Position numbers and translations under genes: made by a program
Assembly: GCA_030595835.1 (NCBI GenBank)
Contig: JAUVLG010000024.1
Location: forward strand, 1-33,945
Reading direction: 5' to 3'
Origin: Candidatus Eiseniibacteriota bacterium
GTDB lineage: Bacteria; Joyebacterota; Joyebacteria; Joyebacterales; Joyebacteraceae
DNA length: 33,945 nucleotides
In this document: piece by piece, positions 1 through 33,945 of the stretch
How the letters are laid out: each line of letters begins with the position of its first letter
Position numbering within the stretch: position 1 is the first letter of the stretch
The notes under the pieces: generated by a model
What the model was told of the DNA's origin: nothing
Database searches by the model: none
Seen by the model: the letters and a program-made list of their open reading frames with translations, nothing else

Positions 1-1
1 C

Positions 2-958
2 AAGGAGCCGCAGTTCGAAGGGCAGACGAAGACCAAACTGGGCAACAGCGAGATCAAGGGGTTGGTCGCGTCCATTGTGGGTGAGGGGCTCCAGGAGTTC
101 TTCGAAGAGACGCCGTCGGTCGCGAAGAAGATAGTGTCGAAAGCCGTGGCATCGTCCCAGGCACGGATGGCCGCGCGGAAGGCGCGCGACCTGTCGCGGC
201 GGAAGTCGGTACTCGAGGGGAGCTCGCTGCCGGGGAAACTCGCGGACTGCTCGATTACCGACCCGGAGCTCTGCGAGATATACCTGGTCGAGGGCGACTC
301 GGCCGGAGGGTCGGCGAAGATGGGGCGCGACAGGCGCTACCAGGCGATACTGCCGCTGCGGGGCAAGATCCTCAACGTGTTCAAGGCCAGGGTCGACAAG
401 GTCTTCCACAACGAGCAGATAGGCACCATCATCACGGCACTGGGTGCCGGGGTGAGCGGGGCGGGCGGAGACGACGACAACGGCGAGGACGAGAGCGGGT
501 TCTCGCTCGAGAAGCTCCGCTACGGCAAGGTCATCATCATGACCGATGCGGACGTGGACGGCGCCCACATCCGGACGCTCCTTCTGACGTTCTTCTACAG
601 GTACATGCCCGCGCTCATCGAGAACGGACACCTCTTCATAGCCCAGCCTCCGCTGTACAAGATCAAGAAGGGCAAAGAGGAGCTCTACGCGTACGACGAG
701 AAAGAGAAGAGCAAGGTCTTGAAGAGACTCGGCGAAGATGGGGCGTACCTCCAGCGGTTCAAGGGACTAGGTGAGATGAACCCGGACCAGCTCTGGGCGA
801 CGACGATGGACCCCGAGCGCCGCGTGATGCTCGAGGTCACAATAGACAGCGCAGCCGAGGCCGACCACATCTTCAACATCCTGATGGGAGATGCGGTCGA
901 GCCCAGGAGGAAGTTCATAGAGACGCACGCCAAGCAGGTGCGCAACCTGGACATCTAG
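2..958 (+). CDS. gyrB: DNA gyrase subunit B, C-terminal part (5' end outside window)
   Basis: This is the B subunit of DNA gyrase, which together with GyrA introduces negative supercoils using ATP. The reading frame is already open at the window edge, so only about 318 C-terminal residues are present. The TOPRIM domain is seen as EGDSAGGSA (near base 292) and [12 protein letters not shown] (near base 544), which supply the metal-binding acidic residues. The C-terminal motif [15 protein letters not shown] is typical of GyrB. An acidic, glycine-rich insertion ([14 protein letters not shown], around bases 454-500) sits between the TOPRIM motifs, where most GyrB proteins have only a few residues. 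The gene ends with TAG and gyrA starts 16 bases later, the usual bacterial gyrB-gyrA arrangement. ParE is the main alternative, but the adjacent GyrA with a GyrA box supports gyrase. Confidence 0.96.
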
Positions 959-974
959 ACTTCACGAGGACGCG

Positions 975-3401
975 ATGCCAACGACCGAGAGAATCGTTCC
1001 CATAGTCATCGAAGACGAGATGAAGAAGTCCTACATCGATTACGCGATGAGTGTGATCGTGTCGAGGGCTCTGCCGGATGTCAGGGACGGCCTGAAACCG
1101 GTGCAGCGGCGCATTCTCGTCGCGATGGACGACCTGGGGTTGGCGCACAACAAGCCCTACAGGAAATCGGCGAAGATATCCGGCGACGTCAACGGCAACT
1201 ACCATCCGCACGGGACGGTCGCCATCTACGACGCGATGGTCCGCATGGCGCAGGACTTCTCGCTCAGAAACCCGTTGGTGGACGGGCAGGGCAACTTCGG
1301 GTCGATCGACGGGGACAGAGCTGCGGCCGAGCGATACACCGAAGCGCGCATGACGCGCATTGCGGAGCACTTGCTCGAGGACCTCAAGAAGGAGACGGTC
1401 GACTTCGTGCCGAACTACGACGGCACGCGCGAGGAGCCGACCGTGCTGCCTGCCAAGCTTCCCAACCTTCTCATGAACGGCGCTTCCGGCATCGCCGTCG
1501 GCATGGCGACCAACATCCCACCGCACAATCTCGAAGAGCTCACGGAGGGCATCGTCGCACTCATCGACGACCCAGACCTCCCCGACGAGAAACTTCTCGG
1601 CATGGTACACGGCCCCGATTTTCCGACGGGCGGTATTATCTTCGGGCGAGCCGGTGTGCGGGACGCGTATCTGACGGGACGCGGGCGCATCATCGTTCGC
1701 GCGCGGGCCAACATCGAGGTTCACCAGAACAACTCGGAGAGCATCATCATCACCGAGATCCCGTTCATGGTGAACAAGTCGAGCATGATCGAGGCCATCG
1801 CCAACCTGGTCCGCACGGGCAAGATCACAGGTATTCGCGACATCCGCGACGAGTCAGACCGTGACGGTATCAGAGTGGTGATCGACATGAAGCGCGACGC
1901 ACAGGGGAACGTCATCCTGAACCAGCTCTTCAAGAGCACGCAGATGCAGACGACGTTCGGGACGATCCTTCTGGCGCTTACCGACAACGTTCCCAAGGTG
2001 ATGACGCTGAAGGAGATGTTGAGCCATTACATCGCTCACCGCGAGGAAGTCATCGTCAGGCGGACGAAGTTCGAACTGGCCAAGGCGGAGGCGCGGGCGC
2101 ACATACTCGAGGGGCTCAAGAAGGCCCTCGACCACATCGACGAGATCGTGCAGATCATCAAGAAATCGAAGGACGTCGATCACGCGCGCACGCAGTTGAA
2201 AAAGAGGTTCAAGTTCTCGGAGATACAGGCCCAGGCGATCCTCGACATGAGACTCCAGCGCCTGACGGGGCTCCAGCGGAAGAAGATCGAGGACGAGTAC
2301 AAGGCGATCATCAAACTCATCGCCACGCTCAAGGGTATTCTCGAGAGCCGGGCGAAGGTGCTTGCTATCATAAGGACGGACATCACAGAAGCGGCGGAGG
2401 CCTACGGCGAGGAGCGACGCACTGAGATCGTCGAGGCGACGACCGACTTCGCGATCGAAGATCTGATCGCCGAGGAGGACATGGCGATCTCGATCTCACA
2501 TACCGGCTACATTAAGCGGCTTCCCGTCGGGACCTACCGCAGGCAGCGAAGAGGCGGCAAGGGTATCACGGGCATGAGTACCAAAGAGGACGACTTCGTT
2601 GAGCACATGTTCATCGCCTCGACCCACGATTACATCCTCTTCTTCACGCCGAAGGGCCATTGCCACTGGCTGAGGGTGCACGAGATCCCACAAGCCGGTC
2701 GCGCGGCGAAGGGCAAGGCGATTGTCAACTTGCTGCAGGTAAGCAAAGACGACTCGGTAGCGACGTTCATTACGGCCCGCGACTTCGACGACGAGCACTT
2801 CGTGGTGATGGCGACGAGAAAGGGCGTGGTCAAGAAGACGCGGCTCTCGGCCTACTCGCATCCAAGACGCGGGGGTATCCGCGCCATCAACATCGACAAG
2901 GGCGACGAGCTCATCGACGCCGCGGTGACCGACGGCAACCACGACATTGTGCTCGCAAAGAAGCTCGGCAAGGCGATTCGTTTCCGCGAGAGCGACGTGC
3001 GCGAGATGGGCCGGACAGCCCGTGGCGTGCGAGGCACGCGTCTGGAGAAGGGTGACGAGGTCGTCGGCATGGTCGTTGCCGTCGGGGAGCAAGGGACCGT
3101 TCTGTCTGTGACCGAGAACGGGTATGGCAAGCGGACCAGCGTCTCCGACTATCGGATCATCAAACGTGGCGGCCAGGGCGTCATCTCGATAAAGGCGAAC
3201 AAGAGAAACGGGAAGGTCGTCGCCGTCAGGATCGTCAACGACCCGGATGAGGTCATGATAATGACCTCAAAGGGGGTCATGATCCGTCTTCCCGTCAGCG
3301 GCATATCACGCATCGGGCGCAACACTCAGGGCGTCAGGATCATCAGGCTCGCCAAGGGCGACAGGGTGGTCGACGTCGCCTGTGTAGCGAGCGAGGAATA
3401 G
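975..3401 (+). CDS. gyrA: DNA gyrase subunit A
   Basis: The protein is 808 residues and complete, a normal GyrA length. It carries the DNA-breaking and rejoining tyrosine in [10 protein letters not shown] (Tyr121) and the DNA-wrapping C-terminal beta-pinwheel. The GyrA box (QRRGGKG, about residue 525) distinguishes it from ParC. The start ATG follows GAGGA at 966-970. It lies 16 bases after gyrB, so the two are probably co-transcribed. In the quinolone-resistance region the sequence reads [10 protein letters not shown]: the position equivalent to E. coli Ser83 is Val82, while the acidic residue equivalent to Asp87 is kept (Asp86). The seven-base gap and a GGAGG site link it to the following CDF-HflK gene, although this does not prove co-transcription. 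Confidence 0.97.
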
Positions 3402-3429
3402 CCTGGCGGTGCCCTATCAGGAGGTGAGC

Positions 3430-5151
3430 GTGAATCGAGTCGAGCGCACGGCGCTGGTCTCGGTCCTGATCAACATCGGGCTGGTCTTCCTTAAACTTTC
3501 TCTCGCGGTCCTGTCCGGGAGTCTGGCGCTCGTGGCGGATGCCTGGCACTCGGGGTCCGACGTCGTGGCCTCGGGTCTGGTGTGGACCGGGGCGCGCGTC
3601 TCTCGCCGCGAGGGTCGGGTCAATCTGGCCGTCGTCGAGAATATCGTTGGCCTCATTATCAGTGGCCTGATCCTCTGGGCCGCTGCGGGCATCTTCCGCA
3701 AGGTCTCGGCCGTCTCCGGTGCTCCCATCACAAACCTCCCGGTGGCGATCGCCGGCAGCCTCCTCGCCGCGCTTGTCTCGTACTACGCCGCCCAATACAA
3801 GATGCACGTCGGACGCGAGACGGGCAGCATCAGCCTGGTCGCCGACGGGTATCACTCCCGCATGGATACGCTGACAACTGGTGCCGTCATCGTGGGCCTC
3901 ATGGGCCACGCGATGGGCATAGAACTCGACCGCATCGCAGCGGTCGTCGTCGGCCTCTTCGTAGTTGAATCGGCCATCGTGATCGCGGCAGCGGCGGTGC
4001 GCGGGCTCCGCGACGGCACGACAGCACAGGCGGAGTCCCTCTCTGAGGTAATGCAGACGCGCCCCGCGCTGATGCTCGTGGCCGCGCTCGATCGAGTGGG
4101 CGTTCGCACGCTTCTGACGCGCGCGCGGGGAACAGCCAGGCGCCCCGGTTGGTCGAGGCGGTTCGTGTGGTCGGTGGCCGTTCTCGTGCTTGTGGTGTGG
4201 GTGCTTTCGAGCGTGTCGTTCATTGGCCCCGGTCGCGCGGGCGTCGTTATGAGATGGGGCAGGGCGCTGGACGATTGCATGACGCCCGGTGTACACCTCA
4301 AGGCGCCGTGGCCCATAGACAGAGTAACGCGTGTCGAAGTGCCGAAGGTGAGGCGTGTGGAGATAGGTTTCAGGACGCGGGAGGTCGCGCGCTCGATCAA
4401 TGCGGTAGCAGCCGAGTTCTACGCGACGCTCTGGGAGAGCCGGCACGCGGCGGGAACATACGAGAAGCTCCCCGAAGAGGCGCTCAGGCTCACCGGGGAT
4501 GAGAACATTGTGGACATGAACGTGGTGATTTTCTACCGCATCAGCGATCCAAAGGACTACCTGTTCAGGGTCGCGGAGACGGAGAACCTGATCCGGTTCT
4601 CCGCGGAGTCCGCGATAACAAGGATCGCGGGCGGCCTCGCGATCGACGACGTTGTGACCGCGCGCAGGGGCACGTTCGAGGCGTCGATACTGACGTCGGT
4701 GCAGCGGTTGCTCGACTCCTCCAATGTCGGTGTGGAGGTGATGAGCGTCAGGCTTCAGGATGTGCACCCGCCACTGGAGGTCGTTCCCGCGTTCCGGGAC
4801 GTCGCCAGCGCGAGGGAGGACAAAAGCCGCATCATCAACGAGGCGCTCGCATACATGGACGAGACCATCCCCGTGGCGCGAGGCGACGCCAGCCGTCTGA
4901 TGCTCGAGGCCGAGGGTTACAGATCGGACAGGGCGGATCGGGCGAGGGGCGACTCGGAGCGATTCAAAGACATGGCCAGGCGCTACCGCGACGCCAAGGG
5001 CGTCACCGAGACCAGGCTCTACCTCGAGACCATGGAGAGCCTTCTGGCGGGCGTCGAGAAGTACATCGTGAGCTCGGACCTCAAGCTTGAGGGGTACGAC
5101 CTCCGCGTGCTCGACAAGGAGCTCTCGTCGGGCACCGCGGTGCGAGATTAG
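3430..5151 (+). CDS. Fusion: cation diffusion facilitator membrane domain + HflK-type SPFH domain
   Basis: The 573-residue product joins two normally separate families. Residues 1-195 resemble the transmembrane part of a cation diffusion facilitator, which exports divalent metals. Both metal-site motifs are present: DAWHSGSD (His40, Asp44) and DGYHSRMD (His142, Asp146). The usual CDF cytoplasmic dimerisation domain is missing. After a linker, a transmembrane helix at about 245-262 leads into an SPFH/band-7 domain of HflK type (GPGRAGVVMRWGRAL, then PGVHLKAPWP and GDENIVDMNVVIFYRI), with a charged C-terminal helical region to the end. HflK normally forms a membrane complex with HflC that controls FtsH protease. 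I chose GTG 3430 because AGGAGG at 3419-3424 lies five bases upstream; an in-frame GTG at 3409 has no such site. hflC follows after 47 bases. Metal specificity cannot be read from sequence. Confidence 0.88.
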   Translation: MNRVERTALVSVLINIGLVFLKLSLAVLSGSLALVADAWHSGSDVVASGLVWTGARVSRREGRVNLAVVENIVGLIISGLILWAAAGIFRKVSAVSGAPITNLPVAIAGSLLAALVSYYAAQYKMHVGRETGSISLVADGYHSRMDTLTTGAVIVGLMGHAMGIELDRIAAVVVGLFVVESAIVIAAAAVRGLRDGTTAQAESLSEVMQTRPALMLVAALDRVGVRTLLTRARGTARRPGWSRRFVWSVAVLVLVVWVLSSVSFIGPGRAGVVMRWGRALDDCMTPGVHLKAPWPIDRVTRVEVPKVRRVEIGFRTREVARSINAVAAEFYATLWESRHAAGTYEKLPEEALRLTGDENIVDMNVVIFYRISDPKDYLFRVAETENLIRFSAESAITRIAGGLAIDDVVTARRGTFEASILTSVQRLLDSSNVGVEVMSVRLQDVHPPLEVVPAFRDVASAREDKSRIINEALAYMDETIPVARGDASRLMLEAEGYRSDRADRARGDSERFKDMARRYRDAKGVTETRLYLETMESLLAGVEKYIVSSDLKLEGYDLRVLDKELSSGTAVRD

Positions 5152-5198
5152 CGCCACCCCGGCGCTGCCACTCGTATGAGTTCCTGGAGGAGGGACAG

Positions 5199-6080
5199 GT
5201 GATACGAAAAAGATACTACACGGCGGCAATCACGATCATCGCCCTGCTTGTCCTTAAGACTGCGGCCTTCGTGGTCGACGAGACTAAGATGGCGATCGTG
5301 ACGCAGTTCGGGCGTCCGGTGAGAGTCGTTGAGAGCGCCGGCCTCAACTGGAAGCTGCCGCAGCCGATCCAGTCCGTCAGGCTGTTCGACAAGCGGCTTC
5401 TGGTTTACGATCCCAAGCCGACGGAGTTCCTGACGATCGACAAGAAGAACATCGTTGTTGATACGTTCGTCGCTTGGCGGATCGCGGACCCCGAGAAGTT
5501 CCTCGAGACAGTGAACGATCGTGAGGGGGCGGAGGTGCGGATGGCGGACATCGTCGCGTCAGAGATGGGAGCGGCACTGGGCAGGTATCCGCTCCACGCG
5601 CTGATATCGATACACCCCGACTCGATGAAGGTCGCTGAGATAATGGGGGGAGTGGCACAGGGGTGCAGGACGACGGCCGAGTTGAGTTTCGGTATCGAGG
5701 TCGTCGATCTGCGGATGAAGCGTCTCGCCTTCCCGGAGCAGAACAAGCAGAGCGTCTTCGATCGGATGCGCGCCGAGCGCGAGAGGATGGCCAAGAAGTA
5801 TCGCTCTGAGGGGGAAGAGGACGCCATCAAGATTCGCGCCACGGCTGACAAGGAGCGGCAGGAGATCCTGGCCACTTCCTACATGGAGGCCGAGAAGATC
5901 CGCGGCGAGGGCGACGCGGAGGCGATGCGCATCTACGGCGCCGCCCATAGCGCGGACCCCGGGTTCTATGAATTCGTGAGGACGCTCGAGTCCTACAGGG
6001 TATTCCTCGACGACAAGACCACGATCGTACTGTCGTCCGACTCGGACCTCCTGAAACTCCTCGACAAGAAGGGGAATTGA
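5199..6080 (+). CDS. hflC: SPFH protein HflC, FtsH protease modulator
   Basis: The 293-residue protein has one N-terminal membrane helix (about residues 7-25) followed by an SPFH domain beginning VDETKMAIVTQFGRPV. It then has the long charged coiled coil typical of HflC (RMRAERERMAKKYRSEGEE and further repeats rich in Ala, Glu and Lys). The conserved tail DPGFYEFVRTLESYR and the segment TTIVLSSDSDLLKLL are characteristic of HflC. Its expected role is to form a cage with HflK in the cytoplasmic membrane around FtsH. The GTG start follows GGAGGAGGG at 5186-5194. The end overlaps the extended frame of the next gene, so the SPFH genes are probably translated from one message. No ftsH is present in the window. 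Confidence 0.93.
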   Translation: MIRKRYYTAAITIIALLVLKTAAFVVDETKMAIVTQFGRPVRVVESAGLNWKLPQPIQSVRLFDKRLLVYDPKPTEFLTIDKKNIVVDTFVAWRIADPEKFLETVNDREGAEVRMADIVASEMGAALGRYPLHALISIHPDSMKVAEIMGGVAQGCRTTAELSFGIEVVDLRMKRLAFPEQNKQSVFDRMRAERERMAKKYRSEGEEDAIKIRATADKERQEILATSYMEAEKIRGEGDAEAMRIYGAAHSADPGFYEFVRTLESYRVFLDDKTTIVLSSDSDLLKLLDKKGN

Positions 6081-6082
6081 AC

Positions 6083-7039
6083 GTGGCGGAAACGACGGTC
6101 AGATCCGACATGTCTGCCGGACTACCGAAGGTCAGAAGGTTGGCGCGATTCATCGTGCTGGTCGCCGTTGCTATGTATCTATTGTCGGGCATATATGTTG
6201 TCCAGCCGGATGAGCGCGGCGTGGTCACGAGATTCGGGAAGGTCGTGGCCGGGAACGTTCAGCCAGGCATCCACTATCGCATCCCCTGGCCGGTCGATTC
6301 GGTCTCCAGACCCCAGGTCACGGCGATCAAGCGCATGAGCATCGGATACAAGATCATCGACCAGCTGCGCGGACTGAGGCCCGAGCCACGCGAGGCCCAG
6401 TTTGTCACGGGGGACGAGAACATCATCGAGGTACAGCTCCTTATCCAGTACGTTGTCAAGGACCCGGCCAGTTTCCTCTACGCGACCGAGGATCCCCATT
6501 GGCTGGTCAGAAAGATCGGGGAGTCGGTTCTGACAGAGAAGATCGCTGTGCTGGGCGTCGATGGGCTCCTGACGACGGCGAAGATCGAGGTGGCGACCGC
6601 CGTGAAGGCGAGGTCGCAGGAGGTGCTGGACTCCTATGGCGCCGGTATGGAGATCGTGGCGGCCCACCTGCAGGAGATCAACCCGCCACGCGAGGTAGCG
6701 GACGCCTTCCGCGATGTCGCGAGCGCGCGGGAGGACAGGAGCCGCATTATCCAGGAAGCCAGGGGCTACGCGAACCGCGTCGTGCCCACGGCCCGCGGCG
6801 AGGGGCAGCGACTTGTCACCGCGGCGGAGGGATACCGGACAGAGAAGATCAAGACTGCCGAGGGTGAGTCGCACCGCTTCCGAGCCACGGTCGCGGAGTA
6901 CTGGAAGAACCCGGCGGCCGCCCGCCAGCGCCTCTACCTCGAGGTGATGGAAGAGGCGCTGTCAAGAGTGAGGAAGTACGTGGTCGACGCGGAATCCGGG
7001 GAGAAGCTCAACCTGAAATTCCTGTCGCAGAGGGACTGA
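6083..7039 (+). CDS. hflK: SPFH protein HflK (second, unfused copy)
   Basis: This 318-residue protein has a single N-terminal membrane segment (RFIVLVAVAMYLLSGIYVV), then an SPFH domain (QPDERGVVTRFGKV, PGIHYRIPWPVDSV, GDENIIEVQLLIQYVV) and a C-terminal helical region. The motif EINPPREVADAFRDVASARED closely parallels VHPPLEVVPAFRDVASARED in the fusion protein upstream, so the two HflK domains are paralogous. I prefer GTG 6083, eight or so bases after the GAAGGGG stretch at 6068-6074; a TTG at 6077 overlapping the hflC stop is also open. The order is fused HflK, HflC, HflK. Two HflK-type subunits could form alternative or mixed complexes with one HflC, which is inference. Confidence 0.92.
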   Translation: MAETTVRSDMSAGLPKVRRLARFIVLVAVAMYLLSGIYVVQPDERGVVTRFGKVVAGNVQPGIHYRIPWPVDSVSRPQVTAIKRMSIGYKIIDQLRGLRPEPREAQFVTGDENIIEVQLLIQYVVKDPASFLYATEDPHWLVRKIGESVLTEKIAVLGVDGLLTTAKIEVATAVKARSQEVLDSYGAGMEIVAAHLQEINPPREVADAFRDVASAREDRSRIIQEARGYANRVVPTARGEGQRLVTAAEGYRTEKIKTAEGESHRFRATVAEYWKNPAAARQRLYLEVMEEALSRVRKYVVDAESGEKLNLKFLSQRD

Positions 7040-7134
7040 TGGTCTGGCTCTCACCTGGTGACGCGTGAGCGCTCGTGCGGTGCGGGCGTCGGCTGCGGAA
7101 TCGCATGCACACACGCCTGCAACGGCCTTTGCGC

Positions 7135-7163
7135 TTGACACACGGACGCCCCAGGGCTAGACT
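7135..7163 (+). promoter_or_regulatory. Sigma70-type promoter for the leader RNA and hydrogenase operon
   Basis: A perfect -35 hexamer TTGACA (7135-7140) is followed after exactly 17 bases by TAGACT (7158-7163), which matches the -10 consensus at four of six positions. Transcription would start near 7170, leaving an untranslated leader of nearly 290 bases before the first hydrogenase-cluster gene. Confidence 0.75.
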
Positions 7164-7169
7164 CAGCTG

Positions 7170-7353
7170 GTTTTGTGGGCTTCGGTCCGTAGCCAGTTCG
7201 GGCGGTCAGCGGGGCTGCAGTTTCGACCCGCGAGCGACAATCAGTGAAAGGGCTGAGTGTTACTTGCCGGCCAAAGACAGAATTACCACAAGCGTAGCGC
7301 GGTCATAGAGACCCCGGGACCACTTCGGCACAGACGGAAGTGGCGCGGGGTTT
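7170..7353 (+). ncRNA. Candidate structured RNA: leader element or small RNA ending in a terminator-like hairpin
   Basis: No gene is seen between hflK and 7457. Downstream of the promoter the RNA could be closed by TTGTGG (from about 7173) pairing with CCACAA (about 7286-7291). Near its end, CCCCG (7312-7316) pairs with CGGGG (7346-7350) around an inner stem CCACTTC/GAAGTGG (7320-7326/7337-7343), followed by TTTAT. This resembles an intrinsic terminator or attenuator with a weak U-tract. The result could be a stand-alone RNA of about 180 bases or the regulatory part of the operon leader. I do not recognise a known riboswitch, 6S RNA, RNase P RNA or tmRNA core. Confidence 0.4.
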
Positions 7354-7355
7354 AT

Positions 7356-7430
7356 GTGTGAACATGGGCGGCGACCGCCCGGACGTTCTCGGGGGCCCGC
7401 GCAGCGCCTCCCAGGAGAAGTCCTACACAC
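7356..7430 (+). promoter_or_regulatory. Possible three-way junction in the 5' leader
   Basis: GTGTG (7356-7360) can pair with CACAC (7426-7430) and enclose two further stems. One is GGGCGG-CGA-CCGCCC (7366-7380). The other is TTCTC-GGGGG (7386-7395) with CCTCC (7407-7411) and GAGAA (7415-7419), interrupted by a CAG bulge. The structure ends 26 bases before the chosen ATG at 7457, close enough to affect translation initiation. The pairings were read by eye and have no covariation support. Confidence 0.35.
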
Positions 7431-7456
7431 CATTCCAAGCAAGGGGCCTGGCTAGG

Positions 7457-8524
7457 ATGAAAGAGGTCTTCATTGGAAGTGAGAATCTCCTGAAGCTGAT
7501 CGGGAGATGGGCGAAGGGCCACCGGGTCTACGTGCCGGTCACGTTTGATATCATGAACAACGAGGACACACCCGACTACGATCTCGTCAAGGACGAGGTC
7601 CCCGAGACGATGAAGCTCGACGGAGCGGCCCCGGCACATTCGGCCAAGCCATTCATCTTCTATCCACGCGAGGTCGTGGCCAACTACCCCAGCAGCGATG
7701 CCGAGGCCCTTGTCGAGGCTCCGTCCACGATCGTCGTCGGTCCTCGCGGCTGCGACGTCCGCGGGCTGGCTAAGTTCGACAAAGTCTACTGGAGCACCAA
7801 GCACTTCACCGAAGAGTACGACGATCCATTCGTAATCGAGAAGCGAGAGAACACATACATCGTCTCGATCGAGTGCACGGCGGCGAAAGAGACCTGCTTC
7901 TGCACGATGGTGGGCGGCAAACCGTACGCTACGGAGGGTTTCGACCTCAACCTCGCGCCGCTGGGCACGGGGTTCATCGTCACCGTCGGGTCCGATAAGG
8001 GAGAGACGTTACTCTCGGACTCGGACGACCTGCTCAGAGAGGTGACGAGCGAGCACAAGAGCGAGCGCGACAGGAACCGCGCGTCGGTGACCGAGGCGGT
8101 CGATCGCCAGAACGCACAGTTCGCGGTCGATCAGCCGTACGACAAGCGCGACCTCGCCGCGTCCGAGGACGCATGGGCGTACGTGACGCAGAACTGCGTC
8201 GGCTGCGGCGCGTGCAATCGCGTGTGCCCGACGTGCACGTGCTTCCTCCTGGTTGACCAGCGGGCGAAGGGCGGATACGAGCGGAGCCGGAATTGGGACA
8301 CGTGTCTGTCCATCGGCTATGCACGGACGGGAGGCGGGGGTAACTCACGACCCGCGCTGGCGCAGCGGTTGGAGAATAGGCTGCGCTGCAAGTTCGAGTA
8401 CTCACGCGACAGGTACAGTCTTGTAACGTGTACCGGCTGCGGCAGGTGCATCGATGCCTGTATGGGCAACATCGACATGAGGGAATCCATCAAGCACGTG
8501 GTCACGGAGAAGGCGAAGGCATGA
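7457..8524 (+). CDS. HydB/AsrA-type 4Fe-4S subunit, hydrogenase-cluster electron transfer protein
   Basis: The 355-residue protein resembles the beta subunit of archaeal sulfhydrogenase (HydB) and anaerobic sulfite reductase subunit A. It has an N-terminal domain without obvious cofactor motifs and a C-terminal two-cluster ferredoxin domain. Cluster 1 uses Cys247, 250, 253 and 257, continuing as CPTCTCF with extra cysteines 260 and 262; this CPTC-x-CF form is typical of the AsrA/HydB family. Cluster 2 uses Cys325, 328, 331 and 335. Such subunits move electrons between a flavoprotein and a catalytic subunit in the cytoplasm. ATG 7457 is chosen because family homology begins there and AAGGGG lies at 7441-7446; the frame is open further upstream into the structured leader. 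The next gene overlaps by ATGA. Confidence 0.86.
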   Translation: MKEVFIGSENLLKLIGRWAKGHRVYVPVTFDIMNNEDTPDYDLVKDEVPETMKLDGAAPAHSAKPFIFYPREVVANYPSSDAEALVEAPSTIVVGPRGCDVRGLAKFDKVYWSTKHFTEEYDDPFVIEKRENTYIVSIECTAAKETCFCTMVGGKPYATEGFDLNLAPLGTGFIVTVGSDKGETLLSDSDDLLREVTSEHKSERDRNRASVTEAVDRQNAQFAVDQPYDKRDLAASEDAWAYVTQNCVGCGACNRVCPTCTCFLLVDQRAKGGYERSRNWDTCLSIGYARTGGGGNSRPALAQRLENRLRCKFEYSRDRYSLVTCTGCGRCIDACMGNIDMRESIKHVVTEKAKA

Positions 8525-9366
8525 AGAACCTCTACAGACCGATCGAGAGTGTGATTGAGGACATCAAGGCGGAAACGCCGAACATAGCGACGTATCGTTT
8601 TCGACCGAAGGAACCCATCAGTTTCGCCGCGGGGCAGTTCGTGGAACTCACCGTCCCCGGTGTAGGCGAGGCGCCGTTCACGCCGTCCTCGAACCCGAAC
8701 GTCACCGACACGATAGAGATCACCATCATGTCGGTCGGCACGGTGACCGAGGCCCTGACGAAGATGAAGGTGGGAGACACGGTCGGGCTCAGAGGGCCTT
8801 ACGGTAACGGCTACAACATGGCGGACTTCGAGGGGAAGGAAATCCTGATCATGGGCGGCGGCGTCGGGCTCGCTCCGCTCCGATCGCTCATTCTGGCGCT
8901 CTTCGACGACGTCGAGAAATACAAGAAGATATCCATTCGCTACGGCGCACGGACTCCGGGGGACATCATCTACAAGGAGCTCCTCCCGGAGTGGGCGAAG
9001 ATGAAGAACACAGAGGTGCTGCAGACCATTGACCAGCCGCACCCGGACTGGAAGGGGACAGTTGGCGTCGTCACAGTTCTGCTCGACGATCTGCCGCTTC
9101 TGACGACCGTAGACGTTGGCAAGTTGCCATTCAATCCAGAGACAGCGGTGGCGTGCGTTTGCGGGCCGCCGATCATGCTCAAGTTCGTCAACGTCGCGCT
9201 GCTCGACAAGGGGTTCAAGCCCGAGAACATCTACCACTCGATGGAACGCAACATGAGCTGCGGGCTCGGCAAATGCGGGCACTGCATGATGGGTGAGTTC
9301 TACATTTGTAAGGATGGTCCCGTCATGACGGCGGCGCAGATTGCCGAGTTCGACGATCCGTTCTAG
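8521..9366 (+). CDS. HydG/AsrB-type FAD/NAD(P)-binding diaphorase subunit
   Basis: The 281-residue protein belongs to the ferredoxin-NADP reductase-like family that includes sulfhydrogenase gamma (HydG), AsrB and PyrK. It has an N-terminal FAD-binding barrel (AAGQFVELTVPG, then APFTPSS at the isoalloxazine site), an NAD(P)-binding motif GGGVGLAPLRSL and a CGPPIML segment. A C-terminal [2Fe-2S] site uses Cys247, 252, 255 and 263. It should exchange electrons between NAD(P)H and the adjacent iron-sulfur subunit. The start codon overlaps the stop of that gene (ATGA), so the two are translationally coupled. The open frame extends upstream, but that part lies inside the previous gene. NADH versus NADPH preference cannot be decided here. 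This is unrelated to the [FeFe]-hydrogenase maturase also called HydG. Confidence 0.9.
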   Translation: MKNLYRPIESVIEDIKAETPNIATYRFRPKEPISFAAGQFVELTVPGVGEAPFTPSSNPNVTDTIEITIMSVGTVTEALTKMKVGDTVGLRGPYGNGYNMADFEGKEILIMGGGVGLAPLRSLILALFDDVEKYKKISIRYGARTPGDIIYKELLPEWAKMKNTEVLQTIDQPHPDWKGTVGVVTVLLDDLPLLTTVDVGKLPFNPETAVACVCGPPIMLKFVNVALLDKGFKPENIYHSMERNMSCGLGKCGHCMMGEFYICKDGPVMTAAQIAEFDDPF

Positions 9367-9393
9367 CCGTTCACGCTTGAGGGGTTAAACGAA

Positions 9394-11085
9394 ATGCCAG
9401 AGATCAAAAAGGCGGCCTGTCTCTTCTGCTCCTTCCAGTGCGGCTACGCGATGGAGATGGATGCGGGGGTGCCAGTCAGGATCGACCTGGACACAGAGGC
9501 CCCGCACAATCTCGGGGCGCTATGCGCCCGGGGGCACTACAACCTGGAGCTCCTTGTCCACCCGAAACGCAATCTCGCGGCTACGGTCAACAGGCGCAGG
9601 GTTCCGTGGATGTCGGGTGTGACCAAGGTCGGGGGGAAGCTCAAAGAGATCAAGGAAGCTGACGGCGGTGACGCGCTGGGCGTGATTGTTGGCACAGAGC
9701 TCTCGAACGAGGACTACGCGGCGGCGGCAGCGTTCGCCGCGGGTACGCTCGGCACGAGGAACATCGCGGTTGCGTACGACGGGAACGACTATCCGTTTCT
9801 GATGGGAGGAGGCGGGGGAGACGCCACGCCATCCGACCTCGACGACGCCGACTGCTTCGTGCTGGTGGGCGACGTCTTCTGGGGTCACCCTTGCATCGCG
9901 AAGCGCATTCTTGAGGCCCGCTATAAGAGCAGGACCAACAGGATTTACACGATTAACCCCTACCGCAGTAACACTGACTGGTCCGCCGATCAGCACATCG
10001 TTGTGCGGCCCGGCGCCGAACCTCTTGTGCTTGCGGGTCTTCTCACGGTCATGAATGCTCAGGGCGTGCCGCGCGTGGATCTTGACTCCGCGGCCGCGGC
10101 CGGAGGTCTTGCGACCAGTGAACTCACGGCCATCGGCGAGGCGCTGAAGCAGCACGACAAGGTCGTCGTGATAGTGAGTTCAAGGCTGGGCGACTCCGCG
10201 GCGGGTTTCTTGACCGGGCAACTGGCGGCACTTCTGGCCCAGAAGGTCGGCGGCAAGTACGCTCCGCTCTTCCGCGGCGGCAACGCGATCGGTTCGCACA
10301 ACGCGATCGGTTCGACCAGAACGGTTCCCGAGCTGCTCGCGGACGTTTCCGCGGGCAAGATCAAAGGGCTTCTGGTGTTCGGCCCCGACATCCTCCAGCT
10401 GTATCCGGGTGCGGTGAACACCGACGAGCTTGAGAAGCTCCAGCTTCTTGCGGCGTCGGCCATTTTCGAGAACGATACGACGAAGCACAGCGACGTCGGG
10501 TTGCCGCTGGCGGTGTGGACCGAGATGGACGGGTCGTATACCGGGTCGCTGGGTATTGCGACCACGATGACGCCTTTGACGGACGCGCAGGGAGACGCGC
10601 GCTCGACAGGTGAGATGCTGACCGATATTGCCGGCGAGATGGGCCAGGGGCTGTCCGCCGGGGTCTCTCCTGCGGAGCATCCTGAGCTTCCGATCGACGC
10701 CCAGGCCGAACTGGACAGGATAGCCGGAGAGTCGACAGGAGAGGGTGTTGTGCTCATAGAGGGCATCAACCCACTCCACCGCTGGGACGGGACCATCACG
10801 GGCAGAATGAGTTTCCCGAAGGTGATCTCTCCCTACTGTGATATCTGGATCGGCGAAGAGATAGCGGGGAGTCTCGGCGTAGAGGCGGGGTCCAACGTGG
10901 CTCTGGCGACTGAGCGTGGCGAGACGACGATAATCGCGACCGTTACTGACAGGATGCCCGGCGGGCTCGTTGCGATTCCGAGCTACGTGCCGGACGTCAG
11001 AGGACTCTTGGCGTGGACGCTCAATCCTGCCACAAAGTGGTACGACGTGGCGGCTTCGGGCGCGAAGGTGACACCGGGAACATAG
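9394..11085 (+). CDS. Molybdopterin oxidoreductase-fold subunit, NuoG/FdhA-like
   Basis: The 563-residue protein begins with a [4Fe-4S] site of molybdopterin oxidoreductases (Cys9, 12, 16 and 44, in CLFCSFQC and CARG) and ends with a molydopterin-dinucleotide-binding-type beta-barrel domain (AGSLGVEAGSNVALATERG). It is shorter than formate dehydrogenases of about 700 residues or more. Where a catalytic Cys or Sec is expected, around residues 125-145, the sequence reads AYDGNDYPFLMGGGGGD, with no Cys, Sec (TGA) or obvious Ser ligand. It may therefore be a structural electron-transfer subunit like NuoG in complex I, not a formate dehydrogenase. An 18-base in-frame tandem repeat gives NAIGSHNAIGST at 10282-10317. 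It lies 27 bases after the diaphorase gene. Cofactor content and substrate are uncertain. Confidence 0.8.
   Translation: MPEIKKAACLFCSFQCGYAMEMDAGVPVRIDLDTEAPHNLGALCARGHYNLELLVHPKRNLAATVNRRRVPWMSGVTKVGGKLKEIKEADGGDALGVIVGTELSNEDYAAAAAFAAGTLGTRNIAVAYDGNDYPFLMGGGGGDATPSDLDDADCFVLVGDVFWGHPCIAKRILEARYKSRTNRIYTINPYRSNTDWSADQHIVVRPGAEPLVLAGLLTVMNAQGVPRVDLDSAAAAGGLATSELTAIGEALKQHDKVVVIVSSRLGDSAAGFLTGQLAALLAQKVGGKYAPLFRGGNAIGSHNAIGSTRTVPELLADVSAGKIKGLLVFGPDILQLYPGAVNTDELEKLQLLAASAIFENDTTKHSDVGLPLAVWTEMDGSYTGSLGIATTMTPLTDAQGDARSTGEMLTDIAGEMGQGLSAGVSPAEHPELPIDAQAELDRIAGESTGEGVVLIEGINPLHRWDGTITGRMSFPKVISPYCDIWIGEEIAGSLGVEAGSNVALATERGETTIIATVTDRMPGGLVAIPSYVPDVRGLLAWTLNPATKWYDVAASGAKVTPGT
10282..10317 (+). 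repeat. 18-bp tandem duplication inside the molybdopterin-fold gene
   Basis: Two adjacent 18-base units share their first 15 bases (AACGCGATCGGTTCG) and differ only in the last three (CAC, then ACC). The frame is kept and the protein gains a doubled NAIGS(H/T) segment. Confidence 0.85.
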
Positions 11086-11158
11086 GCGATTACCTGAGGA
11101 GACCTCGCGGAGGTACAATGCCCGAGGTCGACGTGGCACCATCCTACGGGAGAGCTGG

Positions 11159-11641
11159 ATGAACAAAAGAAACGTCCTCGACTACGGGCGCTGCATTGGT
11201 TGTAGGAGCTGCATCGCGGCCTGCTACTACTCGCACAACTTCCAGGATCAGCTCGAGTCCTCCACCGTAGTAACCAACGCCGTGCTGCAGATGAACTGCC
11301 GGCATTGCGAACAACCACTGTGTGAGGCGGCGTGTCCCCAGGGAGCCATCAAGAGGCGGGACGACGGGCTGGTCATCAGGAGCACTATCTTGTGCAGTGG
11401 CTGCACGTCGTGCGCTCAGGCGTGTCCGTTCGGCGCGATCGATTTGGAGCGAACGCGTCACCACATGCCGAAATGTGATTTGTGTGACTGGCGCACCCTT
11501 GAGGGCAAGGACACGATGTGCGCGACCACATGTGTCTCGGGCGCGAGAACATTCGAGGACGTGAGCGACATCGAGGCCCAGAGAGGGACGCCGATGAGGG
11601 GCAGCCGCGCGATCGCCAGGACGTGGCGGGGGAAGCGGTAG
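11159..11641 (+). CDS. Four-cluster [4Fe-4S] ferredoxin, FdhB/HycB/CooF-type
   Basis: The 160-residue protein contains sixteen cysteines arranged for four [4Fe-4S] clusters: 12/15/18/22, 47/50/55/59, 79/82/85/89 and 106/109/121/125. This is the layout of HycB, CooF and the beta subunits of membrane formate dehydrogenases, which form a wire between a catalytic subunit and another partner. Its place between the molybdopterin-fold gene and the hydrogenase membrane subunit suggests it joins the soluble input module to the hydrogenase core. No signal peptide is seen, so it should be cytoplasmic. The ATG follows a GGGAGAG stretch at 11148-11154. Confidence 0.92.
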   Translation: MNKRNVLDYGRCIGCRSCIAACYYSHNFQDQLESSTVVTNAVLQMNCRHCEQPLCEAACPQGAIKRRDDGLVIRSTILCSGCTSCAQACPFGAIDLERTRHHMPKCDLCDWRTLEGKDTMCATTCVSGARTFEDVSDIEAQRGTPMRGSRAIARTWRGKR

Positions 11642-11699
11642 GACCTTCAAGACCGCGAGCGATTACCTGCGCGCTGTCAAAGCAAGAGAGGTAGCATAA

Positions 11700-12638
11700 A
11701 TGGCATCGACACTTGGCTTGGTTCTGAACTTCCTCATTTTTCCGGGCCTTTTGTTCACTGCGATCGTCGGGCTCCTTACGCAGTGGGTCGACAGGAAGGT
11801 GAGCGCCAGGGTCCAGTGGAGGGTTGGCCCACCGTGGTACCAGCCGTTCGCGGACATCCTCAAGCTCCTCGGGAAGGAGATACTCATCCCCGAGGGAGCC
11901 GGGCGCACGGGATTCCTGTTTGCCCCGCTGGCTGGTCTGGCGGCGGTTGGGGTGGTGTCGACGATGCTGTGGCTGGCCAACATCCAGGGAGGCGGATTCG
12001 TCGGCGACCTGATCGGCGTTCTCTACCTGCTGACGATCCCTTCGCTGGGCATGATCATCGGAGCGGCGGCGTCCGGCAACCCGCTCGCCAGTGTCGGCGC
12101 GAGCCGCGAGATGAAGCTCGTGCTCGCGTACGAACTCCCGTTTATCATTGCCATCTTCACGGCCGTGACCAAGGTCTCGCCGATGACACTGAGACTGGAC
12201 GGGATTCTCGATTACCAGGCAGTGAACGGCGTCCTTCTGGGAAACGCTTCCTGTATTATCGCGTTCATCGTCGCCATCCTCTGTGCGCAGGCGAAGCTGA
12301 CGTATCCGCCGTTCGATGTTCCCGAGGCGGACACTGAACTCATGGACGGCACGCACATGGAGTACTCTGGCGCTGCGCTGGCCGTCGTCAAGCTGTCCCA
12401 GGCCATGATGCTCTTCACGCTCCCGATCTTCTTCATCACCATCTTCTGGGGCGGGATCGTTCTGACGGGCTGGGGCATTCTTTACACCATCATCAAGTAC
12501 GTGATCATCGTCACGATAATCGTTCTCATAAAGAACACGAATCCAAGGGTGAGGATCGACCAGGCCGTCAGGTTCTTCTGGGGTCCGGTCACGGTTCTCG
12601 CGATCATCGGCATGGTGCTCGCGATGGTCGGTCTCTAA
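11700..12638 (+). CDS. Hydrogenase membrane anchor, NuoH/HycD/MbhM-type
   Basis: The 312-residue protein is very hydrophobic, with about eight predicted membrane helices. It has the conserved NuoH-family cytoplasmic loop WVDRKVSARVQWRVGP followed by PFADILKLLGKE, and a second loop PFDVPEADTELMDG with the acidic residues typical of this family. In complex I and group 4 hydrogenases this subunit anchors the peripheral arm and begins the path coupling electron transfer to ion movement. It sits directly upstream of the small, NuoC-like and large hydrogenase subunits, so it belongs to the hydrogenase core. Confidence 0.94.
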   Translation: MASTLGLVLNFLIFPGLLFTAIVGLLTQWVDRKVSARVQWRVGPPWYQPFADILKLLGKEILIPEGAGRTGFLFAPLAGLAAVGVVSTMLWLANIQGGGFVGDLIGVLYLLTIPSLGMIIGAAASGNPLASVGASREMKLVLAYELPFIIAIFTAVTKVSPMTLRLDGILDYQAVNGVLLGNASCIIAFIVAILCAQAKLTYPPFDVPEADTELMDGTHMEYSGAALAVVKLSQAMMLFTLPIFFITIFWGGIVLTGWGILYTIIKYVIIVTIIVLIKNTNPRVRIDQAVRFFWGPVTVLAIIGMVLAMVGL

Positions 12639-12662
12639 GGGGTCAATACGGAGCGCAAGCAC

Positions 12663-13076
12663 ATGGGTGCTACCAGCTGGGGATTCAAGAAGTCGCTGTG
12701 GGTGTTTCACCTGAACGCCGGTGCGTGTAACAACTGCGACATCGAGGTGTTGGACTGCCTGACTCCCAGATTCGACATTGAGCGTTTCGGTATGAAGCTC
12801 GTGGGGAGCGTCAAGCACGCCGACGTGTTGCTGGTCTCGGGCTTCGTTTCCCGGAAGGTGCTGCCGGACGTCATCGAGACCTACGAGCAGGCGCCGAAGC
12901 CCGTGGCGGTTGTGGCGCTGGGGGCGTGTGGTTGCACGGGGGGGATCTTCAGGGACGGCTACAACTTCGCAGGACCGGTGGACAAGGTGATCCCGGTCGA
13001 CGCGTACATCCCCGGATGTCCGCCGCGGCCGGAAGCGATTATTGATGGGATCGTGAAGCTCATGGGGAAGCTCTAG
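12663..13076 (+). CDS. [NiFe] hydrogenase small subunit, NuoB/HycG/MbhJ-type
   Basis: The 137-residue protein holds the single proximal [4Fe-4S] cluster next to the [NiFe] site. Candidate ligands are Cys22 and Cys25 (GACNNCDIE), Cys89 (or the nearby Cys91, GACGCTGG) and Cys119 (IPGCPPRPE). These motifs define the NuoB/group 4 hydrogenase small-subunit family, and the length is normal for a minimal member. No twin-arginine signal is present, so the subunit faces the cytoplasm, as in other energy-converting hydrogenases. The NuoC-like gene follows after 71 bases. Confidence 0.95.
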   Translation: MGATSWGFKKSLWVFHLNAGACNNCDIEVLDCLTPRFDIERFGMKLVGSVKHADVLLVSGFVSRKVLPDVIETYEQAPKPVAVVALGACGCTGGIFRDGYNFAGPVDKVIPVDAYIPGCPPRPEAIIDGIVKLMGKL

Positions 13077-13147
13077 ACCTGGGACGGGTCCCGAGACGAC
13101 CGTGGGAGAGGGCCTCAACGCCCGGATGCCCAGGGAGTGGAGAGACA

Positions 13148-13576
13148 ATGAGCAAACAGGTAATCGAGAATCTTAGGACCAAATTCGGCGACCGTGTCGA
13201 TATCTACGAGCACAACGACCGCCGGGCGTATGTAACGGTCAGCAATGAGGACTGGATGGAGGTCCTCCGCTACATGTACGAGGTGGAGGGGGGCAGGCTG
13301 ACCACGGCGACCGGGAGCGACAGGTCGACAGGAGTGGAGCTTCTCTACCACTTCGCGATTGATGCCGACAGTATCGTCGTGAACATACGAACAACTCTCA
13401 AGAAGCCGTTCCCGAAGATCGAGTCGCTGACTCCACACTACTACGCTGCAGATTTCATCGAGAGAGAGATCTTTGATTTCCTTGGAGTCGAATTCGAGGG
13501 GCACCCGGACCCGAGGAAGATCCTCTCCTCACACGACAGACCCGCGGATTTCCACCCAATGAGGAGAGACGAATAG
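13148..13576 (+). CDS. Hydrogenase accessory subunit, NuoC/MbhK-type (30 kDa family)
   Basis: The 142-residue protein matches the NuoC/30-kDa family through its central beta structure and the motif DFIEREIFDFLGVEFEGHPD, followed by RPADFHPMRRDE near the end. It has no cofactor motifs and normally scaffolds the large subunit. In some hydrogenases, such as HycE, it is fused to the large subunit; here it is separate, as in Mbh. The next gene begins at the first base after its stop, and GGAGAG lies just upstream of its own ATG. Confidence 0.92.
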   Translation: MSKQVIENLRTKFGDRVDIYEHNDRRAYVTVSNEDWMEVLRYMYEVEGGRLTTATGSDRSTGVELLYHFAIDADSIVVNIRTTLKKPFPKIESLTPHYYAADFIEREIFDFLGVEFEGHPDPRKILSSHDRPADFHPMRRDE

Positions 13577-14749
13577 ATGAGCACGATAATACCCATTGGT
13601 CCGTTCCATCCCGTACTTGAGGAGCCGGAGTACATCCAGCTCTACGTGGACGGGGAGACCGTGGAGAAGGCCGAGATCGACCTCGGCCGGATCCACCGTG
13701 GGATGGAACTGCTCGCGCAGGAGAAGACGTTCGACCAGGATGTCTTCCTCGTCGAGCGTATTTGTGGCATCTGCTCCGCCTCGCACAGTTGGGCAGCCAG
13801 CCTGGCGATGGAGGACATCGTCGGCGTTGGACCTACTGATCGGGCGCGCTATCTCAGGACGATCGTGCACGAGCTGGAGCGGCTTCACAGCCACATGCTC
13901 TGGGTGGGATTGGCCGGACACATCCTCGGGTATTGGACAGTCTTCATGTGGGGATGGAAGTACCGCGAGCCGGTTCTCGATGCGCTCGAGATGATCACGG
14001 GGAACAGACAGAACTACGCGTGGTACAAAGCCGGTGGTGTGCGGAGGGACGTGGCGGATGATATCTGGCCCGAGGTTGTCAAGATCATCGATGAGTTCGA
14101 CAAGAACAATGACATCCTGATAGGCGCTTTTCTCGACGACCCGGTGATTCACGGCCGGCTCAAAGGCGTGGGCGTCCTCACGAAGGAGGAGGCGATCCAC
14201 TACGGTTGCCTCGGTCCGACGGCACGAGGCTCCGGCGTTGACATCGACGTCCGCAGGGACCACGACTACGGCGCCTACTCCGAGGTCGACTGGAACGTTA
14301 TCACGCAGCCCGAAGGAGACTGCATGGCCGTTTCCGTCGTCAGGCTTCTCGAGATGAAGGAAGCATGCAAGATCATCAAGCAGTGCATCGCGAAGCTGCC
14401 GGGCGGACCCATCGCGACGGAGATACGCGAGTTCCCGCGCGGTGAGGGTATCGGTCACATTGAGGCGCCGCGCGGAGAGAGCTTCCACTTCATTCGGAGC
14501 AACGGCACGAACATGCCCGAGCGCCACAAGATGCGCGCGCCGACCTTCCTCAATATCCCGTCGTTCAGACCGAGGGTCAAGGGCGAGACGATCTCGGATG
14601 CGGTTCTCATCTTCGCGATTATCGACCCGTGCTACAGCTGCACGGAGCGCATGGCGGTTCTGGATCCGACCGGGCAGTCGCTCATGACCGGTAAGGATCT
14701 GATCAAGTTGAGTCACGAGAAGACAGAGAAGCTCAAAAGGGAATACTAG
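13577..14749 (+). CDS. Group 4 [NiFe] hydrogenase large (catalytic) subunit, HycE/MbhL-type
   Basis: The 390-residue protein carries the two CxxC motifs that bind the Ni-Fe centre: RICGICSASHS near the N-terminus (Cys63, Cys66) and DPCYSCTER near the C-terminus (Cys352, Cys355). Complex I NuoD has lost these cysteines, so this is a hydrogenase and not a complex I subunit. It should produce or oxidise H2 at the cytoplasmic side of the membrane. About 35 residues follow the second motif, and no typical protease-cleaved C-terminal histidine extension is seen; group 4 members vary in this. No hyp maturation genes are in the window, so they must lie elsewhere. Overall resemblance is to Mbh/Mfh-type enzymes; the exact subgroup needs a tree. 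Confidence 0.95.
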   Translation: MSTIIPIGPFHPVLEEPEYIQLYVDGETVEKAEIDLGRIHRGMELLAQEKTFDQDVFLVERICGICSASHSWAASLAMEDIVGVGPTDRARYLRTIVHELERLHSHMLWVGLAGHILGYWTVFMWGWKYREPVLDALEMITGNRQNYAWYKAGGVRRDVADDIWPEVVKIIDEFDKNNDILIGAFLDDPVIHGRLKGVGVLTKEEAIHYGCLGPTARGSGVDIDVRRDHDYGAYSEVDWNVITQPEGDCMAVSVVRLLEMKEACKIIKQCIAKLPGGPIATEIREFPRGEGIGHIEAPRGESFHFIRSNGTNMPERHKMRAPTFLNIPSFRPRVKGETISDAVLIFAIIDPCYSCTERMAVLDPTGQSLMTGKDLIKLSHEKTEKLKREY

Positions 14750-14767
14750 AGGTCCGGGGGTAAGTCG

Positions 14768-16660
14768 ATGTCACAGCTACTCATTCCCATTATCGTCCCC
14801 GCGATTGCCGGCGGCCTCTGTCTCTTGATACCGAGGCGGGTGAAGGCCGTCAGAGAGGTGCTCACGCTCGCCGGGCTCGCGTGGGCGTTCGTGGCCGCGC
14901 TGCAGCTGTTCGGTCAGTGGCCTCTCTCTTTCACCAGAGACTGGGTGATGTTCGGGGACATGTCGGTCCAGTTCGACCTGGTCCTCAGCCATTTCAGCGC
15001 ATTCGTGCTCGTGTTTGTGGGGTTCTTCGGGTTGGGCGTGGCCCTGTATTCGATGTCGTGGCTCTCAAAGGAGCACGACGGCCGGCGTTACTACGCGTAC
15101 CTCCTGTGGACCATCGCGGCGAGCGCGGGTGCGGTGCTCTCGAACAACCTACTCCTGCTCCTGATCTTCTGGGAGGCGCTGACCGCGATTCTCTTCTTCT
15201 TCGTCAACACCGGACGGAAAGAACGGGATGCGGCGGACGGCGCGGCCAAGAGCTTCGTCATGCTCGGCCTGTCGGACGCGGCGTTGTTCCTGGCGATCGC
15301 GTTCATCTGGGTGCGATTCGGCACTCTATCAATGGACCAGCTATCGATCTTCGTGGGCGACGGCGCGACCATCTCCATCTATGTTTTGATGATGATCGGC
15401 GCCATCACCAAAGCCGGTGCGATGCCGTTTCACACGTGGGTGCCGGCGCTCGGTAAGGGCGCGCCGACCCCCGTTATGGCGCTTCTCCCGGCCTCCATCG
15501 ACAAGCTCCTCGGCATCTACCTGCTGGCCCGCCTGAGCCTCGACATCTTCAACATCGGGCCCGGCATGCAGCTTCTCCTCATGATCATCGGAGCCGTGAC
15601 CATCCTGGGCGCCGTGCTCATGGCGCTCGTCCAGCACGATCTCAAGGTGTTGCTGTCTTATCACGCCGTCAGCCAGGTGGGTTACATGGTGCTTGGCATC
15701 GGCACAGGCGTTCCCATCGGCATAGCCGGCGGCCTCTTCCACATGCTCAACAACGCCATCTACAAGACGTGCCTGTTCTTCGGCGCCGGCGCTATCGAGA
15801 AGCAGACCGGCACGACAGAGATCTCCAAGTTGGGTGGTCTGGCAAAGGCGATGCCGCTGACGTTCATCAGCATGGCCATCGCATCGCTCGCCATTTCCGG
15901 TGTGCCACCCTTCAACGGGTTCGTCTCGAAATGGATGGTCTACTCGGGTCTCGTCGAGCTCGGCTCGAGGGGTATGAGTTACTACTGGATATTCTTGGTT
16001 GCGGCGTTCTTCGGCAGCGCTCTGACCATGGCATCGTTTGTGAAGGTGTTGTACTCCGGCTTCCTGGGGCAGCGTCTCAGCAAGTTCGCGCAGGTGCGAG
16101 AGGCGCGGTGGCCGATGACGGTCCCGATGTTGGTCCTGGCGGCGCTCTGCATTGTCTTCGGCGTGTGGGCGAAGTTCCCCCTCGACACGTTCATCAATCC
16201 GATAGTTCCTGGCGCGGCTGCGACGGCCGCATCGGGAGCGATCGACGTCTCCGTTGGATTCTGGAACCCCAGTCTGGCCACAGGGCTCATTATTCTCGGC
16301 ATTCTCGTCGGGCTGGGCGTCTTCGGCATCGGCAAGCTGTCGACTCGCCGCGTCGCGCACGTCTTCATTGGTGGACGGAAGCCCCCCGATCCGATCGACT
16401 CGATGCACGTCACCGGGACCGGGTTCTACAACACCATCAAGGAAACGAAGGGCCTGCGCAGCGTGTTCGCAAACGCGGAGCAGCGGATCTTCGATGTCTA
16501 CGAGATGGGCGGTCGCCTCGGCAATGTGTTCGTTCAGAGCCTGCGGTCGGTGCACAATGGCGTGCTCTCGACCTATCTGGCTTGGGCGGTCATCGGGCTG
16601 GGGGCGATAATCTTCGCGCTCCTGAGCGCGCTCCTCAGACAGCTGGCCGGGGGGCGCTAG
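14768..16660 (+). CDS. NuoL/MrpA/HyfB-type antiporter-like membrane subunit
   Basis: The 630-residue protein is a proton-conducting-transporter family member with about 14 or more membrane helices. Key features are the glutamate in LLIFWEALTAILFF, the lysine in AITKAGAMPFHTWVPALGKG, and PASIDKLLGIYLLARL, matching the charged residues of the ion channel in NuoL, NuoM and MrpA. The last 100 or so residues (after FIGGRKPPDPIDS) form a polar stretch and a final membrane helix, similar to C-terminal extensions in NuoL/HyfB proteins. P. furiosus Mbh is known for only one such subunit; this cluster has a second (18130-19665), so the ion-pumping module is larger. Confidence 0.93.
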   Translation: MSQLLIPIIVPAIAGGLCLLIPRRVKAVREVLTLAGLAWAFVAALQLFGQWPLSFTRDWVMFGDMSVQFDLVLSHFSAFVLVFVGFFGLGVALYSMSWLSKEHDGRRYYAYLLWTIAASAGAVLSNNLLLLLIFWEALTAILFFFVNTGRKERDAADGAAKSFVMLGLSDAALFLAIAFIWVRFGTLSMDQLSIFVGDGATISIYVLMMIGAITKAGAMPFHTWVPALGKGAPTPVMALLPASIDKLLGIYLLARLSLDIFNIGPGMQLLLMIIGAVTILGAVLMALVQHDLKVLLSYHAVSQVGYMVLGIGTGVPIGIAGGLFHMLNNAIYKTCLFFGAGAIEKQTGTTEISKLGGLAKAMPLTFISMAIASLAISGVPPFNGFVSKWMVYSGLVELGSRGMSYYWIFLVAAFFGSALTMASFVKVLYSGFLGQRLSKFAQVREARWPMTVPMLVLAALCIVFGVWAKFPLDTFINPIVPGAAATAASGAIDVSVGFWNPSLATGLIILGILVGLGVFGIGKLSTRRVAHVFIGGRKPPDPIDSMHVTGTGFYNTIKETKGLRSVFANAEQRIFDVYEMGGRLGNVFVQSLRSVHNGVLSTYLAWAVIGLGAIIFALLSALLRQLAGGR

Positions 16661-16772
16661 GCGGGAGGGCGGTCGTCGGAACAAGGAGCATCGCAGGAGT
16701 AGGGAGTCCGGAGTTCCGCATCAATAGATTCGGTCTAGAGGTCTGGATTGAGGACAGGCGGGAGACGAGTTA

Positions 16773-17330
16773 ATGGAAAACATTGCTCCACAGCTCTACA
16801 CACTTCTCGTCTTTATGGTGATAGGGTCGATCGTCGCCGTGGAGACGAAGAATCTGCTGTCCGCCGTGATCTCGGTGAGTGCGGTCGGGTTCGCGCTGTC
16901 TGTCGCGTTCCTGCTAATGGGGGCGCCCGACATCGCGATCACACAGCTGGTTGTCGAGGTTCTCGTTCTCATTATCCTGATTCGAGGAACGATTCTTCTC
17001 GACAATACGGCGGTCGAGACGCACACGGACACGCTGGCGGTGGTTGCGTCGCTCGTCTTCTTCGGGTTGCTCCTGGGTTTTGGGGCGATGATCTTTGGGA
17101 GCAGGGGCTTCCCTGAGTTCGGTGAGCCGTTGATGCGAGTGTCAAGGGTCTATGTTCAAACGGGACTCCCGGCGACCTACGCCGCCAACATCGTGACGTC
17201 GATCATTCTTGACTTCAGGGCCTACGACACCCTGGGCGAGGCGTCGGTTCTCTTTGCGTCCGTTCTGGGGGCGCTCGCGCTCCTCAGGAAGGACGGCAAG
17301 GTGAAGAGAGAGGAGGAGGCGGCCGCATGA
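16773..17330 (+). CDS. Fused MbhD-MbhE-like subunit (C-terminal part of MrpA)
   Basis: The 185-residue membrane protein combines two short families that are separate genes in archaeal Mbh operons. Residues 1-75 match the MbhD/DUF4040 type (MGAPDIAITQLVVEVLVLI), and the C-terminal part matches MbhE/MrpA-tail proteins (NIVTSIILDFRAYDTLGEA, then VLFASVLGALALLRK). In MrpA both lie at the end of the long polypeptide, and here they form their own gene after the NuoL-like subunit. GGGAG precedes the ATG. The 112-base gap before it shows no other gene. It overlaps the next gene by ATGA. Confidence 0.9.
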   Translation: MENIAPQLYTLLVFMVIGSIVAVETKNLLSAVISVSAVGFALSVAFLLMGAPDIAITQLVVEVLVLIILIRGTILLDNTAVETHTDTLAVVASLVFFGLLLGFGAMIFGSRGFPEFGEPLMRVSRVYVQTGLPATYAANIVTSIILDFRAYDTLGEASVLFASVLGALALLRKDGKVKREEEAAA

Positions 17331-17782
17331 AAGGCATGACGCTGATCGTTAAAACGATTACCGACTTCGTGGTCGCTTTCATTGTGGTGTTCGGCGCCTA
17401 CATCGTGCTCTACGGGCACCTGACTCCTGGAGGCGGGTTTGCGGGTGGCGTCATCATTGCGTGTGCCTTCATCCTGCTCATGCTGGCGCACGGCAGTGAT
17501 GCGGCGTTCGCGATACTGCCCGCGAAAGTGGCCCACATCCTCGACTCCGCGGGCGCCCTGGCGTTCCTGATTATCGGATGGATAGGAATGACGGGTGGCT
17601 TCTTCTTCTTGAACGTGTTCGGTAGGGGAGAGATGTTCAGGCTCCTGAGTTCCGGGATGATACTCCCGCTGAACATCGCTATCGCCTTCAAGGTTGGTAG
17701 TTCGCTCTTCCTGGTGTTCGCCGCGCTCGCGATGTTCCGGCGCCGGTCGTTCAGAGCGATGATCGAGGAGGAACTGTCATGA
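17327..17782 (+). CDS. mnhB: Na+/H+ antiporter subunit MnhB/MrpB (MbhF-like)
   Basis: The 151-residue protein has four likely membrane helices and the MrpB signature around GHLTPGGGFAGGVIIACAF. In Mrp antiporters and Mbh hydrogenases this small subunit is part of the sodium-translocation unit. It overlaps its neighbours at both ends by ATGA, consistent with strict co-translation in the antiporter module. Confidence 0.94.
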   Translation: MKGMTLIVKTITDFVVAFIVVFGAYIVLYGHLTPGGGFAGGVIIACAFILLMLAHGSDAAFAILPAKVAHILDSAGALAFLIIGWIGMTGGFFFLNVFGRGEMFRLLSSGMILPLNIAIAFKVGSSLFLVFAALAMFRRRSFRAMIEEELS

Positions 17783-18126
17783 CCGTCTATTTCCTGTGCG
17801 CAGTCCTTCTCACAATGGGGCTCTACTGCCTGGTGGCGAAGAAGAACATCGTGAAGAAGATCATCGGTGTCGTGATCATGGATTACGCCGTTAACCTCTA
17901 CCTTATCATCATAGGGTACAAGAAGGGCGGCGTTGCCCCGATCATCGACAAGACCACCAACCCGGAGCTCCTCGAGCGATTCGTGGACCCGCTGCCGCAG
18001 GCGCTCGTTCTCACATCGATCGTCATTGGACTTGGCGTCTTGGCGCTCATGGTCTCCATGGTCATCCGTCTCTACGAGAAGCACGGAACCTTTGACATGT
18101 CACAGATCAGCAAGCTGAGGGGATAG
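17779..18126 (+). CDS. mnhC: Antiporter subunit MnhC/MrpC (NuoK-like, MbhG)
   Basis: The 115-residue, three-helix membrane protein belongs to the NuoK/MrpC family. Typical features are the N-terminal helix followed by GLYCLVAKKNIVKKIIGV, a loop with VDPLPQALVLTSIVIGLG, and a third helix. The family connects the antiporter-like subunits to the rest of the membrane arm. Its start overlaps the mnhB stop; mnhD starts three bases after its end. Confidence 0.94.
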   Translation: MTVYFLCAVLLTMGLYCLVAKKNIVKKIIGVVIMDYAVNLYLIIIGYKKGGVAPIIDKTTNPELLERFVDPLPQALVLTSIVIGLGVLALMVSMVIRLYEKHGTFDMSQISKLRG

Positions 18127-18129
18127 CCA

Positions 18130-19665
18130 ATGAACCCAGTACCTCTCTATGTTGCGATCCCGCTCGGAGCGGCCTTCCTGATCCCACTTCTGGGCATGTG
18201 GTGGAAGAAGAGCGGGGAGACGCTGGCCGTGCTCTCCACTCTGGTGCTGGCGACGATGGCGATTCTCGCCGTCGGGACGCCCGCGATGGTCCACCACATG
18301 GGAGGGTGGACGGCGCCGCTGGGGATAGCGCTCGTGAGCGACGGCCTGACGGTTCTCCTGTTGATTGCCATCAACGTCATCGCGTTCCTTTGCATCGTCT
18401 TCTCGTTGAAGTACATGACGGCGTACACGGGGCTGACGAAGTACTACAGCCTCTTCATGCTGATGGTCGCCGGGATGAACGGCGTGGTGGTGTCGGGTGA
18501 CCTCTTCAACCTGTTCGTTTTTCTCGAGCTAGCATCGCTGGCGTCCTACGCGCTCGTCGCGTTCGGCGTCGAGGCGGACGAGCTCGAGGCCGGGTTCAAG
18601 TACATGATCCTGGGGAGCGTTGCGTCCGTGATGATCCTCTTTGCCGTCGGGACGGTCTACGCCGTCACCGGGACGCTGAATATGGCGGACGCGGCACGCG
18701 AGATCTCCACCAAGTTCAGTGGAGCCGAGACGAACCCCGCGTTGCTTCTGGCCGCTGCGTTCTTCCTGATGGGGTTCGGTCTCAAGGCTGCGCTGGTTCC
18801 GTTCCACGCGTGGCTGCCTGACGCGCATCCGTCCGCTCCGGCACCGATATCCGCAATGCTGTCCGGGGTGGTCATCAAGAGCCTGGGCGTTTATGCAATG
18901 TGCCGCGTGATGTTCCACGTGTTCGGCTTTGCATCCACATCACCCAGTTCCGCGATCATCGCCAACGCGATGATCGCGCTCTCGGTTCTGTCTATCGTGG
19001 TCGGCGGGCTCATGGCGATCGGTCAGTGGGACTTCAAGCGCCTCCTCGCGTACAGCTCGATCGGCCAGATCGGCTACGTGACACTGGGCATCGGCGTGGG
19101 TGCGCACGTTCTGGCCACCGGCGGAACCAGGTCGCTCGCAGCGCTCGCGATTCTGGGAGGGCTCTTCCACCTGATCAACCACGCGGCCTTCAAGTCACTT
19201 CTGTTTCTGTCGTCGGGGGCCATACAGTACGCTACGGGCACCCGTGACATGAAGATGCTGTCCGGTCTCAGGAAGCGCATGCCGATCACGGCAGCGACGA
19301 CCAACATCGCCGCGTTGTCCATCTCTGGAGTGCCGCCGTTCAGCGGCTTCTGGAGCAAGCTCATCATTATTGTGGCCACCATCAGAGCCGGTCATCCGGC
19401 CATCGCCGCCATCGCCATCGCGATGGCGTTCGTGACGCTTGCTTACTACGTGAAGGTCCAGCGAGAGATGATCTTCGGCCCGGTGCGAGGTCGCGCCGAA
19501 TCGGCGAGAGAGGTTCCGGCGGCGATGTACGTGCCGTTGATCATTCTTGCGATCGTCTGTGTCGGATTCGGGCTTCTCTACCCCGTGTGGGGGAGCCGCA
19601 TTCTTGAACCGGCGAGGGACGCGCTCCTGAACGGCGCCGAGTATGTCAAGCTCGTCCTCGGGTAA
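18130..19665 (+). CDS. mnhD: Antiporter subunit MnhD/MrpD (MbhH-like, NuoN/M family)
   Basis: The 511-residue protein has about 14 membrane helices and the charged residues of ion-translocating antiporter-like subunits: the glutamate in FNLFVFLELASLASYAL, the lysine in GFGLKAALVPFHAWLPDAHP, and the lysine in SGVVIKSLGVYAM. Its size and its place between MnhC and MnhE match MrpD. With the NuoL-like gene it gives two potential ion channels in one complex. No break or missing motif is seen. Confidence 0.95.
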   Translation: MNPVPLYVAIPLGAAFLIPLLGMWWKKSGETLAVLSTLVLATMAILAVGTPAMVHHMGGWTAPLGIALVSDGLTVLLLIAINVIAFLCIVFSLKYMTAYTGLTKYYSLFMLMVAGMNGVVVSGDLFNLFVFLELASLASYALVAFGVEADELEAGFKYMILGSVASVMILFAVGTVYAVTGTLNMADAAREISTKFSGAETNPALLLAAAFFLMGFGLKAALVPFHAWLPDAHPSAPAPISAMLSGVVIKSLGVYAMCRVMFHVFGFASTSPSSAIIANAMIALSVLSIVVGGLMAIGQWDFKRLLAYSSIGQIGYVTLGIGVGAHVLATGGTRSLAALAILGGLFHLINHAAFKSLLFLSSGAIQYATGTRDMKMLSGLRKRMPITAATTNIAALSISGVPPFSGFWSKLIIIVATIRAGHPAIAAIAIAMAFVTLAYYVKVQREMIFGPVRGRAESAREVPAAMYVPLIILAIVCVGFGLLYPVWGSRILEPARDALLNGAEYVKLVLG

Positions 19666-19682
19666 GGGGGTAAGGAGCACAG

Positions 19683-20186
19683 ATGGAAACCTTGAAACGA
19701 AGACTTCTTGATATGAGCATCATTTTCGTCCTGTGGCTGCTCCTTACGTGGTCGCTCGACGTGCAGAGCGTTGTGGCCGGAGCCATTCTGGCGGTCTTGT
19801 TCGCCCTTGTTCTGTCGGGGCTGCTGCCCGCGAGGGTCACACGCCTCTTCAGTCCGGTGCGGTGGTTCTGGGCGCTGATGCACTTGATCTCGCTGGCGTT
19901 CTGGATCGTGTTGGCGAACTTCGACGTTCTGTACAGGGTCCTTCATCCTAACCTTCCGATTCGACCCGGCATCGTCAGGGTGAAGACGACACTCAAGAGC
20001 GATGAGGCCAAGGCGTTCCTGGCGAATTCGATCACCCTGACACCCGGTACGCTCACCATCGATATCATTGACGACTGGCTCTACGTGCACTGGATCAACG
20101 TGCACGAGAACCTCGAAGACACGGAAGCCATAACGCGGGATATCGCTGGTCGGTTTGAAGTGACTTTAAGGAGGGTTTTCGACTGA
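19683..20186 (+). CDS. mnhE: Antiporter subunit MnhE/MrpE (MbhA-like)
   Basis: The 167-residue protein has N-terminal membrane helices (LLTWSLDVQSVVAGAILAVL) and a soluble C-terminal domain, the MrpE layout. SFWIVLANFDV-like sequence and NSITLTPGTLTIDI are family hallmarks. MrpE is required for assembly or full activity of Mrp antiporters. AAGGAG precedes its ATG, and its last base overlaps the first base of mnhF. Confidence 0.93.
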   Translation: METLKRRLLDMSIIFVLWLLLTWSLDVQSVVAGAILAVLFALVLSGLLPARVTRLFSPVRWFWALMHLISLAFWIVLANFDVLYRVLHPNLPIRPGIVRVKTTLKSDEAKAFLANSITLTPGTLTIDIIDDWLYVHWINVHENLEDTEAITRDIAGRFEVTLRRVFD

Positions 20187-20440
20187 TGTCTACGTTCTTG
20201 TTGCTGCTCATCATTGGGACCTTCCTGTGTCTTTACAGGGTCGCAATGGGCCCGACGCCGCCGGACAGGGCCGTTGGGATCGACACGATTGGCGTGATGA
20301 TCGTGGGCATCTGCGGGATCTTCGGGATCATGACCGGTCAGGACTTCTACCTGAACGTCGCGATCGCGTGGGCGCTCCTGTCGTTCATCGGCACCCTGGC
20401 GCTTGCCAAGTACCTGGAGGGGAGGGGGTTCGATGAATAA
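20186..20440 (+). CDS. mnhF: Antiporter subunit MnhF/MrpF (MbhB-like)
   Basis: The 84-residue protein has three membrane helices and the MrpF motif YRVAMGPTPPDRAVGIDTIG, which includes the conserved PPDRAVGxD. In Mrp complexes the MrpF acidic residue is considered part of the sodium pathway. An AAGGAGGG site lies upstream of the start. It overlaps mnhG by eight bases. Confidence 0.94.
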   Translation: MSTFLLLLIIGTFLCLYRVAMGPTPPDRAVGIDTIGVMIVGICGIFGIMTGQDFYLNVAIAWALLSFIGTLALAKYLEGRGFDE

Positions 20441-20765
20441 CCCGGTCGCCGTATACATTCTGATCTCTATCGGAGTCGTCTTCGACCTCGTCGGGGCACT
20501 GGGCCTTATCAGGCTGCCGGACGTCTACAACAGGTTGCAGGCGGCGACGAAGTGCGTGACCTTGGGAACGTGTCTCATCCTCGTGGGTGTGGTGGTGGCG
20601 AGCGGGTGGAACGCGATGGGGATCAAGGCACTGCTCGCGGCCGTTTTCGTTCTATGGACGTCGCCGACAGGCAGTCACGCTCTGGCACGCGGTGCACACA
20701 TCGCCGGTGTGCCGCTCTGGGCTGGATCGGTGGTAGACAAATACAAGGAAGATACGGGCCGCTAG
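20433..20765 (+). CDS. mnhG: Antiporter subunit MnhG/MrpG (MbhC-like)
   Basis: The 110-residue, three-helix protein has the MrpG motif DLVGALGLIRLPDVYNRLQA and the segment TSPTGSHALARGAH, both standard in the family. ATG 20433 is chosen because GGAGGGG precedes it; the frame is open further into mnhF without a site. It is the last antiporter gene before the terminal ferredoxin subunit. Confidence 0.94.
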   Translation: MNNPVAVYILISIGVVFDLVGALGLIRLPDVYNRLQAATKCVTLGTCLILVGVVVASGWNAMGIKALLAAVFVLWTSPTGSHALARGAHIAGVPLWAGSVVDKYKEDTGR

Positions 20766-20859
20766 GCCCTGTCCGGGCGTGGCCGGTCGTGCGGGCCGAC
20801 GCCGCGCCGACCCACGGCGCACATCACACACGGGACTGAACGCCGGGAGAAGGAACACG

Positions 20860-21462
20860 ATGAGGAAACCTAAGCTGCGCGAGCTCAAGGAAGCGGTGAC
20901 GTCGTTCGTCAGTAAGCCGTACACGACCGCGTTTCCCTTCGCTCCGGCTGAGACCTTCGAGGCTTTCAGAGGACAGCCGGAGTTTCACGAGGAAGACTGC
21001 ATCGGGTGTGGCGCGTGTGCGGAGGTGTGTCCGGCACGGACTATAGATGTTGTGGATGAGGGGAACACGCGCACACTGATTCACCATTACGACAACTGTA
21101 TCTACTGCGGCCAGTGTGAGGCGTACTGCACGACCAAGAAGGGCATCATCCTGTCCGGCAAGTTCGACCTCGCGGTCTTCGACAGAGAGCAGGCCGTGAC
21201 GAGCATCGAGAAAGAACTCGTGCGCTGCGAGCGCTGCGGAGACGTCATCACGACGGTCGACCACCTGAAGTGGATCGCGCGTAAGACGGGGTCGCTCTCT
21301 GTTGCGAACCCCACTCTTCTCGTGGCGCTTCACAAGGACCTGGGTGTAACGACGGACCCCTCGCCACACGACGGCAAGCCCGTCGGTAGGGGGGACTCGT
21401 ACCGGATGATGTGCCCCGCGTGCAGACGCGAGGTCTACCTGACCGAGGATTGGCTGGGGTAG
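20860..21462 (+). CDS. Two-cluster [4Fe-4S] hydrogenase subunit, NuoI/HycF/MbhN-type
   Basis: The 200-residue protein has two [4Fe-4S] ferredoxin motifs: Cys47, 50, 53, 57 and Cys80, 83, 86, 90 (the latter in CIYCGQCEAYC). It should pass electrons to the small subunit cluster. The C-terminal half adds two CxxC pairs, Cys123/126 (VRCERCGDV) and Cys185/188 (MMCPACRRE), that could bind a zinc or an extra iron site; HycF/HyfH-type subunits have similar additions. I chose ATG 20860 with GGAGAAGG at 20846-20853. It is the last gene of the operon, followed by terminator-like hairpins. Confidence 0.92.
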   Translation: MRKPKLRELKEAVTSFVSKPYTTAFPFAPAETFEAFRGQPEFHEEDCIGCGACAEVCPARTIDVVDEGNTRTLIHHYDNCIYCGQCEAYCTTKKGIILSGKFDLAVFDREQAVTSIEKELVRCERCGDVITTVDHLKWIARKTGSLSVANPTLLVALHKDLGVTTDPSPHDGKPVGRGDSYRMMCPACRREVYLTEDWLG

Positions 21463-21470
21463 GGAATCCG

Positions 21471-21487
21471 GGGGCTTGAAAGGCCCC
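21471..21487 (+). terminator. Short terminator-like hairpin after the hydrogenase operon
   Basis: GGGGC and GCCCC enclose a seven-base loop, beginning eight bases after the operon's last stop codon. A short TGCTTTC tail follows. It is weak alone and may act together with the longer hairpin downstream. Confidence 0.4.
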
Positions 21488-21522
21488 TGCTTTCAAGGCG
21501 TGCGGGAAGACAGAAAGCTGAC

Positions 21523-21550
21523 AGAACGGGCCCTTTCAGGGCCCGTTCTT
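21523..21550 (+). terminator. Rho-independent terminator candidate of the hydrogenase operon
   Basis: A perfect 12-base-pair stem (AGAACGGGCCCT with AGGGCCCGTTCT) closes a three-base loop and is followed by TCATTTC. The stem is strong and the U-tract poor. It lies between the operon end and the TetR promoter, so it fits a transcription boundary. Confidence 0.7.
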
Positions 21551-21593
21551 CATTTCGTGCGATCATATGTTCCCGCAGCGATCTTGGCCTGCA

Positions 21594-21618
21594 AAGGGCA
21601 AGGTGGGAATTCGCCCTT
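21594..21618 (+). promoter_or_regulatory. Inverted repeat overlapping the tetR promoter, possible operator
   Basis: AAGGGC (21594-21599) and GCCCTT (21613-21618) form an inverted repeat whose right arm runs into the -35 box of the downstream promoter. TetR repressors often bind such sites near their own promoter. The 13-base spacing and short arms make this tentative. Confidence 0.25.
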
Positions 21619-21644
21619 GACAATCCGACGCATGCTTCTATAAT
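21617..21644 (+). promoter_or_regulatory. Strong sigma70-type promoter of the tetR operon
   Basis: Both hexamers are perfect: TTGACA at 21617-21622 and TATAAT at 21639-21644, separated by 16 bases. Transcription should begin near 21651, about 60 bases before the TetR start codon. Confidence 0.85.
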
Positions 21645-21709
21645 GTGACGGTAGGTTCTTGTCGTGGAACAAAGATTCACATAGACAAAACAGATGGGAA
21701 GGGGTGCCG

Positions 21710-22330
21710 ATGGACGAGAGGAAACCGTCTCGCCGGGAGAGAGAGAAGGAGCGGCAGCGTGGGGAGATGCTCACAGCGGCTCTGGAGCTATTCTCGAAGA
21801 GAGGGTACCACGGTGTGTCGATGCAGGAGATTGCGAAGAAGGCGGAGTTCGCGATCGGCACAATCTACAAGTTCTTCAAGGGGAAGGAACATCTTTACAC
21901 GACGTTGATGAGCGACGTAGCGGTCAAGTACCACGCGGTGCTCAAGGAGGTGCTCTCTACGGACGAGGACACGGTTGCTGTTCTTGGAGAGTACGTGCGG
22001 ACGAAGGCGGGGATCTTCGCAGACAATGCTTCTGCGTTGCGGCTCCATGTGGGATGGGGGCGTGGGGCGAGCTTCGATATCCGGGCGGGGCTGGACGAGG
22101 AAATAGGACGTTTGTACGACGAGGTGCTGGAGGCCCTGGCATTGGTAATGGAGACGGGCGTCCAGAAGAAGGTGTTGAAGGCGCTCGATCCGCATTACAT
22201 GGCGGTGGCACTGGACGGCCTCACAAATGCGTTTCTATTCTGTTGGCTGAAGGATTCCGAGCGGCATCCATACCAGGCCAATGCCGCGATGGTCATGGAG
22301 CTTTTCCTCAGGGGCAGCTTGGTAAGATAG
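21710..22330 (+). CDS. TetR/AcrR family transcriptional regulator
   Basis: The 206-residue protein has an N-terminal TetR DNA-binding domain: AALELFSKRGYHGVSMQEIA followed by KKAEFAIGTIYKFFKGKEHL, the classical helix-turn-helix with the YxxFxxKxxL ending. The C-terminal ligand-binding domain cannot be assigned a ligand. ATG 21710 is preceded by GAAGGGG; a longer frame starts at 21659 but would begin inside the leader. The radical SAM gene follows after 41 bases, so the regulator probably controls its own operon, perhaps including the phasin-like and patatin genes. Regulators beside patatin and UbiB-like genes often sense lipids, which is only context here. Confidence 0.93.
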   Translation: MDERKPSRREREKERQRGEMLTAALELFSKRGYHGVSMQEIAKKAEFAIGTIYKFFKGKEHLYTTLMSDVAVKYHAVLKEVLSTDEDTVAVLGEYVRTKAGIFADNASALRLHVGWGRGASFDIRAGLDEEIGRLYDEVLEALALVMETGVQKKVLKALDPHYMAVALDGLTNAFLFCWLKDSERHPYQANAAMVMELFLRGSLVR

Positions 22331-22371
22331 TCACCTCCCTCAGGCTTGAGGGGCAACCAGGAGAGGAACGA

Positions 22372-23904
22372 ATGAACATCCAGACCAGAGTCAAGGCGGG
22401 ATGTGTGAGGCAACTAGCCGGGGTACTCGCGAGCCGGAGGATCCTCAGGCGCGCGACCGTGAACGTTGCCGCAATGGCCGCGCACAAGAGGATCGTCCAG
22501 AGGGACGGGCACGATCGCCCCCGACAAGTGCAAGAGGACGTGCGGAGCTACTTCGTCGCGCTCCTCCGCGGCTTGAACCGAGCGGTCGACCGCGGGTTCC
22601 TGTCGACACACGCGGTGAAGCGGATAGCTGACGTGTTCATCGGGAACGTGCTCTTAAAGAGTACAGAGGATGGCAATGTAGTGAACTCGCTCGGCTTCGC
22701 TCCTCCGAAGTTCCTTCTTGTGAGCCCCACCGGCAGATGCAACCTGCGGTGCAAAGGCTGCTACGCGGAGAGCGATCCGGGGAATCACGCGAGCCTGGAC
22801 TTCGACACGTTTGACAGAATCCTCACCGAGAAACGGGAGCTGTGGGGTTCCCATTTCACGGTGATCTCGGGCGGAGAACCGTTCCTGTGGCGCGACGGGG
22901 AACGGGATCTTCTGGACATGGTTGCCAAACACGACAGCGACTTCTTTATGGTCTACACGAACGGGACACAGATAGACGATGACACGGCAAGGCGAATGGC
23001 AGAGCTCGGCAACATCAGTCCGGCCATCTCTGTTGAGGGGTTCGAAGAAGAGACAGACGCGCGGCGGGGAAGAGGCACACACAGGAAGGTGCTGACCGCC
23101 TTCGAGAACCTCCGGAAACACGGCGTTCCGTTCGGCGTGTCGGCGACCCCCACGAAGGACAACTGGGAAGTCATAGCGAGCGACGAGTTTGTGGATTACT
23201 ATTTTGATCAAGAGGGCGCGGTCTACTGCTGGCTCTTCCAGTACATGCCGATCGGGCGCGAGCAGTCACTCGACCTCATGGTGGAGCCGGAGAACCGTGT
23301 TGAGATGCTGCGTAGGATGCAGGGCTTCGTCAGGGAACGAGAGGTGTTTGTGGCGGATTTCTGGAACAGCGGGCCGACTTCCTCCGGGTGCATATGCGCC
23401 GGTCGGCGCGGCGGGTACTTCTACATCGACTGGAACGGCGACATCATGCCCTGCGGGTTCGTGCCCTACTCCACAGACAACATCCACCAGATCTACCGGG
23501 AGGGAGGTGACCTCAACACCGCGTTCGACTCCCCCCTGTTCAGACGGATCCGGGAATGGCAGGACGATTACGGATTCACCCAGCCGGCTGAGGGAGTGAG
23601 CAATTGGCTCTGTCCCTGCGTGATTCGAGATCACTTCAGTTCGCTGAAAGACGCGGTCATGCGCAGCGGAGCCCGACCCATCAACAAAGAGGCGGCCGAG
23701 GCAATGAGCGACCCCGACTACTGTCGAGGCATGGTGGAGTACGGGAAGAGCATCAGGCGCATGATGGATCCGATTTGGGAGAGGGAATACGCGGACGGGC
23801 ACGGCCGCAGTGGGAGCGAGCATCACGCGGGTCCGAGGGCGGTTCTGGAGCGTTTCGCACCAGTGTTTCACCGAAAAGAGAACAGCGGTGTTCGATCTCA
23901 TTAG
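22372..23904 (+). CDS. Radical SAM protein with SPASM-like C-terminal cysteines
   Basis: The 510-residue protein has the radical SAM CxxxCxxC motif at Cys123, 127 and 130 (GRCNLRCKGCY) and an SAM-binding region containing VISGGEPFLW. The first 110 residues are a polar, helical N-terminal extension. The C-terminal region has further cysteines (GCICAGRRGGYFYIDWNGD, then MPCGF, WLCPCV and YCRGM) that could hold an auxiliary cluster, as in SPASM/twitch proteins. I chose ATG 22372, preceded by GGAGAGG; the frame is open further upstream through the TetR gene, but that is shadow sequence. The substrate is unknown. With the phasin-like and patatin genes downstream, a role in membrane-lipid or peptide modification is a guess. 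Confidence 0.87.
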   Translation: MNIQTRVKAGCVRQLAGVLASRRILRRATVNVAAMAAHKRIVQRDGHDRPRQVQEDVRSYFVALLRGLNRAVDRGFLSTHAVKRIADVFIGNVLLKSTEDGNVVNSLGFAPPKFLLVSPTGRCNLRCKGCYAESDPGNHASLDFDTFDRILTEKRELWGSHFTVISGGEPFLWRDGERDLLDMVAKHDSDFFMVYTNGTQIDDDTARRMAELGNISPAISVEGFEEETDARRGRGTHRKVLTAFENLRKHGVPFGVSATPTKDNWEVIASDEFVDYYFDQEGAVYCWLFQYMPIGREQSLDLMVEPENRVEMLRRMQGFVREREVFVADFWNSGPTSSGCICAGRRGGYFYIDWNGDIMPCGFVPYSTDNIHQIYREGGDLNTAFDSPLFRRIREWQDDYGFTQPAEGVSNWLCPCVIRDHFSSLKDAVMRSGARPINKEAAEAMSDPDYCRGMVEYGKSIRRMMDPIWEREYADGHGRSGSEHHAGPRAVLERFAPVFHRKENSGVRSH

Positions 23905-24208
23905 AAAGGCGCTCTTGACGGGCGTGTGGTTGGGTGTCATGACTAAGGAGAAGGTAGAGGAGCTGGCGGGTGAATTGGCGCGAAGAGCGAAGCTCACCGA
24001 GAAAGAGGGGAAGGGTCTCATAGACGATCTACTCAAGGAGTCGGATCGAGCTGCGGAGGCTCTCAAGGCGGGGGTCTCGCACGCCGTGCGGGGCACACTG
24101 GAGAAGATGGACGTGGCGACGAAGCGCGACATCGATGCTTTGAAGGAGAGACTGACGCGAATCGAGAAGCAGATGCCGTCGGGCGACGACGGGGCACAGG
24201 TGGAATAA
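23888..24208 (+). CDS. Phasin-like coiled-coil protein
   Basis: The 106-residue protein starts with a short hydrophobic stretch (LIRKALLTGVWLGVMT) and then a long amphipathic helix rich in Lys, Glu, Ala and Leu (KEKVEELAGELARRAKLTEK, later ALKERLTRIEKQ). This is the pattern of small phasin-like or PHA-granule-regulator proteins found beside UbiB/AarF kinases in many bacteria. GTG 23888 is chosen because recognisable sequence begins there; it overlaps the end of the radical SAM gene by 17 bases. No PHA synthase is present, so granule binding is not established. The patatin gene follows immediately. Confidence 0.7.
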   Translation: MFDLIRKALLTGVWLGVMTKEKVEELAGELARRAKLTEKEGKGLIDDLLKESDRAAEALKAGVSHAVRGTLEKMDVATKRDIDALKERLTRIEKQMPSGDDGAQVE

Positions 24209-24216
24209 TCGGAATC

Positions 24217-25167
24217 ATTCGGAAACACCGACACAGGAAGATCGGCCTTGCCCTAGGCAGCGGCTCAGCCCGGGGCTGGGCGCACATCGGCGTGATCAAC
24301 GCCTTGATGGAAGCAGGCGTCGAGGTGGACTACGTCGCGGGCACGAGTATCGGGGCTCTGGTCGGAGCGGCCTGCGCCAGTGGGAAGATAGGGTCCCTCG
24401 AGGAATTCGTACGCGAGCTTGACTGGAAGAAGGTCATCTCGCATTTCGACGTGGTTTTTCCCCGGTCGGGGCTGTTCGATGGCAGGAAGATCAGCGAGGC
24501 CATCCGGGAGTATGTGGAGCCCGGAGACATCGAGGATCTCTCGGTGCCCTTCTGCGCTGTGTCGACGGACCTTGCGACGGGCAGCGAGGTGCACATTCGA
24601 CAAGGCGACGTCATCGAGGCGGTCAGGGCCAGCATATCCATTCCGGGCATGTTCACGCCGGTGAAGAGGGGGGAGATGTTGCTGGTCGACGGTGGGTTGG
24701 TGAACCCCGTGCCCACAGGGGTTGTGCGAGGCATGGGAGCCGACTACGTGATTGCCGTCGATCTAGGGATTGGGCGGATTGCCGAAGAACCCTTGCAGCT
24801 TGTCTCAGAGATCACGCCACCGGGCCCGAGGCAGCGAACTAGTTCGACGAGAAAGGGCGCATCGCTGGCAACGATCCGTAAGAAAGTAATGTCTGCCGAT
24901 GTGCCGGGGCTCGCACAGGCGAAGCAGTGGTTGGCCAGAGAATCGGTACCGAATATCTTCGAGGTGTTGATGTCCTCGATTACCGTCATGGAGGTGCAGA
25001 TCACAGAGATACGGCTAGTAGCGGAGCCCGCTGATCTGCTCATCCGGCCGAGACTGAGTCACATTGGATTCATGGACTTCCACAATGCAGACGAGTCAAT
25101 TGCAGAGGGATACCGGGCAGCGAAGGTCTCCCTTGAGGAATCGAGAGACGCAGACCGTCTCGTCTAA
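24217..25167 (+). CDS. Patatin-like phospholipase (RssA/YchK-type), start codon unclear
   Basis: The protein has all patatin hydrolase parts: the glycine-rich oxyanion loop GLALGSGSARGWAHIG, the nucleophile motif GTSIG (Ser codon at 24346) and the catalytic DGG (Asp codon at 24688, in LVDGGLVNPVP). It is predicted to be an intracellular serine lipid acyl hydrolase. The family normally starts a few residues before KIGLALGSG. No ATG, GTG or TTG occurs in that frame between the previous stop and the oxyanion loop; the first standard codon, GTG 24292, would remove the loop. I use ATT 24217 as a provisional start; ATA 24205, overlapping the previous TAA, is another possibility. A frameshift or sequencing error is an alternative. 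Confidence 0.8.
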   Translation: MRKHRHRKIGLALGSGSARGWAHIGVINALMEAGVEVDYVAGTSIGALVGAACASGKIGSLEEFVRELDWKKVISHFDVVFPRSGLFDGRKISEAIREYVEPGDIEDLSVPFCAVSTDLATGSEVHIRQGDVIEAVRASISIPGMFTPVKRGEMLLVDGGLVNPVPTGVVRGMGADYVIAVDLGIGRIAEEPLQLVSEITPPGPRQRTSSTRKGASLATIRKKVMSADVPGLAQAKQWLARESVPNIFEVLMSSITVMEVQITEIRLVAEPADLLIRPRLSHIGFMDFHNADESIAEGYRAAKVSLEESRDADRLV

Positions 25168-25306
25168 TCGGGCCTCCCCGGTAGCAAGCTCGTCATCCGG
25201 AGAGGCACTTCCCCTCTCAAGTAGATTCTCCGTCGCGCGTCGGTGAGCGCCAGACGTTCGGCGAACACACACACGGCGGCTATCTGCTGCGCCGGAGGGC
25301 GCGCAC

Positions 25307-25822
25307 GTGACCATCCACATGATCGGGCCTGCGAGTCGAACCTATCGCCCCGTCAAGCGCTATCGGTAGATACTGTCGGTCTTCCTCAAGTACGGCTTCG
25401 GGAACCTGCTGGGAAACCTCCGGGTTGACGAGTATGCAGGCACCGCCTGGCGGACGATCCACCCTGGGCGAGCGAAGAAGCTGGAAGAACTGTCCCGAGC
25501 GGAGAGAGCAAGAAGAGCACTAGAGGAACTCGGCCCCAGCTTCATCAAGATGGGGCCGATCCTTTCTACCAGGCCGGATTTGCTACCCGTTGATTTCGTT
25601 CAGGAGTTCGCGAAACTCCAGGAAGACGTTTCCGCGTTTCCACTCTGCGACGTGAAACGCATCGTCGAAGAGGAGTTGCAGGAACCGCTGGAGCAGATAT
25701 TCCCCTACTTTGAGGAACAACCCCTGGCGGCGACATACACAAGCCCACCCGGATCGTGCGTGAGTTTGCCCGAACGCTTCAGCGGGAGCTCGACCACCAC
25801 CTCGAAGTCTTTTCCACTTGAC
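25307..25822 (+). pseudogene. ubiB: Decayed UbiB/AarF (ABC1) kinase-like gene
   Basis: The N-terminal third of a UbiB-family protein is recognisable: PASRTYRPVKRYR, then ILSVFLKYGFGNLL, then LEELGPSFIKMGPILSTRPD and EEELQEPLEQIF. Three lesions show that it is broken. A TAG at 25367-25369 replaces a codon that is usually Glu in RYREILSVLLKYGFG-type sequences. After EEQPLAA (about 25733) some 70 residues, including the kinase ATP-site lysine region, are missing. Sequence continues in another frame with RIVREFARTLQRELDHHLE, matching the UbiB VEEFARxLRRELD segment. The remaining kinase domain is absent. Intact family members act in ubiquinone or lipid metabolism. Its place after the phasin-like and patatin genes matches a common neighbourhood. 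Confidence 0.85.
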
Positions 25823-25846
25823 ATTATGTTCGCTTAAGCGCACATT
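25818..25846 (+). promoter_or_regulatory. Promoter with palindromic operator for the XRE regulator
   Basis: TTGACA (25818-25823) and a weak -10 CACATT (25841-25846) are spaced by 17 bases. Between them is a perfect 10-base palindrome CGCTTAAGCG (25831-25840), extended to TGTTCGCTTAAGCGCACA with one mismatched pair (25827-25844). A repressor bound there would block RNA polymerase, suggesting autoregulation by the gene at 25887. Confidence 0.5.
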
Positions 25847-25886
25847 GGGAGTGAGACACCTTTCCCGATACTAAGAGGGCACGACC

Positions 25887-26141
25887 ATGCGCAAGCGGCG
25901 CGAACTCGCGGACAGGAACAGCGTCAGACTCAGGAACCATCTCAAACAGCACCGGGCGCGGCTGGACCTCACACAGGAAAAGCTTGCGGAGAGGGTCGGC
26001 GTCCGCAGACAGACCATCCTTGCCGTGGAGAAGGGCCACTATGCGCCCTCGGCGCTGCTCGCGCTTCTGCTGGCCAGGGCGCTAGAAATGAGCATCGACG
26101 AACTGTTCGAACTGGAATTCAAGGAGGAGGGCGAACCATGA
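25887..26141 (+). CDS. Small XRE-family helix-turn-helix regulator
   Basis: The 84-residue protein is essentially one Cro/C1-type helix-turn-helix domain: [20 protein letters not shown] followed by [20 protein letters not shown] and the common ending [11 protein letters not shown]. Small regulators of this type often precede a short membrane protein, and here a broken small membrane gene overlaps its stop by ATGA. AGAGGG lies upstream of the ATG. The palindrome in the promoter is a plausible binding site. Confidence 0.9.
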
Positions 26142-26386
26142 AGAGCGAGATGGATCTCATGCGCATGGACGAGCCCGCTTAGTCCGCCTGGGTAAGTGCT
26201 ATCCACATCTTGGAATTCCCCTTGGTTACCATGGTGCGCCACAACGACATCGATCAATCGGGCTGGGCGAACGTACTTATGGTCATGAACAGCGTTCTGT
26301 GGGCCGGTGCGGCATATCTGGTCGTATGGGCCGCGAGGAGACGGCGGGTAGCCGCGTCGGACGGTGCAGACGGGTTCCCGCGGTAG
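26138..26386 (+). pseudogene. Small membrane protein gene interrupted by an in-frame TAG
   Basis: The frame starts with ATG 26138 overlapping the XRE stop (ATGA), reads [14 protein letters not shown] and meets TAG at 26180-26182. It then continues in the same frame as protein-like sequence (SAWVSAIHILEFPLVTMV) ending in a membrane helix (NVLMVMNSVLWAGAAYLVVW) and an RRRR stop-transfer patch, to TAG 26384. The coupling suggests the whole was once one XRE partner gene, now broken by the stop or by a deletion. A downstream ATG at 26231 could still make 51 residues but lacks a ribosome-binding site. Confidence 0.55.
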
Positions 26387-26412
26387 CGGGTACAAGGACC
26401 TCTCACTTAGGC

Positions 26413-26442
26413 TTGACGACTGCCTACATGTTGGGGTATAGT
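26413..26442 (+). promoter_or_regulatory. Promoter of the secreted-protein gene
   Basis: TTGACG (26413-26418) and TATAGT (26437-26442) are separated by 18 bases, each one mismatch from consensus. The gene starts about 100 bases downstream. The region 26387-26544 otherwise shows no gene. Confidence 0.65.
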
Positions 26443-26544
26443 AGCCTGAGGTCTGTACGGGAAGCTTCCGTGGTGCCGGGGGCACTGCGCCTGATCAACA
26501 CACCGCACAGTTCTGATTGTCCACAGTCTCACAAGGAGGGCACG

Positions 26545-27207
26545 ATGAGGCCGATCGCGATTGCGTTCCTGTCGGTTCTGGTGCTCCTGTGCGCGGCGCA
26601 GGCGTACGGCGACACCTACATGATCCAACTCTCGGGATCAGGTGGGTTCATGTTGAACGGCGCTGACTATGTGGGTTCCATCGATGCGGGAATGGTCGGG
26701 ACGTGGACTCTGGACGTGGATGACTCGCTGTGGCCCGACGAGTCGGACAGCACGGCGCGCTTCGACTACATCTGGAGCACCTTCTTCGCCGACAACTACA
26801 ACAACACCTCGGGCGCGCAGCATTGGACGGGGTACTTCGAGGCTTCAACACTGCCGTCGTCCCCGCTCATGATCCTGGACACGACCACACCTGGTGGGAT
26901 CCTGGGGATGAACACCAGCTTCACCGTTAAGGTCAGGGACTACTACGCCGACGGCGTGCTTTCTCAGTACGAGAAGCACCACTCCTGCCAGATGGCTTTC
27001 ACCTTCTCAGTCGAGACGCCGCTCGGTACCGAGGCGTTTGAGGACTACTGCGGCAACGGGTCGAGTTCAAACGGGTCCTTCAACTTCGTCAACCCTCCGA
27101 CCGAGGACCTGCTTGAGTTTCCGTTCTTCGGCCAGCTCACTGTCTGGTTCTGTGGGGCTCCCGTGGAGGACAGCACCTGGGGGACGATCAAGGCCCTCTT
27201 TCACTAG
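26545..27207 (+). CDS. Secreted protein of unknown function
   Basis: The 220-residue protein starts with a clear signal peptide: charged MRP, hydrophobic core IAIAFLSVLVLLCA and the AQAYG cleavage region. There is no lipobox cysteine placement that convinces me. The mature part is rich in Ser, Thr, Asp, Gly and aromatic residues, probably beta-rich, with three cysteines (HHSCQ, EDYCGN, VWFCGAP). No membrane anchor or C-terminal sorting tag is seen. I do not recognise a family. AAGGAGGG before the ATG and a good promoter suggest a functional, monocistronic gene. It is flanked by gene remnants on both sides. Confidence 0.8.
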   Translation: MRPIAIAFLSVLVLLCAAQAYGDTYMIQLSGSGGFMLNGADYVGSIDAGMVGTWTLDVDDSLWPDESDSTARFDYIWSTFFADNYNNTSGAQHWTGYFEASTLPSSPLMILDTTTPGGILGMNTSFTVKVRDYYADGVLSQYEKHHSCQMAFTFSVETPLGTEAFEDYCGNGSSSNGSFNFVNPPTEDLLEFPFFGQLTVWFCGAPVEDSTWGTIKALFH

Positions 27208-27255
27208 TATCAACGGTGTGGCGGCCGCCGGCCGCGTGCTGAGAGTATTCGTGCT

Positions 27256-27279
27256 GCGGGCCTCCCTGGTGGGGCCCGC
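27256..27279 (+). terminator. Hairpin after the secreted-protein gene
   Basis: GCGGGCC (27256-27262) pairs with GGCCCGC (27273-27279) around a ten-base loop, about 50 bases after the stop. The following GGTCTTGTG has few Ts, so the terminator call is weak. Confidence 0.4.
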
Positions 27280-27400
27280 GGTCTTGTGTACGGTAGCGAT
27301 GTGCGGTGTCACGCACTGGAGTTGCGACGATCCTCCGGTGCGTTAGCTTGAGTGGTGTGGAGCAGACGAAGGGCCTGATAGGGTCCAGGGAGTAGAGGGA

Positions 27401-27604
27401 ATGGGTTCCAGGAGTTCCGGGCGGGGCGAAGGTCAGAGCGCGACGGCGTATTTCGCCGGCGGGTGCTTCTGGGGAGTGGAGCACCTCCTGCAGGAGGCGG
27501 GGGGCGTGGTCGACGTGCGCTCGGGCTACATGGGCGGACACACCGAGAAGCCGACCTACCGCGAGGTCTCGAGCGGCCTCATTTCGCATCAGGACTTGAC
27601 TTGA
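27401..27604 (+). pseudogene. msrA: Truncated peptide methionine sulfoxide reductase A
   Basis: The 67-residue frame matches the N-terminal part of MsrA: ATAYFAGGCFWGVEHLLQEA with the catalytic Cys22, then SGYMGGHTEKPTYREVSSG. Intact MsrA is about 150-200 residues; here the match stops after about 60 residues and TGA follows at HQDLT. No continuation is visible in other frames before pilT. The catalytic motif is present, but the fold is incomplete, so it is probably a remnant. An ATG with AGGGAG upstream survives. Confidence 0.8.
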
Positions 27605-27623
27605 TTGCTTTTAAGAGCAATCC
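27604..27623 (+). terminator. AT-rich hairpin behind the msrA remnant
   Basis: GATTGCT and AGCAATC form a seven-base-pair stem around TTTAAG, directly at the msrA fragment stop. There is no U-tract afterwards. It may be a remnant terminator or the scar of the deletion that truncated msrA. Confidence 0.35.
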
Positions 27624-27698
27624 TTGGCCTGCCCCTGGGTAGACGGGGGGGCGTGTTCCCGCAGAGGCCTGTCCTGGAATACTGATGCGAGGTGCCCC

Positions 27699-28787
27699 AT
27701 GACGAGCGAGATACGCAAGCTTCTGGAAGAGATGGTTGAGAGGAGAGCGTCCGACCTTCACATCACCGCGGGCGTGCCACCTCAGTTCAGGATCGACGGG
27801 ACCCTCGTCCCGTGCGACCGGGCGCCTCTGAATCCCCTTGAGAGTCGCGAGCTCTCCTACGCGATGATCGACGAGAAACGGATAGCCAAGCTGGAGGCGG
27901 AGAAGGGGCTCGATACCTCGATAAGCGCCGAAGGGTTGGGGCGATTCCGACTGAACATCTATTTCCAGCGGGGAAGTGTGGCCGCCGCCGTCCGACATCT
28001 CCCGTGGGAGATCCCTCCCATGGAGGATCTTGGCGTTCCGCTCATCATGAAGGACTTCTGTGAGAAGATGAACGGCCTCGTGCTCATGAGTGGCCCCACG
28101 GGGTCCGGCAAGTCGACCACGATGGCCTCGATGATTTCCTACATCAACGATCACAAGAACGTGCATATCATCTCGATCGAGGATCCGATCGAGTATCTGC
28201 ACCGTCACAAGTTCTCCATCGTGAACCAGCGTGAGGTCGGCCGCGACGCCCCGTCGTTCGCGTCGGCCGTACGCCAGGTGCTCAGACAGGATCCGGACGT
28301 CATCTGTATCGGCGAGATCAGAGATCTGGAGACGGTCCGCACCGCGTTGACGATGGCCGAGACGGGCCATCTCGTGATGACCACAGTGCACACGAGCGAG
28401 GCGCCTCAGGCGATCAGCCGGCTGGTCGATATCTTCCCACCTCACGAGCAGCAGGGCGTGAGGACGCAGATATCGCTGTCACTCCAGGCGGTCCTTGTGC
28501 AGCAGCTGCTTCCCGACGCGAGTGGAGTGGGCCGCGTGCTTGCCACGGAACTCATGGTTGCCAACGCGGCCGTCAAAAACCTCATTCGCGAGAACAACCT
28601 CCAGCAGCTTCGGTCGGCGATCGAGACGGGCGCGCAGGACGGTATGCACAGCATGAACGTCTCACTGCTCAAGCTTGTGTCGGACGGACACCTGACGACG
28701 GAGAACGCCGTAGGCGCCTCTAACGACATCAAGGGGATCATGCGGGAGCTGGGGAACCAGCCGAGGGGCGGCCGCAGGCGTAGATAG
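27699..28787 (+). CDS. pilT: Type IV pilus retraction ATPase PilT
   Basis: The 362-residue protein is a complete PilT. The N-terminal PAS-like domain begins with the family hallmark RRASDLHITAGVPPQFRIDG. The ATPase has the Walker A GPTGSGKSTT, the Asp box (SIEDPIEYLH), the Walker B region with DPDVICIGEIRD and the His box TTVHTSEA. The C-terminal region has AVKNLIRENNLQQL, matching the PilT-specific AIRNLIRE motif that distinguishes it from PilB. It should power pilus retraction and twitching from the cytoplasmic membrane base. ATG 27699 fits the family; the frame is open further upstream. No other pilus genes are adjacent. It ends 14 bases before the convergent nucleoside hydrolase. Confidence 0.96.
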   Translation: MTSEIRKLLEEMVERRASDLHITAGVPPQFRIDGTLVPCDRAPLNPLESRELSYAMIDEKRIAKLEAEKGLDTSISAEGLGRFRLNIYFQRGSVAAAVRHLPWEIPPMEDLGVPLIMKDFCEKMNGLVLMSGPTGSGKSTTMASMISYINDHKNVHIISIEDPIEYLHRHKFSIVNQREVGRDAPSFASAVRQVLRQDPDVICIGEIRDLETVRTALTMAETGHLVMTTVHTSEAPQAISRLVDIFPPHEQQGVRTQISLSLQAVLVQQLLPDASGVGRVLATELMVANAAVKNLIRENNLQQLRSAIETGAQDGMHSMNVSLLKLVSDGHLTTENAVGASNDIKGIMRELGNQPRGGRRRR

Positions 28788-28801
28788 CGACCAGAGGCGC
28801 G

Positions 28802-29782
28802 CTAGCGTGGCAGTGTTGCGCCGAATACCGGACGCAGCACTCGCTGCTCAAGGAGTCGCCGGAACGTATCGTCATCATGATTGAACGCAACGTGTACGCC
28901 GCGGCCGGCAGCCGCGGCGTGCGCTTGTACGGATCTGCGCAACGTGCGGCCTCTGTTCGGTCCGTCTGTGACGACGTCAACAGGGAGGTCGAGCGTCTCC
29001 AGAATATCGGGTACGAGCGCCGCCGCGACGGCCAGTGGGTCGTGCATGTAGCCACCATCCAGCCCTGATTCATCGAACTGGAACTCCATGTAGTGATCGA
29101 GCGCACGGTGTAAGATCGCGGCTGAGTTCCTGCACGGACGGTCCGCGGGCAGACCTCTCGCGTGCTTGCGCATCTCGAGTGCGCTCCTTGTGAGTACAGC
29201 GCCCGTGGTCGCATCCAGCGGGACGAGCGTGATGTCGAGCCCGGAATTCAGGACCAGAGACGCCGCCTCCGGATCGACGTAGAAGTTGAACTCGGCGACG
29301 GGGCCGGTGTTCCCGGGAACGTCGAAAGCGCCTCCCATCGTGATGATCCGTTCGTAGGAGGCCACGCAATCAGGGTTAGCGCGGAGGGCCATGGCGATGT
29401 TGGTCAGGGGGCCCGTGGTCACAAGAGTAACCTCGCCGGGGTGCTCGTCCGGGATCCGGGCGAGGAGTTCGTGCGCCGGCTCGTCAACCGCGCTCGTGGC
29501 GGGCTCGGGAAGAGAGCCCGCGTAACCTCCCAGGCCGTCCGCGCCATGTACCTCCTGTGCGGTCAGAAGGTCCTTCGCGAGCGGTCGCTCAGCACCGATT
29601 GCCACGGCGGCGTCGCCGCCCAGGAGCTCATTGAGAAGCAGGCAGTTGCGCGTGCAGAGCTCAACGGGTGCGTTCCCGGCCACGGACGTGATGGCCAGGA
29701 CATCCACTTCCGGAGAGCCGAGAGCCAGTGCGATCGCGACGGCATCGTCGATACCCGTGTCCATATCGAGGACCATCTTCAT
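28802..29782 (-). CDS. Inosine-uridine-preferring nucleoside hydrolase
   Basis: The 326-residue protein starts with the nucleoside hydrolase metal-site motif DMDTGIDDAVAI (calcium-binding aspartates). Further family signatures are VTTGPLTNIAMALRANPD, ITMGGAFDVPGNTGPVAEFN with the conserved Asn, and the late MHDPLAVAAAL carrying the catalytic-site His-Asp. It should cleave ribonucleosides to base and ribose for salvage. ATG 29782 overlaps the epimerase stop (ATGA) and has GGGAG upstream; an in-frame ATG at 29800 would add six residues with no ribosome site. It is the last gene of the minus-strand operon. Confidence 0.94.
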   Translation of the reverse strand: MKMVLDMDTGIDDAVAIALALGSPEVDVLAITSVAGNAPVELCTRNCLLLNELLGGDAAVAIGAERPLAKDLLTAQEVHGADGLGGYAGSLPEPATSAVDEPAHELLARIPDEHPGEVTLVTTGPLTNIAMALRANPDCVASYERIITMGGAFDVPGNTGPVAEFNFYVDPEAASLVLNSGLDITLVPLDATTGAVLTRSALEMRKHARGLPADRPCRNSAAILHRALDHYMEFQFDESGLDGGYMHDPLAVAAALVPDILETLDLPVDVVTDGPNRGRTLRRSVQAHAAAAGRGVHVAFNHDDDTFRRLLEQRVLRPVFGATLPR

Positions 29783-30648
29783 CAGAGGAACTCCCGCCAT
29801 GACATTGAGGGTCTGAACCCCAGTAACTCCTCAAGTCGGTCAGATGACACAAGACTCCCGAACTCCGGCAGGTCCTTGCGCACGGGAACGTCGGGGAAGT
29901 AGTCCTCGAGCAGCCGCGCTGTGGGTACGACGGTCCCGTTGTCCGGCGCCGCAATGTAGGCGGCATGAAAGCCCGGCGCGATATTGAGCGTCACCGCCCG
30001 CTCGACCGCGCGAGCCAGATCGTCTCCGTGCACGTAGGCCCACAAGCCCCCGGGCCAGTTCTCGGGTGCGACTGTCAGCCGGCGCAGCTTCTCGTACTCC
30101 TCGGGCACCCAGACCCACGGCGGGCGAAGACTGACCACCGTGGTGGTCTTTCCTGCCTGCCTCGCCAGCACCGTCTCGGCCTCGAGCTTGCTGCGACCGT
30201 AGGCATCCGTCGGTGCCAGAGGGTGGGCCTCGTTGATGGGCAGGTAGTCGGGTCTCACCCGGCCCCCCGAGAACACGAAGCCCAGGACCGATTCACTGGA
30301 GATAAACACGATGCGTTGCACGTTGGCCTTGCCGGCGGCGAGGGCAACGTTCCTTGTGCCCTCGACGTTGACCGTCTGGATATCGTCCTTGGAACCGAAC
30401 GTTGGTCCCGGCAGTGCGGCCGCGTGGACGACAGCCTGAGCCCCGTCGATGGCGTGGCTCAGGCCGGCAAGGTCGAGGATATCCGTGGGTGTGAACTGGA
30501 CAGCGGGCGCCCGTTGGTCAGATGAGTGCCTGACTCCGGTACGCCCGGGGTCGGAGAGATCGATGTTGACGATGTCGTGATGCTCTATCAGGCGGCGGAT
30601 GATAGAGCGGCCCACAAGTCCGCTTCCGCCGGTGACGGCGATTCTCAT
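29782..30648 (-). CDS. NAD-dependent epimerase/dehydratase (extended SDR)
   Basis: The 288-residue protein begins at the Rossmann fold motif MRIAVTGGSGLVGRSIIRRL and has the SDR catalytic YGRSKLEAE (Tyr, Lys). It also has VVHAAALPGP and FISSESVLG, typical of sugar-nucleotide or related epimerases. Substrate is not predictable. The start overlaps the CPBP stop by four bases; the frame is open further upstream, but that part is antisense-free shadow of the CPBP gene. Its end overlaps the hydrolase start. Sitting beside a nucleoside hydrolase, it may act on a sugar released in salvage, which is inference only. Confidence 0.91.
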   Translation of the reverse strand: MRIAVTGGSGLVGRSIIRRLIEHHDIVNIDLSDPGRTGVRHSSDQRAPAVQFTPTDILDLAGLSHAIDGAQAVVHAAALPGPTFGSKDDIQTVNVEGTRNVALAAGKANVQRIVFISSESVLGFVFSGGRVRPDYLPINEAHPLAPTDAYGRSKLEAETVLARQAGKTTTVVSLRPPWVWVPEEYEKLRRLTVAPENWPGGLWAYVHGDDLARAVERAVTLNIAPGFHAAYIAAPDNGTVVPTARLLEDYFPDVPVRKDLPEFGSLVSSDRLEELLGFRPSMSWREFL

Positions 30649-31418
30649 CCGCGCAGCGCCCCGATGACCTCGACGGCCGTCTTCCCGAATACGGCTATCT
30701 GCAGGATGACGTAGATGGCGCCGCCGATCGCGCCGCCCATATTGAACGACACGTGCGCGGTGATGGCAGGCAGTATGCTCTCCGTACGCTCGCGCTGGTA
30801 GGCGGCGACTAACCCCAGGAAGAAGGCGAACACTACCACTATGTATGTGGTCAGGAACGAGGTGCCCGTGGTCAGCAGGATGAGGTGCATGGCGGCGAAG
30901 AAGAGGGCACTCAGAATGACGGGGAGGCTTATCCTCAGGCGGAACACCGTGAATCCGCGATTGGTCAGTGGCCCCAGATAGCTCTGTACGTAGCCGCGGA
31001 CCAGGACTTCCTCCGCGACGCTGGCGAGAATCCATACCAGCAAGACGATCTGGAGGAAGCCTAGCCCTTTGAGTGGACTCATTCCCCCCGCGCGGGAGGC
31101 GAGCATCACGAAGGATGCCACGACACCCAGTACGACCCCCCACGTGATCCCTGTGCCGTATCCCCCTTTGGCCTTCGGCCTGGTGAAGCCGAAGCTCGAC
31201 GGGTTGCCCATCGACGACGCGATTACCAGGATCAGCGAGACGGCGAGCATGACGGCGTAGTTGATGAACACGCTCATCCACTCGGGCGCCCCCTCGGCGG
31301 CGAGGTACTGCACTGCTCTCGAGCTACCCCAGGCCGCGAAGAGGACCACGATCCCTAAGAAGATCGCGCTTACGATAAGCGATGTAGCGTAGTCACTTCC
31401 TCTGTTGAATCGGTCCAT
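30645..31418 (-). CDS. CPBP family intramembrane glutamic endopeptidase
   Basis: The 257-residue integral membrane protein has about seven or eight helices and the three CPBP (CAAX protease and bacteriocin-processing) motifs: EExxxR in VAEEVLVRGYVQ, FxxxH in LFFAAMHLI and HxxxN in ITAHVSFNMGG. These form the metal-free or metal-assisted glutamate active site of Rce1-like proteases. Bacterial members may process peptides or bacteriocins; no such substrate gene is visible here. ATG 31418 has GGAGG upstream; GTG 31421 immediately before it is also possible. Confidence 0.92.
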   Translation of the reverse strand: MDRFNRGSDYATSLIVSAIFLGIVVLFAAWGSSRAVQYLAAEGAPEWMSVFINYAVMLAVSLILVIASSMGNPSSFGFTRPKAKGGYGTGITWGVVLGVVASFVMLASRAGGMSPLKGLGFLQIVLLVWILASVAEEVLVRGYVQSYLGPLTNRGFTVFRLRISLPVILSALFFAAMHLILLTTGTSFLTTYIVVVFAFFLGLVAAYQRERTESILPAITAHVSFNMGGAIGGAIYVILQIAVFGKTAVEVIGALRG

Positions 31419-31460
31419 CACCTACCTCCACTTCCCGCGGCCCGGTGGTCAGGACCGCGC

Positions 31461-31880
31461 CTACTCGCCAACAAACTGCACGATGACCTCGCGGCTTCTC
31501 GGGCAATCGTCGAAATCCACAAGTACGACCTGCTGCCAGGTCCCAAGGCACAGTTCTCCACCAATGAACGGAACGGACAGGCTAGGGCCCAGCAGGGCCG
31601 AGCGGACGTGGCTGTGTCCGTTTCGGTCCCCCCATTTGAGATGATGTCGCCAGTCGCGGCCTTTTGGAGCGATCGCCTCGAAGACCTCCTGGAGGTCGGC
31701 GACGGCTCCCGGCTCAAACTCTATCGTAGTTATGCCGCCCGTCGACCCTCCCACGAACAGCGTTGCGACGCCGTCCGTGAGGCCGCTATGTCTCAGGCCG
31801 TCCACCAGCTGTTCCGTGAGGTCGACCGTGTCACCGTCCCCGGCCGTGCGGGTCTCAATGGTCACTGTCTCAACTGGCAC
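31461..31880 (-). CDS. yjbQ: YjbQ family protein (UPF0047, thiamine-phosphate synthase-like)
   Basis: The 139-residue protein matches the small YjbQ family by VGGSTGGITTIEFEPG, KWGDRNGHSHVRSALLGPS and LGTWQQVVLVDFDDCPR. The conserved His and acidic residues of the trimeric beta-fold are present. E. coli YjbQ shows a low thiamine-phosphate synthase activity; the main cellular role is unclear. The GTG start has AGGAG six bases upstream. It lies 43 bases after the antitoxin gene and 42 before the CPBP gene on the same strand. Confidence 0.93.
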   Translation of the reverse strand: MPVETVTIETRTAGDGDTVDLTEQLVDGLRHSGLTDGVATLFVGGSTGGITTIEFEPGAVADLQEVFEAIAPKGRDWRHHLKWGDRNGHSHVRSALLGPSLSVPFIGGELCLGTWQQVVLVDFDDCPRSREVIVQFVGE

Positions 31881-31923
31881 CAGGAACTCCTTCGGCGTCT
31901 GTGCTCAAGCGTATGGCGCCACC

Positions 31924-33024
31924 TTAGTGTGTCTTTGGCACCCACCTGAGTTGCTTCTTCAGATCGTTGAACTTATTGAAGGGCACGTGGTGATCATGCT
32001 GCAGGCGGCCCAGCACGATGTCCGGAGAGATTCCGATGTCCGATGCGAAATCCGCAACTCTCCTCCTCGTGAGCGGTCCTTCTCTGAGTAGGGCGCGATA
32101 GGCGGGGCGAGGAATCAGGATGTCCGCGGCGAACGCGTTCGCCTCCTCCTCTTCCTTTCCCTTCGCTCTGGCGTCGTGCAGATCGAGGAAGAACTCCCGC
32201 TTGCCGTGCAGCAGAAGATGACCTGCCTCATGGAAGAAGGAGAACCACAGCTGATCATTGGCTTTGTACCTCAGGCTCAGCTGGATGAGAGCTCGTGACG
32301 ATGTCAGCCATCTGGTGGCCCCACTGACGCGGGATCTCGAAAGCTGTTTGAGGAATACCACAACGACGCCGGCCTCGGCGGACATGTTCTTGAGCCGGGG
32401 GACGAATATCTTAGGATGCTCTCGAGTGAGCGCTCGCGCATCGCTAAGACACTGTCGGAATCTGTCGCGGTCGAATGTCTGCGTGTCCACGCTCTGCGCG
32501 AGGAGTTCCCCCTTGCGGAGCCACGCTGCGAGGGCTCCGGAGTCGGACTTGCATGCTTTCGAGCATCTCAAGGCCGCAGAGGTGGATGCCGAGGCCTGCC
32601 CCCATTGGTCCGGGGAGGCAATTCCGAAGAACCCCAGCAGCTCGCGCACCTTGTCAACATCGATGTCACACTTCTCTATGTATCCCTCACTACCCATCTC
32701 GCGGATAGGGAACATCTTCAGCCACTTCACCTGCTTACTGAGACGTTCCCTTTCCTCCAAGATAGAGATGTGCTCACGAAACCGCCGCTCTCTGTTGTTC
32801 CAGAAGATGGCAGAGATGCCCAGAACATGCTCGAACTGCAAGGCCGTATCCGACGTTATCGCGGTCTTGCCCTTCACGATCTCATTGATGGTCTTCCTGG
32901 GACGGCCTGTGCGCTCAGCGAACTCGGCCTGGGTCATCCCGAGGTCCTCGAGAATCTCGAGTAGCGTCTCGCCCGGCGGCGACACTGAGTCGGGCGTGTA
33001 TTCGTTCTTCCCCGCTTTAGTCAT
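31924..33024 (-). CDS. higA: HigA-type antitoxin with ImmA/IrrE metalloprotease domain
   Basis: The 366-residue protein is much longer than a simple HigA of about 100 residues. Its N-terminal domain is the HigA-type helix-turn-helix (SPPGETLLEILEDLGMTQAE and RTGRPRKTINEIVKGKTAI). Its C-terminal part is an ImmA/IrrE-like zinc protease domain with HEAGH at residues 265-269, followed by EEEEANAFAADILIP, the conserved third zinc-ligand region. It is predicted to neutralise the adjacent toxin and repress its operon. The protease could turn over itself or another regulator, by analogy to ImmA/IrrE. It overlaps the toxin gene by eight bases, with the toxin encoded first. Confidence 0.92.
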   Translation of the reverse strand: MTKAGKNEYTPDSVSPPGETLLEILEDLGMTQAEFAERTGRPRKTINEIVKGKTAITSDTALQFEHVLGISAIFWNNRERRFREHISILEERERLSKQVKWLKMFPIREMGSEGYIEKCDIDVDKVRELLGFFGIASPDQWGQASASTSAALRCSKACKSDSGALAAWLRKGELLAQSVDTQTFDRDRFRQCLSDARALTREHPKIFVPRLKNMSAEAGVVVVFLKQLSRSRVSGATRWLTSSRALIQLSLRYKANDQLWFSFFHEAGHLLLHGKREFFLDLHDARAKGKEEEEANAFAADILIPRPAYRALLREGPLTRRRVADFASDIGISPDIVLGRLQHDHHVPFNKFNDLKKQLRWVPKTH

Positions 33025-33352
33025 GGTAGTTCTCCACGCCGAGGATTCTTATGGCAGTGACTCGTTCCCAATCGAGTCCCCCACCCTTCATCTCCGGGGC
33101 GGGTTCCTCTGTCGGCTCGAACACCAGACGAAAAGGGCCGTCCAGCGACATCGCCAGCTCACCGACGCGATCTCCCTTGAGTTCGTGGCACTTGCCAGGG
33201 AGGTCTCGCATGGTGGCCAGTGTAGGGGCTGCCTCCAGGTCGTCCAAGCGCCTCCCCACCAGCTGGGTGCGCCGCTGTCCCCACTTTTTGATTCCGGTCT
33301 TGCCGTCCGTGCAGCGCTTGCGCAGGGACTTGCTCTTGAACGTGATCTCCAT
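33017..33352 (-). CDS. higB: HigB/RelE-fold toxin
   Basis: The 111-residue protein has the HigB/RelE-superfamily layout. It opens with a beta strand and basic helix (ITFKSKSLRKRCTDG), has a central LEAAPTLATMRDLPGKCHELKG-like core (the LPG and H-x-L elements typical of HigB), and ends with a strand VTAIRILGVENYHD. Such toxins are ribosome-dependent mRNA nucleases or related. ATG 33352 is chosen because family sequence begins there; the frame extends to 33400. Toxin first, antitoxin second is the higBA order. Confidence 0.85.
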   Translation of the reverse strand: MEITFKSKSLRKRCTDGKTGIKKWGQRRTQLVGRRLDDLEAAPTLATMRDLPGKCHELKGDRVGELAMSLDGPFRLVFEPTEEPAPEMKGGGLDWERVTAIRILGVENYHD

Positions 33353-33461
33353 TGTGAAGGTCTGACGCGGTCTCCCGGAGACGGACTCGGTCGTGGCCAC
33401 CCGGGAGCCGCCGCGGTTTCCTCATCAGGGGAAGGAGGGAACCAGCAGGGATCCAACAACC

Positions 33462-33513
33462 ACCCTAGCTACAACAAGCAGGATTGTCAAGAAATATTAA
33501 CGTTAGGGGTTAA
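33462..33513 (-). promoter_or_regulatory. Promoter and inverted-repeat operator of the higBA genes
   Basis: On the minus strand TTGACA (33490-33485) is followed after 17 bases by TAGGGT (33467-33462), leading into higB. Just upstream of the -35, TTAAC (33497-33501) and GTTAA (33509-33513) form an inverted repeat that could bind HigA for autoregulation. The local AT-richness contrasts with the rest of the window. Confidence 0.6.
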
Positions 33514-33544
33514 TCGTTTCCTGTGCAGAATGGGTCGATGGGCG

Positions 33545-33577
33545 CACCGCCGGGGGCCACAGGCCATCCCGGCGGTG
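33545..33577 (-). terminator. Strong hairpin between the oligopeptidase gene and higBA
   Basis: CACCGCCGGG (33545-33554) and CCCGGCGGTG (33568-33577) form a perfect 10-base-pair stem, with an inner GGCC-ACA-GGCC stem. It lies about 47 bases past the end of the minus-strand peptidase gene and upstream of the higB promoter. It lacks a U-tract, so termination strength is uncertain. Confidence 0.55.
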
Positions 33578-33623
33578 TCTACGATTCTCCGCTGGTACTA
33601 CAGAGGGATTAGAGATGCCCGTT

Positions 33624-33945
33624 CTACCCGTCGAGCTCGCAATAGCGGTCGACCTGCTTGCTCAGTATCGCGAGGCTTGCATCCCAGAAGTCCCTGGATC
33701 GAATGTCGATGCCGAATCTCGCCGCGAGGTCCGCCGCCTTGCCCTCACCCGTGCTGCGCAGAAGCTCCTTGTAGCGCGGGATGAACGCGGACCCTTCCTT
33801 GAGGTAGATGGCGTAGACCCCCAGCCCGAACAGCAGCCCGAAGGCGTAGGGGAAATTGTAGAAGTCGTAGCCCCTGAAGTAGTAATGGGGCTTCAGGAGC
33901 CACATGTAGGGGTGAAGGTGATCCAAGTCCACGCCGTCCGCGTAG
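33624..33945 (-). CDS. pepF: M3 family oligoendopeptidase F, C-terminal fragment (5' end outside window)
   Basis: Only the last 100 or so residues are in the window. HLHPYMWLLKPHYYFRGYDF followed by YNFPYAFGLLFGLGVYA is a hallmark of the C-terminal part of PepF/M3 oligoendopeptidases, which cleave short peptides in the cytoplasm. The end FGIDIRSRDFWDASLAIL also matches the family. The HExxH zinc site would lie further upstream, outside the window. The stop is TAG at 33626-33624. Confidence 0.9.
   Translation of the reverse strand, partial: YADGVDLDHLHPYMWLLKPHYYFRGYDFYNFPYAFGLLFGLGVYAIYLKEGSAFIPRYKELLRSTGEGKAADLAARFGIDIRSRDFWDASLAILSKQVDRYCELDG

Follow-up and report, generated by a model that had tools for sequence, protein, structure and literature searches.

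What would a protein do that is a metal exporter at one end and an HflK-type scaffold protein at the other? The question is raised by a gene in a stretch of 33,945 nucleotides from a Candidatus Eiseniibacteriota bacterium (contig JAUVLG010000024.1, here called the window). The initial annotation, made from the sequence alone, described it as one unbroken frame joining a cation diffusion facilitator (CDF)-like half to a full HflK, and profile searches bear this out. The frame 3430-5151 has no internal stop, and its product of 573 residues matched both Pfam families expected from that description: Cation_efflux (PF01545) over residues 9-193 (E=8.9e-25; 88.1 bits against a cut-off of 26.6) and Band_7 (PF01145) over residues 265-471 (E=2.0e-21; 77.3 bits against 23.6). 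The NCBIfam models for hflK (TIGR01933, 222.6 bits against 159.4) and for the CDF superfamily (TIGR01297, 92.2 bits against 82.35) were likewise exceeded. As a CDF, the fusion has profile scores above cut-off, six helices and the residues of the tetrahedral metal site in helices 2 and 5, but it lacks the usual cytoplasmic C-terminal domain, ZT_dimer, for which Pfam gave no match at E<=1. As an HflK, it scores above the TIGR01933 and Band_7 cut-offs and has hflC adjacent (5199-6080), but it does not group with canonical HflK in the tree. Each part of the fusion belongs to a known family; the swapping of exporters within a fixed cassette is described below. Our favored answer, which we hold to be rather probable, is that the cassette encodes a dedicated SPFH platform that clusters heavy-metal exporters, in which the fusion of the window would be the exporter subunit beside HflC and an exporter-free HflK.

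Features of the fusion gene and its cassette in the window
Feature	Position	Strand	Evidence
Shine-Dalgarno-like AGGAGGT, 4 bases 5' of GTG 3430	3419..3425	+	read from sequence
CDF-HflK fusion gene, 573 aa	3430..5151	+	single open frame; GTG start; profile matches
CDF transmembrane domain, six helices, aa 9-193	3454..4008	+	Pfam PF01545; AF2 helices; Foldseek YiiP
Metal site, helix 2: H40-S-G-S-D44	3547..3561	+	H40, D44 invariant in alignment A1
Metal site, helix 5: H142-S-R-M-D146	3853..3867	+	H142, D146 invariant in alignment A1
K/R-rich linker from helix 6 to helix 7, predicted cytoplasmic	4015..4164	+	charge count; ZT_dimer absent
Helix 7, HflK-type membrane anchor	4165..4227	+	hydropathy peak at about aa 249-265; AF2 helix 239-264
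SPFH/Band_7 domain, predicted periplasmic	4222..4842	+	Pfam PF01145; Foldseek HflK match
W335-E-S-R-H339 motif, SPFH loop	4432..4446	+	WxxxH counts in tree set
hflC of cassette, 293 aa	5199..6080	+	TIGR01932, 215.1 bits against cut-off 134.4
Second, exporter-free hflK	6083..7039	+	TIGR01933, 236.4 bits against 159.4; clades with other cassette second HflKs

The AF2 model of the fusion has six helices (3-195), a linker, a further helix (239-264) and an SPFH fold, at a modest mean pLDDT of 57, with most of the CDF half at about 70-87. Searched against the PDB with Foldseek, the HflK half matched the HflK structure 9cz2 (E=1.8e-9) and the CDF half matched YiiP (8f6k; E=1.7e-5, rmsd 3.4 Å). The initial annotation had proposed a six-helix CDF half with both HSxxD motifs, and had named an N-terminal part of some other fold as evidence against its reading; the six modeled helices, the residues H40-D44 and H142-D146 and the match to YiiP all agree with a CDF.

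The arrangement of the two halves across the membrane was less well anticipated. The C-terminus of CDF transporters is cytoplasmic, and although ZT_dimer is usual there, some CDFs do without it. HflK enters the membrane from the cytoplasmic side and has its SPFH part outside. About 50 residues separate helix 6 from helix 7 of the fusion, and the linker (aa 193-245) contains 10 K or R residues, compared with 2 for all predicted outer loops, three in number, combined. Since the positive-inside count agrees with the known orientations of both families, the C-terminus of the exporter should lie inside and the SPFH part in the periplasm, reached across the membrane via the positively charged linker and helix 7. 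The suggestion that HflK replaces the CDF cytoplasmic domain is thus misleading: ZT_dimer is missing, and the SPFH part is predicted on the opposite, periplasmic side. Given the topology indicated by helix 7 of the AF2 model and by the charge count, we reject a reading in which SPFH sits where that domain would be.

Is the fusion real, and how widespread is it? Of the 20 genomes sampled from the window's phylum, 17 contain it in one frame (E<=1e-92, with the match spanning the SPFH part), and full-length fusion frames were seen for most of those 17. Another genome of this phylum, G006, has a degenerate copy only (L155, 5995-8829), in which both CDF metal sites are gone and the SPFH part is strongly diverged, and the cassette was not found in two of the 20 (G008 and G017). 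Full-length fusions also occur in families f36, f25, f135, f215, f75, f202, f189, f149, f210 and f253, which belong to other phyla because all sampled genomes of the window's phylum come from one family; the phyla of G116, G103 and G043, which were searched, are distinct from that of the window and from each other. Identity among the fusions is 80-85% within the genus, about 58-65% at the level of the family and 31-42% for other lineages. Besides the 17 genomes of the phylum, the architecture is thus present in about ten further families, and independent genomes have the same single frame, not the two separate genes that would have told against the initial annotation. An assembly join or frame artefact is ruled out by this recurrence, and a lone fusion confined to one lineage is ruled out by the other families and phyla and by a plasmid of Aquibium.

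The fusion is the first gene of a cassette, followed by hflC and by a second, exporter-free hflK, for which the start is listed as TTG at 6077, with GTG at 6083 equally likely. HflC and then HflK follow, in exactly this order, in 38 of the 40 non-redundant fusions that have at least 2.3 kb of downstream sequence. One exception is the degenerate copy of G006, whose final gene has a weak score; the other is L157, an additional copy in G382. The genome of the window has a separate canonical hflKC pair on another contig (C2), and many other carriers possess an additional stand-alone HflK.

In other genomes the N-terminal part of the same cassette is a Cu/Zn efflux permease of the SO_0444 family, for which the four copies scanned scored 348-363 bits (cut-off 300), or a P1B heavy-metal ATPase (TIGR01525, 591-613 bits against 346), so that three unrelated exporter families occupy one slot across several phyla. 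The permease copies keep CSC, and the P1B copies keep CPC and DKTGT, with TGES as well where the sequence is complete. P1B and CDF versions occur together in one genome in G283 (L154 and L153) and in G389 (L196 and L195), where the contig end lies too close to L195 to show HflC and the second HflK. In families f98 and f85, both of the SO_0444 type, an extra HflC-like gene and a formamidase/acetamidase gene (FmdA_AmdA) lie upstream of the cassette (L156, 2958-4989; L158, 8639-10713).

Phylogenetic trees separate three groups of HflK: exporter-HflK (support 93/89, which is good but below the strict threshold), second HflK (98/94) and canonical HflK (97/93). Truncated cassette members were relabeled or excluded and not counted as canonical, and an earlier HflK tree gave a similar grouping. 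The P1B fusions form one group (100/100), as do the SO_0444 fusions (99/76), while the CDF fusions need two changes; the subgroups of second HflKs broadly mirror, by eye, those of the exporter-HflKs. In a tree of CDF domains, the fused ones fall on one side of a branch from the stand-alone CDFs (98/92). On the simplest reading of these sequences the cassette would have arisen once, with exporters replaced later, the root of the tree not being fixed by the data.

These results bear on the proposal of the initial annotation that metal export is coupled to the HflKC-FtsH quality-control machinery. The exporter-HflK would then join or modify FtsH-HflKC, and FtsH would degrade the exporter or be steered by metal status. 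Canonical HflK/C does enclose FtsH (PMC12048511), and the SPFH part of the fusion scores as an HflK. However, an HflC and a second HflK come with the cassette itself, the three groups of HflK fall into distinct clades, a canonical HflK of its own is retained by most genomes, and no ftsH was seen in the part of the cassette neighborhoods that was scanned. We therefore consider this coupling unlikely. A link between metal export and a scaffold of HflK/C type is nevertheless supported by the cassette, by the exporter swapping and by the metal-related neighborhood of the Aquibium copy; its assignment to the canonical machine appears incomplete, since the fusion belongs to a paralogous clade of its own, accompanied by a separate HflC and second HflK.

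Could the CDF half have ceased to pump and instead sense metal and control the scaffold? The His and Asp residues of both metal sites are invariant in an alignment of 14 fusions (A1), and both sites are kept in nearly all fusions of the wider set, which argues against such a sensor. Damage is seen in G006 (both sites), in G364 (loss of the helix-2 His) and in G290 (helix-5 D to N), and the persistence of the cassette or its remnants with these three fusions is what speaks for sensing. Against it, P1B ATPase and Cu/Zn permease parts with intact motifs take the same position, and the fusion is the only CDF in several genomes: the search turned up no other in the genome of the window (98.5% complete), nor in G237, G264, G290 and G389, and both CDF matches of G235 lie inside the fusion. 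A sensor appears to us distinctly improbable. An SPFH loop carries a further motif, WESRH in the window, that characterizes those HflKs of the tree set whose exporter is a CDF or a P1B ATPase. There, WxxxH is present in 20/21 CDF fusions and 3/4 P1B fusions, in 0/8 SO_0444 fusions, and among exporter-free proteins in 0/29 second HflKs and 0/14 canonical HflKs. The Aquibium fusion lacks it, so the motif is not universal.

The genes around the cassette differ between lineages. On a conjugative plasmid of the cultured Aquibium oceanicum B7 (L273, NZ_CP018172.1 6000-32000), the CDF-HflK, HflC and HflK genes lie in a copper and heavy-metal resistance region. Their neighbors are a two-component system, with a response regulator and an ATP-binding protein of the sensor type, and genes for a heavy-metal P-type ATPase, PCu(A)C chaperones, SCO, CopC, CopD and Nramp. 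Plasmid records covering most of the query numbered one for the window query and one for the Aquibium query; plasmid matches from Tistrella, Azospirillum and Methylophaga proved to be ordinary hflK-hflC pairs without an exporter. In the window, the cassette lies beside gyrA and a hydrogenase/complex-I-like cluster, with no metal genes. That cluster (7340-19665, plus strand) comprises ferredoxin, FAD/NAD-binding, molybdopterin-type, NADHdh, 49-kDa/NiFe-hydrogenase-like and antiporter-like genes and is a system of the membrane-bound hydrogenase or complex-I-like kind. Searches for RNA and tRNA genes across the window found nothing.

In six lineages (f25, f75, f149, f184, f135 and the Meg22 bin; loci L144, L146, L147, L152, L203 and L018), the cassette, whether whole or truncated at a contig end, is near NifX/ORP-like (Nitro_FeMo-Co), MinD/Mrp-ferredoxin, MrpORP, DUF5320 or NifU_N genes. 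Such neighbors possibly link the cassette to metal-cluster biogenesis, MrpORP being an Fe-S cluster carrier (PMC6345978). They are one line of support for a chamber in which exporters would concentrate metal in a periplasmic space enclosed by the dome, so as to store it, form minerals or supply cofactors and not to detoxify. The domes of SPFH cages are closed or nearly so (PMC12048511), and the best-scoring CDF equivalog for the fusion is MamB, yet far below its cut-off. However, a shared anaerobic lifestyle could explain the association of these genes as well, and the Aquibium copy lies within an ordinary copper/heavy-metal resistance region; a metal-loading role seems to us quite doubtful. 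That the join merely ties together the expression of two unrelated functions, as gene fusions can be neutral, is hardly credible when three unrelated metal exporters take the same position in the same cassette in several phyla.

We return to the dedicated metal-efflux platform. Its argument is built on the domains and their folds, the metal sites conserved in most members, the conservation of the fusion and of the gene order, the exporter swapping, the separate clades, the genomes in which the fusion is the only CDF, the metal-resistance setting in Aquibium and the positive-inside count. Against it stand the damaged metal sites of G006, G364 and G290, the missing cassette in G008 and G017, the non-metal neighbors in the window, the modest confidence of the AF2 model and the support of 93/89 for the exporter-HflK clade. 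We infer the topology, hetero-assembly, stoichiometry, transport activity, direction and metal of such a platform as follows. The cassette would yield an exporter-bearing HflK (here with a CDF), an HflC and an exporter-free HflK. The exporter would end in the cytoplasm and be connected by the short positive linker and one helix to a periplasmic SPFH part. The three proteins would build an HflK/C-like ring or dome in which HflC alternates with both kinds of HflK, so that exporters would be held close together and in fixed number around or under the dome. They would take a divalent or soft metal (of the Zn, Cu, Cd or Fe class) out of the cytoplasm and release it at the dome. In E. coli, FtsH is surrounded by a periplasmic cage of 24 subunits in which HflK alternates with HflC (PMC12048511). 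Given that each cassette has two HflKs of which one bears an exporter, a ring with exporters at some of the HflK positions would be plausible. A more specific version, in which a CDF, SO_0444 or P1B exporter would occupy every second HflK position of the periplasmic dome of a modular chamber and discharge metal into the enclosed space, is a possibility that we put forward tentatively.

The roles of bacterial SPFH complexes beyond FtsH regulation are poorly known. With a fixed scaffold and three swapped exporters, one SPFH lineage gains a client that is specific and can be tested; since the exporters swap within a fixed cassette, the function of the SPFH complex becomes directly testable, as does the question of whether SPFH domes directly organize transporters. 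There is also a correction to be made in annotation. The public record of the Aquibium fusion reads solely 'FtsH protease activity modulator HflK', and under such a name the metal exporter can readily escape notice in a genome that has no other CDF. A scaffold dedicated to metal efflux is apparently undescribed so far: a search confined largely to the open-access literature gave no description of the fusion or the cassette, which is no proof of novelty.

Among known systems, E. coli FtsH-HflKC shares with the fusion the SPFH domain, the single anchoring helix and the adjacent hflC, and by sequence and fold the closest solved structures are those of HflK. Unlike canonical HflK, the fusion has an N-terminal metal exporter and a second HflK in its operon, and it falls in a separate clade. 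With the CDFs (YiiP/FieF, ZnT and MamB) it has in common the six-helix membrane domain and the HxxxD/HxxxD site; unlike them it is without ZT_dimer, and the fused CDFs group apart from the stand-alone ones. The SO_0444 Cu/Zn transporter and the P1B ATPases are the exporters of related cassettes, in place of which the member in the window bears a CDF. A scaffolded efflux platform is known from Mycobacterium tuberculosis: PacL1/CtpC, where a scaffold protein keeps P1B exporters in membrane platforms (PMC9374683). PacL1, however, is a small DUF1490 protein that is neither of the SPFH type nor fused to its exporter, and its foci are independent of flotillin (PMC9374683).
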